Origin: Pseudidiomarina halophila | GTDB lineage: Bacteria > Pseudomonadota > Gammaproteobacteria > Enterobacterales > Alteromonadaceae | Reading direction: 5' to 3' | Assembly (NCBI RefSeq): GCF_003987215.1 | Contig: NZ_PIPW01000003.1 | Location: 1 to 64,000 of the forward strand | Length of the DNA stretch: 64,000 nt | Part shown: positions 1 through 64,000 of the stretch, in pieces | Position numbering within the stretch: position 1 is the first letter of the stretch | How the letters are laid out: each line of letters starts with the position of its first letter | The notes under the pieces: generated by a model | The model's database searches: none | What the model was told of the DNA's origin: nothing | Seen by the model: only the letters and a program-made list of their open reading frames with translations | Program-made: the position numbers and the translations under genes

Positions 1-75
1 GAACTCAGTAGTGAAACGCTTCAGCGCCGATGGTAGTGTGGGGTTTCCCCATGTGAGAGTAGGACACCGCCAGGC
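1..75 (+). rRNA. rrf: 5S ribosomal RNA, 3' part (truncated by window edge)
   Basis: The first 75 bases match the 3' two thirds of a gammaproteobacterial 5S rRNA: the GAACTCAG(T)AGTGAAACG segment of loop B/helix III, the GCGCCGATGGTAGTGTGGGG helix, the CCCCATGTGAGAGTAGG strand and the closing GCCAGGC that pairs with the missing 5' end. The rest of the gene, and presumably the 16S and 23S genes, lie left of the window. A strong terminator follows within 20 bases. Confidence 0.95.
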
Positions 76-90
76 TTTAATTAAGAAGAG

Positions 91-118
91 ACCCCGAGCT
101 AACGCTCGGGGTTTTTTT
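91..118 (+). terminator. rho-independent terminator of the rrn operon
   Basis: An 8 bp GC-rich stem (CCCCGAGC at 92-99 and GCTCGGGG at 104-111, loop TAAC) is followed by seven T. It sits just after the 5S rRNA end and is a textbook intrinsic terminator. Confidence 0.95.
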
Positions 119-141
119 ATGTCTGCAAAACAAACAGCAAA

Positions 142-260
142 AGCGTTGTTCGTTGCTCGTACGTTCGGCGTTGCCTCACTGCTCGTACGCTACGCTGCTC
201 GTTTGTAATTCGAACAGCGTAGCGCACGAACAACGAACAGCGCAGCGCACGAGCAACGCT
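142..260. repeat. long imperfect inverted repeat rich in GCTCGT/GTTCGT words
   Basis: The inner arms GCTCGTACGCTACGCTGCTC (181-200) and the complement of 211-231 match at most positions around a short AT-rich loop (TTTGTAATT). The outer arms AGCGTTGTTCGT (142-153) and ACGAGCAACGCT (249-260) match at 11 of 12. The hexamers GCTCGT, GTTCGT and their complements recur many times. It lies between the rrn terminator and the next gene and encodes nothing convincing. It could be a REP/BIME-like element or a folded DNA site. Confidence 0.6.
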
Positions 261-394
261 CTCGCTCTTAGCTCTATAAGTGCGGTAACGCACAGACGGA
301 ACTCCCGAAGAAGTTGATACTTACGGTCGAACCGAATCCCAGGTCACAAAGATCTGATCGGATACGCCTGTAAACTTCACCGAGGGACTTATCC

Positions 395-3112
395 ATGTCT
401 TCCAACTCATCTAGATTCTCAATGATCAGAAATTGGCTCGCGCTGATTTTGGTCAGCACTTTTTTGGCTGCCTGTGGCGATGGCGGTCGTGACCCGATCC
501 TCGGAAACGAAGGTAATGTAGCGTTGTCACCAACTGTTACGGCAGTCACTCCTCTAAACAATGCAACTGACGTCATGGTCAGCGGAGCTTCAATTACGGC
601 CCAATTCAGCGTACCAGTTGATCCGTTAACTACCAGCGACTTTACGCTGACGTGTGCGGGCGCGTGTACCAGTCCTATTGGCACCGTCTCCATGAATGAT
701 GCGGGCACCGTTGCGACATTTACGCCAACGAACCCGGCCGTGTTGAATCCATCGACCCTTTACACGGCGACTATTCATGATGCACAAAGTCAGGAACATG
801 GCCTTGCACTTAAAAGCCCTTACACCTGGTCGTTCACTACCGGACTATCTCCAGATACAACGCGACCACAGGTTGTCGCGACGGACCCGGTAACAACAAC
901 GCCTGGACCGACAACTGGTGTCGCTATAGCGACTGAGGTTTCAGCTGAGTTTAGCGAAGCCATGCAAGCCTCAACGATTTCCTCATCAAGCTTTACCCTG
1001 TCTTGCGAATCGCCTTGCGTTGCGCCAAGTGGCACGGTCTCGTACGACGCAGAAAGCATGACAGCGACTTTCTTGCCAGCGCAAGATCTGGAGTGGGAAA
1101 CCACTTATACTGCAACTGTAAATGATACTGTCACCGACCTGGCCGGCAACCGACTTGCAGGGAACCAGGGCGCAGCGACAGTGGCAAGCGATTATATCTG
1201 GCAGTTCACTACTGTAATGGAACCAGATACCACGCGACCACAGGTCACCCTGACTCAGCCGGATACAAGCTCTCCCCGTCCGACTGAAGATGTGCCGGTA
1301 AATACTTCGATTCTGGCAGTCTTCAGTGAAGATATGGCAGCGGCCACCTTCTCAGAAACCACGTTCACGTTAACCTGTGAAACCCCTTGTATAGCACCAG
1401 TAGGTACTATTTCGTACGACGCTGATTCTAAAACAGCAGTCTTTATGCCGGCACAGGACTTAGAGTGGGAAACCCTCTATACCGCAACGATCAGTCAAAC
1501 AGTAACGGATCTTGCCGGCAACGAACTGGCCGGGAATCAGGGGCCAGCCACCGAAGCTAGTGACTACGTCTGGCAGTTCGTAACGGGCTTAACTCCGGAT
1601 ACCACACGTCCTCGTGTGACCTTGACCGAGCCAGTAACGACTAATCCGGGACCCACACCTAATGTTCCCGTCAATACCAGCATCAGTGCGATCTTCAGTG
1701 AAGTCATGCTGCCAACAACTATTGATGGCGCGAGCTTTACCCTGACCTGTGAAACACCCTGTGTCTCTCCTGTGGGTGAAGTGTCTTACGTCGTTGCCTC
1801 ACGGAGTGCGGTATTTACACCGGACCAGAATCTTGAAGAAGGCACCACCTACACCGCAACCTTACTGAGTAGCATCACCGATGTTGCTGGTAATGAACTG
1901 GCCGGTAATCAAGGCCCGGTTGCTGATGCAAGCGATTATGTCTGGACCTTTACCACAGTCGCGCCAGTGGCGATGAATAACATTTCGGTGACAAGCACTG
2001 ATCCGATGAATGCCGGAATGCTTGAGGTATGCCCGAACGCCAGCGTTAACGCCAGCTTCGAGATCCCCTCAGGTTCACGTCTTGACCCCACCACAGTTAA
2101 CAATATGACATTTCTGTTGGTCGAAGATGCGAACCCGATGAACAGTGTGTTAGCAGAGTCCATCGAAGTGGATGTCGATACCGGCACCGTGGTGACCTTA
2201 ATTCCAAAAGACCAGTTACCAGAAGATGTTACCTATCGTGCCACCTTAGTAGCCGGTGCGGATGGGGTGAAAGACTTAATGGTCCCTGGTAATGAAATGC
2301 TCGAAGACTACGTCTGGACGTTCACTACTGTCCCGGCTGTGGAAAGCTGTTTAGAGCCAGTTAACCTGCAATCTGCTGCACCTTTTGGTACCTTTGGCGG
2401 CACTGCCGGTGTCACCAATGAAGGCCTGCTCACTATTATTAACGGTGATCTGGGTACTACCGGCGCCTCGACCTTAGTGACAGGATTTGTCTCAGAGCCC
2501 GGTTGTGAGTACACCATCACTACCCTTAATGAAGGTCAGGTCAACGGTAAAATCTATACCGCACCACCACCTCCAACCGTTGCTTGTCCGCAGGATGGCA
2601 CGGCCGTGACCGAAGCCATTGCAATTCAGGCCCGACTTGATGCCGAAGAAGCTTATATCGCGCTCACCCCTGCAAACATGCCGGGTGGACAGAATCCTGG
2701 TAATGAAAATCTTGGTGGCCTCACTCTGGCCCCTGGTATTTACCAGGCACAAAGCGGTGCATTTCGCATTCAAGGTGGCGATCTGACTCTAGACGCACAA
2801 GGCAATCAGAATGCAGTGTGGGTCTTCCAGATGGCGACGACCCTGACCGTGGGTGGACCCGGTGCAGACTTCCCGCAAAGCGTGATCCTCACCAATGGTG
2901 CACAAGCGAAGAATATCTTCTGGCAAGTAGGTAGCGCCGCAACCATTAACGCTGCCGGCGGTGGCACCATGAAAGGTACCATCATCGCGCAGGACGGGGT
3001 CAGCATCTCTACCGCAGGAAACGTCAACATCGTCACCTTGGACGGTCGGGCGTTGTCTCTGGGCGCATCCGTTACGGTTGTTAATACCGTAATCAATGTA
3101 CCGGCAGAGTAA
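395..3112 (+). CDS. surface lipoprotein with five Ig-like repeats and a C-terminal ice-binding-like (DUF3494) domain
   Basis: The 905-residue product starts with a lipoprotein signal; the lipobox LAAC places the acylated Cys at residue 27. Five Big_5-type Ig-like domains follow (about 45-155, 157-280, 281-404, 405-525 and 527-650). Each ends in a W(S/Q/T)F-type strand, and repeats 1-4 carry a close Cys pair. Residues from about 655 to the end resemble the DUF3494 beta-solenoid of ice-binding proteins and related adhesins (LTLAPGIYQ, NAVWVFQM, IFWQVGSA, KGTIIAQ). GAGGGA upstream supports this ATG; an in-frame ATG at 422 is an alternative. The OmpA-like gene follows after 35 bases, so the two may form a surface operon. 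Whether it binds ice, other cells or a surface cannot be told from sequence. Confidence 0.85.
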   Translation: MSSNSSRFSMIRNWLALILVSTFLAACGDGGRDPILGNEGNVALSPTVTAVTPLNNATDVMVSGASITAQFSVPVDPLTTSDFTLTCAGACTSPIGTVSMNDAGTVATFTPTNPAVLNPSTLYTATIHDAQSQEHGLALKSPYTWSFTTGLSPDTTRPQVVATDPVTTTPGPTTGVAIATEVSAEFSEAMQASTISSSSFTLSCESPCVAPSGTVSYDAESMTATFLPAQDLEWETTYTATVNDTVTDLAGNRLAGNQGAATVASDYIWQFTTVMEPDTTRPQVTLTQPDTSSPRPTEDVPVNTSILAVFSEDMAAATFSETTFTLTCETPCIAPVGTISYDADSKTAVFMPAQDLEWETLYTATISQTVTDLAGNELAGNQGPATEASDYVWQFVTGLTPDTTRPRVTLTEPVTTNPGPTPNVPVNTSISAIFSEVMLPTTIDGASFTLTCETPCVSPVGEVSYVVASRSAVFTPDQNLEEGTTYTATLLSSITDVAGNELAGNQGPVADASDYVWTFTTVAPVAMNNISVTSTDPMNAGMLEVCPNASVNASFEIPSGSRLDPTTVNNMTFLLVEDANPMNSVLAESIEVDVDTGTVVTLIPKDQLPEDVTYRATLVAGADGVKDLMVPGNEMLEDYVWTFTTVPAVESCLEPVNLQSAAPFGTFGGTAGVTNEGLLTIINGDLGTTGASTLVTGFVSEPGCEYTITTLNEGQVNGKIYTAPPPPTVACPQDGTAVTEAIAIQARLDAEEAYIALTPANMPGGQNPGNENLGGLTLAPGIYQAQSGAFRIQGGDLTLDAQGNQNAVWVFQMATTLTVGGPGADFPQSVILTNGAQAKNIFWQVGSAATINAAGGGTMKGTIIAQDGVSISTAGNVNIVTLDGRALSLGASVTVVNTVINVPAE
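860..1950 (+). repeat. three tandem ~370 bp coding repeats (Ig-like domains 2-4)
   Basis: Three consecutive units of about 370 bp encode near-identical domain boundaries: each begins after a PDTTRP linker, contains a CE(S/T)PC motif and ends in the stretch around LAGNQG and (I/V)W(Q/T)F. The similarity is visible at DNA level (for example repeated GATACAACGCGACC and CAGGATCTGGAGTGGGAAAC variants). Such arrays expand and contract by recombination. Confidence 0.8.
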
Positions 3113-3147
3113 TCGACAACACCTACAAGGTTTCAGTGGAGAACACC

Positions 3148-4602
3148 ATGAAAACGAATAAAATTACACAAGCAATGACGGTACTGTTTCTGGCGGGTGT
3201 GGCACTACCAGCAGTCGCACAGGAGCAGGATGGTTGGTATCTCGGAGTGGGTGGCGGTGCGACCCGCGCCACTATCGCTGAAGATGAAATTACCGCAGAT
3301 CTGATGAATTCAGGTTATCAGGTGACGGAATTTGACGCTGCCGAAAACGACTCTGGTTATAAGATCTTTGCCGGCTATCAATTTAACCAGAACTTCGCCC
3401 TTGAAGCGGGTTACTTTGATTTAGGAAACTTTTCCTACGACGCGACCACCAGTCCTGCGGGCATGAAGTCCGGACAGCTGGATTTAAACGGCTGGAACAT
3501 GGATTTTATTGGCTTGCTACCTGTATCTGAAAGCGGCTCACTGTTCGCCTTGGTTGGCGCCCATAAAAGCGAAGCTGAGGTTCATTTTGCCGGCACCGGA
3601 GCGGTCAATGTGCTCACCCCAAATTACGCGAAAACGACCACCGATTATAAGTTCGGTGTTGGCTACCAATACCAGCTGGGCGAACATTTCGGTCTTCGCT
3701 TAGCGGCTGAGCGTTATCGGATGGATGATGCCGTAGGAAATGACGGCGACATCGACCTGTATTCGGTAAGTCTGGTGTTTCGTTTGGGTGGTGGCGGTCA
3801 TGCACCAGGTCCGGCAACACAAGCGGCGGCGCCGGCAGCTCAGGCGCCGGTTGTGGCTCCGGCACCAGTGGCGGCGACAGAACAGTACTGCAGTAGCTTG
3901 GAAATTGAGTTTGAAATCGCAAATAATGATATTCAACGCGTCAATCAGGAACGTATGCGCGTACTGGCGACGTTCTTAGAGAGCTATCCGGAGACCAACG
4001 CGGTGATCGAAGGCCATACGGACAATGTGGGTACGGAAGCGGATAACCTGAAGCTGTCGCAACAACGCGCACAGGCTGCGGTTGATTATCTGGTCCGTGA
4101 ACACGCTATCGACCGCGATCGACTCACTGCAGTAGGATTTGGTGAGACTCAGCCGGTGGCGGATAACAGCACCACCGCCGGCAAGCAGAAGAACCGCCGT
4201 ATTCATGCGGTGATTGGTTGTGCGACAGGTATTGAAGGTCTTGAGCCGCTGCCAGCACGGGTAACTCTGGCCATGGAACTCGAGTTTGATACCAACGACG
4301 CAACTATTGCGCCTAAGTATTATGATGAGCTCGACTCCATCGGTGAATACCTGCAAACCAACCCGGAACTCAGCGCAACCCTGGAAGGACATACGGATAA
4401 TGCCAGCCCGGAAGTTGCCCAGCAAATCTCACGGGCCCGTGCACAAAGTGTTGCCGATTATCTGGTCAGCCACTTTGCTATCGACCGTTCACGTCTGAAC
4501 GTTCAGGGGTATGGCTCGACACGCCGTGACACCTACAACGCAACCGCTTCAGAGCGGCAGGACAATCGTCGGGTAAATATTATTATTAGTTATCCGAAGT
4601 AA
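3148..4602 (+). CDS. OmpA-family outer membrane protein with two peptidoglycan-binding domains
   Basis: The 484-residue protein has a signal peptide (cleavage likely after AVAQ, with Ala-X-Ala just before), an eight-strand OmpA-type beta barrel rich in GYQ(Y/F) turns up to about residue 215, an Ala/Pro linker, and then two OmpA C-terminal domains in tandem. Each domain carries the EGHTDN motif and an NRR(I/V) motif that anchor it to diaminopimelate in peptidoglycan. Most OmpA proteins have a single such domain. An upstream in-frame GTG at 3136 is rejected because GTGGAG there makes a good Shine-Dalgarno six bases before this ATG. A strong terminator follows. Confidence 0.9.
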   Translation: MKTNKITQAMTVLFLAGVALPAVAQEQDGWYLGVGGGATRATIAEDEITADLMNSGYQVTEFDAAENDSGYKIFAGYQFNQNFALEAGYFDLGNFSYDATTSPAGMKSGQLDLNGWNMDFIGLLPVSESGSLFALVGAHKSEAEVHFAGTGAVNVLTPNYAKTTTDYKFGVGYQYQLGEHFGLRLAAERYRMDDAVGNDGDIDLYSVSLVFRLGGGGHAPGPATQAAAPAAQAPVVAPAPVAATEQYCSSLEIEFEIANNDIQRVNQERMRVLATFLESYPETNAVIEGHTDNVGTEADNLKLSQQRAQAAVDYLVREHAIDRDRLTAVGFGETQPVADNSTTAGKQKNRRIHAVIGCATGIEGLEPLPARVTLAMELEFDTNDATIAPKYYDELDSIGEYLQTNPELSATLEGHTDNASPEVAQQISRARAQSVADYLVSHFAIDRSRLNVQGYGSTRRDTYNATASERQDNRRVNIIISYPK

Positions 4603-4619
4603 GGATGTGTCATCCCTGG

Positions 4620-4656
4620 AGTGTGCCTGGCGTAATCGCCCGGCACACTTTTTTTA
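4620..4656. terminator. bidirectional intrinsic terminator after the OmpA gene
   Basis: A long stem (AGTGTGCC with GGCACACT, extended by GGC/GCC across a small bulge, loop GTAATC) is followed by seven T on the + strand. The stop codon of the leftward Crp/Fnr gene (4654-4656) lies inside the T tract. Confidence 0.9.
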
Positions 4657-5415
4657 TTTAGCGTCGTAGGTGTCCGGAAGGTAATGAAGCAAACGCTCGC
4701 ATTCTTTTCTGACCACTTCGTAGCACTCGCAACTTAACGTCTCCAGTTTTGGCCGATCGATTACAGTCACAACTCCACGATGGTATTCAATAACATGCAG
4801 CTTCTGCAGTTTTCCGGCAGCGGCGGAAACCCCTTCGCGGCGCACGCCAAGCATGTCAGCGATAAGCTCCTGCGTCATAGTTAGAACATTGGACGGGATG
4901 CGATCCAACGAAAGAAGTATCCAGCGGCATAACTGTTGCTCGATGCTGTGATGACGATTGCATACCGCAGTTTGAGCCATCTGCGTCATTAACGACTGGG
5001 TGTAGCGCAGCAACAAGTCATGCAACTTCTCGTGACGCTTGAATTCTTCGCGCAACAGTCGGGCCGAGAGCCGATACGCATTTCCTGCACTTTGCACGAC
5101 AGCACGGTTTGGCGTACTGCCGCCGCCCATAAATAATGGAATACCAAGTAATCCCTCGTTACCGACCACGGATATCTCCGCAGAATCACCGTTTTCCATT
5201 ACAGAAACCAATGAAATAATTGAGTTTGTTGGAAAATAGACATGCTTCAGCTCGTCGCCGGACTCATATAAAGATTTACCGAGTGGCAGGACGACAAGCT
5301 GCAGGTGGGGCTTGAGCCGCATTCTTACCTCGTCGGGTAAGGCGTGCAGTAAGTAGTTTTGTTCCAATGACGGCGCGGGGTAGAGGCCGCTAGCTTGTCG
5401 CTTTATGGTATCCAA
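4654..5415 (-). CDS. Crp/Fnr-family transcriptional regulator
   Basis: The 253-residue protein has an N-terminal cyclic-nucleotide-binding-type beta roll (about 25-145; PLGKSLYESGDELKHVYF and GNEGLLGIPLFMGG) and a C-terminal winged helix (about 160-230; LTMTQELIADMLGVRREGVS is the recognition region). The N-terminal Cys cluster of true FNR is absent, so it should not bind an Fe-S cluster. The cNMP-binding residues are not clearly conserved either, so the signal is unknown. The family includes stress and stationary-phase regulators. It converges on the OmpA gene and is divergent from the cytochrome b561 gene. Confidence 0.85.
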   Translation of the reverse strand: MDTIKRQASGLYPAPSLEQNYLLHALPDEVRMRLKPHLQLVVLPLGKSLYESGDELKHVYFPTNSIISLVSVMENGDSAEISVVGNEGLLGIPLFMGGGSTPNRAVVQSAGNAYRLSARLLREEFKRHEKLHDLLLRYTQSLMTQMAQTAVCNRHHSIEQQLCRWILLSLDRIPSNVLTMTQELIADMLGVRREGVSAAAGKLQKLHVIEYHRGVVTVIDRPKLETLSCECYEVVRKECERLLHYLPDTYDAK

Positions 5416-5508
5416 ATAGAATCAGTCCTTATTTCTTTGGAGGCAACTAAACAGCATAGCCGATCTGTACAAAAATGTATTGGCAGCAGCACTTTTATCG
5501 CTGCTTTT

Positions 5509-5540
5509 CCCAATAACTAATATCCACTATCTCATAACGC
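5509..5540 (+). repeat. 32-nt dispersed intergenic repeat, copy 1
   Basis: This element (CCCAATAACTAATATCC then ACTATCTCATAACGC) resembles two others in the window at 30485-30516 (same strand) and 30426-30457 (opposite strand). All begin CCAATAAC, contain a central TAT(C) and end in AACG. It lies in the gap between the Crp/Fnr gene and the cytochrome b561 gene. Confidence 0.5.
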
Positions 5541-5647
5541 TTTCGCCCTTATGTTTCTATTTTTTCGAATGAAACCACCTAATTATCGCACTATTCATTT
5601 CATTTGATTCATCTAAAATGGCCCATGTTACGTACAAGGAAAGGCTT

Positions 5648-6190
5648 ATGCTGAAAAATTCACAGCACAGTTACGGTTGGATCGCCATCGCCATTCATTG
5701 GCTTTCAGCAATCGCGGTTATTGGTCTCTTTGCTTTAGGTTATTGGATGCTGACCCTTAGCTATTATGACCCCTGGTACCGCTTAGGCCCATGGTGGCAC
5801 AAGTCGATTGGCCTGAGCTTGTTAGCGCTGACCATCATCCGACTGGTGTGGCGTTGGGTGACGGTGCGGCCCGAATTGATAGGCAGCCGTTACGAGAAGT
5901 TTGGGGCAAGAGTGGGACACGCCCTGCTCTATGCACTGTTGCTGGTGACTATGGTGAGCGGTTACCTGATTTCGACCGCGGATGGCAGCAGTATTTCGGT
6001 GTTCGATTGGTTTGAAATACCGGCGCTGATCACCACGATTCCCGAACAAGAGGAACTCGCCGGCGACATCCATTGGTATACAGCACTGAGCCTGATTATT
6101 TTAGCTGGCGTTCATGCGCTGGCGGCATTACGACATCATTTCTGGGATAAGGATGCGACCTTAAAACGCATGCTTAAACCGCAAAAGTAA
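5648..6190 (+). CDS. cytochrome b561 family protein (YceJ-like)
   Basis: The 180-residue inner membrane protein has four hydrophobic helices with paired His residues for two b-type haems (IAIHW near residue 18, WWHKS near 50, RVGHALL near 90, and H residues in DIHWYTAL and GVHAL near 140-155). It is expected to pass electrons from quinol to a periplasmic partner. ATG 5648 is chosen because AAGGAAAGG lies just upstream; an in-frame ATG 30 bases earlier lacks this. The gene is followed 19 bases later by a YceI-family gene, the pairing found in E. coli (yceJ-yceI). Confidence 0.9.
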
Positions 6191-6209
6191 AACCTTAAAG
6201 GAGGTTAAC

Positions 6210-6788
6210 ATGAAAAAATTATTACTCGCAGCTGCCGTTGGCGCAGCATTAAGCGGTGGTCTTAGCCAGGCACAGGCAGCGGATTACGTGATTGACATGG
6301 AAGGGCAGCATGCTTTCATCCAGTTCAAGATCAGTCATCTGGGCTATAGCTGGTTGCTAGGTGAATTCACCGACTTCGAAGGTACCTTCAGCTACGATGA
6401 AGCCAACCCAGGTGCTGCGACAGTGAATGTCACCATCGATACCGCAAGTATCGACAGTAATCATGCCGAGCGCGATAAGCACTTACGTGGCGACGATTTC
6501 CTGGCCGTGGATGACTATCCGGAAGCGCGATTTGTTTCGACCAGCTACACCGAAAGCAGTGACGGCAAAGGTGTCTTAGCCGGAGATTTGACCCTGCATG
6601 GTGTGACTAAGCCGATTGAAATTGCAGTAAACGAGGTTGGCGCAGGTCCTGATCCATGGGGTGGCTTCCGCCGTGGTTTTGAAGGCAAAGTGACTTTGAC
6701 CTTAGCGGACTTTGGTATTGATTATGACCTTGGTCCAGCCGCGAAAACCGTCGATATGTACTTATCGATTGAAGGTATTCGCCAGTAA
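6210..6788 (+). CDS. YceI-family periplasmic protein
   Basis: The 192-residue protein has a clear Sec signal ([22 protein letters not shown]) and the YceI lipocalin-like fold: an [15 protein letters not shown] start, [21 protein letters not shown] in the middle, a [13 protein letters not shown] strand and a DxGP-type end. The family binds isoprenoid or other lipidic ligands such as ubiquinone-like molecules. A very strong Shine-Dalgarno (AAAGGAGG) sits before the ATG. It is co-transcribed with the cytochrome b561 gene, which suggests quinone-linked or redox work in the periplasm (inference). Confidence 0.92.
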
Positions 6789-6808
6789 GTTTCTTATGAA
6801 ACGGTTGA

Positions 6809-6836
6809 CGCTGCGGTTAATCCCGCAGCGCTTTTT
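6809..6836. terminator. intrinsic terminator between yceI-like gene and hemY
   Basis: A perfect 8 bp stem CGCTGCGG/CCGCAGCG with loop TTAATC is followed by CTTTTT. The hemY stop codon is in the loop, so the converging transcripts share the hairpin. Confidence 0.85.
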
Positions 6837-7971
6837 CGTAGGCTTCAAGTGCCGCCTGAGAATTGCCTTGTGCCGCATAGACATGAGCTAAATCAAGCCA
6901 GACTCGCCGTGATGGCACTAATTCTGCGGAACGTCGCAATGCGCGTTCGGCTAATGACCATTCTTTCGTCATTAAAGCGATCTGACCCATAGCCTGCAAC
7001 AATAAGCCGTCTTCAGGCTGCTTTTTCAGCTGACTCTGCAGGTAATCCCGCAATTCCGGTCCGGCAACTAATAATTGCTTCTCCAACAAATGCGCAAGCT
7101 TCAAGTCGCCACGTTTTAAGCCGCGGGCTGCAACTTTATCGGCCGCGTCCTGTTGTTGGTAAATCTTAAGTACCGCCAGGTAGGCGCGACGGATAGGTGC
7201 CTTGCGACGTGAGTCACGCGACAGGTTGCGCCATTTGGTCGCCAGACCCGCCTGACCCTCACGCCCTGCTGCGAGGAAGTGTTCGCGATACGCTTTTTCC
7301 GTAAGCTCGCTGATTTCCGTGTCATTCAGTAACTGCAGACGTTCTGCGTCAGCTAAACAGGCGATGACGTCATCCCAGCGATGTAAATTCTGGTAAGCGG
7401 TTAGTGCTAATCTAAGTAACTGCGGATGCCGCGGGTAGTCGCGGCGGAGTTGCTGAATTTCAGCGATACGGTTGGCCGCTTGTTCAGGGTCTTGTTGCAG
7501 AGTGAACAAGGTTTCCGCTAAGGCCAGTTCGCCCGGCTGTGGCGCATGCTGCAACCAGTCCCGTGCTTGACTGTAATCTTCGTTACGGGCCGCTGCGTAG
7601 CTGGCAAACAGCGCGACGGTACCGTCGTGACGCAACTGCCAGCTGCGGTTAAACGCGCTCGACGCCGCGTGAGAGTCGCCATTGACCAGTGCTTTAGCGC
7701 CTTCGGTCAGCGCGTTTTTGGCTTTGGTCGTACGTCGTTCACCAAACCATTTCAGGCCCCATGAGGTACCACGGATGATGCGCATAATGAAGCCAAGCAC
7801 GACGCGCAGTACTATCACCGCCAGTACCAGGATAATGATCGCAGCGACTAAGCTGGTTTCGACGGTGTAGTTGCCGACGGCAATTAACATGTAACCCGTA
7901 TTACCGTCCCATAACGGACCGATAAACAGGCCGGCAATTAGCAGTAAGACGATGATCCAGGCGTATTTCAT
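6817..7971 (-). CDS. hemY: HemY, haem-biosynthesis-associated TPR membrane protein
   Basis: The 384-residue protein has two N-terminal transmembrane helices (about 1-20 and 40-65), then a conserved GxxWGLKWF region and TPR-like helical repeats to the end (last one near VWLDLAHVYAAQGNSQAALEAYEKAL). In gammaproteobacteria this protein is the fourth member of hemCDXY; it is not the protoporphyrinogen oxidase also called HemY. Its start overlaps the hemX stop by 4 bp (ATGA), so the two are translationally coupled. Its exact molecular role remains unsettled; a scaffold for haem enzymes is a common proposal. Confidence 0.92.
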   Translation of the reverse strand: MKYAWIIVLLLIAGLFIGPLWDGNTGYMLIAVGNYTVETSLVAAIIILVLAVIVLRVVLGFIMRIIRGTSWGLKWFGERRTTKAKNALTEGAKALVNGDSHAASSAFNRSWQLRHDGTVALFASYAAARNEDYSQARDWLQHAPQPGELALAETLFTLQQDPEQAANRIAEIQQLRRDYPRHPQLLRLALTAYQNLHRWDDVIACLADAERLQLLNDTEISELTEKAYREHFLAAGREGQAGLATKWRNLSRDSRRKAPIRRAYLAVLKIYQQQDAADKVAARGLKRGDLKLAHLLEKQLLVAGPELRDYLQSQLKKQPEDGLLLQAMGQIALMTKEWSLAERALRRSAELVPSRRVWLDLAHVYAAQGNSQAALEAYEKALRD

Positions 7972-9110
7972 GGGTTCGCTCCCGCCGTAATTGAACGTGC
8001 CAATCGATTTAATACAGGTGGGCTGCGAAGTTGTGCCGGTAAATCCGGTTGCAAGCGTTGTTCAGCCAGAGCGTCAAGTTCAGCATCGAGCGCATTAAGC
8101 TCAAGCTCGCTTTGCGCCTGAATTTCCGTCACTAACCGGCGAGCCTCGGTTAGGCTCGCCTGATAGAGTTCATCGGACTGACTTAAAGCAGCCAGCTGTG
8201 CCAGTTGCAGCTGCAGCAGCACCCGCTGTTTGGTCAACTCGACAAAGGCCATCGACAATTGTGGCTCAATTGGCTGTTCACGGTGCTGTACCCGCACCAG
8301 CTGATTAAATAAGGTTTTCGCACTCGCCTGCAAGCGAGTGTACCAGGCTGCATCGTCAGGCACTTGGGTGTCGGTCAGGGTGCGGCCTGGCGCAGTAATT
8401 GACCACTCTTGGTCGGTAAGCTGGGTGCGCAAACTGCTGAGCGCCATGGCCACGTCAATATGAGCATCTGTGGTCACCGACTGTAGAGCGACTTTGTCGT
8501 CGTTGATGGCCTGGCGCGCGGTCTGATAGGCCGGATTATTGAGCGCTGCCAAGTGCGAGTCAGCGAGATCCAGCAGTTGCAGCGCCAATTCTGGCTGTTG
8601 ATCAAGGTAAAGTTTGTTACTGGCTTGTTCGGCGAGGTGGCGCGCTTCAAGCAGTCGCCATGCGGTGGCTTGTGAGACATCCAGCGAGGCAAATTCAGCT
8701 TGCACAGATTGCACACTGCGCTGTAAGTCACCCAGTTCCTGCGCTTGATCGCTCACATTCCGCCGCAGGTTTTGTGCTACCTCGTCAACCTGTTTTGCGA
8801 CCTGTTGCGGCAGGCGCTGTTGCTGTTGTTCGATTTCTTCCAGATTCGTGCGAACGCGCTCAAGCTGCTGTTGTTGCTCAGTAGTTTGTTGCTGTAGCTG
8901 CTGATTTGTCGCCAAAAGTTCCTGGTACACGTAGCGATAACCTAACCAGCCGGCGACACCGATAAGTACCAACAAAATAAGTACCAGCAACCAGGGCAGC
9001 AGGCTTTTGCGCGGTTTACCCGCACCCGCCTCGTCCTTACCAGCTTCAACCTCTGCCGCATCCGCTTCTGCTTGGTCGGTCTCGGTTTCCTGCTTCAATT
9101 CGTTCGACAT
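7968..9110 (-). CDS. hemX: HemX, membrane-anchored coiled-coil protein of the hem operon
   Basis: The 380-residue protein has an acidic cytoplasmic N-terminus, one transmembrane helix (about 36-57, LLPWLLVLILLVLIGVAGW), a long Gln-rich coiled coil (about 65-140) and the HemX domain with a WxxxEARHLxxxA motif. Databases often label it uroporphyrin-III C-methyltransferase, but it lacks the SAM-binding methylase fold. It lies between hemD (3-base gap) and hemY (4 bp overlap). Confidence 0.92.
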   Translation of the reverse strand: MSNELKQETETDQAEADAAEVEAGKDEAGAGKPRKSLLPWLLVLILLVLIGVAGWLGYRYVYQELLATNQQLQQQTTEQQQQLERVRTNLEEIEQQQQRLPQQVAKQVDEVAQNLRRNVSDQAQELGDLQRSVQSVQAEFASLDVSQATAWRLLEARHLAEQASNKLYLDQQPELALQLLDLADSHLAALNNPAYQTARQAINDDKVALQSVTTDAHIDVAMALSSLRTQLTDQEWSITAPGRTLTDTQVPDDAAWYTRLQASAKTLFNQLVRVQHREQPIEPQLSMAFVELTKQRVLLQLQLAQLAALSQSDELYQASLTEARRLVTEIQAQSELELNALDAELDALAEQRLQPDLPAQLRSPPVLNRLARSITAGANP

Positions 9111-9113
9111 GGT

Positions 9114-9893
9114 TCACACTTCCTTCGTTAGTTGTAGCGCTCGCTGCCATGCATCTACCATAGCAAAACTTGCAGCACTATCGGCAACTGCGACGCGTTT
9201 ACTTAACGCCACGGGTAATAATTGCTGGAGCCGGCTACTCGCCACAATCCAGGTACAGTCGGCCAGCCAGGCTTTTGTCTCGTTGGGTATCGCGGCCAGA
9301 AAAGCACCCAACTGCTCGGCGCTGCTGACCATGATGGTATCGATCTGATCACGCCACTCAGCCAGAGTCGCTGCTGCTGGGGGCTGCGGCTGGCGTTGAT
9401 AAACCTCAAGGTAGGTCACTTCGGCACCGCGGGCGCGCAAGGTATCAGCAAAGAGTTCCCGGCCATTGTGACCGCGGATCAATAGCCATTGTTGTCCTTC
9501 AACCTGCTGCAGCTCAGGTAGAGCCAGTAAGGCGTCGCTGTTATGCTCGCGCCAGGGACAACTGACGGGACGCTGCACCACGTCAGAAATTGCCCGCGCA
9601 CTGACCGGGCCGACCGCGTACCAGCGACACCTTGGCATTGCCGCGTCAGGTGCCCAGTCGCGGGCCTGCTGGGCAAAATAATGGGCGGCATTGACGCTGA
9701 CCATCATTGCGGCATCCCATTTTCGATCCAGAATTTCCGCCAAACTATGGCAAGGGTCATCATAACCACTGATCTTCAACATACTGGCGCTTTGCACCCT
9801 GGCAGGCTCGTTAAGTTGCGCTGCGCGTTGGCTCAGCAGCTGCTTGAGTTCTGCTGCTTGCTCAGTGGGTCGAAGGATCAGAATAGTGCTCAT
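9114..9893 (-). CDS. hemD: uroporphyrinogen-III synthase
   Basis: The 259-residue protein cyclises hydroxymethylbilane with ring-D inversion to give uroporphyrinogen III. It shows the two-lobed HemD pattern: an LILRPTEQ start, a [12 protein letters not shown] segment in lobe one, a W(Y)AVGPVSARA hinge, and [18 protein letters not shown] with VTYLEVYQR in lobe two. HemD is poorly conserved, so the placement right after hemC (4 bp overlap) is strong supporting evidence. Confidence 0.93.
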
Positions 9894-10831
9894 GAATGCA
9901 GCTCGTTCTCCGCATAAACATCTTGAAGAATTTTGCCAGCACCACGGCTGAGTAGGTATTCAGCTAATTCGGTGCCTAGTGCTTCGGCGTGATCGCGATG
10001 ACCTTTTATGTCGCCTTCAATGATTTCGCTGCCATCCGGGCGACCGACCAAACCGCGTAAATGCAGTTGCTCGCCGTCGAGCTCCGCGTAGGCACCGATA
10101 GGCACCTGACAGCCGCCCTGCAAGCGACGGTTCATGGCACGCTCAGCGAGTACACAACTACTGGTATCGGGACAAGTCAGGGGTGCGAGCAGCGCTTTGG
10201 TCGCGGTGTCATCGGTACGGCACTCAATGCCTAACACACCCTGGCCATTGGCAGGCAGACAAGTTTCTGCCGGCAGTCGCTGGCGAATGCGTTCGCCTAA
10301 ATCTAAGCGAATTAAACCTGATGCCGCTAAAATAATGGCATCAAACTGGCCATCATCGAGTTTTCCTAAACGGGTTTGCACATTACCGCGCAAGTCGCGG
10401 ATCTGCAGGTGCGGGTAATGCGCCAGAATCTGGCACTTACGGCGTAAACTGCAGGTGCCGACGATAGCACCTTCGGGTAACTCGTCCAGCGTATGATAAT
10501 TATTGGAAACAAAGGCATCACGTGGGTCTTCGCGTTCACAGATACCGAACAGTTCGAGTCCCGGCGGAAACTCCACCGGCAAATCTTTCATCGAGTGCAC
10601 CGCCAGATCAGCGCGTTCTTCAAGCATCGCGACTTCAAGCTCTTTAACGAATAAGCCCTTACCGCCAATTTTTGCCAGCGGCGTATCTAAAATGATATCG
10701 CCTCTGGTGCTCATCGGCACCAGTTCCACCGTTAATCCGTCGTGCAGCGCTTCGAGTCGGGCTTTGATGTGCTCGGCCTGCCACAGAGCCAGTAAACTTT
10801 TACGTGTTGCGATGCGTAATATCGTCGCCAT
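9890..10831 (-). CDS. hemC: porphobilinogen deaminase (hydroxymethylbilane synthase)
   Basis: The 313-residue cytosolic enzyme joins four porphobilinogen units into hydroxymethylbilane. Family motifs are plain: [14 protein letters not shown] at the N-terminus, [11 protein letters not shown], the [11 protein letters not shown] catalytic Asp loop, [10 protein letters not shown], and [10 protein letters not shown] whose Cys carries the dipyrromethane cofactor. Only two bases separate it from the upstream cyaY gene on the same strand. Confidence 0.98.
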
Positions 10832-10833
10832 GC

Positions 10834-11154
10834 TTACTCCGCTTTTAGCGTGATCGGTTGTTCAGCTTGTTTGCTTCCCGCTTCGGTGAGCAAGCTCCAG
10901 AGCTCGGCACCGGTGCGATTATCGATCCACTTACCGTCCCGGTACTCGAAATGATGCCCGTTGAATTTGGTTGCCACCCAAAGTTGCTGCAAAGGTGGTT
11001 GTTTATTGATGACCATCTTGGTGTCGTTCGGGAAGGTCATCTCCAGAATGTCGCCGCCAGACTCGCAATCGATGTCGATACCGGTCTTTTCAAACGCTTC
11101 TTCAATTGCCAAAATCGTCGCTTCGGCCAACTCATGATAATCGTGGTCTTGCAT
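10834..11154 (-). CDS. cyaY: frataxin homologue CyaY
   Basis: The 106-residue protein has the frataxin fold: an acidic first helix ([18 protein letters not shown]), strands with the [13 protein letters not shown] motif, [13 protein letters not shown] and the [10 protein letters not shown] strand. It binds iron and regulates Fe-S cluster assembly through IscS. The ATG chosen has AGGAG five bases upstream; earlier in-frame starts give a non-homologous tail. In E. coli cyaA lies between cyaY and hemC; here cyaY abuts hemC and is probably co-transcribed with hemCDXY. Confidence 0.93.
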
Positions 11155-11240
11155 GTCAACTCCTGATAATGACATTTGCGCGCTGCAATGCGATGATAAG
11201 CGCACGGTTAATTTGCAATTCACAAGGGTACAGTTTACCG

Positions 11241-11396
11241 ATGTTTAAGCTGAAAGTAATGCGTCCAATCATTGTAGCAGCAACCTTGGCCTTGGTCGCC
11301 TGTGGTCAGAAAGGACCATTGGAAATGCCGCCACCTGCGGAAAAGAACCAACCATCGGCAAACGTGGCCCCTGAGCCAGTACAGGAAACTAAATAA
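11241..11396 (+). CDS. lptM: small lipoprotein LptM (YifL)
   Basis: This 51-residue lipoprotein has a short signal with lipobox LVAC followed by the family hallmark CGQKGPLEMPP and a Pro-rich tail. LptM (YifL) assists maturation of the LptDE lipopolysaccharide translocon. ATG 11241 gives a normal signal length, with AAGGG upstream; ATG 11259 is an alternative. The position between divergent cyaY and the lysA-dapF run matches E. coli, where yifL precedes dapF. Confidence 0.85.
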   Translation: MFKLKVMRPIIVAATLALVACGQKGPLEMPPPAEKNQPSANVAPEPVQETK

Positions 11397-11401
11397 GTAT
11401 T

Positions 11402-12655
11402 ATGAGCTTCACCTATAAAGGAAACCAGTTTTTCGCGGAAGAATGTGCCGTTGCGGACCTTGCAAAGGCCCATGGGACGCCATTATTTGTCTATTCTAAG
11501 GCAGCTATCGAGGCGAACTGGCAACAGTTTGCTCAGCACTGGCCAGCTCCGCACAAGCTTTGCTACGCCGTGAAGGCCAACTCTAATCTGGCAGTGCTCA
11601 ACCTGCTTGCGCGTCTGGGCGCCGGTTTTGACATTGTTTCCGGCGGCGAATTGGCCCGGGTTTTGGCTGCTGGCGGCAAAGCACAGGATGTGGTTTTTTC
11701 CGGCGTCGGCAAAAGTCATGACGAAATCGCCTACGCGCTGGATCAGAACATCGGTTGTTTTAACGTCGAATCAGCGGCAGAACTTGAGCGTATTCAGAAC
11801 ATCGCCAGTGAAAAAGGCGTGGTGGCACCGATCTCAATACGGGTTAATCCGGATGTCGACGCGCAAACCCACCCGTACATCGCTACTGGCTTAAAAGCCA
11901 ATAAATTCGGTATCGCCATGACCGAAGCGCTGGACGTATTTCGGCGCGGCGCGACGCTGGCGAATCTCGACATGCGCGGTGTGGATTGTCATATCGGCTC
12001 ACAGATCCTGTCGCCAAAACCGTTTTTGGATGCCGCTGAGCGGATGTTCGATTTGATTACCAAGCTGCGTGGCGAAGGTATTCAGATCACCCATTTAGAT
12101 ATGGGTGGTGGTTTTGGTATTCCTTATCAACAGGAAGAAAAACTCGAAGTAAGTGGTTACTTACAGACGCTACAGGAAAAGGCCGAAAAACTCGGTAACC
12201 TGAAGCTAATGCTGGAGCCTGGTCGGGCGATTGTCGGTAATGCCGGCATCATGGTGACCAAAGTTGAATATTATAAGCCGGGCAGCGAAAAGAACTTCCT
12301 GTTAGTTGACGCGGGTATGAATGATTTGCTGCGGCCTTCGCTGTACAACGCTTATCATGCCATTGTGCCAGTTGAGCGTCATGACGGTGTCGATGAGCAG
12401 TTGGTCGATGTGGTGGGTCCGGTTTGTGAAACCGGCGACTTCTTCGGGCACGCCCGCCATTTGGCCGCGCAAGAAGGCGATATGCTGGCGGTTATGAATG
12501 CTGGCGCCTATGGTTTTACCATGGCCTCGAATTACAATACGCGGCCGCGTGCCGCAGAAGTTATGGTGCACGGTAACACTGCGACGCTGGTGCGCGAACG
12601 TGAACCTTTGGCAAGCTTGTGGCAGGGTGAACACTTGCTCGGAGACGATGCGTGA
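11402..12655 (+). CDS. lysA: diaminopimelate decarboxylase
   Basis: The 417-residue PLP enzyme converts meso-diaminopimelate to L-lysine. It has the alanine-racemase-like barrel with the PLP lysine K58 in CYAVKANSN, the HIGSQ motif, [10 protein letters not shown], the [12 protein letters not shown] phosphate-binding region, and the catalytic C-terminal motif [11 protein letters not shown]. It is directly followed by dapF, whose GTG start overlaps its stop, linking lysine and diaminopimelate synthesis. Confidence 0.97.
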
Positions 12656-13473
12656 ACTTCAGTAAGATGCACGGTTTAGGTAACGATTTCATGGTGATCG
12701 ATAACGTTACTCAAACGATTTTTGTGAACCCGGAACAGATCCGTCAATGGGCGGATCGGCATCGTGGCATTGGCTTCGATCAGCTGTTGCTGGTTGAACC
12801 CCCATATGACCCGGATCTTGATTTTCATTATCGCATTTTCAATGCCGATGGCACTGAAGTCGCCCAGTGTGGCAATGGCGCGCGCTGCTTTGCTTTATTT
12901 GTAAAACAGCGCGGACTGAGTAACAAAAATCACCTGCGGGTCAGCACCAAAGCTGGCAATATGGTCTTGCATCATGAACGTGATGGGCGTATCACAGTAG
13001 AGATGGGTGAACCCAGGTTTGCCCCCAGCGCGGTACCTTTTAAAGCAAATAAAGAAGAATTGACCTATGTTTTAAGGGTGCAGGAACAGACTGTACTTTG
13101 TGGTGTTATGGGCTTAGGCAATCCGCATTGTGTGACCGAGGTTGACGATGTCGCGCAGGCACCGGTAGCAACTTTAGGCAAAGCATTAGCGACCCATGAG
13201 CGTTTTCCGGAAGGGGTCAACGCTGGTTTTATGCAGATCATTGATCGCAATCATATCAAGCTACGCGTTTATGAGCGTGGTGCAGCGGAAACCCAGGCGT
13301 GCGGTAGTGGTGCTTGTGCGGCCGCCGTTATTGGTATGCGTTTAGGTAAATTAAATGACACCGTGTTGGTTGAGCTACCCGGCGGGCAGTTAACCATTCG
13401 CTGGCAACCCGGGCAAACGGTGCGGATGACCGGACCCGCCGAACATGTTTATGATGGACACATGAAATTATGA
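12652..13473 (+). CDS. dapF: diaminopimelate epimerase
   Basis: The 273-residue enzyme interconverts LL- and meso-diaminopimelate for lysine and peptidoglycan. Two pseudo-symmetric halves each carry a catalytic Cys: C73 in QCGNGARC and the Cys in [10 protein letters not shown]. The N-terminus [15 protein letters not shown] is typical. It begins with GTG overlapping the lysA stop and ends overlapping the next gene (ATGA), so translational coupling is likely. Confidence 0.97.
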
Positions 13474-14168
13474 GCAACGAAGCAAAAAAACAAGCTCAAC
13501 AGACGGTTGTTGATGACACATTAATTGCCGCTTATCTTGAAGAAAATCCAGACTTTTTTGATCGCCATCCAGATTTATTGCAACAGCTTAGTGTGCGGCA
13601 TCAGGCGAAAGGCGCGGTATCCTTAGTCGAGCGGCAGCAACAAGTTTTGCGGCAGCGGGTGCAGCATCTGGAAGAAGAAATTACTGAATTGATGGTCACT
13701 GCCCGGCGCAACGAAGAATTGTTTCGTTATTTCAGCGAACTGTCGGTGAAACTGCTGCAGAGTCAGAGCCTTGATGAGGTGATGGACAGCTTACAGCAGA
13801 CCTTCTCGGAACAACTGCAAATGCCGGCACTTACCCTTAAGTTCTTTGATAGTCCGCTGGAACTTGAAACCCAGTTCACTTTTGCTGCGGATACCCATAA
13901 GCAGTTGCTCAGCAAGCGCTTCCGCGATGATACGATTTACCTGGGCAGACTCACTACCGACGAGCAGAAACTATTGTTCCCAAGCGAAGCGATCGCCTCC
14001 GTGGTGCTGTTGTTGTTAGGTGAAGAGGGTGAGCTTGGCATGCTGGCCATTGGTAATCATGATGCCGGCCACTTCGAGCCAGCTATGGATACCCTGCTGG
14101 TTAAGCAATTACAGATCTTGCTGAGCCAGATCCTGCCACCGCTGTTACACCATCATGAAGCTCGTTGA
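13470..14168 (+). CDS. DUF484 family protein (YigA-like)
   Basis: The 232-residue protein matches the DUF484 pattern: an N-terminal [18 protein letters not shown] motif, a heptad-rich [20 protein letters not shown] segment and a GAF-like C-terminal half ending in [18 protein letters not shown]. It always sits in the dapF-xerC neighbourhood in gammaproteobacteria; its function is not established. It overlaps dapF by 4 bp and xerC by 14 bp. Confidence 0.9.
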
Positions 14169-15054
14169 GGTCAGACAGAAGTTTCTTAACCATCTGGCCG
14201 GCGAGCGTGGTCTCGCCGAGCACACACTCGCCAATTATGGTCGTGTACTAAAGCACGACATCGCCTTTTTTGCTGAACAGGGCCTTGATGAAATCGCGGC
14301 AGTTGGCGTTACCCAATTCGAACGGTTATTCATAAATTGGCGTCGTCAGGGCTTAGGCGATGCGTCTTTGGCGTTGCGTCTGGCTGCGTGGCGGACCTGC
14401 TTCGATTATTGTATTCGGCAGGGCTGGCGGCATGACAATCCGGCGCGGCAAACCAAAGCGCCAAAAACAGCCAAGCGACTACCGAAAAACCTTGATGTCG
14501 ACAGCATCAGCCAACTCCTGAACTTACCCGCAGACGACGACTTAGCGATTCGTGATGCTGCCATCATGGAACTGCTGTATGGCAGTGGCTTACGCTTAGC
14601 TGAATTAGTCGCGCTGGATATTGACGGTATCAACCCACGCCACCAGGAATTGCGGGTGCTGGGTAAAGGTGGCAAAACACGCATCGTGCCCTATGGTCGT
14701 TGCGCCGCCGAGGCATTGAAAAAATGGCTGCCTGTACGGAATAAGTGGTTGCATGGGAACCTCAACGAAGTTGCCCTTTTTATCAGTCAGCGACAGCGCC
14801 GCATAAGCCCGCGGACGGTACAGCAACGGCTGAACCACTGGGGCCGGCAACAGGGGCTAAATGGTAGCTTACATCCGCACAAACTCCGCCATTCCTTTGC
14901 CTCGCATATGTTAGAATCAAGCGGTGATTTACGTGCGGTGCAGGAATTACTCGGGCATGCTAATTTAAGCACTACTCAGGTTTACACCCACCTGGATTTC
15001 CAGCACCTGGCCAAGGTTTATGACGCCGCCCACCCGCGTGCGCGCAAAAAGTAA
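14155..15054 (+). CDS. xerC: site-specific tyrosine recombinase XerC
   Basis: The 299-residue recombinase acts with XerD at dif to resolve chromosome dimers. The N-terminal SAM-like core-binding domain spans about 1-90. The catalytic domain contains the expected residues: Arg in GSGLRLAELVALD, Lys in LGKGGKTR, HKLRHSFASHML (His and Arg), GHANLSTTQVYTH (His and the nucleophile Tyr). Synteny with dapF, DUF484 and yigB matches E. coli. Confidence 0.96.
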   Translation: MKLVEVRQKFLNHLAGERGLAEHTLANYGRVLKHDIAFFAEQGLDEIAAVGVTQFERLFINWRRQGLGDASLALRLAAWRTCFDYCIRQGWRHDNPARQTKAPKTAKRLPKNLDVDSISQLLNLPADDDLAIRDAAIMELLYGSGLRLAELVALDIDGINPRHQELRVLGKGGKTRIVPYGRCAAEALKKWLPVRNKWLHGNLNEVALFISQRQRRISPRTVQQRLNHWGRQQGLNGSLHPHKLRHSFASHMLESSGDLRAVQELLGHANLSTTQVYTHLDFQHLAKVYDAAHPRARKK

Positions 15055-15076
15055 CTTAGACAAAAAGTAACTTAGA
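15045..15076 (+). repeat. perfect 16-bp tandem duplication across the xerC stop
   Basis: CAAAAAGTAACTTAGA occurs twice head to tail (15045-15060 and 15061-15076). The first copy contains the last codons and stop of xerC; the second is in the short gap before yigB. It looks like a recent slippage duplication. Confidence 0.85.
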
Positions 15077-15086
15077 AAAGGACGCT

Positions 15087-15803
15087 ATGCAGTTTTTTCG
15101 TCGCCTCCAACCGATTCAAGCCATCAGCTTCGACCTCGATGACACTTTGTACGATAACGTGCCGGTGATGCAAAAGGCTGAAGCAGAGAGTTACAAAGCA
15201 CTTTGTGAATCATTTCCGGAAGCCGGCAAGTGGACGCGGCAGGAATGGGCCGCGCGCCGTTGGCAGCTGATGCAATCGGAACCGCAACTTGCCAGTGACA
15301 TGACCGCATTGCGACTGGCAACTCTGGAGCGCGGCTTGCGCGAACTGGGGGTTGCCACTAAGGCTGCGCAGCAAGGCGCTGAGCAGCTCTTTGAAACCTT
15401 TTTACATTACCGCAATCAAGTTCAGGTCGCGGCGGGCACGCACGAATTATTGCGTACCCTTGGCGAGCGCTACCCGCTGGTTGCCCTGAGTAACGGTAAC
15501 GTCGACACCGGGCTCATAGGCCTGCGTGACTACTTCGCCGCGGTGGTGCAACCTGGCAAAGGGATGCGGGGCAAGCCGCATCCGGATATGTTTGCGCGGG
15601 CCACCGAACACTTCCCCCACCTTTCTGCTTCCGCATGGCTACACGTAGGGGATAGTCCGTTTGCCGACATTCTTGGCGCCCACCGCATGGGTTGGCAGAC
15701 GGCATGGTTTCGGGGCGGAATTTATGTGGCTGACGACCTGCAGGTACTACCTACTTTCGCTTTTGATCAGCTGCCCCAGTTACAGCAATTGCTAAGTAAC
15801 TAA
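15087..15803 (+). CDS. yigB: HAD-family hydrolase YigB
   Basis: The 238-residue HAD phosphatase has motif I FDLDDTLYD (the nucleophile is the first Asp), motif II ALSNGN, the Lys region GMRGKPHPDMF and motif IV HVGDSPFADILGA. E. coli YigB dephosphorylates 5-amino-6-(5-phosphoribitylamino)uracil in riboflavin synthesis and also other substrates. AAAGGACG precedes the ATG. Its place between xerC and uvrD is the conserved one. Confidence 0.9.
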   Translation: MQFFRRLQPIQAISFDLDDTLYDNVPVMQKAEAESYKALCESFPEAGKWTRQEWAARRWQLMQSEPQLASDMTALRLATLERGLRELGVATKAAQQGAEQLFETFLHYRNQVQVAAGTHELLRTLGERYPLVALSNGNVDTGLIGLRDYFAAVVQPGKGMRGKPHPDMFARATEHFPHLSASAWLHVGDSPFADILGAHRMGWQTAWFRGGIYVADDLQVLPTFAFDQLPQLQQLLSN

Positions 15804-15828
15804 GCTCCGCCTGCTCGCCCCCAAGTAA

Positions 15829-15844
15829 CTGGTTGCATATACAG
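15829..15844. promoter_or_regulatory. LexA (SOS) box upstream of uvrD
   Basis: CTGGTTGCATATACAG differs by one base from CTGT-N8-ACAG, and its flanks (AA before, TA after) fit the longer TACTGT..ACAGTA consensus. It overlaps a plausible -10 (TATACA) 36 bases before the uvrD start. uvrD is an SOS gene in E. coli, with a box in the same place. Confidence 0.75.
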
Positions 15845-15879
15845 TAGTCGACCTTTAAACTGACCACAGCTTTCAACGA

Positions 15880-18099
15880 ATGGATTTTGCTATGACCTCG
15901 CATCCCTTGCTCGAGCAACTGAATGATAAGCAATGTGCCGCAGTCGGCGCACCAGAGCGGCATATGCTGGTGCTCGCGGGTGCCGGCAGTGGCAAAACGC
16001 GGGTGCTGGTGCATCGCATCGCCTGGCTGATGCAGGAGCTGCATTTGTCGCCGTACAGCATTATGGCGGTGACCTTCACCAATAAAGCTGCGGCGGAGAT
16101 GCGGGGACGGGTCGAAGATCTGGTCGGTAGCTCAACCCGGGCGATGTGGATTGGCACCTTCCACGGGCTGGCGCATCGCTTACTGCGCGCTCACTATATG
16201 GATGTCGGTTTACCGCAGAATTTTCAGATTTTAGATAGTGATGATCAGCAGCGCATGCTGAAGCGCATTATGCGCAGCCTCAATCTTGATGAAAAGCGCT
16301 GGTCGCCGAAGCAGGCACAGTGGTTTATTAATGCGAAAAAAGACGAAGGCTTGCGACCCCATCATCTCGATGGCTACGACTTTAATGAACGTACTTACAA
16401 AGAGATTTATGATGCCTATCAGGTTGCCTGTGACCGCGCTGGTTTAGTCGATTTTGCTGAGCTGTTACTACGTGCCCACGAATTGCTCCGCGATAACCGC
16501 ATCGTGCGTGAACATTATCAGCGTCGCTTCCGTCACCTGTTGGTCGATGAGTTCCAGGATACCAACTCGATTCAGTACGCCTGGATCAAACTGCTGTCCG
16601 GCGCCGGAGAAGAAAAGAAAGAGCACCAGAATTTCGTCACCATAGTTGGCGATGACGATCAGTCGATCTATGGCTGGCGCGGAGCGAAGATAGAGAATAT
16701 TCACCAGTTTAACCGTGACTTCCCAAATGTCGAAACCATCCGTCTGGAGCAAAACTACCGGTCGACCAATACTATTTTGAGCGCTGCCAATAGCGTTATC
16801 GCCAACAACAGCGACCGGCTTGGCAAAGAGCTCTGGACCGAAGGCAGTACCGGTGACCCAATCGATTTGTACGCCGCTTACAATGAAATTGATGAAGCAC
16901 GCTATATCTCCAGCCAGATAGAAGCCTGGCATGAACAGGGGAATGCGTTGCAGGATGTCGCCTTGCTGTACCGCAGTAATGCCCAGTCGCGGGTACTGGA
17001 AGAAGCATTATTGCACGCGCGCATCCCCTATCGTATCTATGGCGGCCTGCGCTTCTTTGACCGTCAGGAAGTTAAAGACGCATTGGCTTACCTGCGCTTG
17101 CTGGCGAATCGCGATGATGATGCGGCGCTTGAACGGGTCATCAATACCCCGACCCGCGGCATTGGTGCCCGCACCCTTGATATTGTCCGCGAAGGTGCGC
17201 GCCAGCGCGGCACATCGCTGTGGCTGGCGGCGAAACAGCTGGCAACGGAAAAGGTGCTGACCGGTCGTGCCGCCAACGCAGTACTGGCCTTTGTTGATTT
17301 GATCGAGCAGCTGGAAGATGAAACTGGCGATTACAGCCTTGGCCGGCAAGTGGATACGGTCATCAAAAGCAGTGGCCTGATGGCCATGTACCAGGCAGAA
17401 AAAGGCGAGAAAGCCGAGACCCGGGTCGAAAACTTAAAAGAGCTGGTGAACGCCTGTGATAACTTTGATCAGCTTGACAGGCCCGGTGAAGAAGAAGAGC
17501 TGTCACCGCTGAACGGCTTCCTCGCCCACGCTGCGCTCGAGTCCGGAGATGAGCAGGCTGATGAACATCAGGACGCGGTACAGTTAATGACGCTGCATAG
17601 TGCCAAAGGTCTGGAATTTCCCCTGGTGTTTATGTGTGGCGTTGAGGAAGGCCTGTTCCCCTCCCAGCAATCGTTGGATGAAGCTGGACGCCTCGCGGAA
17701 GAACGGCGCTTGTGCTACGTGGGTATGACCCGGGCAATGCAGAAGCTGGTGATTAGCTATGCCGAGAACCGGCGCGTTTATGGCCAGGAAAAACTCCATA
17801 CCGCCAGCCGCTTTATTGCCGAAATTCCGTCCGAAAACCTCCATCATGTACGAATGCAGAGTCGCCGTAGCTTCAGTACCGACACCCCGAGTTACGGGCG
17901 CTTCCACACCGGTGCCAGCCATGAAGCCTTTGAAGAAACTGGTTTCCAGCTGGGCCAGCGGGTGCGGCATGTGAAATTCGGTGAAGGTACGGTGCTGAAC
18001 TACGAAGGCTCCGGACCCCAGAGCCGTATTCAGGTGAATTTTGATGACCTTGGCAGCAAATGGCTGGTGGTAGCCTACGCTCGTTTAGAACGCTGTTGA
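15880..18099 (+). CDS. uvrD: DNA helicase II (UvrD)
   Basis: The 739-residue SF1A helicase works 3' to 5' in nucleotide excision repair and mismatch repair. Walker A is GAGSGKT (34-40); other motifs include the TFTNKAAAEMRGR motif Ia, LLVDEFQDTN (motif II), VGDDDQSIYGWRGA (III), LEQNYRS (IV), TLHSAKGLEFPLVF (V) and RRLCYVGMTRA (VI). ATG 15892 is another possible start. The 3' end overlaps convergent rarD by 25 bp. Confidence 0.97.
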   Translation: MDFAMTSHPLLEQLNDKQCAAVGAPERHMLVLAGAGSGKTRVLVHRIAWLMQELHLSPYSIMAVTFTNKAAAEMRGRVEDLVGSSTRAMWIGTFHGLAHRLLRAHYMDVGLPQNFQILDSDDQQRMLKRIMRSLNLDEKRWSPKQAQWFINAKKDEGLRPHHLDGYDFNERTYKEIYDAYQVACDRAGLVDFAELLLRAHELLRDNRIVREHYQRRFRHLLVDEFQDTNSIQYAWIKLLSGAGEEKKEHQNFVTIVGDDDQSIYGWRGAKIENIHQFNRDFPNVETIRLEQNYRSTNTILSAANSVIANNSDRLGKELWTEGSTGDPIDLYAAYNEIDEARYISSQIEAWHEQGNALQDVALLYRSNAQSRVLEEALLHARIPYRIYGGLRFFDRQEVKDALAYLRLLANRDDDAALERVINTPTRGIGARTLDIVREGARQRGTSLWLAAKQLATEKVLTGRAANAVLAFVDLIEQLEDETGDYSLGRQVDTVIKSSGLMAMYQAEKGEKAETRVENLKELVNACDNFDQLDRPGEEEELSPLNGFLAHAALESGDEQADEHQDAVQLMTLHSAKGLEFPLVFMCGVEEGLFPSQQSLDEAGRLAEERRLCYVGMTRAMQKLVISYAENRRVYGQEKLHTASRFIAEIPSENLHHVRMQSRRSFSTDTPSYGRFHTGASHEAFEETGFQLGQRVRHVKFGEGTVLNYEGSGPQSRIQVNFDDLGSKWLVVAYARLERC

Positions 18100-18974
18100 T
18101 GCACCAGGGTATCGATACTATAGAGCGCCAGAGCTAGCCAGATCATAGCAAAGGTAACCAGCTTGTCGGTGGCTAGCGGCTCACCGTAGACCCAGACCGC
18201 CAGGATAAACATCAGGCTGGGCCCGATGTACTGGAAAAAGCCCAGGGTGGCGTAACGAATGCGCTGCGCCGCGGCGGTGAAGCATAACAATGGAGCAGTC
18301 GTGACAATTCCCGCAGCCATTAACAGCAGGTTGAGCTGCCAGGTGTTTTGAGTCATGTCGCTGGCGGCCGAATCAGCAAAAAAGAACAGATAAATCAGCA
18401 TAAACGGCAATAAAATCGTGGTTTCCAGCCACAAGCCGGTCATCGAATCGACCGGCAGGCGCTTACGAATGGCACCGTAAGTTGCGAAACTGCAGGCCAG
18501 AGCCAGTGCCACCCAGGGCACAGAGCCGAAGGATATCACCTGAATCAAAACCCCCGTGACCGCTAACGCTATGGCAATCAACTGAAAGCGGCGCATGCGT
18601 TCGGCAAAAAACAGCATACCAATGGCGACATTCAGCAGTGGGTTAATGTAGTAGCCGAGACTGGCATCAAGAATATGATTATTGTTGATGGCCCAGATAA
18701 ACAAAAACCAATTGCCGCCCAGCAAAAACGTCGCCACGGTCAAACGCAGCATCTGTTTACGGTTTTTCACCACCGGCTTAATGCGATGCAGCCGACCCAA
18801 ACCAACAATCAGCACTAAAACCAGGACAAACGACCAGACAATACGGTGGCCAAGAATTTCCAGTGCGGGTACCTGCTGCAACCACTTAAAATAAATCGGC
18901 GCAACGCCCCACATGGTGTAGGCGGCAATGGCATAAATAACGCCATGGCGACTGCGGGTTGCATCATCGGTCAT
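18075..18974 (-). CDS. rarD: RarD-type EamA-family permease
   Basis: The 299-residue protein has ten hydrophobic helices in two EamA repeats and matches RarD (GVIYAIAAYTMWGVAPIYFK at the N-terminus, EILGHRIVWS, SLGYYINPLLNV, FLQYIGPSLMF-like SFFQYIGPS region). RarD proteins are linked to chloramphenicol sensitivity, but their substrate is not firmly known. The start at 18974 is preferred because it begins the conserved region; an in-frame start at 19037 would add a poorly conserved 21-residue tail. It faces away from recQ. Confidence 0.88.
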   Translation of the reverse strand: MTDDATRSRHGVIYAIAAYTMWGVAPIYFKWLQQVPALEILGHRIVWSFVLVLVLIVGLGRLHRIKPVVKNRKQMLRLTVATFLLGGNWFLFIWAINNNHILDASLGYYINPLLNVAIGMLFFAERMRRFQLIAIALAVTGVLIQVISFGSVPWVALALACSFATYGAIRKRLPVDSMTGLWLETTILLPFMLIYLFFFADSAASDMTQNTWQLNLLLMAAGIVTTAPLLCFTAAAQRIRYATLGFFQYIGPSLMFILAVWVYGEPLATDKLVTFAMIWLALALYSIDTLVHQQRSKRA

Positions 18975-19142
18975 AGGTTCGGCTCTCGGGTTTAGATGTT
19001 CTGACTGCGGTACAGGCGTCGTACGAAAACTATGCAATTACCACGCGGTTTCGTCGCAAATGATCGTTTGGCGGTGGTGATGCGCGCTTGGGATGCATAC
19101 AATAGAGCCTAATCCCTATGAGCGTCAATCGGAGCTTTCAAA

Positions 19143-20960
19143 ATGACTGCGCAACCGCTGTCAAAAGTCCTTGCCGAAGTTTTTGGTTATGCTGCTTTCC
19201 GGCAGGGCCAGGAGCAAGTGATCGAGGCGGTACAACAAAATCGTGACGCGTTGGTGCTGATGCCAACGGGCGGCGGTAAATCATTGTGTTATCAGCTGCC
19301 AGCAATTATGGGTGCAGGCGTCACGCTGGTCATCTCACCGTTAATTTCGCTGATGCAGGATCAGGTCGAGAGCCTGCAAGCCATGGGCGTTGCTGCCGGT
19401 GCGCTGCACAATGGTCTCGATCAGGAAGAGCAGCAAAGTTTGTTGCTGCGAGCGGCAAGTGGCGATTTGCGCTTGCTGTACGTGAGTCCGGAACGTGCCA
19501 TGCAGGGCTATTTTATTCGCCAGCTTCAGCAGTGGCAGGTCACGCTTGTTGCCATCGACGAAGCGCACTGTATCTCGCAGTGGGGACATGATTTCCGGCC
19601 TGAATATGGACAACTCGGACAACTGCGGGAAGCGCTGCCACAACTGCCTTTTATGGCGCTCACTGCGACCGCTGATGCGGCGACCGAAGCCGATATTGTG
19701 CAGCGATTGCACCTGCAACAACCGGTTATCTACAAGAGCTCCTTCGATCGACCTAATATCCGCTACATCGTTGAAGATAAATTCAAGCCACAAAAGCAAT
19801 TGCGTGACTATATTGCCAAGCAAAAGGGCGCATCGGGGATTGTTTACTGCGGCAGCCGTAAGCGTGTGGATGAACTTGCCGAGCGTTTACGCCAGGATGG
19901 TATTCGCGCGGCTGGCTATCACGCGGGCATGGCCCATGATGAGCGTAACTATGTGTTGCGGGGCTTTGTCCGTGATGACATTGACGTGGTGGTGGCGACG
20001 GTGGCTTTTGGTATGGGGATCAACAAGCCTAATGTGCGCTTTGTGGTGCACTTTGATGTGCCGCGCAGTATCGAGGCCTACTACCAGGAAACGGGCCGTG
20101 CGGGGCGCGACGGACTGCCTGCAGAAGCTGTGCTGCTGTATGACCCGGGTGACGCCGGCTGGATTCGCAGCATGATCAATGACCATCCGGACGAGCAACG
20201 CCGCCAGGTGGAACTGCACAAATTTACCGCTATGCAGGCACTGGGCGAAGCGCAAACCTGCCGCCGGCTGGTATTGCTGAATTACTTCAATGAGTTCCGT
20301 GAAAAAGCCTGCGGCAACTGTGATATCTGTCTTGATCCGCCGCAGCAATACGATGGTACCGTCGATGCTCAGAAAGTGCTCAGCTGCATTTACCGGGTGG
20401 GTCAGCGCTTCGGCGCCAATCACGTAATTGATGTGTTGCGGGGCAGTCAGTCACAGCGCTTAACCGCCCTTGGCCATGAGCAACTATCCACCTTCGGGCT
20501 AGGCGCAGACAAGAGTCAGGCACACTGGCTGGGGGTGATTCGGCAACTGATCCACCGTGGTCTGGTGATCCAGAATATTCAGCATTATGGCACCTTACAA
20601 CTGACCGCAGCGGCACGGCCGGTGTTACGTGGTGAAATAGCCTTGTCTTTGGCGGAACCGCGGATGAATCTTGCGGTAAGTAAGCCTAAGGTCACCGACC
20701 GTGGTGATTACGATAAGCTGCTGTTCCGGCGCTTACGCGCATTGCGCAAACGTATTGCCGATGCCGAAGAGAAGCCACCCTTTGTGGTGTTCAACGACAG
20801 TACGCTGGTCGAAATGGCGGTGCATTATCCGACGGACGAAGCCAGCATGTTGACGATCTCCGGCGTGGGTCAAACCAAACTGGAGCGCTATGGCGCCGTA
20901 TTTATTGACGCCATTACCGCTTATCTCGACGCTGAGAACGAACCCCTACTGCACAGTTAG
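19143..20960 (+). CDS. recQ: ATP-dependent DNA helicase RecQ
   Basis: The 605-residue SF2 helicase unwinds recombination intermediates. Walker A is TGGGKS (42-47); the DEAHCISQWGHDFRPEY block gives the DEAH box plus the aromatic-rich loop specific to RecQ; QETGRAGRDG is motif VI. The zinc-binding Cys set appears in TCRRLVLLNYF and CGNCDICL, then a winged helix and a C-terminal HRDC domain (about 525-600). CGGAG precedes the ATG. Confidence 0.97.
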   Translation: MTAQPLSKVLAEVFGYAAFRQGQEQVIEAVQQNRDALVLMPTGGGKSLCYQLPAIMGAGVTLVISPLISLMQDQVESLQAMGVAAGALHNGLDQEEQQSLLLRAASGDLRLLYVSPERAMQGYFIRQLQQWQVTLVAIDEAHCISQWGHDFRPEYGQLGQLREALPQLPFMALTATADAATEADIVQRLHLQQPVIYKSSFDRPNIRYIVEDKFKPQKQLRDYIAKQKGASGIVYCGSRKRVDELAERLRQDGIRAAGYHAGMAHDERNYVLRGFVRDDIDVVVATVAFGMGINKPNVRFVVHFDVPRSIEAYYQETGRAGRDGLPAEAVLLYDPGDAGWIRSMINDHPDEQRRQVELHKFTAMQALGEAQTCRRLVLLNYFNEFREKACGNCDICLDPPQQYDGTVDAQKVLSCIYRVGQRFGANHVIDVLRGSQSQRLTALGHEQLSTFGLGADKSQAHWLGVIRQLIHRGLVIQNIQHYGTLQLTAAARPVLRGEIALSLAEPRMNLAVSKPKVTDRGDYDKLLFRRLRALRKRIADAEEKPPFVVFNDSTLVEMAVHYPTDEASMLTISGVGQTKLERYGAVFIDAITAYLDAENEPLLHS

Positions 20961-21586
20961 CCATTTGGCATAAAGTAGAAGGTCCAGAGATCTTGCAGCA
21001 CCGGAATGATTGAGGCGACCAATATCAGGCCCATGGTGACGTTAAAGATCCGCTGGAAGACAGAATTGGCCAGAAACTTGCGCAGCAAGGAGCCGAACAA
21101 CAACCAGGTGCCGACACAGGGAAACGCCATCAGCAAGAACGCTGAGGTAATGGCAAGCACCTCAGTGACCGGGTTACCATTTACCGTGGTGTAGGCGGCT
21201 ACCGCGCCCGATGCCATCATCCAGGCTTTCGCATTCACCCACTGAAAGAGTGCCGCCTGCCAGAAGTTAAAGGGCTTCTTATCGCCTTTTTTAATGGCTT
21301 TTGGTTCCGCGCTGGCAATGTGCCAGGCCAGCCACAGCAAATAAATCACACCAATGACCTTAATCAACTGATGCAGGTTGGGGAAGCGCTCAAACACCAC
21401 GCCGAAACCAAAACCAACCAACAGCACCATCAACGGAAAGCCCAGACAGATACCCAGGAAGTGCGGCATGCTGGCGCGTATTCCGTAATTGACCGCGGAT
21501 GACATGATCATCACATTATTGGGCCCGGGCGTAATTGTGGTGGAAAACGCGAAGAACAGTACTGCGATGAAAATTTCCATAGCCAT
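20957..21586 (-). CDS. LysE/RhtB-family amino acid exporter
   Basis: The 209-residue protein has about six hydrophobic helices and the LysE family signature near the N-terminus (TPGPNNVMIMSSAVNYG, the PGPN motif). Members export amino acids such as lysine, threonine, homoserine or cysteine derivatives; the substrate cannot be read from sequence. A second in-frame ATG two codons in (21580) is also possible. The end overlaps recQ by 4 bp. Confidence 0.88.
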   Translation of the reverse strand: MAMEIFIAVLFFAFSTTITPGPNNVMIMSSAVNYGIRASMPHFLGICLGFPLMVLLVGFGFGVVFERFPNLHQLIKVIGVIYLLWLAWHIASAEPKAIKKGDKKPFNFWQAALFQWVNAKAWMMASGAVAAYTTVNGNPVTEVLAITSAFLLMAFPCVGTWLLFGSLLRKFLANSVFQRIFNVTMGLILVASIIPVLQDLWTFYFMPNG

Positions 21587-21657
21587 CCATTTTTGTGTCA
21601 GGTCTGTATACTTAGTTTAGTGTGCCTTGAGCGAGTAGACAAAAACAAGGAATTCCA

Positions 21658-22746
21658 ATGAAAACTCAGTTACAGATACTTTTTGCCGTGTTGCTTATGC
21701 TTTGGCCTGCTATGACGCTGGCTCAGACACCGTCAGACGGTGCTTCGGCAGAGCCTATGCAGGTGGCGGTCAGAATCAGTCCGCCGTTTGTCATGCAAGA
21801 TGATAACGGTGACTATTACGGACTGACCATCGAATTGTGGGAATACATTGCTGAGGTCAATAATTATCAGTTTAACTATCAGGAAGCCGGTTTAGAGCAA
21901 TTGTTCGATGGTGTCGCTGGCGGCGATTACGCAGTTGGTTTAGGTGCCATTTCCGTGACTGCTGATCGTGAACGGCGGATTGATTTCACTCTGCCCTTTT
22001 ATAACGCGGGGCTTGGTATTGCCGTGCCTGCAACAGCTGAATCGGGCTGGTGGACGGTAACCAAACGCTTTTTCAGTCTGGAATTTTTGACTGTGCTACT
22101 GGCGCTGATTGCCATTCTTCTCATTGCCGGCATTTTAGTGTGGCTGGCAGAGCGGCGGCATAATCGTGAAGAATTCAGCTCGGGCAGGATGAGGGGCATA
22201 GGGGCCGGATTCTGGTGGGCCGCAGTGACCATGACCACGGTCGGTTACGGAGACAAATCGCCGCGCTCGAATGCCGGTCGCGTGGTGGCCTTTATCTGGA
22301 TGTTTACCAGCGTCATTATTATTTCCAGCTTCACCGCCTCGATCACCTCTGCGCTAACGGTAAACCGGTTGTCGACGCTCATTGAGGGTAAAGATGATTT
22401 GGCTAGAGTCCGTGTCGCCAGTGTACCGGGATCCTACAGCGCGTTCTGGCTGGATCGCGAGAACATAGGTTATCAGCACTACAACGATTTAGCGGATGCG
22501 TTGCAAAGTGTTCAGGCAGGTAAAGCAGATGCGGCGGTTTACGATGCACCGCTTTTGAAATATCAGCTGCGCAAAGACTATTCAGGATTAACTGTTCTTA
22601 AAGATGTATTTGCGCCGCAGGACTATGCCTTAGTGCTGCCACCGAAAGCGGGTGAGCGCGAGGAAATTAATCGTGTATTGCTCCGCTACATCCGTAGTGC
22701 GGAGTGGCGTCAGTCGGTGAGTCGGTATTTAGGCGATGAGCTATAA
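21658..22746 (+). CDS. prokaryotic ionotropic glutamate receptor-like ligand-gated channel
   Basis: The 362-residue protein has a signal peptide (1-22), lobe S1 of a type-3 solute-binding domain (about 33-125; TADRERRIDFTLPF carries the ligand-binding Arg), a transmembrane helix (about 143-164), a pore helix and filter WAAVTMTTVGYGDKSP (TVGYGD at 194-199), a second helix (about 206-230), then lobe S2 (about 248-362; VPGSYSAF and DAAVYDAP). This S1-channel-S2 order is that of GluR0 of Synechocystis, a K+-selective glutamate-gated channel. The ligand is not known here; an amino acid is likely. AAGGAA precedes the ATG. Confidence 0.88.
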   Translation: MKTQLQILFAVLLMLWPAMTLAQTPSDGASAEPMQVAVRISPPFVMQDDNGDYYGLTIELWEYIAEVNNYQFNYQEAGLEQLFDGVAGGDYAVGLGAISVTADRERRIDFTLPFYNAGLGIAVPATAESGWWTVTKRFFSLEFLTVLLALIAILLIAGILVWLAERRHNREEFSSGRMRGIGAGFWWAAVTMTTVGYGDKSPRSNAGRVVAFIWMFTSVIIISSFTASITSALTVNRLSTLIEGKDDLARVRVASVPGSYSAFWLDRENIGYQHYNDLADALQSVQAGKADAAVYDAPLLKYQLRKDYSGLTVLKDVFAPQDYALVLPPKAGEREEINRVLLRYIRSAEWRQSVSRYLGDEL

Positions 22747-22775
22747 TCAGCTAACACTGTAGCAAAGGAGGTCTT

Positions 22776-23750
22776 ATGTTAGGTCTTACGTTTAGCTTGT
22801 TATTAACGGCTAGCGGTGCCACAGCACCAGCGACGGTGACAATCAATGAGTGGCAGGTGCCCTGGCCCGATTCGCGGCCTCGCGACCCCTATGTGCAAGC
22901 CGACGATCGGGTCTGGTTTGTCGGGCAGCGCGCGGATTATGCCGCCATTTTAAATCCTCAAACGGGCAACTTTGAGCGTATTGATTTACCAGACGGTGCC
23001 GGCCCGCATAACATCATTGTTGATGAACGTGGTGCCTGGTATGCCGGCAATAAAGCCGCACATATTGGCAAGATTGCCCATGACGATTTCTCGATTACCC
23101 AATATGAATTGCCCGGTGACGGGCGTCGCGATGTGCATACCATGCAATTTACCAGTGACGGTGACATCTGGTTTACCGCTCAGGGCGCCAATAAATTCGG
23201 TTACTTCGATGTCGATAACAACAGGATTGAGTTATTCGATATCGAAACGCCACGGGCACGTCCATACGGTCTGATTGTGGTGGATGATCAGCCGTGGCTC
23301 ACCTTATTTGGGTCCAACAAGCTCGTTACCTATGAAGACGGCGAAGTTAAAGAAATTGAATTACCCCGCCCCGCGGCGAATCGGCCACGGCGCATCGCCC
23401 TGGGGGATGACGGTGGTATCTGGTATGTGGATTATGCCGGAGGCTATCTGGGCCGCTATGACCGTGACAGCGGGCACGTCGATGAGTGGGTGATGCCAGC
23501 TGGCGCGAGTTCATTACCCTACGCCATGGCTGCAGACGACCAGGGCTACGTCTGGTTTGCAGAAACTGGGCCACAACCGAATCGCATCGTTGGCTTTCAT
23601 ATCGAATCTGAGCGCTTCACCGACCCGGTTGCGGTGCCAAGTGGTGGCGGGACGGTACGCCACATGGTGTTTGATGAAGCCAGCGAGAGCCTGTGGTTCG
23701 GCACCGATGCCAACACCGTAGGGCAGGCGAAGATCAGTTACGGCGACTAG
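22776..23750 (+). CDS. virginiamycin B lyase (Vgb)-like beta-propeller protein
   Basis: The 324-residue protein has a short signal-like N-terminus and repeated propeller blades (GxIWFT-, GAWYA-, GIWYVDY-, GYVWFAETG-type strands about every 42 residues). This matches the SMP-30/streptogramin lyase-like Vgb family. True Vgb enzymes linearise streptogramin B antibiotics, but many chromosomal homologues have unknown roles. A strong AAAGGAGG site is upstream, and the channel gene ends 29 bases earlier, so they may be co-expressed. Its export signal would be unusual for an antibiotic lyase. Confidence 0.75.
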   Translation: MLGLTFSLLLTASGATAPATVTINEWQVPWPDSRPRDPYVQADDRVWFVGQRADYAAILNPQTGNFERIDLPDGAGPHNIIVDERGAWYAGNKAAHIGKIAHDDFSITQYELPGDGRRDVHTMQFTSDGDIWFTAQGANKFGYFDVDNNRIELFDIETPRARPYGLIVVDDQPWLTLFGSNKLVTYEDGEVKEIELPRPAANRPRRIALGDDGGIWYVDYAGGYLGRYDRDSGHVDEWVMPAGASSLPYAMAADDQGYVWFAETGPQPNRIVGFHIESERFTDPVAVPSGGGTVRHMVFDEASESLWFGTDANTVGQAKISYGD

Positions 23751-24106
23751 GGAAGTAATACCAATAACCAGGTCGCAGCGATGCTTATCAGCGAGAACAT
23801 GACAGCGGTGGAAGCGATATCTTTCGCTTTGCCGCTGAGCTCGTGCAGCTCCGGGCTGATTCTATCCACCGTAGCTTCAATGGCGGAATTTAAGAACTCG
23901 ACAATCAGTAACACTAGCACCGGCAGTATAAGTACTGCCCGTTCAACACCACTATCGCCAAGCCAGAGCGCTAAAGGAATAAGCACAACGGCAAGCAGGC
24001 AGTCTTGTCGTACCGCTGCTTCGGACTGAAGTGCGACACGGAGCCCGCGCAGCGAGTTGCCGGTTGCGCGGACAATACGCATTAATCCCTTTTGTGATGG
24101 TTTCAT
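23747..24106 (-). CDS. dgkA: diacylglycerol kinase (DgkA)
   Basis: The 119-residue integral membrane kinase phosphorylates diacylglycerol formed during membrane-derived oligosaccharide or lipid A modification. It has three transmembrane helices and the signature EFLNSAIEATVD followed by HELSGKAKDIAS. The ATG at 24106 (AAAGAGAA upstream) gives the normal family length; a longer reading upstream adds non-homologous residues. It overlaps the Vgb-like gene by 4 bp. Confidence 0.95.
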   Translation of the reverse strand: MKPSQKGLMRIVRATGNSLRGLRVALQSEAAVRQDCLLAVVLIPLALWLGDSGVERAVLILPVLVLLIVEFLNSAIEATVDRISPELHELSGKAKDIASTAVMFSLISIAATWLLVLLP

Positions 24107-24178
24107 AAGTTCTCTTTTGGTTTCAGCCAGATGGTGTACAGTGTAATACAAGATCAGACTTAAGGATGGCTTAACTTT

Positions 24179-25159
24179 ATGGCCGAGAGTAATCATTGGC
24201 AACTGATTCCACTGGGTGAATTCGAACGCCCGGACGCTCCGGCGAGCACGGTGATTCAGCGAACATGGTCGCATATACGAAAACTCTTTATTGCCGAAGC
24301 GGATGATAATGCTAATCCCGATGAGCAGGACTTCCCGCACTATCGGGAGTTTGAATTAGAACCTGCTGTTGCAGCGGTCAACGCTGCCTGGCAGGACAAT
24401 GATGATCCGCCAGCAGTGCGTTTTGTGGTCAGCCCGCCATTTAGTGGTAGCGGGGCGATTTTACGGGAATGGGCTAAGCAAAACGACTATCAGCAACTCA
24501 CTCCACCAACCGTTGAACAACTGGAAACTGCCGATACCGACGTCTGGTGGCAAGCGCAGGAGTGTGAGCGCTGGTTGCTGGATGAGTTTTCATCGTTCTG
24601 GCTGCGCACCACCGACCACATGCAGTTTATGCGTGCTTTACTGCCCCGGCTGTTGCGTGGTGAGCTAGGTTCAGGTGTGGTGGTCATTGATAGTTGGACC
24701 TTTGCGTTTTTAAAGCGCGCCTGGCCATTAAGTCTACCCCATTGCTATTGCTTTGCCGCTGCTACCCCGGAGCTACTTAAACAGAGTGGCATCGTTGGCA
24801 GTGAGAAAAGGCTGAAAAACCTTGCGGCCCGGTCGCGAGGCAACCTTGGTGTCGCGCTGGCATTATGGGCAATTCAACAGGACGAGCAGCGCAGTTTGCC
24901 CCACTTACCAAGTGAGGCCGGAGATGCAACCGCGTTTATTTTGTACAGCCTGTTATTGCATCACGGTTTACGTGGCGAAGATTTACAACGGGTACTGCCG
25001 ATGCTGGCGCCTGATCAACTTGACGTGCAATTATTGCGCTTACAGCAAAACGCGGTGATCGAACTGGATGATGACAGGGTCTGGCGCATAACTGTGTACG
25101 CCTATGTTGAAGTGCGTGAGTTTTTGGCTGCGCGGGGTTACTGGCTTGACGAGTTTTAG
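24179..25159 (+). CDS. uncharacterised protein with degenerate P-loop ATPase and winged-helix features
   Basis: This 326-residue protein is not recognised as a named family. Residues about 80-98 (RFVVSPPFSGSGAILREW) look like a Walker A loop that lacks the GK(T/S); GSGVVVIDSW near 165 resembles a Walker B strand without the usual acidic pair. KRLKNLAARSRGNLGVALALW near 213 looks like the sensor-2 region of ORC/STAND-type AAA ATPases. The C-terminus (about 275-322) could be a winged helix. No signal or membrane segment is seen. An MscS channel gene begins 12 bases downstream, so the two very likely act together. Confidence 0.6.
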   Translation: MAESNHWQLIPLGEFERPDAPASTVIQRTWSHIRKLFIAEADDNANPDEQDFPHYREFELEPAVAAVNAAWQDNDDPPAVRFVVSPPFSGSGAILREWAKQNDYQQLTPPTVEQLETADTDVWWQAQECERWLLDEFSSFWLRTTDHMQFMRALLPRLLRGELGSGVVVIDSWTFAFLKRAWPLSLPHCYCFAAATPELLKQSGIVGSEKRLKNLAARSRGNLGVALALWAIQQDEQRSLPHLPSEAGDATAFILYSLLLHHGLRGEDLQRVLPMLAPDQLDVQLLRLQQNAVIELDDDRVWRITVYAYVEVREFLAARGYWLDEF

Positions 25160-25171
25160 CGAGGTCTGAAC

Positions 25172-25990
25172 ATGGATACGGATAAAATTCTCGGTCTGTT
25201 TAGAGAAATCACCACTGCGGTGTTAATTGAGATCGGTCTGGTCTTCGCTGTGGCAACAGCGATTGTGGTCTCCAGCCAGCGTGTATTGCCATGGCTCGCT
25301 GAACATTTACATGGTAAGCAGCGCTTGTTTGCCCTGGCGATGGTGCCGACGATTCGCGTCATCGTGTTCATTATTGCGTTTTTGTGGGTCGTGCCACTGG
25401 TCATTGAACCCAGTATGCAAAACATGGTGGCGATTCTGGGTGCCGCGGGCTTAGCCATCGGTTTCGCATTAAAAGATTATGTGAGCAGTTTAATCGCGGG
25501 AATAGTAGCTGTTTATGAACTGCCTTACCGGCCCGGCGACTGGATTGAAGTCGAAGGAACCTACGGTGAGGTCAAACATATCGGCATGCGGGCTATCGAA
25601 ATTGTAACGCCTGACGATACCGTGGTCTTTGTTCCGCACCTGAAGTTATGGTCGACGCTGATTTTCAATGCCAACAATGGCGGGCCGAGCCTGATGTGTG
25701 TGGTCGATTTTTACCTGCACCCGGAACATGATGCTAACCGTGTGAAACATTTACTGGAAGACGTTGCGCTGACCAGTCCCTATGTACAGCTGGCCAAACC
25801 GATCCTGGTAATCGCCAAAGAAGAACCCTGGGGCACGCACTACCGGCTCAAAGCTTATCCCATTGACCCGCGCCAGCAATTTCAGTTCATGACCGATTTA
25901 ACCGCGCGCGGCAAAGACTGCCTGCGCGCGTTGCCAGTCAGGTTTGCCCAGCTGTCACCAGAGCACGCTGTTCAGACAGGCCCATACTGA
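25172..25990 (+). CDS. small-conductance mechanosensitive channel (MscS family)
   Basis: The 272-residue inner membrane protein has an N-terminal helix (about 13-34), a second (about 52-75), and the MscS pore helix (about 85-110: ILGAAGLAIGFALKDYVSSLIAGI). The beta domain follows (YRPGDWIEVEGTYGEVKHIGMRAIEI, then DDTVVFVPHLKLWS). GAGG precedes the ATG. It is coupled to the upstream ATPase-like gene. Its last 53 bp overlap the convergent acyltransferase gene. Confidence 0.9.
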   Translation: MDTDKILGLFREITTAVLIEIGLVFAVATAIVVSSQRVLPWLAEHLHGKQRLFALAMVPTIRVIVFIIAFLWVVPLVIEPSMQNMVAILGAAGLAIGFALKDYVSSLIAGIVAVYELPYRPGDWIEVEGTYGEVKHIGMRAIEIVTPDDTVVFVPHLKLWSTLIFNANNGGPSLMCVVDFYLHPEHDANRVKHLLEDVALTSPYVQLAKPILVIAKEEPWGTHYRLKAYPIDPRQQFQFMTDLTARGKDCLRALPVRFAQLSPEHAVQTGPY

Positions 25991-26996
25991 GTACGTAAGG
26001 TTGCTCCGTCTTTTGCTGGGCCGTAAAGCTGGTTTTATCCGTTAAACCCTGCCAACCGATGGCGATCAATGCTTGTGCGACAGCGCCACCGAGCCCGCTG
26101 CCCGGGCCCAACAATATGATATGGTCAGGCGCGTGCTCTTTCACCGCAACTTGCACCGCTTTGCTGAAATCATAGGTCTGGGTCACTTGGTGGCCTAAGG
26201 TATAGCGCTGTAGTGCGGGCATATCCGTAGTCGGCGTTAACCACTGATAGCCGCGACCATCCACCAAAGGAGTTTGCGGTGGTTGAAACGCTGCAACCGG
26301 CCAGGTTTCCTGCGCGTCGGCTGCTGCATCCGCCATGATGTGGGTATGAAATGCAGCATGGCCCGGCAGTACCATAGGAAAGCGTTCATCTGCGGTAGGT
26401 AAAGCTTTTACCGCCGCACTGCAGGCCGCTTCAGTACCGGCTAACACCGCATAGCCGCCATAATTTATTGAGCGCATAAGCTCGCCAGGATGGGCGGCGA
26501 TTTGCTCGTCCACCAGGGCGATGCGTTCTGCGTCAGGACGCCACTCACTATCGACGATAGGGTAGATAAACTGTGCACCAGCGCCGCCTGCGGTTAACTG
26601 CGCCATGCTGGTGACCAAACGTGTGCTGGTACTGAGTGACCAGGCTTCGGCACAAGCCATTGCGGTGTACCAACCCATTGAGTTGCCAGTGATGGCAACC
26701 ACATCATACTGTTCGCGGTCGATACTCAAAAAGTCCAGATAACCTGCCGCATAAATCAGCGCGGCGGCATTTTCTGGCCGTTGATGCAATGACGTTTTAA
26801 ACAGTTTTGCCTGATCAAGTTCGCTGACTGTAGGAAGCCCGAGCCGCGTGCGCTCGGCATCGATGGCATCCAGTGTCGCCTGTAAATGTTCGCGCAATTT
26901 CGGCGAAGATGCGGCTATATTCGCGGAAATAGAGCCTAATTCAGGTTTGTTGTAGGTGCCTCGGCCGGGGCAAATCACCACTGCGGTTTTCTTCAT
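25938..26996 (-). CDS. FabD-like acyltransferase domain protein
   Basis: The 352-residue protein has the malonyl/acyl transferase fold: PGRGTYNKPELG at the N-terminus, the nucleophile elbow GNSMG (usual GHSLG), GAFH-type catalytic His in GHAAFHTHIMA, and GPGSGLGGAV near the end. Identity to FabD is only partial, and a housekeeping FabD should sit with fab genes, so it probably acts on another acyl thioester. It overlaps the upstream fused E1 gene by 4 bp (ATGA), with GGAGG before its ATG, so both products are made together. Confidence 0.75.
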   Translation of the reverse strand: MKKTAVVICPGRGTYNKPELGSISANIAASSPKLREHLQATLDAIDAERTRLGLPTVSELDQAKLFKTSLHQRPENAAALIYAAGYLDFLSIDREQYDVVAITGNSMGWYTAMACAEAWSLSTSTRLVTSMAQLTAGGAGAQFIYPIVDSEWRPDAERIALVDEQIAAHPGELMRSINYGGYAVLAGTEAACSAAVKALPTADERFPMVLPGHAAFHTHIMADAAADAQETWPVAAFQPPQTPLVDGRGYQWLTPTTDMPALQRYTLGHQVTQTYDFSKAVQVAVKEHAPDHIILLGPGSGLGGAVAQALIAIGWQGLTDKTSFTAQQKTEQPYVLSMGLSEQRALVTAGQT

Positions 26997-29197
26997 GATT
27001 GACCTCCATTGAGCATAGTCAGCGCTTTTTCGGTAATGCCGTTAAACGATGGTAAAACCGTGTAGGCGGCTTTGCCCAAAGGAATGAAGCTATCTTCAGC
27101 GGTCAGGCGTTGAATGGTGAAACGGCCACTGTAGTCCTCGTGCAAACAGGTAATAAGCTCCTCGCTCAGCGAGCCCCGGCGGCGGCATTCATCAACTACA
27201 AGTAGGTTTTTGCATTGACCCAGGGCCTCGACGATTTTATCGACATGCAGGGGTACCAGGCAGCGAATATCAATGACGCGCACCTTGTGCCCGGCAGCGG
27301 CGAGTTGCTTTTCGGCCTGGCGGCTCAGGTAGTAACCGTTGCCGTACGAAATAATCGCTAATTCGTCGCCATCACCATGCACTGCTGGCTCGCCAAGCTC
27401 AGGAAGTGGCGCATCAACGTCCGGATAATGTGACAACCAGCCGCCGTCACCTTCCTGATGCAGGTCGCGCGCCATGTAGAGGGCAATAGGTTCAAGCATA
27501 ATCACTACGCGTTGCTCGACGGCTGCCAAACGCACGGCCTGGCGCATCAATAGCGCGCCATCGGCACCATTTGAGGGGCAGAGCACAATAACGCCGGGGA
27601 TGTCGCGGAACACGGCGAACGAATTGTCGTTATGAAAATGACCGCCAAAGCCGCGCTGATAGGCCAGACCAGCAATCCGGATGACCATTGGATTGGTGTA
27701 CTGGCCATTCGAGAAGAACGAGAGTGTCGCCGCTTCGCCGCGGATCTGGTCTTCGGCATTGTGAACATAAGCCAGGAACTGGATTTCCGGCATGGCAATG
27801 AAACCTTGCTGGGCCATACCAATGGCCAGACCAAGTATGCTCTGTTCATCGAGTACGGTGTTGAGTACCCGGTTCGGGCCAAAGGCTTCCATTAAATGCT
27901 GAGTCACGTGATAAACACCACCTTTTTTGGCGATATCTTCACCGCACATGACGATGTTGCCGTATTGCGCCATCAGATCATGTAGCGACCAGTTGATTAA
28001 CTTGGCCAGATGCTGAGGTTTGCCGACATTATGCTTGTCCCATTTAAACAGTTGCTGGCGCTGGGAATCGTCAGCACGCGCAGGTAAGGTCGTTGGATCC
28101 TTTGCTGGTGGCACGATGGAACGCATCACATCAGTTGCATTGGTCAGCTTAGGTTGGCGTGCGGCATGCTCGGCGATACGCGCCATGCGCTGCTGTTGCT
28201 GGCGAATATGAGCGACCAGTGTATCGTGCTCAAACAGCCCGCGCGCGATCAGTGCGGCGCAACAGTGCAGTAGTGGATCCCGTTCGGCGTCACGGCTGAT
28301 TTCCTGCTTGTTGCGATAGGCCACCTCGGCATCTGCACCAGCGTGACCAAATAAGCGGATAGTGCGTAAGTGCAGCACTGCTGGCTTGCGCTTCTGACGC
28401 ACGTAATCAGCCGCCTGCTGCGCGACCAGATAGGTTTCCGCCAGGTTGCTACCATCGGCCGAGAAGTACTTGAGCGCCGCCCGTTGACTTAGCTGCTGCT
28501 GGATCCAGCCTTGTGGGGTATGGGTGGAAATACCCAGACCATTGTCTTCACAAACCAGTAAGAGTGGCATCGGGATCTGCTGGTACGCGGCCCAGCTGGC
28601 TGAGTTAATGGCACCTAAGGCGGTCGAGTGGTTGGCCGAAGCATCGCCGAAACTGCACATGGCAATGGCATCGTGAGGCCAGGTTCCTTTATGGTGCAAG
28701 CGCTTGGAAAGACCAATCGCAAATGCGGTACCCATGGCTTTGGGCACGTGGGACGCAATAGTGCTGGTCTGCGGCGGTATGTTCAGTTCAAGGCTGCCAA
28801 GAACTTTATGGCGACCACCAGAGATGGGATCGTCACTGGAGGCAGCAAAGCTTAGCAGCATCTCGTACAAAGGCGTGGTGCCGGGTTTTTGCTTAGCACG
28901 CTGCAAGAAAAACGCGCCGCTGCGATAATGCAAAAATGCCGGATCCGTTACCCGCAGAGCTTTGGCCACCGCAGCGTTGGATTCATGACCTGAGCTGCCG
29001 ATGGTGTAGAAGCTCTGGCCGGCGGCCTGCATCAGCCGCGATTGTAAGTCGAGTAAGCGACTGGCGAGTTGTGAGTCGAATAGTTCGACCAAATCGGCAT
29101 CGTTAAGTACACCGCCCGCGGCTTGCGCGTGCGGCAGTTCTTGTCGTTCAATACGCTGGATAAATTCGCCCAGCCATGGGTGCATTGCTGCAGCCAT
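26993..29197 (-). CDS. fused alpha/beta E1 component of a 2-oxoacid dehydrogenase
   Basis: The 734-residue thiamine diphosphate enzyme joins two E1 subunits in one chain. The alpha part (about 1-370) has the TPP motif region SFGDASANHSTALGAINSAS and a shift to LPL(L/V)CEDNGLGIST. The beta part (about 395-734) has IVMCGEDIAKKGGVYHVT, LDEQSILGLAIGMA and VIMLEPIALY. It should decarboxylate a branched-chain or similar 2-oxoacid; the E2/E3 partners are not in the window. GGAGG lies before the ATG. Neighbours are the FabD-like gene downstream and a glutaryl-CoA dehydrogenase gene upstream on the same strand. Confidence 0.88.
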   Translation of the reverse strand: MAAAMHPWLGEFIQRIERQELPHAQAAGGVLNDADLVELFDSQLASRLLDLQSRLMQAAGQSFYTIGSSGHESNAAVAKALRVTDPAFLHYRSGAFFLQRAKQKPGTTPLYEMLLSFAASSDDPISGGRHKVLGSLELNIPPQTSTIASHVPKAMGTAFAIGLSKRLHHKGTWPHDAIAMCSFGDASANHSTALGAINSASWAAYQQIPMPLLLVCEDNGLGISTHTPQGWIQQQLSQRAALKYFSADGSNLAETYLVAQQAADYVRQKRKPAVLHLRTIRLFGHAGADAEVAYRNKQEISRDAERDPLLHCCAALIARGLFEHDTLVAHIRQQQQRMARIAEHAARQPKLTNATDVMRSIVPPAKDPTTLPARADDSQRQQLFKWDKHNVGKPQHLAKLINWSLHDLMAQYGNIVMCGEDIAKKGGVYHVTQHLMEAFGPNRVLNTVLDEQSILGLAIGMAQQGFIAMPEIQFLAYVHNAEDQIRGEAATLSFFSNGQYTNPMVIRIAGLAYQRGFGGHFHNDNSFAVFRDIPGVIVLCPSNGADGALLMRQAVRLAAVEQRVVIMLEPIALYMARDLHQEGDGGWLSHYPDVDAPLPELGEPAVHGDGDELAIISYGNGYYLSRQAEKQLAAAGHKVRVIDIRCLVPLHVDKIVEALGQCKNLLVVDECRRRGSLSEELITCLHEDYSGRFTIQRLTAEDSFIPLGKAAYTVLPSFNGITEKALTMLNGGQS

Positions 29198-29230
29198 AAA
29201 CGCCTCCGTAGATTTGCGTTGCTGGAAAAA

Positions 29231-30409
29231 TTAACAGCTAAAAGCCTGGATGCCCGTTTGCGCGCGACCCAAAATCAGGGCGTGCACATCGTGCGTACCT
29301 TCATAGGTATTCACCGCTTCAAGGTTCATCACGTGACGAATCACATGGTACTCGTCGGCAATACCGTTACCGCCATGCATGTCACGGGCAACGCGGGCAA
29401 TATCGAGGGCCTTGCCACATGAGTTACGCTTGATCAGGGAAATGGTTTCCGGCGGTAGTTGACCGGCATCCATCAGACGACCTGCCTGCAGACACGCAAG
29501 TAAGCCAATACTGATTTCCGTTTGCATATCTGCCAGCTTCTTCTGGACTAATTGCGTCGCGGCGAGCGGACGGTTAAATTGCTTACGATCAAGGGTGTAC
29601 TGGCGGGCCGCATGCCAACAGAACTCGGCAGCACCAAGGGCGCCCCAACCAATACCGTAACGCGCTTTATTCAAGCAGCCGAACGGACCTTTCAGGCCAC
29701 TGACGTTAGGTAACAGAGCGGTTTCTGGAACTTCGACGTTATCCATGACGATTTCACCGGTAATCGACGCACGGAGCGAGAACTTACCGTCAATTTTGGG
29801 TGCCGAAAGACCTTTCATACCTTTTTCTAAAATAAAGCCGCGGATCTCTCCGTCGAGCTTACCCCAGACCACAAACACATCGGCGATAGGTGAGTTGGTG
29901 ATCCACATTTTTGTGCCTTTGATGACATAGCCGCCATCGACTTTCCTGGCGGTGGTACGCATGCCCGCTGGATCAGAACCGGCATCGGGTTCGGTCAAAC
30001 CGAAGCAGCCGACCCATTCGCCACTGGCCAGCTTAGGCAGGTACTTTTGCCGCTGCTCTTCACTGCCGTAGGCATGAATAGGATGCATCACGAGAGACGA
30101 CTGCACACTCATGGCGCTGCGGTATCCGCTATCGACCCGTTCCACTTCGCGCGCAATCAGTCCGTAGCAGACATGATTAACTTCTGAACAACCGTATTTC
30201 TCCGGCAAGGTCGCACCCAGTAAGCCCAGCTCACCAAGTTCAGTCATGATCTCGCGGTCAAAGCGTTCTTCGCGGTTGGCGGTTAACACGCGCGGCATCA
30301 GTTTTTCCTGACAGTATTGATGGGCGGTATCGCGAATCATGCGCTCTTCTTCAGTGAGCATGTCGTTAAGTTGAAAAGGGTCTTGCCAGTCAAAAGGAAA
30401 ACGTGCCAT
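29231..30409 (-). CDS. gcdH: glutaryl-CoA dehydrogenase
   Basis: The 392-residue FAD enzyme oxidatively decarboxylates glutaryl-CoA to crotonyl-CoA in lysine and tryptophan breakdown. The acyl-CoA dehydrogenase features are clear: [47 protein letters not shown], and [20 protein letters not shown] with the catalytic Glu. The whole pattern is much closer to GcdH than to other members. GAGG lies before the ATG. The divergent LysR gene 193 bases away may control it. Confidence 0.93.
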
Positions 30410-30425
30410 TAAAAAACCTCGAAAT

Positions 30426-30457
30426 CGTTATTAGATACTAGATAGTAGTTATTGGTT
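30426..30457 (-). repeat. 32-nt dispersed intergenic repeat, copy 3 (inverted)
   Basis: Read on the - strand it gives AACCAATAACTACTATC then TAGTATCTAATAACG, closely like copy 1 at 5509-5540. With copy 2 at 30485-30516 it forms an imperfect inverted pair between gcdH and the LysR gene. Confidence 0.5.
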
Positions 30458-30484
30458 GAAAGCATTAAGAGCCAAATCAAGTGA

Positions 30485-30516
30485 CCCAATAACCGATATC
30501 CAATAACCACTAACGC
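30485..30516 (+). repeat. 32-nt dispersed intergenic repeat, copy 2
   Basis: The sequence CCCAATAACCGATATCC then AATAACCACTAACGC parallels copy 1 at 5509-5540 in the same orientation. It lies in the divergent promoter region of gcdH and the LysR gene, so it could also serve as an operator there. Confidence 0.5.
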
Positions 30517-30602
30517 ATTTGTGTTTTACTGTTTTTCCACTTTACGCTGAAATGACATAAAGTTAAATTATATTAAAATTAGAACAGGTATAGCTTTTAA
30601 CT

Positions 30603-31454
30603 ATGGATTTACGCCAGCTTCAATATTTTGTCGCCGTTTACGAGCAGGGCAGTATTAGTGCCGCGGCCCGAGCCTGTGCTGTGGCGCAGCCGAGCTTATC
30701 GAAGGCGTTGCAGCAACTCGAAGATGAGTTGCGGGTGAAGCTTTTTATCCGCCAGTCCAGAGGGGTTACCCCAACAGAGGATGGCGAGCGTTTATACGGC
30801 CACGCCGGGCGCATGTTGAGTCAGATGCAGTCGCTGAAAGCTTCATTCCGGCATAGTGTCACGCGGGTGCAGTTCCGGCTTGGTCTGGTGCGCGCTTTGG
30901 GGGTCGAGCGCATGAGTCAGTTACTGCGAGACTTTACTGCGGGCGTGGATGGTCTCGAACTGCACCTGGTGGAGCCCGACGAAGAAGCTGACGCACGTAT
31001 CATTTCGCCGCGGATGCTCAAGGCGGGCGAACAGTTTTTACCCATCTGGCACGATCGCTTTGTGCTGGCGCTGCCTGCCGGTCACCCGCTGGCGTTGCAA
31101 AGCGAGCTTTCCTTGACGCAGATGCAGGGTGAAGCCTTGATCAAGCGTACTCCCTGTGAGGCCTGGTCGAGCTTTTATCCGGAGTTGATTCGGCAAGGTA
31201 TTCAACCGGATATTCGTGCGGATATTCATACCATCGAGTACGCGCTGGGGTTGGTGTCAGCCGGAGTGGGCTGTGCTTTGGTGCCGGATCTCGAATCCCT
31301 GCATGAACGTCAGGATGTGGTTCTGCGGCCGCTTGCTGAGCTCACGCTGGAGCGGACCATCGGCATGGCTTACCCACGCAGCCATGGCGACAATGCACCG
31401 CTGCGCTGGTTGCAGCAGGTGTGCCGGCAAACCGCCGCGCAGGATGCCAGCTAA
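30603..31454 (+). CDS. LysR-family transcriptional regulator
   Basis: The 283-residue regulator has the LysR winged helix at the N-terminus (MDLRQLQYFVAVYEQGSISAAARA start, AQPSLSKALQQLE recognition helix) and a periplasmic-binding-like effector domain (about 90-280). LysR proteins usually control a divergent neighbour, here gcdH, 193 bases away. A product-linked ligand such as glutarate is possible but is only inferred. The end overlaps the ferredoxin gene by 4 bp. Confidence 0.9.
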   Translation: MDLRQLQYFVAVYEQGSISAAARACAVAQPSLSKALQQLEDELRVKLFIRQSRGVTPTEDGERLYGHAGRMLSQMQSLKASFRHSVTRVQFRLGLVRALGVERMSQLLRDFTAGVDGLELHLVEPDEEADARIISPRMLKAGEQFLPIWHDRFVLALPAGHPLALQSELSLTQMQGEALIKRTPCEAWSSFYPELIRQGIQPDIRADIHTIEYALGLVSAGVGCALVPDLESLHERQDVVLRPLAELTLERTIGMAYPRSHGDNAPLRWLQQVCRQTAAQDAS

Positions 31455-31654
31455 GCGCTGGCGTCTGTTACTAAGGTCATGCAATCAACGGGACACACCG
31501 GAATGCAGGCGGGTGCATCGTAGAAGCCTTCACACTCGGTGCACTTTTCGAGGTCGACCACATAATGGGCTGCACCCATGATAATGGCTTCGTTCGGACA
31601 TTCTGGCACACACATATCACAGTTGATGCAATCACTATCAATTACAACTGGCAT
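31451..31654 (-). CDS. yfhL: YfhL-family 4Fe-4S ferredoxin
   Basis: The 67-residue ferredoxin has two cluster motifs: CINCDMCVPECP near the N-terminus and the longer CTECEGFYDAPACIPVCP, in which an insert separates the second and third Cys. This is the Alvin/YfhL type that carries two [4Fe-4S] clusters of low potential. The ATG at 31654 has GGAGG six bases upstream. It overlaps the end of trhP by 17 bp on the same strand, so it may supply electrons to that tRNA hydroxylase (inference). Confidence 0.88.
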   Translation of the reverse strand: MPVVIDSDCINCDMCVPECPNEAIIMGAAHYVVDLEKCTECEGFYDAPACIPVCPVDCMTLVTDASA

Positions 31655-32978
31655 AACCAACCTCCTTTACGGCAATAGTTGCCGGAGCCGGTGGTAACTC
31701 TTTAATGAGCATGGCGTAGGCCTGATCACGCGAAGACAGTGAACAGGGCAGTTGCAGGCGAACCTGATGACCGGATCCAGGTGCCCTGGCGATGGCTTCG
31801 CCGGCCTGGTTGACGAGCTGGCCTGCGGTGAAACGTACATTACCGGATGGCTTCATCAAGACTAAGGTATCGCCGCTGGAGAACGAATTTTTCACATCAA
31901 TTAAAGCGTGATCCGCTTCACAGCCAATGACCGCGCCAACCAACAGCTGTTCGCCCTGACTATGACTGGTTTGGTAGTTCTGCGTTTCACTTGGCACGTG
32001 ACGGCGTAAGAATCCCTCGGTAAAACCGCGGTTGGCCATGCCGTCGAGGTCATTCAGCAACTGCGGGTTAAAGGGGCGGCCGGCGATCGCATCATCAATG
32101 GCCTGGCGGTACACCTGGGCCGTGCGGGCAACGTAATAGGGCGACTTGGTGCGGCCCTCAATTTTTAACGAATGGATACCCATTTCCGCTAAAGCTGCGA
32201 CGTGCTGTACGCCGCGCAAATCTTTTGAATTCATGATGTAGGTGCCATGAATATCCTCATCCATCAGCATCAGTTCACCCGGGCGTTGCGGTTCTTCCAG
32301 TAACACCGGGCGATCAATTGGCTGAAACTGGCCCACTGCGTCTTCCTCAGCATCCTGCACCTGATACGGCCAACGGCAGGCGTTGGTGCAGGCGCCCTGG
32401 TTAGGGTCGCGTTTGTTGATATAGCCTGATAACAAACAGCGACCCGAATACGCCATACAGAGCGCACCATGAATAAAGACTTCAAGCTCCATATCCGGAC
32501 AGTGTTGGCGGATCTCCGCAATTTCTTTGACTTCGAGTTCACGCGATAAAATGACCCGGCTGATGCCCTGCTGTTGCCAGAACTTAACTGCCGCCCAATT
32601 AATGGTGTTGGCTTGCACCGACAGGTGCAGGGCTTGCGCCGGGAAATGTTCGCGTAACAACATTACAATGCCGGGATCGGAAACAATCAGCGCATCAGGT
32701 TTAAGCGCAATCACTGGTGCCATGTCGGCAATGAAGGTTTTTAACTTGGCGTTATGCGGTGCAATATTGACCACCACATAAAACCTCTTATTCTGCGCAT
32801 GAGCTTCATTAATGCCAAAGGCCAGGTTAGCTAAATCAAAACTGTTGTTGCGCACCCGCAGGCTGTAGCGCGGCTGGCCGGCATAAACCGCATCAGCGCC
32901 ATAGGCGAAGGCCATGCGCATGGCGTCTAAACTGCCCGCAGGCGAGAGTAATTCTGGAGCGAAGGTCGTGTTTGACAT
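31638..32978 (-). CDS. trhP: tRNA 5-hydroxyuridine synthase TrhP (U32 peptidase family, YegQ)
   Basis: The 446-residue protein matches YegQ/TrhP: ELLSPAGSLDAMRMAFAYGADAVYAG at the N-terminus, HLSVQANTINW, and the U32 signature EVFIHGALCMAYSGRC, with further Cys in GACTNACRWPY likely binding an Fe-S cluster. A C-terminal beta barrel follows. In E. coli TrhP makes ho5U34 in tRNA using prephenate. The ATG at 32978 begins the homologous region; a TTG at 33008 would add an unsupported tail. Two more U32 genes (ubiU, ubiV) are at the right end of the window. Confidence 0.9.
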   Translation of the reverse strand: MSNTTFAPELLSPAGSLDAMRMAFAYGADAVYAGQPRYSLRVRNNSFDLANLAFGINEAHAQNKRFYVVVNIAPHNAKLKTFIADMAPVIALKPDALIVSDPGIVMLLREHFPAQALHLSVQANTINWAAVKFWQQQGISRVILSRELEVKEIAEIRQHCPDMELEVFIHGALCMAYSGRCLLSGYINKRDPNQGACTNACRWPYQVQDAEEDAVGQFQPIDRPVLLEEPQRPGELMLMDEDIHGTYIMNSKDLRGVQHVAALAEMGIHSLKIEGRTKSPYYVARTAQVYRQAIDDAIAGRPFNPQLLNDLDGMANRGFTEGFLRRHVPSETQNYQTSHSQGEQLLVGAVIGCEADHALIDVKNSFSSGDTLVLMKPSGNVRFTAGQLVNQAGEAIARAPGSGHQVRLQLPCSLSSRDQAYAMLIKELPPAPATIAVKEVGYASCN

Positions 32979-33180
32979 AGGTGATGTACTAAACTTGATA
33001 GAGCGCAAGAAAGGCCAAGAATTTTACCCGTGTGAGCGCAAAAAACACTGATCCCGATCAATAAATGGAAGCACTCCAGGCTACAAAACTAACCCTTTAG
33101 GGGTACCCTCCCCCTCTCTTCATGGCAATTACAATACTGCCCGCCGACCACTAGTATTATCAGCACATTCACGCCGAGCG

Positions 33181-33287
33181 ACTGGCTCTAAAGCATGCCT
33201 GCATGCCATGACCAGTGTGCCGTGGTTATTAACCACCGGGTTGTTTTGGAAACGAGACAACCTCCCGTACCTGGAAAGGTGTTGACC
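33181..33287 (+). ncRNA. structured moaA leader, possible molybdenum-cofactor riboswitch
   Basis: The leader before moaA can fold into several helices: ACTGG (33181-33185) with CCAGT (33212-33216), GTGGTT/AACCAC (33222-33236), TTGT/ACAA inside GGG..CCC closed by a GGAAAC loop (33238-33266), and ACCTGGAAAGGT (33269-33280). The last helix contains the moaA Shine-Dalgarno (GGAAAGG), so folding would gate translation. In E. coli the Moco RNA precedes moaA and acts on translation. Assignment to that family is by position and structure, not by a computed match. Confidence 0.5.
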
Positions 33288-34259
33288 ATGCTAATGGATA
33301 GATTTGCCCGCCGCTTCACTTATTTGCGGCTGTCCGTAACGGAAAATTGTAATTTCCGTTGTGACTACTGCCTCCCTGATGGCCCGGATTGTAGCTCGCG
33401 ACAAGCCGAGTTAACTGTACCTGAAATTCGCCGGTTGGTGACTGCTTTCGCTGAATTGGGCACACGCAAAGTGCGTATCACCGGCGGCGAGCCTTGCTTA
33501 CGTAAAGACCTGCTGGAAGTCATAAAAACCGTCAAAGCGGTGCCTGGCATCGAAGAAGTCGCCATCACGACCAATGGTTACCGTCTGCAGCGTGACTTGC
33601 CGGCATGGCGCGAAGCCGGCGTTGATGCGATCAATGTGAGTGTCGATAGCCTCGACCCTGCCACCTTTCATCTGGTGACCGGGCAGAATCGCTTGCCGGC
33701 CATCCTCGAAGGAATTGATCAAGCCGTTGCCCTCGGCATCCCCAAAGTGAAGATCAATACCGTATTACTGCGCGGCTACAACGGCGGTGCCCTGCCGGAG
33801 TTTCTGGAATTTATCCGCCAGCGGCCAGTAAGCCTGCGTTTTATCGAATTAATGCGCACGAATGACAATGTGGCCTACTACCAACGGCATCATATCAGTG
33901 GCCAGAGTATTAAAGACCAGTTGTTAAGTGACACATGGAATTTGTGTGAAAAGAGCAAGACAGCAGGACCAGCCCAGGAATTTGAGCATCCTGACTACCA
34001 GGGCAAGCTTGGTTTGATCATGCCCTACAGCCGCGACTTTTGTGATGATTGTAACCGCTTGCGGGTGTCGAGCCTGGGCCAGCTATTCCTCTGTTTGTTC
34101 ACGGAAAATCATCAGGATCTGAGATCTTACCTGCAGAATGATGACGTAGCGCCATTAAAAGCCGCGCTACAAAGTCTGGTGCTGGAGAAAAAGGCTACGC
34201 ACGCATTACTTGAAAACACCAGCGGGTCGACCCGTCATTTGGCAATGATCGGAGGATAA
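33288..34259 (+). CDS. moaA: GTP 3',8-cyclase MoaA
   Basis: The 323-residue radical SAM enzyme performs the first step of molybdenum cofactor synthesis, rearranging GTP to 3',8-cyclo-GTP. The radical SAM Cys are C21, C25 and C28 (CNFRCDYC); the second cluster Cys lie in FCDDCNRLRVSSLGQLFLC; the essential Gly-Gly ends the protein. ATG 33288 is chosen because GGAAAGG sits seven bases upstream and the family starts here; a longer in-frame reading lies within the leader. It heads the moa-mob-mod operon. Confidence 0.96.
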   Translation: MLMDRFARRFTYLRLSVTENCNFRCDYCLPDGPDCSSRQAELTVPEIRRLVTAFAELGTRKVRITGGEPCLRKDLLEVIKTVKAVPGIEEVAITTNGYRLQRDLPAWREAGVDAINVSVDSLDPATFHLVTGQNRLPAILEGIDQAVALGIPKVKINTVLLRGYNGGALPEFLEFIRQRPVSLRFIELMRTNDNVAYYQRHHISGQSIKDQLLSDTWNLCEKSKTAGPAQEFEHPDYQGKLGLIMPYSRDFCDDCNRLRVSSLGQLFLCLFTENHQDLRSYLQNDDVAPLKAALQSLVLEKKATHALLENTSGSTRHLAMIGG

Positions 34260-34263
34260 CAGC

Positions 34264-34803
34264 ATGGCAGTTAGCGGAATTATTATTGCTGGTGGTGCAT
34301 CACGGCGAATGGGACAGGATAAAGCGCTGCTGCAAGTCGCAGGAAAAACGCAGCTGGACCGTACGCAAGCCATATTGCGCGAGGCCGGGTGTGAACAAGT
34401 TATTGTCAGCCGCAACGCTGAGGGTTTTATCGTTGATAAAATCGCCGGACGGGGACCGCTGGGCGGCCTGCTTAGCGTGTTGCCCCATTGCGTACATGAC
34501 ACCCTTATGCTGGTACCCGTGGATATGCCATTGCTAAGCAGTGCGGCATTACAATTTCTCCTTGGGTACGAAGGCGCGGGTTATTTTGCTTCGAGTTCCT
34601 TGCCCTGTGTACTGCCGAATGTCCCTGAACTGGGTGATTACCTGACCCGGCAACTTTGTGATGATGGCGGTGATCGCTCCGTACGTGGGATGCTGAACTG
34701 GTTGGGCGCTCACGCCCATGAATGGCCTTACAGTTACCAATTGCAAAATACCAACACACCGCAGCAATGGCAGCGGGCGTTAACACTTTTAGGAGAGCAA
34801 TGA
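34264..34803 (+). CDS. mobA: molybdenum cofactor guanylyltransferase MobA
   Basis: The 179-residue enzyme attaches GMP to molybdopterin to make the guanine dinucleotide cofactor used by NarG. It has the nucleotidyltransferase motif IIAGGASRRMGQDKALL, GPLGGLL and LVPVDMPLL (metal-binding Asp). GGAGG lies just before. The stop overlaps the moaB start. It is a little shorter than E. coli MobA (194 residues). Confidence 0.93.
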   Translation: MAVSGIIIAGGASRRMGQDKALLQVAGKTQLDRTQAILREAGCEQVIVSRNAEGFIVDKIAGRGPLGGLLSVLPHCVHDTLMLVPVDMPLLSSAALQFLLGYEGAGYFASSSLPCVLPNVPELGDYLTRQLCDDGGDRSVRGMLNWLGAHAHEWPYSYQLQNTNTPQQWQRALTLLGEQ

Positions 34804-35315
34804 TGAGTACCAGTAACCGTCAGGCATTGCATATTGCCCTGGCTACTGTTTCAGACCGGCACACGCCGACCAGTGACGCCACCGGCGACTGGCTTGGTGA
34901 TGCGATTGTTAAAGCGGGTCATCACATGTATCAGCGGCAAATTTTAGCGACCGATAAGTACCTTGTACGGGCGGTTGTGTCGCGTTGGATAGCCGAGCCG
35001 AAATTAAGTGTTGTACTGCTAAACGGTAGTACAGGCTTTGCCGAACACAATGCAGTTCCAGAAGCTATTGCCCCATTATTGGATCAAACTATTGATGGTT
35101 TTGGTGAGCTGTTCCGGCAACTAAGCTGGCAGCAAATAGGCAGCTCGGCGATGCAATCCCGGGCTTTTGCCGGACTGGCAAACAACACCTTAGTGATCGC
35201 TATACCAGGCTCGGAATCAGCCGCGCAGTTGGCGTGGGAACAGCTGATTCAACCGCAACTTGATAGCGAACAGGGTCCTTGTAATTTTGTCGGGCGACTG
35301 ATCCGGCACCGCTAA
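34803..35315 (+). CDS. moaB: molybdenum cofactor biosynthesis protein MoaB
   Basis: The 170-residue protein matches MoaB/Mog: VSDRHTPTSDATGDWLGDAI near the start and the substrate loop NGSTGFAEHNAVPEAIAP, where the usual GGTG is GSTG. MoaB-like proteins adenylylate molybdopterin or are paralogues of uncertain need. ATG 34803 has AGGAG seven bases upstream; the ATG directly before it (34800) overlaps the mobA stop and is also possible. Confidence 0.88.
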   Translation: MSTSNRQALHIALATVSDRHTPTSDATGDWLGDAIVKAGHHMYQRQILATDKYLVRAVVSRWIAEPKLSVVLLNGSTGFAEHNAVPEAIAPLLDQTIDGFGELFRQLSWQQIGSSAMQSRAFAGLANNTLVIAIPGSESAAQLAWEQLIQPQLDSEQGPCNFVGRLIRHR

Positions 35316-35329
35316 GTAGAGAACTTAAT

Positions 35330-35827
35330 ATGGCAAATAAAGAATTTACTCATTTAGATGCCACTGGCGCAGCACATATGGTTGATGTCGGTGGGAAATC
35401 GACCACAACTCGTCAGGCGACCGCTGTGGCAGTGGTACAAACCACCCCTGAGGTGGTCAGCCAGATTAGCGCGCAGTTGATAAAAAAAGGTGATGTGCTC
35501 GCGGTAGCGCGGGTTGCCGGCATTATGGCTGCGAAGAAAACCAGTGATCTGGTGCCGCTTTGTCACCCACTGGCATTAACCAAAGTGACTATTGATTTTG
35601 CGTTAGCACCTGAGCAGGGTCAGATCGAAATAAGCGCAACCTGCGCAGTGCAGGGTGTCACCGGGGTAGAAATGGAAGCCCTCACGGCGGTGAGCGTTGC
35701 AGCGTTGACCATTCATGACATGTGCAAGGCCGTTGATCCGCGTTTGCAAATCAATGGCATCCAGTTACAGGAAAAGACCGGCGGTAAACAGGGCCACTGG
35801 CAGCGGGAGCATGCGCAACATGGTTAA
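35330..35827 (+). CDS. moaC: cyclic pyranopterin monophosphate synthase MoaC
   Basis: The 165-residue enzyme converts 3',8-cyclo-GTP to cyclic pyranopterin monophosphate. Typical motifs are FTHLDATGAAHMVDVGGK, the KTSDLVPLCHPLALTKV block with the catalytic His, and GVTGVEMEALTAVSVAALTIHDMCKAVD. It is in its usual place between moaB and moaD and overlaps moaD by 8 bp. Confidence 0.97.
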   Translation: MANKEFTHLDATGAAHMVDVGGKSTTTRQATAVAVVQTTPEVVSQISAQLIKKGDVLAVARVAGIMAAKKTSDLVPLCHPLALTKVTIDFALAPEQGQIEISATCAVQGVTGVEMEALTAVSVAALTIHDMCKAVDPRLQINGIQLQEKTGGKQGHWQREHAQHG

Positions 35828-36068
35828 AGTTAAATTCTTCGCAGCATTGCGCGAACGTTTGCAGTGCGCCGAGCACTCGGTGCCGGTGCATGCTGGTGAG
35901 AGCGTTGCAGCGGTGCGCGCGTGGCTTATCGAACAGCACCCGGGCTGGCGCCATGAATTGCTGGAAAAGGATGTTCTATGTGCGAAGAATTTTGTCTTCG
36001 TCGACTTACAGGAACCTGTCAGCAGTGGTGATGAATTAGCCTTTTTTCCACCGGTGACCGGGGGCTGA
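35820..36068 (+). CDS. moaD: molybdopterin synthase sulfur carrier subunit MoaD
   Basis: The 82-residue ubiquitin-like protein carries the C-terminal Gly-Gly (FFPPVTGG) that is thiocarboxylated to supply sulfur for the dithiolene. It forms molybdopterin synthase with MoaE. ATG 35820 gives the family start (VKVKFFAALRE); an ATG at 35811 adds three residues but has no room for a Shine-Dalgarno. It overlaps moaC. Confidence 0.94.
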   Translation: MVKVKFFAALRERLQCAEHSVPVHAGESVAAVRAWLIEQHPGWRHELLEKDVLCAKNFVFVDLQEPVSSGDELAFFPPVTGG

Positions 36069-36069
36069 T

Positions 36070-36528
36070 ATGAAGCCTGTTATACGTGTACAGCAGCACG
36101 ACTTTTCTGTCGCCGAAGAATATCAGCGCCTGACTCAAGCGAGTAATTGTGGCGCGGTGGTCACCTTCTCAGGGTTGGTGCGCGAGTTAGCCGATACTGA
36201 ACTTGAAGCCATGACCCTTGAACATTATCCGGGCATGACCGAGCAAGTGCTAGCCGGTTTGGTGGAGCAAGCGCGGCAGCGCTGGCAATTGGGCGATGTG
36301 ACGCTTATTCATCGGGTTGGACGACTGACGCTGAATGAGCAGATTGTCTTTGTTGGCGTAGCAGCACCTCATCGTAAAGCGGCGTTTGCCGCCGCCATGT
36401 TCATTATGGATTACCTGAAAACTCAGGCGCCGTTCTGGAAACAGGAGCACACCGCGGAAGGAAGCTACTGGGTCGCCGCCAAAGACTCAGACCAGCAGGC
36501 GGCGCAAAACTGGCAGGAGGATCTATGA
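36070..36528 (+). CDS. moaE: molybdopterin synthase catalytic subunit MoaE
   Basis: The 152-residue subunit accepts sulfur from MoaD and forms the dithiolene of molybdopterin. Family motifs are GAVVTFSGLVRE, LTLEHYPGMTEQ, VTLIHRVGRLTLNEQIVFVGV, and HRKAAFAAAMFIMDYLKTQAPFWKQE with the active Lys residues. It starts two bases after moaD and overlaps modA by 4 bp. Confidence 0.97.
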   Translation: MKPVIRVQQHDFSVAEEYQRLTQASNCGAVVTFSGLVRELADTELEAMTLEHYPGMTEQVLAGLVEQARQRWQLGDVTLIHRVGRLTLNEQIVFVGVAAPHRKAAFAAAMFIMDYLKTQAPFWKQEHTAEGSYWVAAKDSDQQAAQNWQEDL

Positions 36529-37271
36529 TGTATCGCCTCGCCGCCTTGGTGTTTGCCCTTCTTGCCTTGTTTGCGAATAGCTCAGCACTGGCAAAAGAAA
36601 CTGTGCATATCGCCGCAGCTTCGTCATTGCGTGGTCCGCTTGAAATTATTGTTGGCAACTTTGAAACTCAGCACCCTGAGTATGAGGTCCACATCAGTTA
36701 TGCCGCGTCGGGTAAACTTGTCGCCCAGGTTCAGCATGGCGCGCCTTATGGGCTGGTGCTTGCGGCCGAACCCGATTATCTGGAGGAGCTGCACGCGCGG
36801 CAATTGACCTTATCTGCGCCGCAGCACTTTAGTTATGGCCAGCTGGTGCTCTGGCATCCGCAGCAGCATGGGGATGCGCTTGATATCCTGCGTGACGCTA
36901 AACGTATTGCGCTGGCGCAACCGCGGCATGCACCCTATGGCAAAATCGCCATGCGCTACTTAGAGCAAGAGTTTCCGGATACCGATTTTACCGGCCGCTT
37001 AGTTTATGGCGAGAATGTCGCACAAGCTGCTCACCGGGTCTATGCCGGCGCAGTTCCGCTCGGTTTTGTCGCGCTTAGCCAAATGCTGCAACTCAAAATT
37101 CCGGAATCCGACTATAGCGTACTGACCTCTGTTGAACCGCTACCCCAGGCTATGGCGTTAACCAAGCAAGCGCAATCCGGAGCCAGGCTGTTGTATTCAG
37201 CTCTACTCGAAGACGCAGCGCAGCAGGTATTAACCGACTATGGGTACATTCGCTATGTTGCAGCCGAGTGA
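36525..37271 (+). CDS. modA: molybdate-binding periplasmic protein ModA
   Basis: The 248-residue protein has a signal peptide (cleavage near ALA-KE, residues 24-26) and the ModA core VHIAAASSLRGPLEII, SYAASGKLVAQVQHGAPYGLVLAAE and VYAGAVPLGFVALSQ. It delivers molybdate (and tungstate) to ModBC. AGGAGG lies upstream. It begins inside the moaE end and ends inside modB, so the whole run is one tightly packed operon. Confidence 0.95.
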   Translation: MMYRLAALVFALLALFANSSALAKETVHIAAASSLRGPLEIIVGNFETQHPEYEVHISYAASGKLVAQVQHGAPYGLVLAAEPDYLEELHARQLTLSAPQHFSYGQLVLWHPQQHGDALDILRDAKRIALAQPRHAPYGKIAMRYLEQEFPDTDFTGRLVYGENVAQAAHRVYAGAVPLGFVALSQMLQLKIPESDYSVLTSVEPLPQAMALTKQAQSGARLLYSALLEDAAQQVLTDYGYIRYVAAE

Positions 37272-37902
37272 TTGGCAAGCCATTGGCCTGACCCTGCAGT
37301 TGGCGGGCGTCACTACTCTGGTACTTTTGCTGTTGGCGACGCCCATCGCCTGGTGGCTGGCATTCAGTTCCTCACGCTGGCGCGCCATAGTGCAGGCGAT
37401 CGTAGCTATGCCGTTGGTGTTGCCACCGACGGTGCTTGGCTTTTACTTATTGTTGTTGCTGAGTAATAGTTTTGCGTTCACTTTTACTGGCATTGTCATT
37501 GGCAGCGTTATCTATTCCCTGCCGTTTGCTGTGCAGCCGTTGCACGAGTCGTTTCGCACGATGGGGCGGCGGCCGTTACAAATTGCCGCAAGTCTCGGTG
37601 CCGGGCGCTGGGATCAGTTTCGTACCATTGTTCTTCCCTTGTGTCGCGGCGGCTTTGTGGTTGCGGCAACCCTGGTTTTTGCCCATACCCTCGGTGAGTT
37701 CGGTGTCATTTTAATGATTGGCGGCAGCATTCCGGGCGAAACCCAGGTGTTATCGGTACTGATTTACGACCACACCGAAGCGCTCAACTACCGTGCCGCG
37801 CATACCTTGTCATTAGGCATGATCGCTGTGGCTATGCTGGTGCTGATCATTGTCTATGGGCGCTGGTCAAAATCGCCTCTGCAACTGGGGTCAGAGCGAT
37901 GA
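37255..37902 (+). CDS. modB: molybdate ABC transporter permease ModB
   Basis: The 215-residue permease has five to six hydrophobic helices and the ModB pattern DWQAIGLTLQLAGVTT, MPLVLPPTVLGFYLLLLL and the EAA loop AASLGAGRWDQFRTIVLPLC, which couples to ModC. ATG 37255 gives the family N-terminus; an ATG at 37240 is also in frame. It overlaps both modA and modC. Confidence 0.95.
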   Translation: MLQPSDWQAIGLTLQLAGVTTLVLLLLATPIAWWLAFSSSRWRAIVQAIVAMPLVLPPTVLGFYLLLLLSNSFAFTFTGIVIGSVIYSLPFAVQPLHESFRTMGRRPLQIAASLGAGRWDQFRTIVLPLCRGGFVVAATLVFAHTLGEFGVILMIGGSIPGETQVLSVLIYDHTEALNYRAAHTLSLGMIAVAMLVLIIVYGRWSKSPLQLGSER

Positions 37903-38984
37903 GCTTAAAGGTGAAATGTCATTTGCCCTTGCAACACTTCGCGCTGGATGTCGCCGTTTCGATTCCGACGCAGGGGATCACAGCGATAGTTGGCCCCTCG
38001 GGGAGTGGCAAGACAACCTTTCTGGAAGTTTTTTCCGGGGTGCGACAGGTGGCAAATGCTGAGGTCAGCTTTAACCAGACCCTATGGCAGCAGCGGGAGT
38101 TCCTGCCGTTGAACCAACGTCGGGTGGGATTGGTGTTGCAACATCCAAGTTTATTTCCGCACTTAAACGTTGCTGATAATTTGCGCTACGGCTGGCAACG
38201 CGCGCGGGGTCGTAAAGAGCTGGGATGGGATGAGGTGATCGCTGCCTGTGACCTGAACGCGTTACTGCAACAGTTTCCGGCGCAGTTGTCAGGGGGGCAG
38301 CAACAACGCGTGGCATTTGCCCGGGCACTGCTGGCACAACCCCAGTTGCTGGTTCTTGATGAACCTTTTTCGGCGCTTGATGATGACGCGCGCCAGTATT
38401 TCGTCAGTTATTTACGCCAGTTAAGCGAACAGCATCAGTTGCCGATCATTTGGGTCAGCCACCAGCTTAGTGATGTAGCTCAGGTAAGTGATACCCTGGT
38501 GCAGTTCAGTCAGGGCAAGGTTGTGAGTCACGGCCCGATTGTCAGTGAATTACAGCGCGAACCGCTACGCTCAAAGCTGGCACTTTCCGTGCTTGATACC
38601 CACTACGATGCAACGCAACAGGGTCAGGAAGAGTGCTGGCGGCTCGAGCTTGCCGGACAAGACCTGGTATTACCAAAACCACAATGGCAGCAACAACAGC
38701 CAGGCGCATCTGTCAGATTGCGCGTGTTTGCCCGCGATGTCAGTTTGACCCGTGAATTCGTAACAGAATCGAGTGTGCAGAACCAGCTTGCTGCAGAGGT
38801 GGTCGACAGCTTTACCGCCCGTCACCCCGCTGAGCTGGTGGTGCAACTGCGGGTTGGCGAGCAATATTTGCTCGCGCTGATCACAAAAGCCTCGTGGCAG
38901 CGCTTAGACCTCCGCCCTGGCACGCGTGTGGTCGCTCATCTTAAGGCTGCTGCCCTGCACGAAACGTTGCGCGAAGCTTTGTAA
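37899..38984 (+). CDS. modC: molybdate ABC transporter ATP-binding protein ModC
   Basis: The 361-residue ATPase has Walker A GPSGSGKT (32-39), Q-loop in RVGLVLQHPSLFPHL, signature LSGGQQQRVAFARAL, Walker B LLVLDEPFSALDD and switch His in WVSHQ. The C-terminal third (about 285-355) is the TOBE/MopI domain that binds molybdate (ASVRLRVFARDVSL). Its final 81 bp overlap the end of the opposite-strand decarboxylase gene. Confidence 0.95.
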   Translation: MSLKVKCHLPLQHFALDVAVSIPTQGITAIVGPSGSGKTTFLEVFSGVRQVANAEVSFNQTLWQQREFLPLNQRRVGLVLQHPSLFPHLNVADNLRYGWQRARGRKELGWDEVIAACDLNALLQQFPAQLSGGQQQRVAFARALLAQPQLLVLDEPFSALDDDARQYFVSYLRQLSEQHQLPIIWVSHQLSDVAQVSDTLVQFSQGKVVSHGPIVSELQREPLRSKLALSVLDTHYDATQQGQEECWRLELAGQDLVLPKPQWQQQQPGASVRLRVFARDVSLTREFVTESSVQNQLAAEVVDSFTARHPAELVVQLRVGEQYLLALITKASWQRLDLRPGTRVVAHLKAAALHETLREAL

Positions 38985-40580
38985 CCTTGGGCTTCGCTGG
39001 CGTTCCAAGCGCACCTCGATAACATGCATCTCCGAGGGATGTTGCCATGCCTGCTGAAAGGCATCCATAAAGTTTTCTGCCGAGGTTGCGACCTTTGTAC
39101 GTGCGCCTTGGGCACTTGCTATTGCGAGCAAGTCACAAGGCGGTAGGTCGACACAGTTCAGGCCTGGCGAGAATGCATCTATCATGTCCCAGCGGCGATT
39201 ATTCAGAACCACGACGATGGGCTTAGCGCCATGTTGTTTGAGCTGACACAACTCCAGACCTGTCATCAGAAAAGCACCGTCGCCGACCAGCACAACGGAG
39301 CGCAAGCCGGAGCTGACATGGACACCTAAAGCGGCCGGAATGCTAAATCCCATGGAAGCATAGTAGGCCGGTGCCAGCACGTGACTCGCCTGGGCGTGGA
39401 GTGAGGCAAATAAGCAATCGCCGACATCACTGATAATTGGCACAATGTCCGATTGGTTGGCGAGCTCTGCGTCAATCAGCTCGACCAGAGTGGTCGCATC
39501 CCAACTCTCGGTGCGCCAGGAGTCGCCAATGACATGGTGCAGCGCAGGTTGGCTGGAGCACCAACTTTCGTGGCGAGGTAAATGCGCGTAGAGCAAGGCT
39601 TCACAAAGCGTTCCGAGCTGGACGTTCTGGAACCGCTGGGGCCCAAGGCAGGTGTTGCCCTGATGCAACTGAACGACCTTCTCACCGTTGGCGAAACTGG
39701 GATAACTGGCAAAGTTGGTGTCGTTGACAATCACCCCAAAGTGAATGATCAGGTCGCTCTCGCTCAGCAACTGGTAGGGATGTGCCTGAGCTTCATCGCC
39801 GGAGCTGCCGTCATCGACAAAGGTGCCGTGAAAGCAGGGATGATCGGGCGCAATGGCTGCCCGCGCCAGAAACGTCGTGAGAATAGGTATATTCAATTGC
39901 AAGGCAAGATGTTCGAGTGCTTCTGCGGCACCGAAGCGTTGCACCTCTATACCGGCTAAAAAGACCGGGCGTTTAGCCTTACGCAAACGCGCTGCGATGG
40001 CATCCTGTAATTGCTGTTGCTCAGATAAGGGCATCACCGCCGGTGTGTAGGGGGGTAGTTGCCCGCATTCGAACTCGACAGCATCGCGTGGTACCTCAAT
40101 TAATACCGGACGCGATTGTTCGCGGCAACATTGTAATGCGGCACGTAATTTTTCCGGGGCATGGGCAGGATCATCAAGACGAACCTGTAACTCAGTAACT
40201 TCGGCAAAGACACGTCGCTGCGAGTCAATACCTTTAGCCTGATGATGAATAGCAATGTTGCGTGCCAGTTCACGTTGACCAGGAAAGCCAGCGATAATGA
40301 CCAGCGGGACGCGCTCGACGTAAGCTTGGGCCACGGCGTTGACAGCGTTAAGTGCACCGGCGCCGTAAGTTAATATGGCCACACTTGGTGTGCGTGAAAA
40401 CCGCGCTGCCGCATCAGCTGCATAGACCGCACTGGGCTCATGATTCAGGCAATAAAAGGGTAATTGTTCAGTGCTTTGCAATTCCTGCAATAACGGCAGA
40501 ATAAAATCGCCTGGAATGCCAAACATGGCGTTGCAGCCAAACTGTTTTAGTTCTGCCGTTAATAAATCAACAAATCGCAT
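38904..40580 (-). CDS. thiamine diphosphate-dependent 2-oxoacid decarboxylase (indolepyruvate/phenylpyruvate decarboxylase type)
   Basis: The 558-residue protein has the three TPP-enzyme domains: N-terminal PYR domain (about 1-175; FGIPGDFILPLL, LNHEPSAVYAADAAARFSR with the catalytic Glu), a central domain (about 195-330) and a C-terminal PP domain with GDGAFLMTGLELCQLK and VVLNNRRWDM. It resembles IpdC/KdcA-type decarboxylases that make aldehydes from aromatic or branched 2-oxoacids; the exact substrate is unsure. No close partner gene is seen. Its tail overlaps modC by 81 bp, and an FNR-like site lies about 70 bases before the start. Confidence 0.82.
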   Translation of the reverse strand: MRFVDLLTAELKQFGCNAMFGIPGDFILPLLQELQSTEQLPFYCLNHEPSAVYAADAAARFSRTPSVAILTYGAGALNAVNAVAQAYVERVPLVIIAGFPGQRELARNIAIHHQAKGIDSQRRVFAEVTELQVRLDDPAHAPEKLRAALQCCREQSRPVLIEVPRDAVEFECGQLPPYTPAVMPLSEQQQLQDAIAARLRKAKRPVFLAGIEVQRFGAAEALEHLALQLNIPILTTFLARAAIAPDHPCFHGTFVDDGSSGDEAQAHPYQLLSESDLIIHFGVIVNDTNFASYPSFANGEKVVQLHQGNTCLGPQRFQNVQLGTLCEALLYAHLPRHESWCSSQPALHHVIGDSWRTESWDATTLVELIDAELANQSDIVPIISDVGDCLFASLHAQASHVLAPAYYASMGFSIPAALGVHVSSGLRSVVLVGDGAFLMTGLELCQLKQHGAKPIVVVLNNRRWDMIDAFSPGLNCVDLPPCDLLAIASAQGARTKVATSAENFMDAFQQAWQHPSEMHVIEVRLERQRSPRLQSFAQRFVQGSSLKMSDHTRARAEV

Positions 40581-40643
40581 CGGAATGACTCCACACCAGG
40601 GTTGCGAAAAACGCTAGTGTGAAGTAGCCCGAAGGAATCTACA

Positions 40644-40657
40644 TTGATCTAGGTCAG
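40644..40657 (-). promoter_or_regulatory. FNR-like box before the TPP decarboxylase gene
   Basis: TTGATCTAGGTCAG matches the FNR/CRP-type palindrome TTGAT-N4-ATCAA at 8 of 10 fixed positions. It covers the stop codon of moeA and lies about 70 bases upstream of the leftward decarboxylase start; TACTTC lies about 25-30 bases downstream of its centre, slightly nearer than a class II -10. Confidence 0.4.
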
Positions 40658-41869
40658 CAGGCTGTCAAATGGTTGAATCGTGATGATTTCTCCGGTTTCA
40701 ATTGTGTCCCGGTCTTGTTCAAGCAGCAGAAAACAATTTGCCTTGGCAACGGAAGTTAACACCGCGGAGCTTTGACTGCCGGCGGGTTCAGCCCACAGCT
40801 CACCATCACGCTGGGTAAAGCGGCCACGCTGGAAATCCATTCTTCCGGGCTTTTTCCTGATACTGGTGCTGGCTCTTGCCTGAAATTGCAAAGGCTGCGC
40901 AGAATGCTCACCCGCTAACCGTCTTAGCATGGGTTGCACGATTTGATCCATAGTGACCAGCGCAGCCACCGGATTACCGGGCAGGCCGCAAAACCACGAT
41001 TCATCAAGACGCCCAAACGCAAAAGGTTTGCCGGGCTTCATCGCGATTTTCCAGAAACCGATTTGACCCAGTTTGGCCATGATCTCTTTGGTGTAATCGG
41101 CATCGCCGACGGACACGCCAGCGCTACTTATTATAACGTCGGCACTGCGCATGGCTTGTTGGAAGGCATGTTCGAGGGCGTCACGGTCATCGGCAATTAA
41201 CCCAAGGTCGAGAACTTCGACCCCAAGACGTTGCAGCATGGCGTGCAGGGTAAAACGATTGCTGTCATAGAGCTGACTTTCCGCCTGCAGTTCTTCACCG
41301 GGCAGCACCAGCTCGTCACCATTTGAGAATAACGCCACGCGTAGACGTCGGAACACCTCTACTTCTGCTTTGCCGAGCGAGGCCAGCAGGCCGATATGGA
41401 TCGGTGTTAAGCGTTGACCCCGGCTCAGAATGACCGCACCCTCACGGATATCGCTACCCTGTAAGCGCACATTATCATTAGGGCGCACAGTGCTCTGGCA
41501 GTAGATGGTGCTATCGGTGCGCTGAACCTGTTCCTGCATGATCACAGCATCGCAACCGGCCGGCATTTTTGCACCCGTAGTAATACGCACACAGCTTTGC
41601 GGCGGTAGATCACCGGTATACGGGTGGCCGGCAAGTGCTGAACCGACGACCTTGAGTGGGGTGTCAGTTGTGGCTTCCGCAGCGCGCAGAGCATAGCCAT
41701 CCATCGCAGAATTGTCATACCCGGGAACATCAATCCCGGCGTGTACTGGCGTCGCAATAATGCGATCGAGCGCATCGTGCAGAGCCACAGTTTCGGTTTC
41801 GTGCAGAGGTTCAATCTGGCGCTGTATCGTAGCTAACGCATCGGCAACAGGCAGCCATTGATCACTCAT
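40649..41869 (-). CDS. moeA: molybdopterin molybdotransferase MoeA
   Basis: The 406-residue enzyme inserts molybdate into adenylylated molybdopterin. Markers are GYDNSAMDGYALRA, RITTGAKMPAGCDAVIMQEQ, LFSNGDELV, the MoCF domain ISSAGVSVGDADYTKE and FCGLPGNPVAALV. ATG 41869 has AGGAGG seven bases upstream; a longer in-frame start is rejected. It overlaps narL by 8 bp on the same strand, so cofactor completion is co-expressed with the nitrate regulator. Confidence 0.96.
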   Translation of the reverse strand: MSDQWLPVADALATIQRQIEPLHETETVALHDALDRIIATPVHAGIDVPGYDNSAMDGYALRAAEATTDTPLKVVGSALAGHPYTGDLPPQSCVRITTGAKMPAGCDAVIMQEQVQRTDSTIYCQSTVRPNDNVRLQGSDIREGAVILSRGQRLTPIHIGLLASLGKAEVEVFRRLRVALFSNGDELVLPGEELQAESQLYDSNRFTLHAMLQRLGVEVLDLGLIADDRDALEHAFQQAMRSADVIISSAGVSVGDADYTKEIMAKLGQIGFWKIAMKPGKPFAFGRLDESWFCGLPGNPVAALVTMDQIVQPMLRRLAGEHSAQPLQFQARASTSIRKKPGRMDFQRGRFTQRDGELWAEPAGSQSSAVLTSVAKANCFLLLEQDRDTIETGEIITIQPFDSLLT

Positions 41870-42518
41870 GCTTACCTCCTTGTTGATTGACCATCCATAC
41901 CGCCGCTTCCACACGTGAACGCAAACCTAACTTTTTCAGCAGGTGTTTAACATGCACCTTCACAGTGCCGTCAGAAATAGCGAGCTCGCGGGCAATGACT
42001 TTATTGCTCATACCTTTAGCGATGTGTTTTAAGATTTCCAGTTCGCGGTTGGTCAGACTATCAAGCTTGCCTGTGCCCTGGGGAGCGGGACGTCGCAAGG
42101 CGGTCGCTAACACTTCGGTAATGACCTCACTTAACACCATCTTGCCTTCAATTGAACGTTTGATTTGCTCAATAAGTTGTTCAGGTTCCATGTCTTTTAA
42201 CAGGTAACCATCAGCCCCGTTGGTAATCGCCGCCACGACATCTTCATCGGCGTCGGATACCGTAAGCATGACAATGCGCGACGTAACGCCTTCATCGCGC
42301 ATGTGTTTCAGCGTCTCCAGACCGTCCATGCCCTGCATGTTCAAGTCCAGAATAATCAGATCCGGGTCAAGTTCTACTGCTTTAGGGATGGCTTCTTTGC
42401 CATTGTTAAACTCGGCTACTACTTCCAGATCGTCCTCAAGTGAAATCAATTGCTTGAGACCTTTGCGAAGCAGCGGGTGGTCGTCGACCAGCATGATACT
42501 AGAGCGCAATTCAGACAT
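41862..42518 (-). CDS. narL: nitrate/nitrite response regulator NarL
   Basis: The 218-residue regulator has a receiver domain with D12, D13 and phospho-acceptor D58 (LIILDLNMQGMDG), MLTVSD and the conserved Lys in GYLLKDM, then a LuxR-type helix-turn-helix (LTNRELEILKHIAKGMSNKVIARELAISDGTV region). It is closest to NarL/NarP. ATG 42518 has GAGGAG upstream. Its partner sensor narX is 1.6 kb away, with narK inverted between them. Confidence 0.9.
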   Translation of the reverse strand: MSELRSSIMLVDDHPLLRKGLKQLISLEDDLEVVAEFNNGKEAIPKAVELDPDLIILDLNMQGMDGLETLKHMRDEGVTSRIVMLTVSDADEDVVAAITNGADGYLLKDMEPEQLIEQIKRSIEGKMVLSEVITEVLATALRRPAPQGTGKLDSLTNRELEILKHIAKGMSNKVIARELAISDGTVKVHVKHLLKKLGLRSRVEAAVWMVNQQGGKHE

Positions 42519-42669
42519 AAAAAATCTCCTCATTCGATAGTTGGTTATTTTTACACACTTCTTGCGCTATCGCATGACTTGGGTACCTGACAACGCGTAA
42601 ACTTAGTGCTTGCTAATTTGCCTCGAAACGACAAAAAGCAATAAAAAACAGACAGATAGAACATAACAA

Positions 42670-42696
42670 TACCTAATAGGTGATAGTTTGGCTATC
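42670..42696. promoter_or_regulatory. paired short inverted repeats in the narL-narK gap
   Basis: ACCTA-A-TAGGT (42671-42681) is followed directly by GATAG-TTTGG-CTATC (42682-42696). They lie between the divergent narL and narK starts and may be operator sites. TACCTAA resembles a NarL heptamer (TACYYMT) with one mismatch. No good FNR box was found in this 272 bp gap. Confidence 0.35.
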
Positions 42697-42790
42697 TCTT
42701 AATAACTGCTGGTTAACTCTTCCGTAAACTTGCCGACAGGTAGTGCCATCAAGGATTCTATAGCTATTGTAGTCGAGACCAGGGCTTATT

Positions 42791-44140
42791 GTGTCGAATG
42801 CCTTAGCCAGTGAAACAGTTGATAAAGTCACAGCACTACACGTGATCGCCAGTACTGCCATTTGGATGTGCTGGAGCGTGTTGGTGGTGTTGCTCTATGC
42901 TCTGGATCTTGGTTTTACCATTGCTGAATTATTTGGCTTGCTGGCGTTGACGGGGTTTTCCGCAGCAGCATTTCAATTGCTCTGGTTCGGCCTCGGTGAA
43001 CGCGCTTTGCAGCCGCAGTTCATCCGAACCACGACCCCGCTGTTATTGTTGCCGGCATTAGGCTTCATTTATTGTTTTTCCACAGCAAATTATTCACTTT
43101 TTTACCTGCAGGTACTGGCCGTGGGTTGTGGGTTGGGTGGTGCCCAGCTCTATGTCCGCCGCTATCAGCACTTCGTGGCGAATCAAACTATGGGGTGGGA
43201 TCTGGCGGTCACCGCAAGTATCGGTGGCATTGGTATTGTTTTGGCCCAAATCGGAACGCCTTTGATTGCGCTGTGGCGCGGTCCTTTTCCCACTTCCGCG
43301 GCGCCGGCAGAGACCAGCATCAGTATCGGTACCTTACTCGGTAGCGTGCGGCCAGAACAAAGCATCTGGTTGAGCAATCTGGGTTGGTTCACCGCGCTGG
43401 TGGTGGTAACCCTGCTGATAATGAACTGGCGTCGACGGCCACAAGCCCAGCGGTGGCGCTCGGAAAAATCAACGCGCCGCCACTTATTACGTAATCCCCA
43501 TACCTGGTTTATGACCTTGCTGTACTGCATGGCCTTTGGCTCCTTCATCGGTTTTGCCTTAGCCTTTCCTCTCATCCTGCAGTTTCTGTTTGGCTTGAGC
43601 CGTGAATGGCAAGCTGGAGAATTGGTCAGCGTGATGAGCAACGATTATGCGCCACAAGCACTGACCTATGCCTGGTTGGGGCCGCTTATTGGGGTGGTTT
43701 CGCGACCTTTAGGGGGGTGGCTGGCGGACCAGTATGGTGGCGCCAGAGTAACTATGGTGTGTGCGTTGATGCTGGCACTGACAAGTCTGGTGGCCTCGGT
43801 GCTGACGGATAAGGCGTACCACAGTGGCGCACCAGAGCAGTATTTCCTGCCCTTTTTACTTACTTTCTTCGTATTGTTTGCGGTTTCTGCGTTGGCAAGT
43901 AGTGCCATTTATCGTTCTGCCAGCGTGTTGTTCCCCGCTAATCAGCTTGGTATTGCGCTACGCTGGTTGGCCGCGTGTGCCACAGCCGGTGCGGGGTATA
44001 TACCGCTGATGTGGGGCGTACAGAGTTACACCGCCACGCCGGCAATGGCGTTGGTCGCCTTTGCATTATTTTACGCATTCTGCGCGGCGGTCGTAGCGGT
44101 GGTTTATCTGCGCCGGCATAGTGTTTATTTCAATCCCTAA
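42791..44140 (+). CDS. narK: NarK-family nitrate/nitrite transporter
   Basis: The 449-residue MFS protein has about twelve hydrophobic helices. The nitrate-transporter motifs are present: WFMTLLYCMAFGSFIGFALAFPLI in mid-protein and LGPLIGVVSRPLGGWLADQYGGARVT. It begins with GTG; no in-frame ATG fits. It is convergent with narX (4 bp overlap) and divergent from narL. It should bring in nitrate and/or exchange it for nitrite for the Nar enzyme. Confidence 0.88.
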   Translation: MSNALASETVDKVTALHVIASTAIWMCWSVLVVLLYALDLGFTIAELFGLLALTGFSAAAFQLLWFGLGERALQPQFIRTTTPLLLLPALGFIYCFSTANYSLFYLQVLAVGCGLGGAQLYVRRYQHFVANQTMGWDLAVTASIGGIGIVLAQIGTPLIALWRGPFPTSAAPAETSISIGTLLGSVRPEQSIWLSNLGWFTALVVVTLLIMNWRRRPQAQRWRSEKSTRRHLLRNPHTWFMTLLYCMAFGSFIGFALAFPLILQFLFGLSREWQAGELVSVMSNDYAPQALTYAWLGPLIGVVSRPLGGWLADQYGGARVTMVCALMLALTSLVASVLTDKAYHSGAPEQYFLPFLLTFFVLFAVSALASSAIYRSASVLFPANQLGIALRWLAACATAGAGYIPLMWGVQSYTATPAMALVAFALFYAFCAAVVAVVYLRRHSVYFNP

Positions 44141-45951
44141 GCGTCGTTTGATGCCATCGGCTGGCGTTCTTTCAGATACTCCGGCTGGAAGTGGAAATAC
44201 ACACCGGTTCCTCCCTCAGGGCGACGCTTAATGGTGATCTCACCGCCTAAGTGCTTGCTGCGCTCCTGCATAATCGCCAAACCATAGTGATTGAGCTTCT
44301 CGGCTTGCTCCGGAATACCAACGCCATCATCCTCGATGTTCATGCCGATCGCATGATCAATAGTCTCATGCAGACGTATGGTGACTTCTGAGCCCTGACT
44401 GTGATGGATAGCGTTCTGACAGGCCTCACGAATGATCTGCAATAAATGAATTTCTTCGTGCGGTGCCAGCGGTGCATTCGCTAACTGGTAGTCCAGGCGA
44501 AACTTCAGCTCAGACTGTTCTTCAAATTGTTTTAACGTGGTTTGCAGGGCATTTAGCAACCCTGCGCCATCTACTTTAAGGCGGAACGTGGTTAGCAGCT
44601 CTCGCAGCTGTCGGTACGCTGAGCTCAAGCCTTCACGCAGTTCGTGCGAGACGTCTTCAATAACCTCTTTATTATCCTTGGCAATGCCCTTGTCGAGACG
44701 GGTTACCTGGATTTTCAGGTAGGACAAAGCTTGCGCCAACGAGTCATGAAGCTCACGGGCAATAACCGTACGCTCCTGAATTAACGCCAGGCGACGCACT
44801 TGCTCTTCTTCTTGCTTCAAACTCAGGGCAATTGCGAGCTGGTCGGTTACCGATTGCAGCAGCTGTTGCTGCCATTCATCAAGCTGCGCAGTGCGGGGGC
44901 AACGCGCTACAAGAACACCATAGTAGTGATTATCACGCTCAAGCGGATAGCGGTAGACCCGCATGCCTTCCATGACACTAACGCCACCACCAGCGGTGAC
45001 ACACTCGGCACAATCCACTCCTGCGCAGGGGTCCTCGGCGGTATCTGCGGGTTGCACCTGCAGGTAAGGCTTATCGCCTGCAGGTGTGATAAGGCAAAGT
45101 TCAATGTCATCCACCTGCGAGGCATGTTTGAGGCCGTCAATGATGTCGGTGAAATCCTGATACCCGGGCGAGCGCTCAATTATACTCCGCGCCATATTGT
45201 AGAGAAATTCAAGCTTTGCGTTACTGCGTTGCAGAGCGCGGGTTTGTTCGTCTACACGTTTCTCAAGATTGCCATACATGTAGCCAATGGCATCGTTCAT
45301 CTTATTCAGCGTCGTTGCAAGTACACCAAGTTCATCAGCTAGCGGATGTTTTACGCGCGCGGTGAAATCGCCCTGGCCGATGCGGCGGGCGGTTTGGGTA
45401 AGTAGCTGCAATGGTTGCCGCACGCGTGTGCGTAGCCAGTAAGCAATGAAGCCAGCGAGAGCAATAGTGCTGAACAAGGATAGCACCTGAATTAGTCGAA
45501 TTGCCCGAATGCGTGCTTCCGCTTCGTGCTGTAGAGCACTGACTAAATTATCAAGCTCGGTAATCAGCGGAGCAAGAGCTTGTTCAAGTTGCGCCGGCGC
45601 TACGGCTCCACTGTCCAGACGGGCCATGACCGTCTGCCAGCTTTGTTGTGCTGCCCTGAACTGCGCGCTTAACTCTGAATCGCCATTATTAAGGCGGTTA
45701 AAAACCGGATGTTGCCAGGTTGCCTGCAAGGTCTCCGCCAGCCGCTGGGCCGATTCATCCGCTGGATTGACAAGGTGGTGCCAGGCGTAGCGGTAGCTCT
45801 GCATACGTAACGAGCCAGCCTTGTTAATCGCCAGCGCATCCTGATCCGCGCGCTCGGACAACCAATACGACGCGAGCAGGGTGCCGACAGTAAGGGCAAC
45901 CATTAAACTTAGGGCGATCCCGATACGGGTAACGATGGAAAACTGACGCAT
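44137..45951 (-). CDS. narX: nitrate/nitrite sensor histidine kinase NarX
   Basis: The 604-residue kinase has two membrane helices (about 11-30 and 152-170) flanking a periplasmic sensor with the P-box AGSLRMQSYR that binds nitrate. A HAMP linker, a GAF-like central region with a Cys cluster (CAGVDCAEC), the H-box RELHDSLAQALSYLK of the HisKA_3 type and the HATPase region (EACQNAIHHS, EDDGVGIP, GLAIMQERS) follow. It signals to NarL. It is transcribed away from narG. Confidence 0.93.
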   Translation of the reverse strand: MRQFSIVTRIGIALSLMVALTVGTLLASYWLSERADQDALAINKAGSLRMQSYRYAWHHLVNPADESAQRLAETLQATWQHPVFNRLNNGDSELSAQFRAAQQSWQTVMARLDSGAVAPAQLEQALAPLITELDNLVSALQHEAEARIRAIRLIQVLSLFSTIALAGFIAYWLRTRVRQPLQLLTQTARRIGQGDFTARVKHPLADELGVLATTLNKMNDAIGYMYGNLEKRVDEQTRALQRSNAKLEFLYNMARSIIERSPGYQDFTDIIDGLKHASQVDDIELCLITPAGDKPYLQVQPADTAEDPCAGVDCAECVTAGGGVSVMEGMRVYRYPLERDNHYYGVLVARCPRTAQLDEWQQQLLQSVTDQLAIALSLKQEEEQVRRLALIQERTVIARELHDSLAQALSYLKIQVTRLDKGIAKDNKEVIEDVSHELREGLSSAYRQLRELLTTFRLKVDGAGLLNALQTTLKQFEEQSELKFRLDYQLANAPLAPHEEIHLLQIIREACQNAIHHSQGSEVTIRLHETIDHAIGMNIEDDGVGIPEQAEKLNHYGLAIMQERSKHLGGEITIKRRPEGGTGVYFHFQPEYLKERQPMASNDA

Positions 45952-46026
45952 AGCAACTCAAGTTAAAAAATGTACAGGGTATAGTTTAACGGCAATTGGG
46001 TTTAATGGGCTACCTCCTTTGTATCC

Positions 46027-46110
46027 TACTCATCGCGCTAAAAATAGCCAAAAACATCAAGTCTAATAAAATCAGCTAGTTAACCATAATTAGCTCTACC
46101 TATTTGGTAG
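46027..46110. promoter_or_regulatory. NarL-type heptamers and inverted repeat in the narX-narG region
   Basis: TACTCAT (46027-46033) and TACCTAT (46097-46103) both fit the NarL/NarP heptamer TACYYMT. The second lies in a perfect inverted repeat CTACC-TATTT-GGTAG (46096-46110). This 263 bp divergent gap serves narX and narGHJI. No convincing TTGAT-N4-ATCAA FNR box was found in it. Confidence 0.45.
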
Positions 46111-46214
46111 TAAAAAAGCCTCTCCCCCCTGGTTTTCACCCCCGCGCAGCCTATGGCAAAAGCCTCTGGACTTCGCCACACTTAGCGCGTTCGACATCGA
46201 CCAGGAGTTTGAGG

Positions 46215-49200
46215 ATGAGTCACCTACTCGAAAAATTGCGTTTCTTCAAAACGCGTAAAGAACCCTTTGCAGATGGGCATGGGGTAACAACAGATCAAAA
46301 TCGTTCATGGGAAAGCGGCTATCGCCAGCGTTGGCAGCACGACAAAGTAGTGCGTTCAACCCATGGGGTGAACTGTACTGGCTCATGCAGCTGGAAAATT
46401 TATGTTAAAGATGGCCTGGTAACCTGGGAAACCCAACAAACGGATTACCCGCGTACCCGCCCGGACCTGCCGAATCACGAACCACGTGGTTGCCCACGCG
46501 GGGCGAGCTACTCTTGGTATATCTACAGCGCGAACCGGCTGAAATATCCAAAAATGCGTCAGCAGCTGATGAAACTTTGGCGTGAAGCCAAAGAGCAGCA
46601 TAGCGATCCGGTCGCCGCCTGGGAGTCTATCGTCAGCGATCCTGTGAAGGCGAAAAGCTACAAAGAGCGCCGTGGTCTGGGTGGTTTTGTCCGCGCCAGC
46701 TGGGATGAGGTCAACGAGTTAATCGCTGCAAGTAACGTTTATACAGCGAAGACTTACGGCCCTGACCGTATCAACGGCTTCTCGCCTATTCCGGCGATGT
46801 CTATGGTTTCGTATGCTGCAGGTTCGCGTTACCTGTCGCTGATCGGTGGTAACTGTCTAAGTTTCTACGACTGGTACTGTGACTTACCGCCAGCGTCACC
46901 ACAGGTGTGGGGTGAGCAAACAGACGTGCCGGAATCGGCCGACTGGTATAACTCCAATTACATTATCGTTTGGGGCTCCAACGTTCCGCAGACGCGTACG
47001 CCAGATGCGCACTTTTTGACCGAAGTCCGCTACAAAGGCACTAAGACCTGTGTCATTACCTCGGATTATTCAGAAGCTTCGAAGTTTGGTGACACCTGGT
47101 TGTCACCGCGTCAGGGCACGGATTCCGCGTTAGCGATGGCGTTTGGTCACGTCATTCTGAAAGAATTCTACGTCAATACGCCAAGCAGCTATTTCAATGA
47201 TTACGTGCGTCGCTACACCGACATGCCTATGTTAGTCATGCTCGAGCCGGGCGAGAAAGTACTTAATCAGGGCCGCTTCCTGCGCGCGGCTGATCTGGTC
47301 GACAATCTGGGCGAAGATAACAATCCAGACTGGAAAACCATTGCCTTCAATGAAGAAGATCAGCGTTTAACCAGCCCGAATGGTGCCATTGGTTATCGTT
47401 GGGGCCAGAAAGGCAAATGGAACCTTGAGCAGAAAGATGCAAAAGGTGATCTGAAGCTGGCGTTAACGCTGAAAGACAGCCACGACGAAATCGTCGAAGT
47501 TGGCTTCCCGTACTTTGGTTCTGCACCACACGAGTATGACTACTTCCAGCACACTCACCATGATGAAGTGCAAGTTCGCAAAATTCCGGCGAAACGTATT
47601 GAGCTTGCCAATGGTGAAACAGCACTGGTCGCTACCGTGTTTGATTTGATGCTGGCGCAGTATGGTGTCGATAACGGTATTAATGACGAAAACCGTGCGC
47701 AAAGCTACGAAGACGACGTACCTTATACTCCTGCGTGGCAAGAGCAAATCACCGGCGTTAAGCCTGCGGATGTGATTCGCATCGCCACTGAATTTGGCCG
47801 CAACGCGGACAAAACCAAAGGTCGTTCGATGATTATCGTTGGTGCCGCGATTAACCACTGGTATCACATGGACATGAGCTACCGCGGCTTGATCAACATG
47901 CTGATGATGTGTGGCTGTATCGGTCAAAGCGGTGGCGGCTGGGCGCACTACGTTGGACAGGAAAAACTGCGTCCGCAAACCGGCTGGCAACCGCTGGCAT
48001 TTGGTTTGGACTGGCAGCGTCCACCGCGTCAGATGAACGGTACCTCATTCTTCTATAATCATTCCAGCCAATGGCGTTATGAAAAACTGGATATGAGCGA
48101 AGTGGTATCGCCACTGGCTGATAAAAACAAATGGCAAAGCTCGATTATTGACTACAACACCCGCGCTGAGCGCATGGGTTGGTTACCCTCTGCCCCGCAG
48201 CTGGGCGTTAACCCGCTGACGGTTGCCGAAAAAGCCAAAGCGGCAGGAAAAGAAGTCAAAGAGTACCTGGTTGAACAGCTGAAAAGCGGAGATATCCCGT
48301 TTGCCTGTACGCAACCGGATGATCCAAAGAACTTCCCGCGAAACATGTTTATCTGGCGTTCGAACCTGCTTGGCTCCTCAGGTAAAGGCCATGAGTACAT
48401 GCTCAAGCACTTCCTGGGCACGACCCATAAAACCTTCGGCGAAAACCTTGGTGAAATGGGTGGCAAAAAACCAGAAGACGTTGAGTGGGTTGACGATGGT
48501 GCTGAAGGCAAGGTTGACCTGTGGGTAACCCTTGATTTCCGTATGTCGACCACCTGTCTGTACTCAGACATCGTGTTACCAACTGCGACCTGGTATGAAA
48601 AAGACGACATGAATACGTCTGACATGCATCCCTTCATTCACCCGCTGACAGCGGCAGTGGATCCGGTCTGGGAAGCGCGCAGTGACTGGGAAATCTTTAA
48701 AGGCATTGCGAAAGAATTTTCCAAGGTCTGTAAAGGTCACCTGGGTGTTGAACAGGACGTGGTTACCACGCCAATCATGCACGATTCCGCTGGCGAAATG
48801 GCGCAGCCATACGGCGTTAAAGCCTGGTGGAAAGGTGAGTGTGAAGCTATTCCAGGCGTCACTATGCCAAATATCACTGTCGTCGAGCGCGATTACCCGA
48901 ATACCTACCATCGCTTTACCTCCCTTGGTCCGTTAATGGATAAGTTAGGCAATGGCGGTAAAGGTATTAACTGGGATACGAAAGAGGAAGTTGATTTTCT
49001 CGGCAAGTTGAACCGTGTTCATTATGAAGAAGGTGCTAACAAAGGCCGGCCGATTATTGAAAGTGCTATCGATGCTTGCGAAGTCATCCTGTCGCTGGCA
49101 CCGGAAACGAACGGTCATGTTGCAGTGAAAGCATGGGCGGCATTAGGCGAGCAGACCGGGCGTGATCACACCCACCTGGCGAAGCCAAAAGAGGAAGAGA

Positions 49201-49934
49201 AAATCCGCTTCCGCGATATCGTTGCGCAACCACGGAAAATTATCTCATCACCTACCTGGTCTGGCCTGGAAGATGAGCATGTCTCCTACAACGCGGGTTA
49301 CACCAACGTTCATGAGTTGATTCCATGGCGGACAATAACTGGCCGGCAACAGTTCTATCAGGACCACGAATGGATGCGTGATTTCGGTGAAACCTTATGT
49401 GCTTATAAGCCACCGATTAACCTGAAGACCGTGCAGCCGGTGCTGAACAAAAACCAGAACGGCAACAAAGAGATCGTGCTGAACTGGATTACTCCGCACC
49501 AGAAGTGGGGTATTCACAGTACCTACTCAGAAAACCTGTTGATGCTGACCCTGTCACGCGGCGGCCCGATTGTCTGGATGAGTGAAATCGATGCTAAGGC
49601 GGCCGGAATTGAAGATAACGATTGGATTGAAATCTTCAACGTTAACGGTTCGATTAATGCGCGGGCAGTTGTCTCCCAGCGGGTTCCGGAAGGCATGAGC
49701 ATGATGTATCACGCTCAGGAACGTCTGGTAAATATTCCGGGCTCTGAACTGACCGGTACCCGTGGCGGTATCCACAACTCAGTCACACGGGCGGTGATGA
49801 AGCCGACTCACATGATTGGTGGATACGCACAACAAGCCTATGGCTTTAACTATTACGGCACAGTTGGCTGCAACCGCGATGAATTCGTGGTTATCCGCAA
49901 GATGGATAAAGTCGACTGGCTGGATACTGAATAA
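46215..49934 (+). CDS. narG: respiratory nitrate reductase alpha subunit NarG
   Basis: The 1239-residue molybdo-bis(MGD) enzyme reduces nitrate to nitrite on the cytoplasmic side. The FS0 cluster ligands are in HGVNCTGSCSW, with the fourth Cys in PRGCPRGASYSW. MGD-binding segments such as DWYCDLPPASPQVWGEQTDV and MIIVGAAINHWYHMDM are present. ATG 46215 has AGGAG seven bases upstream and starts as MSHLLEKLRFFK; a longer in-frame reading has no Shine-Dalgarno. It heads narGHJI-ppiC. Confidence 0.97.
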   Translation: MSHLLEKLRFFKTRKEPFADGHGVTTDQNRSWESGYRQRWQHDKVVRSTHGVNCTGSCSWKIYVKDGLVTWETQQTDYPRTRPDLPNHEPRGCPRGASYSWYIYSANRLKYPKMRQQLMKLWREAKEQHSDPVAAWESIVSDPVKAKSYKERRGLGGFVRASWDEVNELIAASNVYTAKTYGPDRINGFSPIPAMSMVSYAAGSRYLSLIGGNCLSFYDWYCDLPPASPQVWGEQTDVPESADWYNSNYIIVWGSNVPQTRTPDAHFLTEVRYKGTKTCVITSDYSEASKFGDTWLSPRQGTDSALAMAFGHVILKEFYVNTPSSYFNDYVRRYTDMPMLVMLEPGEKVLNQGRFLRAADLVDNLGEDNNPDWKTIAFNEEDQRLTSPNGAIGYRWGQKGKWNLEQKDAKGDLKLALTLKDSHDEIVEVGFPYFGSAPHEYDYFQHTHHDEVQVRKIPAKRIELANGETALVATVFDLMLAQYGVDNGINDENRAQSYEDDVPYTPAWQEQITGVKPADVIRIATEFGRNADKTKGRSMIIVGAAINHWYHMDMSYRGLINMLMMCGCIGQSGGGWAHYVGQEKLRPQTGWQPLAFGLDWQRPPRQMNGTSFFYNHSSQWRYEKLDMSEVVSPLADKNKWQSSIIDYNTRAERMGWLPSAPQLGVNPLTVAEKAKAAGKEVKEYLVEQLKSGDIPFACTQPDDPKNFPRNMFIWRSNLLGSSGKGHEYMLKHFLGTTHKTFGENLGEMGGKKPEDVEWVDDGAEGKVDLWVTLDFRMSTTCLYSDIVLPTATWYEKDDMNTSDMHPFIHPLTAAVDPVWEARSDWEIFKGIAKEFSKVCKGHLGVEQDVVTTPIMHDSAGEMAQPYGVKAWWKGECEAIPGVTMPNITVVERDYPNTYHRFTSLGPLMDKLGNGGKGINWDTKEEVDFLGKLNRVHYEEGANKGRPIIESAIDACEVILSLAPETNGHVAVKAWAALGEQTGRDHTHLAKPKEEEKIRFRDIVAQPRKIISSPTWSGLEDEHVSYNAGYTNVHELIPWRTITGRQQFYQDHEWMRDFGETLCAYKPPINLKTVQPVLNKNQNGNKEIVLNWITPHQKWGIHSTYSENLLMLTLSRGGPIVWMSEIDAKAAGIEDNDWIEIFNVNGSINARAVVSQRVPEGMSMMYHAQERLVNIPGSELTGTRGGIHNSVTRAVMKPTHMIGGYAQQAYGFNYYGTVGCNRDEFVVIRKMDKVDWLDTE

Positions 49935-49955
49935 CGTTGGAGTGAGGACAATACG

Positions 49956-51491
49956 ATGAAAGTAAGAGCTCAAATTGGCATGGTGCTGAATTTGGACAAG
50001 TGTATTGGTTGTCATACCTGCTCCATCACTTGTAAAAATGTCTGGACCTCACGTGAAGGCGTGGAGTACGCATGGTTCAACAACGTTGAAACCAAACCCG
50101 GTATCGGCTTCCCGAAAGAATGGGAAAACCAAGACAAGTGGAACGGTGGCTGGGTACGCAATAAAAAAGGCAAGCTGGAACTGAAGATCGGTACCAAGCG
50201 GCGCGTGTTGGCGAATATTTTCGCCAACCCGGATCTGCCTGAAATCGACGACTACTATGAGCCGTTTGATTTTGATTACCAACACTTGCACACGGCAAAA
50301 GACACCAAGCATCAGCCGATTGCCCGTCCGCGTTCACTGATCAGTGGTCAGCGCATGGAGAAAATCGAATGGGGTCCGAACTGGGAAGAAATTCTCGGTA
50401 CGGAATTCGCCAAACGGAAGAAAGACAAAAACTTCGACGAAGTCGTGCAAAAAGATATCTACGGTCAATTTGAAAAGACCTTCATGATGTATTTGCCGCG
50501 TTTGTGCGAGCACTGTCTGAACCCGGCTTGTGTTGCTGCGTGCCCGTCAGGTGCAATTTATAAGCGCGAAGAAGACGGTATCGTGCTTATCGATCAGGAT
50601 AAGTGCCGCGGCTGGCGCATGTGTGTTTCTGGCTGCCCGTACAAGAAGATTTACTACAACTGGAAAACCGGTAAATCAGAGAAATGTACCTTCTGTTACC
50701 CACGCATTGAAGCTGGGCAACCGACCACCTGCTCTGAGACCTGTGTAGGACGTATCCGTTATCTGGGCGTACTGCTTTATGATGCTGACCGCATCGAAGA
50801 AGCAGCGAATACCCCGAACGAGCAAGATCTTTATCAGGCACAGCTTGATATCTTCCTGGATCCGCATGATCCGGAAGTGCAGGCAGCTGCGCGCAAAGAA
50901 GGTATTGCAGATAACTGGATTCAGGCGGCACAACGCTCACCGGTGTATATGATGGCAATGCAATGGAAAGTTGCGTTACCACTGCATCCGGAATACCGCA
51001 CCCTGCCGATGGTTTGGTACGTGCCACCACTGTCGCCAATTCAAAGTGCAGTCGAGGCAGGTCATGTCGGTATGAACGGTGAGATTCCAGACCTGAAATC
51101 GCTGCGTATTCCATTGCGTTATCTGGCAAACATGCTCACCGCCGGCGACGAATTTCCAATTGTCCGGGCGCTGGAACGCATGATTGCGATGCGAGCTTAC
51201 AAACGCAGTCAGCACGTTGATGGTGTCGAAGATCTTGACGTGCTCAAGCAGGTCGGCCTGACCCAGCATCAAGTTGAAGAAATGTACCGTTATATGGCGT
51301 TGGCCAATTACGAAGATCGTTTCGTGATACCAACCAGCCACCGTGCCTATGCTGAAAATGCTTACGACCTGAAAGGTAGCTGCGGCTTCACTTTCGGTAA
51401 TGGTTGTAGTGACGGCAACAACGATGTGAACCTGTTTGGTGCGAAGAAGCAAAGCGTGCGCCAGGTCATTCCGGTCACGGTGAAGGAGTAA
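49956..51491 (+). CDS. narH: respiratory nitrate reductase beta subunit NarH
   Basis: The 511-residue electron-transfer subunit carries four Fe-S clusters. Its Cys groups are CIGCHTCSITCKNVW (near 18), CEHCLNPACVAACPSGA, CRGWRMCVSGCPYKK (the Trp gives the [3Fe-4S] site) and CTFCYP with CSETC. It passes electrons from NarI haems to NarG. It starts 21 bases after narG, with GTTGGAG upstream. Confidence 0.97.
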   Translation: MKVRAQIGMVLNLDKCIGCHTCSITCKNVWTSREGVEYAWFNNVETKPGIGFPKEWENQDKWNGGWVRNKKGKLELKIGTKRRVLANIFANPDLPEIDDYYEPFDFDYQHLHTAKDTKHQPIARPRSLISGQRMEKIEWGPNWEEILGTEFAKRKKDKNFDEVVQKDIYGQFEKTFMMYLPRLCEHCLNPACVAACPSGAIYKREEDGIVLIDQDKCRGWRMCVSGCPYKKIYYNWKTGKSEKCTFCYPRIEAGQPTTCSETCVGRIRYLGVLLYDADRIEEAANTPNEQDLYQAQLDIFLDPHDPEVQAAARKEGIADNWIQAAQRSPVYMMAMQWKVALPLHPEYRTLPMVWYVPPLSPIQSAVEAGHVGMNGEIPDLKSLRIPLRYLANMLTAGDEFPIVRALERMIAMRAYKRSQHVDGVEDLDVLKQVGLTQHQVEEMYRYMALANYEDRFVIPTSHRAYAENAYDLKGSCGFTFGNGCSDGNNDVNLFGAKKQSVRQVIPVTVKE

Positions 51492-51495
51492 TCTG

Positions 51496-52224
51496 ATGCA
51501 AGTTTTACAAGTAATTTCGTTATTACTCGACTACCCGAAAGTAGAGCTGCTCGAAGTAGTGCCCGAATTACGTGCCACGGTACGTAACTCGGCACTGAGC
51601 AGTGCCCAACAGCAAGCTTTGGATGGGTTTATTGTGCGCCGCACCAGCGGTGACTTTATGGACTGGCAATCAGAATACGATCGCTTGTTCGAACGTGGCC
51701 GCGCACTGTCATTACTGTTGTTTGAACACGTTCATGGTGAATCCCGCGATCGTGGTCAGGCAATGGTCGATTTAATGCAGCAATATCAGCAGGCCGGCTT
51801 AGATATCGGCGTCAAGGAACTGCCTGACTACATTCCATTGTATCTGGAGTTTCTCGCTACCCAGGGAGAAGAAAATGCTCGCGAAGGTTTGGCGGAAGTC
51901 GGCCATATCCTTGCGGTCCTGGCAGTACGCCTGGAACAACGTGAGTGTGATTACGCCGAGCTGTTCCGAAGCTTGCTGGAATTGTCGCAAGTCCAGGTCG
52001 ACCTGAATGATGTTCGCGCTCAGGTTGAAAAAGAAAAACGCGATGACACCCCAAAAGAACTGGATAAAGTTTGGGAAGAAGAAATGGTGACCTTCACCGG
52101 AAATGATGCGACCAGCACTTGCCCGACGGCGCAAAACCGTCCTGGCGAAGGGCAGCGGCGGGATCAGTATATTCCGCTGAATCTTGACCAATTAAGTAAC
52201 GTGAAAAACGCTGCGGATGCCTAA
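51496..52224 (+). CDS. narJ: nitrate reductase assembly chaperone NarJ
   Basis: The 242-residue acidic helical protein is the dedicated chaperone that inserts the molybdenum cofactor in NarG and holds NarGH until membrane docking. The NarJ/TorD fold pattern includes ISLLLDYPK near the start, YDRLFERGRALSLLLFEHVHGESRDRGQAM and LPDYIPLYLEFLA. It lies four bases after narH. A longer acidic tail than usual holds a Thr/Cys stretch. Confidence 0.95.
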   Translation: MQVLQVISLLLDYPKVELLEVVPELRATVRNSALSSAQQQALDGFIVRRTSGDFMDWQSEYDRLFERGRALSLLLFEHVHGESRDRGQAMVDLMQQYQQAGLDIGVKELPDYIPLYLEFLATQGEENAREGLAEVGHILAVLAVRLEQRECDYAELFRSLLELSQVQVDLNDVRAQVEKEKRDDTPKELDKVWEEEMVTFTGNDATSTCPTAQNRPGEGQRRDQYIPLNLDQLSNVKNAADA

Positions 52225-52235
52225 GGAGCATGACC

Positions 52236-52925
52236 ATGAATTATTTAAATACGTTTTTCTTTGGTATCTACCCTTACATTGCGCTGGCGGTAATGGTGAT
52301 CGGTACCTGGATCCGCTATGACCGCGAGCAATTTACCTGGAAGACCAGTTCCAGTCAGATGCTTGAAAAAAAGCAGCTACGTCGCGGTAGCATCGCTTTC
52401 CATATTGGTATCTTAGCGATTTTTGTCGGCCACTTTGTCGGTTTGTTGACGCCTTCTGAAGTCTGGCACGTTTTAGGCATCAGCACGTCAGCTAAGCAAA
52501 TTATTGCGATCGTGGCGGGCGGTATAGCTGGGGTGATTTGTTTTTACGGCCTGACGATCTTGATCGTGCGTCGTTTGAAAAATCCGCGCATTCGCGCCAA
52601 TAGCAGTACCATGGATATCGCGATTTTGTTGTTGCTTTACGCGCAACTGATTCTGGGTTTACTGTCGATTTTTGTTTCCCTCGACCACCTCGATGGATCA
52701 ACCATGGTGTTGTTGATGAGTTGGGCACAGAATACGCTGACCTTCGATGCAACGGCTGCTGCGGCAGCAATGACCGATGTGCACTGGATTTTTAAATTGC
52801 ACGTTACCCTTGGTTTAACGATCTTTTTGGTGTTCCCATTCACCCGCCTGGTGCACATGCTCAGCGTACCTATGCAGTATCTGCGCCGTCAGCACCAGGT
52901 CGTGCGTCAGAAAGCGCCGCGCTAA
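52236..52925 (+). CDS. narI: respiratory nitrate reductase gamma subunit NarI
   Basis: The 229-residue cytochrome b has five transmembrane helices and binds two b haems through His residues (HIGILAIFVGHFVG near 50-65, and KLHVTLGLTIFLVFPFTRLVHM near 185-205). It oxidises quinol and anchors NarGH. ATG 52236 has AAGGAG seven bases upstream; an ATG at 52230 is too close to it. Confidence 0.96.
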   Translation: MNYLNTFFFGIYPYIALAVMVIGTWIRYDREQFTWKTSSSQMLEKKQLRRGSIAFHIGILAIFVGHFVGLLTPSEVWHVLGISTSAKQIIAIVAGGIAGVICFYGLTILIVRRLKNPRIRANSSTMDIAILLLLYAQLILGLLSIFVSLDHLDGSTMVLLMSWAQNTLTFDATAAAAAMTDVHWIFKLHVTLGLTIFLVFPFTRLVHMLSVPMQYLRRQHQVVRQKAPR

Positions 52926-52935
52926 GGAGTAAAGT

Positions 52936-53703
52936 ATGATTCACGTGAATGAAATTGCCATCGACGAAAAAACGATTCTCGCGGAAATGCAGTACCATCC
53001 CGCCGATAGTCAGCAAGCCGCGATGCTAAAAGCCGCTGAGTCGTTGGTGATCGGTGAGTTATTCCGGCAGCGTGCCGCCGAACTTGGGCTGCACGTTAAG
53101 GATGAACTGAATGACGCCAGTGATGATGACTTCCTGGCCGCGCTCATCGACCGCGAAGTTGCTATCCCTGAAGCTGACGAAGCAGCGTGTGCGACATACT
53201 ACCAACAGAACCCGGAGCGTTTTACTACCTCGCCATTGTTGGAAGTACGGCATATTTTGCTGGCGGCCGCACCCGATGACGAATTGGACCGGGTGAATGG
53301 CAAGATGATGGCTGAGCAGATCATCAAGCAGTTGCATGAAGGCGATGACTTTGGCCGTCTGGCGCAGAAGCATTCAGCATGTCCTTCAAGTGCAACGGCA
53401 GGTAGTCTTGGTCAAATTAGCCGTGGCCAGACAGTGGCAGAATTTGAACGTCAGGTATTTACCGCCGAGGTTGGCTTAATGCCGCATCCGGTAGAGACGC
53501 GTTATGGTTTGCATGTGGTTTGGGTCGATCGCAAAATCGAAGGCAAACAATTGCCGTTTGATGCTGTGAAAGAGAAAATTGCTGCCTACTTGAACGAAAA
53601 AGTAGAACGCAAAGCTGTCGCACAGTACATCCATACTTTGATTCAGGATGCCGAGATCAAAGGCTTTGACTTCGCCGTGTCCGATTCTCCATTGTTGCAA
53701 TAG
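52936..53703 (+). CDS. parvulin-type peptidyl-prolyl isomerase of the nar operon
   Basis: The 255-residue protein has a helical N-terminal part and a PpiC/parvulin domain (about 115-215: VRHILLAAAPDDE, FGRLAQKHSACPSSATAGSLGQISRGQTV, TRYGLHVVWVDRK). No signal peptide is seen, so it likely acts in the cytoplasm, like NifM. It follows narI by ten bases with AAGGAG upstream; parvulins downstream of narGHJI occur in pseudomonads too, where they are thought to aid Nar maturation (inference). Confidence 0.88.
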   Translation: MIHVNEIAIDEKTILAEMQYHPADSQQAAMLKAAESLVIGELFRQRAAELGLHVKDELNDASDDDFLAALIDREVAIPEADEAACATYYQQNPERFTTSPLLEVRHILLAAAPDDELDRVNGKMMAEQIIKQLHEGDDFGRLAQKHSACPSSATAGSLGQISRGQTVAEFERQVFTAEVGLMPHPVETRYGLHVVWVDRKIEGKQLPFDAVKEKIAAYLNEKVERKAVAQYIHTLIQDAEIKGFDFAVSDSPLLQ

Positions 53704-53722
53704 GTAGAATTGCAGTAAGCTA

Positions 53723-53748
53723 AAGCCTCCACCACGGAGGCTTTTTTT
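53723..53748 (+). terminator. intrinsic terminator of narGHJI-ppiC containing the tpm Shine-Dalgarno
   Basis: The stem AAGCCTCC (53723-53730) pairs with GGAGGCTT (53736-53743) around ACCAC, then a T run to 53748. The tpm ATG is the next base, and the GGAGG of the right arm (53736-53740) is its only Shine-Dalgarno, eight bases away. Confidence 0.9.
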
Positions 53749-54387
53749 ATGGACCACAACTTCTGGCATCAACGCTGGCAGAACCAGCAGATTGGCTTTC
53801 ACCGCGACGTTTTTCACGAACTGTTAACTACTTACTTTCCCAAAGCATTATCTAGCGGACGCGTTTTAGTACCCTTGTGCGGCAAGTCGAGAGATATGCT
53901 CTGGTTGCTTGATCAAGGCTACAAAGTTTTTGGCATTGAGCTGAGCGAACTTGCTGTGCAGGCTTTCTTTCAGGAGAACCAGCTGAAGCCAGAGATTCAG
54001 CAGCGCGGCAAGTTTAAAGAGTACGCTATAGATGAGCTGGTGATTTGGGTCGGCGATGTATTCGACCTCGCTGTTGAAGATCTTGCTGATGTCGACGGCT
54101 GGTACGATCGGGCTGCACTTGTGGCACTGCCTGAGAGTTTACGATCGGATTATGTGAAGTTACTAAAACACAAGCTGCCGCGGGGCAGTAAAGGACTGCT
54201 GATAACAGTGGAGTACCCGCAGGGGTTTCGCCAGGGACCGCCTTTTTCGATCGCTGAAGATGAGGTAGTTGCTGGCTTTGAGAGTCGTTTCAGGATCAAA
54301 CCTTTGGCGCGGATACCGGGCATGGTAAATAATGAAGTACCAGCCGACAACCCGGTTACGGAGCAAGCCTATCTCCTCTATGATTAA
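53749..54387 (+). CDS. tpm: thiopurine S-methyltransferase
   Basis: The 212-residue SAM-dependent enzyme matches bacterial Tpm: FWHQRWQNQQIGFH at the N-terminus, RVLVPLCGKSRDMLWLLDQGY (SAM motif I), FGIELSELAVQAFF, and DGWYDRAALVALPE. Bacterial Tpm can methylate selenium and tellurium compounds, which nitrate reductases also reduce. The start directly follows the T run of a terminator, with GGAGG in the hairpin. It overlaps the next gene by 4 bp at the end. Confidence 0.92.
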   Translation: MDHNFWHQRWQNQQIGFHRDVFHELLTTYFPKALSSGRVLVPLCGKSRDMLWLLDQGYKVFGIELSELAVQAFFQENQLKPEIQQRGKFKEYAIDELVIWVGDVFDLAVEDLADVDGWYDRAALVALPESLRSDYVKLLKHKLPRGSKGLLITVEYPQGFRQGPPFSIAEDEVVAGFESRFRIKPLARIPGMVNNEVPADNPVTEQAYLLYD

Positions 54388-54683
54388 TCATCTGTAATCA
54401 GGTCATTGCGTTTTAAAACTTTGAGGGTGCGGCGCGCGAGCTTTTCCAGAAAAGCTAAATCGGAAAGGGTTGGAACTGCAGTTTCGTTATCCAGATCGAC
54501 CTGCCATTGGCTGACTTCAGTGTCGAGCATTTCCATCATTTTTTTGGAACAGCCCCGGCAGATGCCCTGACACATATCGGCCTCTTTAAGACCGAAGGGA
54601 ATGTTGCTGCGGATGGTATCCAGCAGCTGCTGCATGGCGACTATAGTGTTGGGCTTGCGTTGACCGGTAGTTACTTCAGACAT
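54384..54683 (-). CDS. small conserved protein with CxxxCxxC motif (function unknown)
   Basis: This 99-residue protein has an N-terminal helix (TIVAMQQLLDTIRSNIPFGL), the motif MCQGICRGCSKKMMEMLD (Cys spacing CxxxCxxC), and a C-terminal helix with basic residues. It has no signal. It resembles small uncharacterised gammaproteobacterial proteins with a C-x3-C-x2-C-KK motif; a metal or Fe-S site is possible. ATG 54683 has GGAGG five bases upstream. It sits just after the NO reductase terminator on the same strand. Confidence 0.75.
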   Translation of the reverse strand: MSEVTTGQRKPNTIVAMQQLLDTIRSNIPFGLKEADMCQGICRGCSKKMMEMLDTEVSQWQVDLDNETAVPTLSDLAFLEKLARRTLKVLKRNDLITDD

Positions 54684-54695
54684 GCTCACCTCCAC

Positions 54696-54730
54696 AAAAA
54701 AAGGAGGGCACCTGGGGAAGATGCACCTCC
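54696..54730 (-). terminator. intrinsic terminator after the NO reductase gene
   Basis: On the - strand, GGAGGTGCA (54722-54730) pairs with TGCCCTCC (54703-54710) around a TCTTCCCCAGG loop with one bulge, and seven T follow (seen as A at 54696-54702). It separates the qNor gene from the small CxxxCxxC gene. Confidence 0.8.
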
Positions 54731-54743
54731 TAAACGAGAAACC

Positions 54744-57014
54744 TTAGTTTTGTTCTGCGGTAATCCCCGCGGTTTGTCCTTGTTTACCCCACAGACCAGA
54801 AACGACCTGCCAGCTAATCGCAAACGCACCTATGATGAAAACCACATCGCCAACGGTACGGACCCAGCGCAGTCCTTCCAGCAACGGCTGTTGCATGAAA
54901 GCTTCACTGCGGGCATACCAAAGTCCTTCTGAAGCTGCCGCATGGAACTGAATGAAACCAATCGGCAACAAGCTGGTGAACAGCATTAAGCCAAGACCGA
55001 TATTCATCCACCAGAACGAGGTGCTCATCAGTTTATCGTTGAACGCCAGATGTGGGCGAATGTAGCGCAGGATGAGCAGTACAAAACCCAGTGCCAGGAA
55101 ACCATAGACACCAAACAAGGCCGCGTGTGCGTGGGTTGGTGTGGTGTTCAAGCCCTGCACATAGTACAGCGAGATTGGCGGGTTGATCATGAAGCCAAGT
55201 ACGCCGGCGCCGAGCATATTCCAGAATGCGACGGCAACGAAGCACATGAGCGGCCACTTGATACGTTGCATCCACACGGCTTTCTTCTGCAGGCTCCAGT
55301 TCTCCCAGGCTTCATAGCCAAGCACGATAAGCGGAACAACTTCTAACGCGCTAAAGGTCGCACCTACCGCCATAACGGGTGTGGTGGTGCCTGAGAAGTA
55401 CAAGTGATGGAAGGTTCCTGGTACACCGCCGAGCATAAACAGTGAGGCTGACGCCAGCGCGGCAACGGTCGCCATACGGCGCGATACCAGGCCCATGCTA
55501 TGGAAAATGAACGCCAATGCGGCGGTGGCAAATACTTCAAAGAAGCCTTCTACCCACAGGTGGACAATCCACCAGCGCCAGAACTCCATGATAGAGATAT
55601 GAGTGCGTTCGCCGTAGAAGAAGCCAGCCCCGTAGAATAAGCCAATAGCGACGACTGAAGCGGTAAACAACGCCAGCAGGTTCTTATCACCTTTCTGTCT
55701 GAACGCACCAATGACGCCGCGCATCATCAATACCAGCCAGAATACGATGCCAACGAATTTACCAATCTGCCAGAGCCGGCCAAGGTCGACGTATTCGTAG
55801 CCTTGATGGCCAAGCCAGAAGTTAAGGTGTTCAGGCATGATTTGCGCGATGGCAAGGTAGTTACCAATGAAGGTACCGGCGACCACAACCACCAGCGCCC
55901 AGAACAAGATATCAACGCCGAGCTTCTGGTATTTAGGATCTTTTCCGCCGTTGATAATCGGCGCTAAGAATAAACCAGCTGCTAAGAAGCCCGTTGCTAT
56001 CCAGAATAGCGCAGCTTGGATATGCCAGGTACGAACCAGGCTGTAGGGGAACCATTGTGAAATCTCAATGCCGTAAAACTCTTGTCCTTCAACGGTGTAG
56101 TGGGCAGTAAGACCGCCGAGTAAAACCTGGAAGGAAAATAGTGCCACGACAATAAACAGGTATTTTCCTAACGATTTCTGTGACGGTGTCAGTTTTACCA
56201 GACTGATGGGATCCTGGGTTGGAATTTCAACCTCTTCTTCGTCATGTTGACGTAAGAATGCCCAGGCCCAGATCAGGAAACCGACGCCGGCGATAAGCAG
56301 GATAACACTGACAATAGACCAGATGATGTTTTCCGCGCTGGGGGTATTGTCAATCAACGGCTCATGGGGCCAGTTGTTGGTATAGGTGACGTCTGCGTCA
56401 GGACGCTCGGTTGCGGCAGCCCATGCGGTCCAGAAGAAAAACTCTGCCATACGTTCGCGCCGTTCCAGGCTTGGCAGGGTGTTTTCTTTCATCGCATAGC
56501 TTTCGCGTGTGCTTTGCAATGCAGCGTCGTCGCTAAATAACCGCACATAATAATCAGCAGTTTCTTCAATGGCTTTTACCCGACGTGCATCGAGTACCAC
56601 CTCGTCAGTCAACGCATCATAGGTGTTTGTGCGATATGCTTGCTTAAGTTCGAACTGCAGCTGATTTTGCTGCGCCGGGGTTAGGTCCTCATACTCTGCT
56701 GCAAAGACTTCAGCCGCGGCAATGTTAAGCCAGGCCACAAGCTCACGGTGTAACCAGTCTGCAGTCCAGTCGGGCGCCTGATAGGCACCATGGCCCCAAA
56801 TCGAGCCAAGTTGCATGCCTCCGACAGATTGCCAGGCCGTTTGCCCATCAAGAATCGACTCGCCCGTCATGAGTGTCTGTCCGTTTACCGAAACAAACTT
56901 TTCAGGAATGGGCGGTGCCTCACGATATACCTCTTTACCGAAGTACCCCAAAATACCAAACGTAATGGCAAGAACCGCAATGAGCGTCCACCATAATTTT
57001 TTGTAACCAGCCAT
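54744..57014 (-). CDS. norZ: quinol-dependent nitric oxide reductase (qNor, NorZ type)
   Basis: The 756-residue protein reduces NO to N2O in the inner membrane using quinol. It has an N-terminal helix, a NorC-like extracytoplasmic part without the haem-c CxxCH motif (about 35-225), then a NorB-like region of about 12 helices. Haem and FeB ligands are in LVRTWHIQAALFWIATG, FWRWWIVHLWVEGFFEVFATA, FHHLYFSGT and HAHAALFGVYGFLALG. The absence of CxxCH marks the quinol type. It has its own sigma-54/NorR promoter region upstream. Confidence 0.95.
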   Translation of the reverse strand: MAGYKKLWWTLIAVLAITFGILGYFGKEVYREAPPIPEKFVSVNGQTLMTGESILDGQTAWQSVGGMQLGSIWGHGAYQAPDWTADWLHRELVAWLNIAAAEVFAAEYEDLTPAQQNQLQFELKQAYRTNTYDALTDEVVLDARRVKAIEETADYYVRLFSDDAALQSTRESYAMKENTLPSLERRERMAEFFFWTAWAAATERPDADVTYTNNWPHEPLIDNTPSAENIIWSIVSVILLIAGVGFLIWAWAFLRQHDEEEVEIPTQDPISLVKLTPSQKSLGKYLFIVVALFSFQVLLGGLTAHYTVEGQEFYGIEISQWFPYSLVRTWHIQAALFWIATGFLAAGLFLAPIINGGKDPKYQKLGVDILFWALVVVVAGTFIGNYLAIAQIMPEHLNFWLGHQGYEYVDLGRLWQIGKFVGIVFWLVLMMRGVIGAFRQKGDKNLLALFTASVVAIGLFYGAGFFYGERTHISIMEFWRWWIVHLWVEGFFEVFATAALAFIFHSMGLVSRRMATVAALASASLFMLGGVPGTFHHLYFSGTTTPVMAVGATFSALEVVPLIVLGYEAWENWSLQKKAVWMQRIKWPLMCFVAVAFWNMLGAGVLGFMINPPISLYYVQGLNTTPTHAHAALFGVYGFLALGFVLLILRYIRPHLAFNDKLMSTSFWWMNIGLGLMLFTSLLPIGFIQFHAAASEGLWYARSEAFMQQPLLEGLRWVRTVGDVVFIIGAFAISWQVVSGLWGKQGQTAGITAEQN

Positions 57015-57051
57015 ACATCACCTATTTGTTATTGAGTCCTCATCGGTTGTA

Positions 57052-57069
57052 TTGCAATTACCTGGCCAA
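57052..57069 (-). promoter_or_regulatory. sigma-54 (-24/-12) promoter of the NO reductase gene
   Basis: On the - strand TTGGCCAGGTAATTGCAA has GG (-24) and GC (-12) separated by exactly ten bases, fitting TGGCAC-N5-TTGC with two mismatches in the AC pair. Transcription would start near 57043, leaving a 28-base leader with AGGTG before the ATG at 57014. Confidence 0.8.
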
Positions 57070-57110
57070 CTTTTAAGTGTCTGTTTTTAAAGGTTTTGCG
57101 TGGCTGTTTG

Positions 57111-57167
57111 GGTAAAAATAACCTAGTCTGTCAGACAGTAAAATTGCCCTTCAGGGTCGAATTTACC
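57111..57167 (-). promoter_or_regulatory. three NorR-type enhancer sites (GT-N7-AC)
   Basis: Three inverted repeats have the NorR core GT-N7-AC: GGT-AAAAATA-ACC at 57111-57123, GT-CTGTCAG-AC at 57126-57136, and GGT-CGAATTT-ACC at 57155-57167, the last inside the longer pair CAGGGT/ACCCTG. They are centred about 74, 88 and 118 bases upstream of the predicted start, a normal distance for a sigma-54 activator. NorR also uses three such sites at E. coli norVW. Confidence 0.75.
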
Positions 57168-57182
57168 CTGCGCGCCATTTTG

Positions 57183-57196
57183 TTGATCCTGATCAA
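57183..57196 (+). promoter_or_regulatory. perfect FNR box upstream of nrdG
   Basis: TTGATCCTGATCAA matches TTGAT-N4-ATCAA at all ten fixed positions. If centred at -41.5, transcription starts near 57231, with TAGTCT at the -10 position, giving a leader of about 47 bases before nrdG. Confidence 0.85.
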
Positions 57197-57226
57197 CGCA
57201 AAGCTCACGCCTTGCTCTAGTCTAAA

Positions 57227-57242
57227 ACACAATATCTAGTGT
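57227..57242 (+). promoter_or_regulatory. NrdR box upstream of nrdG (strong copy)
   Basis: ACACAATATCTAGTGT matches the NrdR consensus ACACWATATATWGTGT at 15 of 16 positions. It covers the predicted FNR-dependent start site, so NrdR would repress there. Confidence 0.8.
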
Positions 57243-57258
57243 TTATTGTCTACAACTA

Positions 57259-57274
57259 ACACCATATAGGCGAT
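57259..57274 (+). promoter_or_regulatory. NrdR box upstream of nrdG (weak copy)
   Basis: ACACCATATAGGCGAT matches only about 10 of 16 positions, but begins exactly 32 bases (three helical turns) after the strong box, the spacing seen between paired NrdR boxes. Confidence 0.45.
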
Positions 57275-57277
57275 ACG

Positions 57278-57751
57278 ATGCGATTCAGTGCAAAAGACAT
57301 TGTGTTTCAGGAAGTTCCCGGCGAAGTCGCGCTGGCCTATACCATCACCGGTTGCACCGTGGGTTGTAAGGGCTGTCATAGCGTCGACAGCTGGCCAGCT
57401 GATCGGGGTGAGCGATTAACCCGGCAGAGCTTCACGAATGAACTCGATCGCTACGCTGGACTCATCACTGCGGTGTTGTTCTTAGGCGGCGAGTGGCATC
57501 AGGACGCCTTAATAGAACTGTTAGATGTGGCAATTAGCAGGGGTCTCCGCACCTGCCTCTACACTGGATTAGACACCGTGCCTGCGCTTGTGCAACGGCG
57601 CCTAACTTATTTAAAAACCGGCCCGTGGCGGGCCGAACGTGGCGGCTTAGCAAGTGCCACAACGAATCAGAGGTTTTACGACCTGAGCTCGGGGAAAGTT
57701 CTCAATGCTTTATTCTGCCCCGACTTTATTGACTGTGAATTAGTGAACTAA
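57278..57751 (+). CDS. nrdG: anaerobic ribonucleotide reductase activase NrdG
   Basis: The 157-residue radical SAM enzyme makes the glycyl radical on NrdD. The Fe-S Cys are C26, C30 and C33 (CTVGCKGC), after VALAYTITG. LFLGGEW is the SAM GGE motif. It precedes nrdD, the reverse of the E. coli order. Confidence 0.92.
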   Translation: MRFSAKDIVFQEVPGEVALAYTITGCTVGCKGCHSVDSWPADRGERLTRQSFTNELDRYAGLITAVLFLGGEWHQDALIELLDVAISRGLRTCLYTGLDTVPALVQRRLTYLKTGPWRAERGGLASATTNQRFYDLSSGKVLNALFCPDFIDCELVN

Positions 57752-57769
57752 AACAGAAGGACAACAACA

Positions 57770-59596
57770 ATGCTGCGCTTACAACCTGAACAAATCGAGC
57801 ACAAAATGAACTTCATCCAGGAGTATCTGCAAGCACAAAATGCGGCGGATGGATCGAAAATGGATGCTAATGCCAATGTCACGCAAAAGAACATTGCGAC
57901 CCTGGAAGCTGAATTGATGAAAGACTTTTTTGTGCAAGTGAATCGCAAGCAAGTCAGTAGCAAAATTGCTGAGTTGTTTGATGAGCAACTCGCACAAGAG
58001 TACGTTCGACAAATTGAAGATCATGAGATCTACGTGCATGACGAAACCAGCTTGAAGCCCTACTGCGTGTCGGTGACCATGTATCCATTTTTACGAGACG
58101 GCCTCACTAAGTTGGGCGGCGAATCGCTGGCGCCCAAGCACCTGGAGAGCTTCTGTGGCTGTTTCGTGAATTTTGTTTTTGCTGTTAGCTCTCAGTTCGC
58201 CGGCGCTGTGGCGACCGTAGAGTTTTTAACCTACTTCGATTACTTTGCGCGCAAAGATTACGGTGATGATTACCTGAACACCCATCGCCATCAAATCCAA
58301 AATCATTTGCAACACGTGGTGTACGCGTTAAATCAACCGGCTGCTGCGCGTGGTTATCAGAGCGTATTCTGGAACATTTCCGTGTACGATAAATTTTATT
58401 TCGATAGCATGTTTGGTGAATTTGTTTTCCCTGACTTTAGTAAACCCGAGTGGGGATCGGTCAGCGCGTTACAGGACTTCTTCATGCACTGGTTCAATGA
58501 AGAGCGCAAAAAAACCATTCTCACCTTCCCGGTCGTCACTGTGGCCATGCTCACCGAGGACGGTAAGTGTAAAGATCAGGCATTTGCTGAGTCTATGGCA
58601 GGTGAACTTGCTGATGGCAACTCCTTTTTTGTCTATTTGTCAGACAATGCCGACTCGTTAGCCTCATGTTGTCGACTACGCAGCGAAATTAGCGACAACA
58701 CCTTCTCCTACACCCTGGGTGCGGGAGGCGTTGCTACTGGCTCCATTAATGTCATTACCATCAACATGAACCGGCTGGTACAGGATGGCCGTGATCTGGC
58801 GACGGAAATCGAAAAAATTCAGAAATACCAGGTCGCTTACCGGCGTCTGATGGAAGAGTACAAAGCAGCTGGCTTGTTGACCGTGTATGACGCCGGCTTT
58901 ATCTCACTGGATAAACAGTTTCTGACCATCGGCATCAACGGTATGGTTGAGGCGGCGGAATCACAGGGCATCGAGGCAAGCAATAATCCTGAATACATTG
59001 CCTTTGTCCGCGACCGGCTGAAAGTGATTTATGATGCAAATAAAGCCGCAAAAGCCGAATACGGCTGCATGTTCAACACAGAGTTTGTGCCGGCTGAAAA
59101 CCTCGGCGTAAAAAATGCGAAATGGGATCGGGCAGACGGCTATTTCGTGCCACGGGATTGCTACAACTCCTACTTTTATGTTGTCGAAGATCAGCAATCG
59201 AATGCGCTGGATAAATTCGTCTTACATGGTGATGAGTTAATTCAGTACCTCGATGGTGGTTCGGCACTGCATTTAAACCTTGATGAAAAGCTTAACAAAT
59301 CCGGCTACCTGGCATTGCTGAATACTGCAGCACAAACGGGCTGCAATTACTTTTGTATCAACGTAAAAATCACCATTTGTAATGCCTGTGAGCATATCGA
59401 TAAGCGCACACTCAGCGCGTGCTCGTCCTGTGGTTCGGAAGATATTGATTACGGGACCCGGGTTATCGGATACCTGAAACGGGTTTCGGCCTTTAGTTCG
59501 GGGCGGCAACAAGAGCACAACCGCCGTTATTACGAACGCGCAGAATCGGGGCATGTTGAAGCCTCCGCACAGCGCGCCTGGCGTCAGGCCAGTTAA
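57770..59596 (+). CDS. nrdD: anaerobic ribonucleoside-triphosphate reductase NrdD (class III)
   Basis: The 608-residue enzyme makes dNTPs from NTPs without oxygen. At the C-terminus a zinc-type Cys set (CNACEHIDK and CSSCGSE) is followed by the glycyl radical loop RVIGYLKRVSAFSSGRQQE. Midway it has GNSFFVYLSDNADSLASCCRLR, which holds active-site Cys. It is about 100 residues shorter than E. coli NrdD, because the N-terminal ATP-cone is missing. That suggests the allosteric activity site is absent. AAGGA is upstream and a terminator follows. Confidence 0.93.
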   Translation: MLRLQPEQIEHKMNFIQEYLQAQNAADGSKMDANANVTQKNIATLEAELMKDFFVQVNRKQVSSKIAELFDEQLAQEYVRQIEDHEIYVHDETSLKPYCVSVTMYPFLRDGLTKLGGESLAPKHLESFCGCFVNFVFAVSSQFAGAVATVEFLTYFDYFARKDYGDDYLNTHRHQIQNHLQHVVYALNQPAAARGYQSVFWNISVYDKFYFDSMFGEFVFPDFSKPEWGSVSALQDFFMHWFNEERKKTILTFPVVTVAMLTEDGKCKDQAFAESMAGELADGNSFFVYLSDNADSLASCCRLRSEISDNTFSYTLGAGGVATGSINVITINMNRLVQDGRDLATEIEKIQKYQVAYRRLMEEYKAAGLLTVYDAGFISLDKQFLTIGINGMVEAAESQGIEASNNPEYIAFVRDRLKVIYDANKAAKAEYGCMFNTEFVPAENLGVKNAKWDRADGYFVPRDCYNSYFYVVEDQQSNALDKFVLHGDELIQYLDGGSALHLNLDEKLNKSGYLALLNTAAQTGCNYFCINVKITICNACEHIDKRTLSACSSCGSEDIDYGTRVIGYLKRVSAFSSGRQQEHNRRYYERAESGHVEASAQRAWRQAS

Positions 59597-59615
59597 GCAA
59601 AAACTACTCCAAAAG

Positions 59616-59637
59616 AGGGAGCTCAGCTCCCTTTTTT
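59616..59637 (+). terminator. intrinsic terminator of nrdGD
   Basis: AGGGAGCT and AGCTCCCT flank a single C (a functional stem of six bp with a five-base loop), then six T. Confidence 0.88.
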
Positions 59638-59705
59638 GTTGTATGGGTAATACCGACCAAACACGTTATGATCCCAGGTTGAATCAACCCAACGAGATTG
59701 ACGCT

Positions 59706-60113
59706 ATGGTTATTGAAAGTTATTCCGACCTTATTCAAGCTGCACAACAGCAGGACGAACCGCAACGGTTACTGTTTGTATTGGCAAAAGCAGAACTCCC
59801 CGACGACGCGACGGAAAGCCAGAAATCGCGCTATGCTGAGCAACAGGGCGGCGCGCTGGATCCGGTCTTGTGTGTCGACAAGTTACCGCATGAAGTTGCG
59901 GATTTTTCGACTTTGCTGGCTGAATCAGAGCAAACCGGAGTGGATTGGGATATCGCATTTATCGCGAGCATGTCAGGACGTGCAGGTCAGGCGCCATCCA
60001 GTGACGAAGCTGATCAGCCGTTAACTTTGATGGTCAATAAAGTAAAAGCCGGCAGCATCGCCGACTTTGTCACGGTAAATAAACAAGGCGAACTGATTCA
60101 GCTGTTCGCCTGA
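59706..60113 (+). CDS. conserved protein of unknown function downstream of nrdD
   Basis: This 135-residue acidic cytosolic protein begins VIESYSDLIQAAQQQDEPQRLLFVLAKAELP and contains DPVLCVDKLPHEVADF and VDWDIAFIASMSG. I recall relatives carrying the label ribonucleotide reductase subunit alpha, but it is far too short and lacks every catalytic element, so that name looks wrong. ATG 59706 begins the conserved region; an upstream in-frame reading crosses the nrdD terminator. It may be an independent gene, as GGTTGA-A-TCAACC (59678-59690) lies just upstream. Confidence 0.75.
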   Translation: MVIESYSDLIQAAQQQDEPQRLLFVLAKAELPDDATESQKSRYAEQQGGALDPVLCVDKLPHEVADFSTLLAESEQTGVDWDIAFIASMSGRAGQAPSSDEADQPLTLMVNKVKAGSIADFVTVNKQGELIQLFA

Positions 60114-60118
60114 GTAGT

Positions 60119-61486
60119 CTAGACCACTTTAGAGTAGCGAGGCGCAGTTGCCTCGCTATCCAGGTAGGCATCAAAGCAGGCACAAATACTGCGGACCCAG
60201 AGACGACCGCGCTCGGTTACCTGAATCACACCATCACTAATCACCACTAAACCATCTTCAATGAATGGCTGTAACTTGGCTTGTGCGGCCGCGAAATAGT
60301 GCCAGAAATCGTCGATCTGCCAGGTGTTACTAAAGCTTAGGCTGTCCAGCTCGAAATGGCAGATCAGCTGGGCAATCAGCGCTGCGCGCAGGCGATCATC
60401 TTCGCTCAGAACAAAGCCTTTAACGACCGGCAACTGTTCGGCTTCCAGCGCGCGATAGTAATCCGGTAGATCTTTACTGTTTTGCCACAGCACACCGTTG
60501 ATTTGACTGATCGATGAAGCACCTAAACCCAGCATGCAATCCTGGCCTGCAGTGGTATAGCCCTGAAAGTTGCGCTGCAACCGGCCTTGTTGTTGAGCGA
60601 TCGCCAGTTCATCGTCGACTTTGGCAAAATGGTCCATACCAATGAACTGATAACCTGCGGCACTGAAGCGGGTGATACCCAGTTGCAGCAGCTCCAGCTT
60701 TATCGGCGCTGAAGGCAACGAGCTATCCGGTATTTTACGCTGTCCGGCAAAACGCTGCGGCAGATGTGCGTAGCTAAATAATGAAACGCGATCAGGTGCC
60801 AGCTCAATGACCTGATCAATGGATGCGGCGAAACTGGTCGGTTGTTGATACGGCAGACCGTAGATCAAATCCAGGTTGATAGAACTAAAACCTAACTCCC
60901 GACTGAGTTGTACCTGATGCTTGATTAACTCCGTGTCCTGCACGCGGTTTATCGCAATCTGTACTTTCTCGTCGAAATCCTGGACACCGTAGCTGACACG
61001 ATTAAAACCTAAGGTGCGTAAATGGCGAAGTTTTTCGTCACTGCAGCTGCGGGGATCGATTTCGATACTCAGTTCCGCGTCAGCGCTGATCAGGAAAAAG
61101 CGATTTAACAGCGTATGCAGGCGGGTCAGCTGGGTTTCGGTAAGGAATGTTGGTGTACCGCCGCCGAGGTGAATCTGGGTGATGACCCGATCACCAAGCA
61201 TCTCGGAGTACATTGCCATTTCTTCGGCAAGCAGATCGAGGTAGCGATCGGCTTTGTGCTGATGACGGGTGATGACCTTGTTACAGCCGCAGTAGTAGCA
61301 AAGCTTGTGACAAAACGGCAGGTGTAAATACAAACTCAACTCACGCGGCGCATTGGCGAGCGTCTCGCGCACTTTTTCGTGCGGGAAGTTGGGCTGTAAC
61401 GCCAGCGCAGTTGGGTACGATGTGTAACGTGGCCCGTTAATATTGTATTTGTCGATCAGTTCTTGATCCCAGGTTACCGCTGTCAT
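60119..61486 (-). CDS. hemN: oxygen-independent coproporphyrinogen III dehydrogenase HemN
   Basis: The 455-residue radical SAM enzyme converts coproporphyrinogen III to protoporphyrinogen IX without oxygen. Fe-S Cys are C59, C63 and C66 in FCHKLCYYCGC. YNINGPRYTSYPTA at the N-terminus, HLGGGTPTFL and EIDPRSC are diagnostic of true HemN. ATG 61486 has GGAG six bases upstream; an earlier TTG is rejected. Two FNR-like boxes lie upstream. Confidence 0.95.
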   Translation of the reverse strand: MTAVTWDQELIDKYNINGPRYTSYPTALALQPNFPHEKVRETLANAPRELSLYLHLPFCHKLCYYCGCNKVITRHQHKADRYLDLLAEEMAMYSEMLGDRVITQIHLGGGTPTFLTETQLTRLHTLLNRFFLISADAELSIEIDPRSCSDEKLRHLRTLGFNRVSYGVQDFDEKVQIAINRVQDTELIKHQVQLSRELGFSSINLDLIYGLPYQQPTSFAASIDQVIELAPDRVSLFSYAHLPQRFAGQRKIPDSSLPSAPIKLELLQLGITRFSAAGYQFIGMDHFAKVDDELAIAQQQGRLQRNFQGYTTAGQDCMLGLGASSISQINGVLWQNSKDLPDYYRALEAEQLPVVKGFVLSEDDRLRAALIAQLICHFELDSLSFSNTWQIDDFWHYFAAAQAKLQPFIEDGLVVISDGVIQVTERGRLWVRSICACFDAYLDSEATAPRYSKVV

Positions 61487-61531
61487 TTTCTGCTCCAAAA
61501 CCCGACTGCTTAGTGAGGGTTTGAATTTTAC

Positions 61532-61545
61532 GTGATTTAGATCAG
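61532..61545 (-). promoter_or_regulatory. FNR-like box near the hemN start
   Basis: GTGATTTAGATCAG matches eight of ten fixed FNR positions. It is centred about 52 bases before the hemN ATG and may overlap the start site of a promoter driven by the second box at 61575-61588. Confidence 0.5.
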
Positions 61546-61570
61546 AAAATTGATACTCCTGAAGGGTTAC

Positions 61571-62101
61571 TTATTTGATCCAGGTCAATGATTTTGCCGC
61601 GGCATTTTGCTTTTCGCTGGTCTGCGCGGTTGCTTCTGCGAATTTGGCTAACTGTTGATAGAGGTGACGGGGCAGCCGCTGCTCAAGCTCAATGGTATCC
61701 AGCAGATTTTTTACCTGTAAACCAAGTTCCGTATCACCGGTGAGTAACAGTTTGCGACGAAAAAATAAGGTATCGGGATCAACCTGTTGCGTACTCAACT
61801 GCAACAACGCAGACCAATCGACGCGCATGAATACAGCGGCGTGATCGCACTCAGGTGTGACTTTGAAGCGCATCCGCTGTGCTTCTGATTGGACCGAAAT
61901 ACAAAACTTCAGACCGAGATCCGTAACCTCGATGCGGACCCAGCGCTCAGCAAGAAAGTCGAAGGAACCAGCTTCAAGATCAGCTTTAAATATTTGTCCG
62001 AATAAACGCTCGATCACCCCGCATGCCAATGCCGGTGGTGCCAATGCCACCGCAGACTTTAACAACCTTGGTGTGAACTCTACTACTTTGGTGATAACCA
62101 T
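61571..62101 (-). CDS. ubiT: anaerobic ubiquinone biosynthesis accessory factor UbiT (SCP2 domain)
   Basis: The 176-residue protein has an SCP2 lipid-binding domain (about 35-140: GSFDFLAERWVRIEVTDLGLKF, and LFFRRKLLLTGDTELGLQVKNLLD, typical of YhbT). UbiT is needed with UbiU and UbiV for O2-independent ubiquinone synthesis, binding polyprenylphenol intermediates. GAGG precedes the ATG. It is divergent from ubiU, as in E. coli. Confidence 0.93.
   Translation of the reverse strand: MVITKVVEFTPRLLKSAVALAPPALACGVIERLFGQIFKADLEAGSFDFLAERWVRIEVTDLGLKFCISVQSEAQRMRFKVTPECDHAAVFMRVDWSALLQLSTQQVDPDTLFFRRKLLLTGDTELGLQVKNLLDTIELEQRLPRHLYQQLAKFAEATAQTSEKQNAAAKSLTWIK
61575..61588 (-). promoter_or_regulatory. 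FNR box upstream of hemN, inside the ubiT end
   Basis: TTGATCCAGGTCAA matches nine of ten fixed FNR positions and lies in the last codons of ubiT. If at -41.5 for hemN it points to a start near 61540, with TATCAA at the -10. Confidence 0.65.
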
Positions 62102-62187
62102 TCATTGCCTCGTATTTGTGCCCCGTCAACGGTACCAGCCATTATAATACTCATTACTGATGTATGTTTACGGCAAGGATCAACAAA
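62102..62187. promoter_or_regulatory. divergent ubiT / ubiUV control region
   Basis: The 86-base gap holds ATTATAAT (62141-62148), whose TATAAT is readable on both strands, and a NarL-type heptamer TACTCAT (62148-62154) like the one before narG. No good FNR box is seen. Confidence 0.3.
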
Positions 62188-63183
62188 ATGGAACTTCTCT
62201 GCCCCGCTGGCAGTATGCCGGCATTAAAAGCAGCTATCGAAAATGGCGCAGATGCTGTTTACGTAGGTTTTAAAGGCGAAACCAACGCGCGCCATTTCGC
62301 TGGTTTGAATCTTGATGCACAAAGCTTACGGGAAGCCGTGCGGCTGGTGCACAGCTACGGTAAAAAAATCCATGTCGCCATTAATACTTTTGCCCATGTA
62401 GGCACCTGGGATCATTGGCGGCAAGCAGTAGATGACGCCGCGGCCGCCGGTGTCGATGTACTTATTGTCGCTGATGTTGCTGTGCTGGCGTACGCCGCCG
62501 AACGTTATCCTAAATTAGAGTTGCATCTGAGTGTACAAGCGTCAGCAACAAATGCGGCGGCCATTGATTTTTATAAGCAATTCGGTGTTAAGCGCGTGGT
62601 CCTGCCACGTGTACTGTCTATGCAGCAAGTACGAGCTCTTGCCCGTACCACTGACGTTGATCTCGAAGTTTTTGCGTTTGGCAGCCTGTGCATTATGGCG
62701 GAAGGTCGCTGTTATTTAAGTTCTTATATGACCGGAGAGTCGCCAAATACTGCCGGTGCCTGTTCACCGGCCCAATTTGTACGTTGGGATGAGACCGGCG
62801 ATGGTGGCCTGGAGTCGCGTCTTAACGGCATCCTGATTGATCGCTTTGCCCCTGATGAAACCGCTGGTTATCCCACCTTGTGCAAGGGCCGTTTCAAGGT
62901 CGGCGATGACACCTACCATGCGCTGGAGGAGCCAACCAGCTTAAATACGCTGGACTTACTACCGGAGCTTTATCGTGAAGGCATTGCCAGCCTGAAAATC
63001 GAAGGGCGGCAGCGCAGCCCCGCATACGTTGCGCAAATTACCCGGGTTTGGCGCCAGGCAATTGATCACATGATGACAGATCCCGAACACTTCGCTGTGC
63101 AAAGCGAGTGGAATGCGGTGTTGGCAAATCTTTCTGAAGGCAGCCAGACCACCCTTGGCGCCTACCACCGGAAATGGAAATAA
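62188..63183 (+). CDS. ubiU: O2-independent ubiquinone hydroxylase subunit UbiU (U32 family)
   Basis: The 331-residue protein begins MELLCPAGSMPALKAAIENG. The U32 signature and Fe-S ligands are C168, C175, C192 and C232 (GSLCIMAEGRCYLS, GACSPAQ, LCKGRF), matching the [4Fe-4S] site of E. coli UbiU. It forms a complex with UbiV and hydroxylates ubiquinone precursors using prephenate. AAGGA precedes the ATG at 62188; an earlier in-frame start is rejected. Confidence 0.95.
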   Translation: MELLCPAGSMPALKAAIENGADAVYVGFKGETNARHFAGLNLDAQSLREAVRLVHSYGKKIHVAINTFAHVGTWDHWRQAVDDAAAAGVDVLIVADVAVLAYAAERYPKLELHLSVQASATNAAAIDFYKQFGVKRVVLPRVLSMQQVRALARTTDVDLEVFAFGSLCIMAEGRCYLSSYMTGESPNTAGACSPAQFVRWDETGDGGLESRLNGILIDRFAPDETAGYPTLCKGRFKVGDDTYHALEEPTSLNTLDLLPELYREGIASLKIEGRQRSPAYVAQITRVWRQAIDHMMTDPEHFAVQSEWNAVLANLSEGSQTTLGAYHRKWK

Positions 63184-63185
63184 TT

Positions 63186-64000
63186 ATGCAGTTTTCTTTT
63201 GGACCTATCCTTTATTTTTGGCCCCGCGCTCAGGTCGAGGCGTTCTATCGTGATGTCGCTGACTCAGATGTGGATTGTGTGTACCTGGGCGAGACCGTCT
63301 GCAGTAAGCGACGGGAGCTTAAGTTTGAAGATTACTTCCGCATTGCTCAGGAATTGCGCGAAGCGGGTAAGCAAGTGTGCTTATCGACCATGACCCTGTT
63401 GGAAGCGCCATCGGAGTTACGTGAATTACGCAAATACTGCGATAACGGCGATTTTATGGTGGAAGCCAACGATGTTGGCGCTATAAGTATGTTAACTGAG
63501 CATAAACTGCCTTTTGTCGGTGGTGCCGCACTACAAATTTATAATCAACATAGCTTACGCCGTTTTATTGGTATGGGGATGAAGCGCTGGGTAGTACCCG
63601 TTGAACTATCGCGGGACTGGCTGGCAGAACTCCTCGCCGAACCCATGATTGAAAGTGTTCGCGACTGCTTCGAAACGGAAGTACTGAGTTTTGGCCATTT
63701 ACCTTTGGCCTGGTCCGGTCGTTGTTTTACTGCCCGTTCAGAAAATCGGCCAAAAGATCAGTGCGAGTTATGTTGCATCAAGTATCCGCAGGGGCGTACG
63801 GTAACCAGCCAGGACGGCACAGAAGTCTTTGTTCTTAACGGCATTCAAACGCAGTCAGGCGCCCGTTATAATTTGATCAATCAACTGCGGGGCATGCACG
63901 GTCTGGTGGATATGGTACGCTTAAGCCCAGAGCCACATGATAGTTTCACCTGGCTGCGACGGTTCCGCATGAATCAGGATGGTCAGCGCCCCTATCGGTT
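63186..64000 (+). CDS. ubiV: O2-independent ubiquinone hydroxylase subunit UbiV (truncated by window edge)
   Basis: The reading frame stays open from ATG 63186 to the window end (271 codons). It starts QFSFGPILYFWPRAQVEAFY and has four Cys for a [4Fe-4S] cluster: C39 (GETVCSKRRE), then SGRCFTARSENRPKDQC and ELCC. It partners UbiU, ending two bases upstream. The C-terminal end is outside. Confidence 0.95.
   Translation, partial: MQFSFGPILYFWPRAQVEAFYRDVADSDVDCVYLGETVCSKRRELKFEDYFRIAQELREAGKQVCLSTMTLLEAPSELRELRKYCDNGDFMVEANDVGAISMLTEHKLPFVGGAALQIYNQHSLRRFIGMGMKRWVVPVELSRDWLAELLAEPMIESVRDCFETEVLSFGHLPLAWSGRCFTARSENRPKDQCELCCIKYPQGRTVTSQDGTEVFVLNGIQTQSGARYNLINQLRGMHGLVDMVRLSPEPHDSFTWLRRFRMNQDGQRPYR

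Follow-up and report, generated by a model that had tools for sequence, protein, structure and literature searches.

Control of norB by NorR is already known and its mechanism is a textbook one, to which the locus described here adds a further case. In Cupriavidus necator (Ralstonia eutropha), the targets of NorR are YtfE/NorA and qNor/NorB; norA and norB are consecutive genes, transcribed divergently from norR, and share one module, in which three GGT-N7-ACC sites before norA are followed by a sigma-54-type promoter. The norR/norVW system of Escherichia coli likewise places three sites, all of which retain GT-N7-AC, upstream of a sigma-54 promoter, but its target is the flavorubredoxin NorV and not qNor; the three enhancer sites are reported to be essential (PMC2941729). 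In Ralstonia solanacearum, norA is described as being under NorR and norB expression as independent of NorR (PMC9045102). NorR sites and a sigma-54 promoter before norB have been predicted in Ralstonia spp. and Shewanella putrefaciens by Rodionov et al. (2005, PMC1274295), in whose account P. stutzeri is the one exception to the clustering of norR with its targets. The word Idiomarina was not found in the main text of that paper, a literature search did not find Pseudidiomarina together with NorR, and the RegPrecise 3.0 text names NorR once, within a list.

Here we consider a stretch of 64,000 nucleotides from Pseudidiomarina halophila (the window, meaning the whole stretch of DNA that was analysed), in which qNor is separated from nrdG by an intergenic region of 263 bases. 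We conclude that the qNor promoter is very probably activated by NorR and dependent on sigma-54. This would place the qNor of Pseudidiomarina and related Idiomarinaceae in the NorR regulon, with qNor and YtfE/RIC as its two predicted targets, and the C. necator norA-norB arrangement is here split, with each half retaining the same sort of control region. The features, in window coordinates unless stated otherwise, are as follows.

54384-54680, minus strand: small open reading frame downstream of qNor, 98 codons from the chosen start, a possible operon partner
54744-57014, minus strand: qNor (quinol-type nitric oxide reductase, norB-like), 756 amino acids, from its open reading frame and Pfam
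57053-57068, minus strand: candidate sigma-54 (-24/-12) promoter, TGGCCAGGTAATTGCA, its TGGC and TTGC columns invariant in 18 loci of the genus
57111-57123, minus strand: candidate NorR site 3 (promoter-proximal), GGT-N7-ACC, GGTTATTTTTACC, 55 bases from its GGT to the promoter TGG
57126-57136, minus strand: third GT-N7-AC repeat of the original prediction, GTCTGACAGAC, judged a chance match
57137-57149, minus strand: candidate NorR site 2, the middle one, a degenerate copy, GGGCAATTTTACT, that follows site 1 in register at 18 bases
57155-57167, minus strand: candidate NorR site 1 (promoter-distal), GGT-N7-ACC, GGTAAATTCGACC, 44 bases upstream of site 3
57183-57196, plus strand: FNR-type box, TTGATCCTGATCAA, attributed to the divergent genes nrdG-nrdD
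57278-57751, plus strand: nrdG-like gene for an anaerobic ribonucleotide reductase activase (NCBIfam TIGR02826, score 165.7 bits, cut-off 151.7)
57770-59596, plus strand: nrdD, anaerobic ribonucleoside-triphosphate reductase (NCBIfam TIGR02827, score 1031.9 bits, cut-off 568.3)
Outside the window, same genome, C4:70164-71765 (L003:1036-2640): norR, about 13 kb from qNor, NCBIfam NorR equivalog

The qNor protein has the fused N-terminal cytochrome c-like domain that marks a qNor (PF22085, residues 37-217, with PF00115 at 283-725; Pfam matches NorB_cytochrome_c-like, 1.2e-69, and COX1, 2e-58), and an NCBIfam search with it gave no match. The nearest named qNor in the similarity search, from which the source genome's own record may have been absent, is that of Pseudidiomarina terrestris (93%), and the large subunit of the nitric oxide reductase (qNor) on C. 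necator H16 pHG1 is 70.8% identical. Upstream of the gene, the order of parts is the same as before C. necator norA, namely enhancer sites followed by a sigma-54-type promoter. The distances from GT to GT and then from GT to TGG are 18, 26 and 54 bases in the window, 19, 26 and 51 at C. necator norA, and 21, 24 and 66 at E. coli norV, a close agreement in layout, in line with the original prediction of NorR logic like that of norVW and Cupriavidus norAB. The -24/-12 promoter with ten-base spacing that had been proposed before qNor is also there: GG-N10-GC is exact at 57054-57067, and TGGCCAGGTAATTGCA spans -54 to -39 relative to the qNor ATG, so that a transcription start would be predicted near 57043. 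Its -24 element is TGGCCA and not TGGCAC, which counts against the NorR/sigma-54 reading. A sigma-70 scan of 56400-57500 found no promoter, and the genome has a gene for sigma-54, which would be expected of a NorR regulon with its sigma-54 promoter downstream of the enhancer sites.

The enhancer sites needed some revision. Three GT-N7-AC repeats, two of them in the fuller GGT-N7-ACC form, had been proposed; all of these strings are present and the two fuller ones stand as sites 1 and 3, but the third is judged not to be the third NorR site, and the middle position belongs to 57137-57149, which lacks the GT half. We rejected the repeat at 57126-57136 because it is out of register and not conserved: taking GTCTGACAGAC as the third site would give spacings of 30 and 14, against 19 and 26 in C. 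necator and 21 and 24 in E. coli, and none of the six nearest relatives (L040-L045) has the repeat at that position. A fourth GT-N7-AC, which the original prediction did not include, lies at 57220-57230.

The norR gene that was expected elsewhere in the genome is at C4:70164-71765. Its product scores 712.8 bits with the NCBIfam NorR equivalog NF003451 (cut-off 476), as expected of an orthologue, and is 60.9% identical to NorR of C. necator H16 pHG1. It has Pfam GAF and Sigma54_activat domains, the latter being one of eight matches to the sigma-54 activator domain in this genome, five of them strong, and its AAA+ sigma-54 loop is GAFSGA, as in C. necator, where E. coli has GAFTGA. Across 73 aligned NorR sequences the loop is GAFSGA in 54 and GAYSGA in 7 (61/73 together). 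The NO/iron residues are the same as in E. coli NorR: R75, D96, Y98, D99, H111, C113 and D131 (numbered as in E. coli) are conserved in all 73 aligned sequences, and we take D96 and D131 to be also part of the iron-residue set. Substitutions at R75, Y98, D99, H111 and C113 are reported to disrupt the iron centre, and R81 is reported to be critical for repression by the GAF domain of E. coli NorR (PMC2941729). The window genome's NorR has T at position 81, which counts against the NorR reading. We considered loss of R81 as the mark of a special class of NorR and dropped the idea, since among the 73 sequences R is found at this position only in E. coli, and 56 have A, S, T or G. At position 83, R is present in 54 of the 73.

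In this genome norR is divergent from a gene for a hemerythrin-domain protein whose best NCBIfam match, YtfE, scores below the cut-off (195.2 bits against 254), and this YtfE/RIC-like gene carries a matching NorR/sigma-54 module. A search of the genome for the exact spacing of the qNor proximal site and promoter, with up to one mismatch, gave one match, at qNor, and none with the reversed pattern as control; it fixes a single distance (55) and misses the ytfE module (54). Searching over a range, with GGT-N7-ACC 30-60 bases upstream of TGGC-N7-TTGC, finds both modules among five matches, compared with two for the reversed-pattern control. The three other matches are probably due to chance, because the control also gives matches. 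They lie within open frames of at least 120 codons, but this is no firm ground for dismissing them, since the ytfE match overlaps an open frame as well, the upstream stretch of the norR frame. That overlap points to a start for norR downstream of the TTG assumed in this analysis. Allowing up to three mismatches in a three-site pattern made the search too loose to be useful (five matches in the genome, one adjoining norR, against two in the control). The predicted NorR regulon here is thus qNor and ytfE, and weaker members could have been missed.

In the mechanism that we propose, NorR made from the gene about 13 kb away would bind the strong palindromes at 57155-57167 and 57111-57123 and, less firmly, the middle site between them. 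NorR binding, the response to NO, the assembly of the oligomer and the position of the start site are carried over from what is known of NorR in E. coli and C. necator. By that analogy, NO bound to the non-haem iron of the GAF domain would release the AAA+ ring, the freed ring would open sigma-54 polymerase at 57053-57068, and qNor would be made when NO is present. The same NorR would control the YtfE/RIC-like gene through its matching module.

It could be argued that the promoter and repeats are chance matches with no function. The individual motifs are certainly common: GT-N7-AC occurs 213 times and GGT-N7-ACC 28 times in the 64 kb, there are seven GT-N7-AC triples within 80 bases, of which the one upstream of qNor is one, loose sigma-54 matches are frequent, and the repeat at 57126-57136 is, in our judgement, just such a chance match. 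The layout is a different matter. When the 263-bp intergenic region was put through 20,000 dinucleotide shuffles and scored by criteria chosen after the site had been seen, at least two GGT-N7-ACC arose 14 times, a pair spaced by 40-48 bases did not arise, and GGT-N7-ACC with TGG-N8-TTGC at 45-75 bases on its downstream side arose twice. The alignment across relatives that had been proposed as a check speaks even more clearly, and the control region is conserved in 18 related genomes: all 20 core columns of the two outer sites and the promoter are invariant, compared with 11 of the 175 other gap-free columns. The distance from the GGT of site 3 to the promoter TGG is 54-56 bases in 18 of 18, against a range of 54 to 126 from promoter to ATG. 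Every one of these 18 upstream regions has at least two GGT-N7-ACC and a sigma-54 promoter. In our view conservation makes chance an extremely unlikely explanation, and on these alignments it is the decisive evidence, confirming that the site is real.

Two other regulators must also be weighed against NorR. The perfect TTGAT-N4-ATCAA box at 57183-57196, which is inside the intergenic region, is the only one in 64 kb and went unmentioned in the original prediction, could in principle give the region mainly to FNR or DNR, so that qNor would respond to low oxygen, or to NO through a DNR-type sensor. Such boxes usually lie at -41.5, and the centre of this one lies some 146 bases away from the start predicted for qNor. 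TTGA-N6-TCAA precedes nrdG in 17 of the 21 nrdD loci searched in the genus; of the four without it (L104, L109, L110 and L112), the first three do have qNor. G130 and G135, the two genomes that have NorR and nrdD and lack qNor, keep the box before nrdG, and NorR sites sought upstream of nrdG in them were not found, the lone GGT-N7-ACC in G130 being far upstream of nrdG, at -1024 from nrdD. Because the box persists there and the sites do not, the palindromes appear to go with qNor and the box with nrdDG, and we reject the box as the qNor switch; FNR/DNR control of qNor is improbable. The genome with nrdD only (G137) has neither an FNR box nor NorR sites before nrdG. The other candidate is an NsrR-like Rrf2 repressor encoded elsewhere in the genome (C1:874088; L223:1459-1902), whose best NCBIfam match is NsrR, below the cut-off (103.7 bits against 182). 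In R. solanacearum, NsrR is the predicted regulator of norB, and sites for it have been reported 5' of that gene (PMC9045102). The best match to the NsrR motif in our intergenic region, however, has three mismatches and falls short of the NsrR palindrome, and the plus strand of the 64-kb window holds 50 matches with three mismatches and 4 with two; neither NsrR nor NarL/NarP sites rise above background in this region. Control of qNor by this repressor is therefore highly improbable. The Rrf2 protein is a second possible NO sensor in the genome, and because it is encoded alongside NorR, NO control need not be by NorR alone.

The distribution of the genes is consistent with NorR as the regulator of qNor. 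Among 26 genomes of the genus, which are related, so that counts are not independent, qNor is present in 18 and NorR (matches with E up to 1e-100) in 20; all 18 with qNor also encode NorR, on the same contig. Besides G130 and G135, which have NorR only, six genomes have neither gene, and two of these eight qNor-less genomes (G133 and G135) are less than 90% complete. Judged by these genomes, the module and NorR accompany qNor and not its neighbour nrdG. In a sample of 118 genomes from the family, qNor was found in 18, four of them within the genus. Of the others, the nine at 75-85% identity (L073-L081) each have at least three GGT-N7-ACC within 300 bases, and seven of them (all but L078 and L079) gave a match in the promoter scan. 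The five distant qNors, at 48-49% identity (L082-L086), have no upstream GGT-N7-ACC, so the module is not universal for qNor.

The degenerate middle site counts against the NorR reading, given the requirement for three sites in E. coli. Among the 18 qNor loci of the genus, ten have three full GGT-N7-ACC at almost constant spacing (17-19 and 25 bases), one (L051) has five of six core bases at the middle site, and seven, including the window, have a degenerate middle site between outer sites 44 bases apart. In the alignment of these seven window-clade loci (L039-L045), the AC half is kept in all and the GT half in two. In all 20 ytfE modules of the genus both outer sites are full, and the middle site is full in two (L063 and L072). 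We offer, as a tentative and rather doubtful idea, that NorR of this clade works on two full sites and a half-site, with an oligomer that may assemble on an asymmetric scaffold, and that the module was copied or rebuilt when qNor moved. The scaffold is suggested by a middle site that has stayed in position and, for the most part, retained its AC half in the clade's qNor modules and most ytfE modules, and has lost the GT half; the copying or rebuilding, by the module preceding both genes even though the norA-norB row is split. The weakened middle enhancer, which has stayed in register in both modules, offers a natural experiment on the number of full sites required by NorR.

We sorted by arrangement 80 named loci fetched by qNor similarity, for which gene and species names rest on similarity. 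RIC lies directly before qNor with norR divergent in 22, and the module precedes RIC in 21 of these, the exception (L210) having three GGT-N7-ACC but no scored promoter. A further 13 have RIC before qNor and no norR within the examined flank, and GGT-N7-ACC was found before RIC in none of them. The module is directly before qNor, with neither RIC nor norR in the flank, in 16 loci, all of the Pseudidiomarina/Idiomarina type (15 so named and one MAG named only Gammaproteobacteria), which overlap the 18 genus genomes and are not independent of them. Single loci have norR divergent with the module directly before qNor (L197) or norR divergent and no scored module (L217). The remaining 27 have neither gene and no scored module, although 13 of them (Rheinheimera and others) have at least two GGT-N7-ACC within 500 bases. 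On these counts the C. necator gene order is a common one that is broken up in Pseudidiomarina, with the ytfE-like gene by norR and qNor by nrdDG with its own module. This sets the window apart from C. necator, as qNor is about 13 kb off with its own module and a weakened middle site, and from the set of Rodionov et al. (2005), in which, P. stutzeri apart, norR is described as clustered with its targets. In R. solanacearum, norB is reported not to depend on NorR, in contrast to the detached qNor of the window, which is preceded by a NorR module.

All 16 Pseudidiomarina/Idiomarina-type loci have an anaerobic ribonucleotide reductase gene in the vicinity of qNor, as do 10 of the 64 other named loci (Rheinheimera, Arsukibacterium and two MAGs). 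On C. necator pHG1, a ribonucleoside triphosphate reductase gene follows norB by about 1.2 kb, with three small genes between (L140:1-148). This proximity suggests an old linkage or a shared transfer.

The small open reading frame downstream of qNor has no match in Pfam or NCBIfam and contains a cysteine-rich stretch, CQGICRGC; its homologues adjoin qNor at five of the 16 Pseudidiomarina/Idiomarina-type loci, as well as at six others, for example in Rheinheimera. Close to qNor, the window also holds a nitrate respiration cluster at 40649-52925 (moeA, narL, narK-like, narX-like, narG, narH, narJ and narI), in which the narK-like and narX-like genes both score under the NCBIfam cut-off. Finally, the conjugative plasmid pNi1-3 of Shewanella decolorationis (L141) carries, amid transposase genes, a qNor 74.7% identical to that of the window, and qNor genes of this sort can therefore travel.
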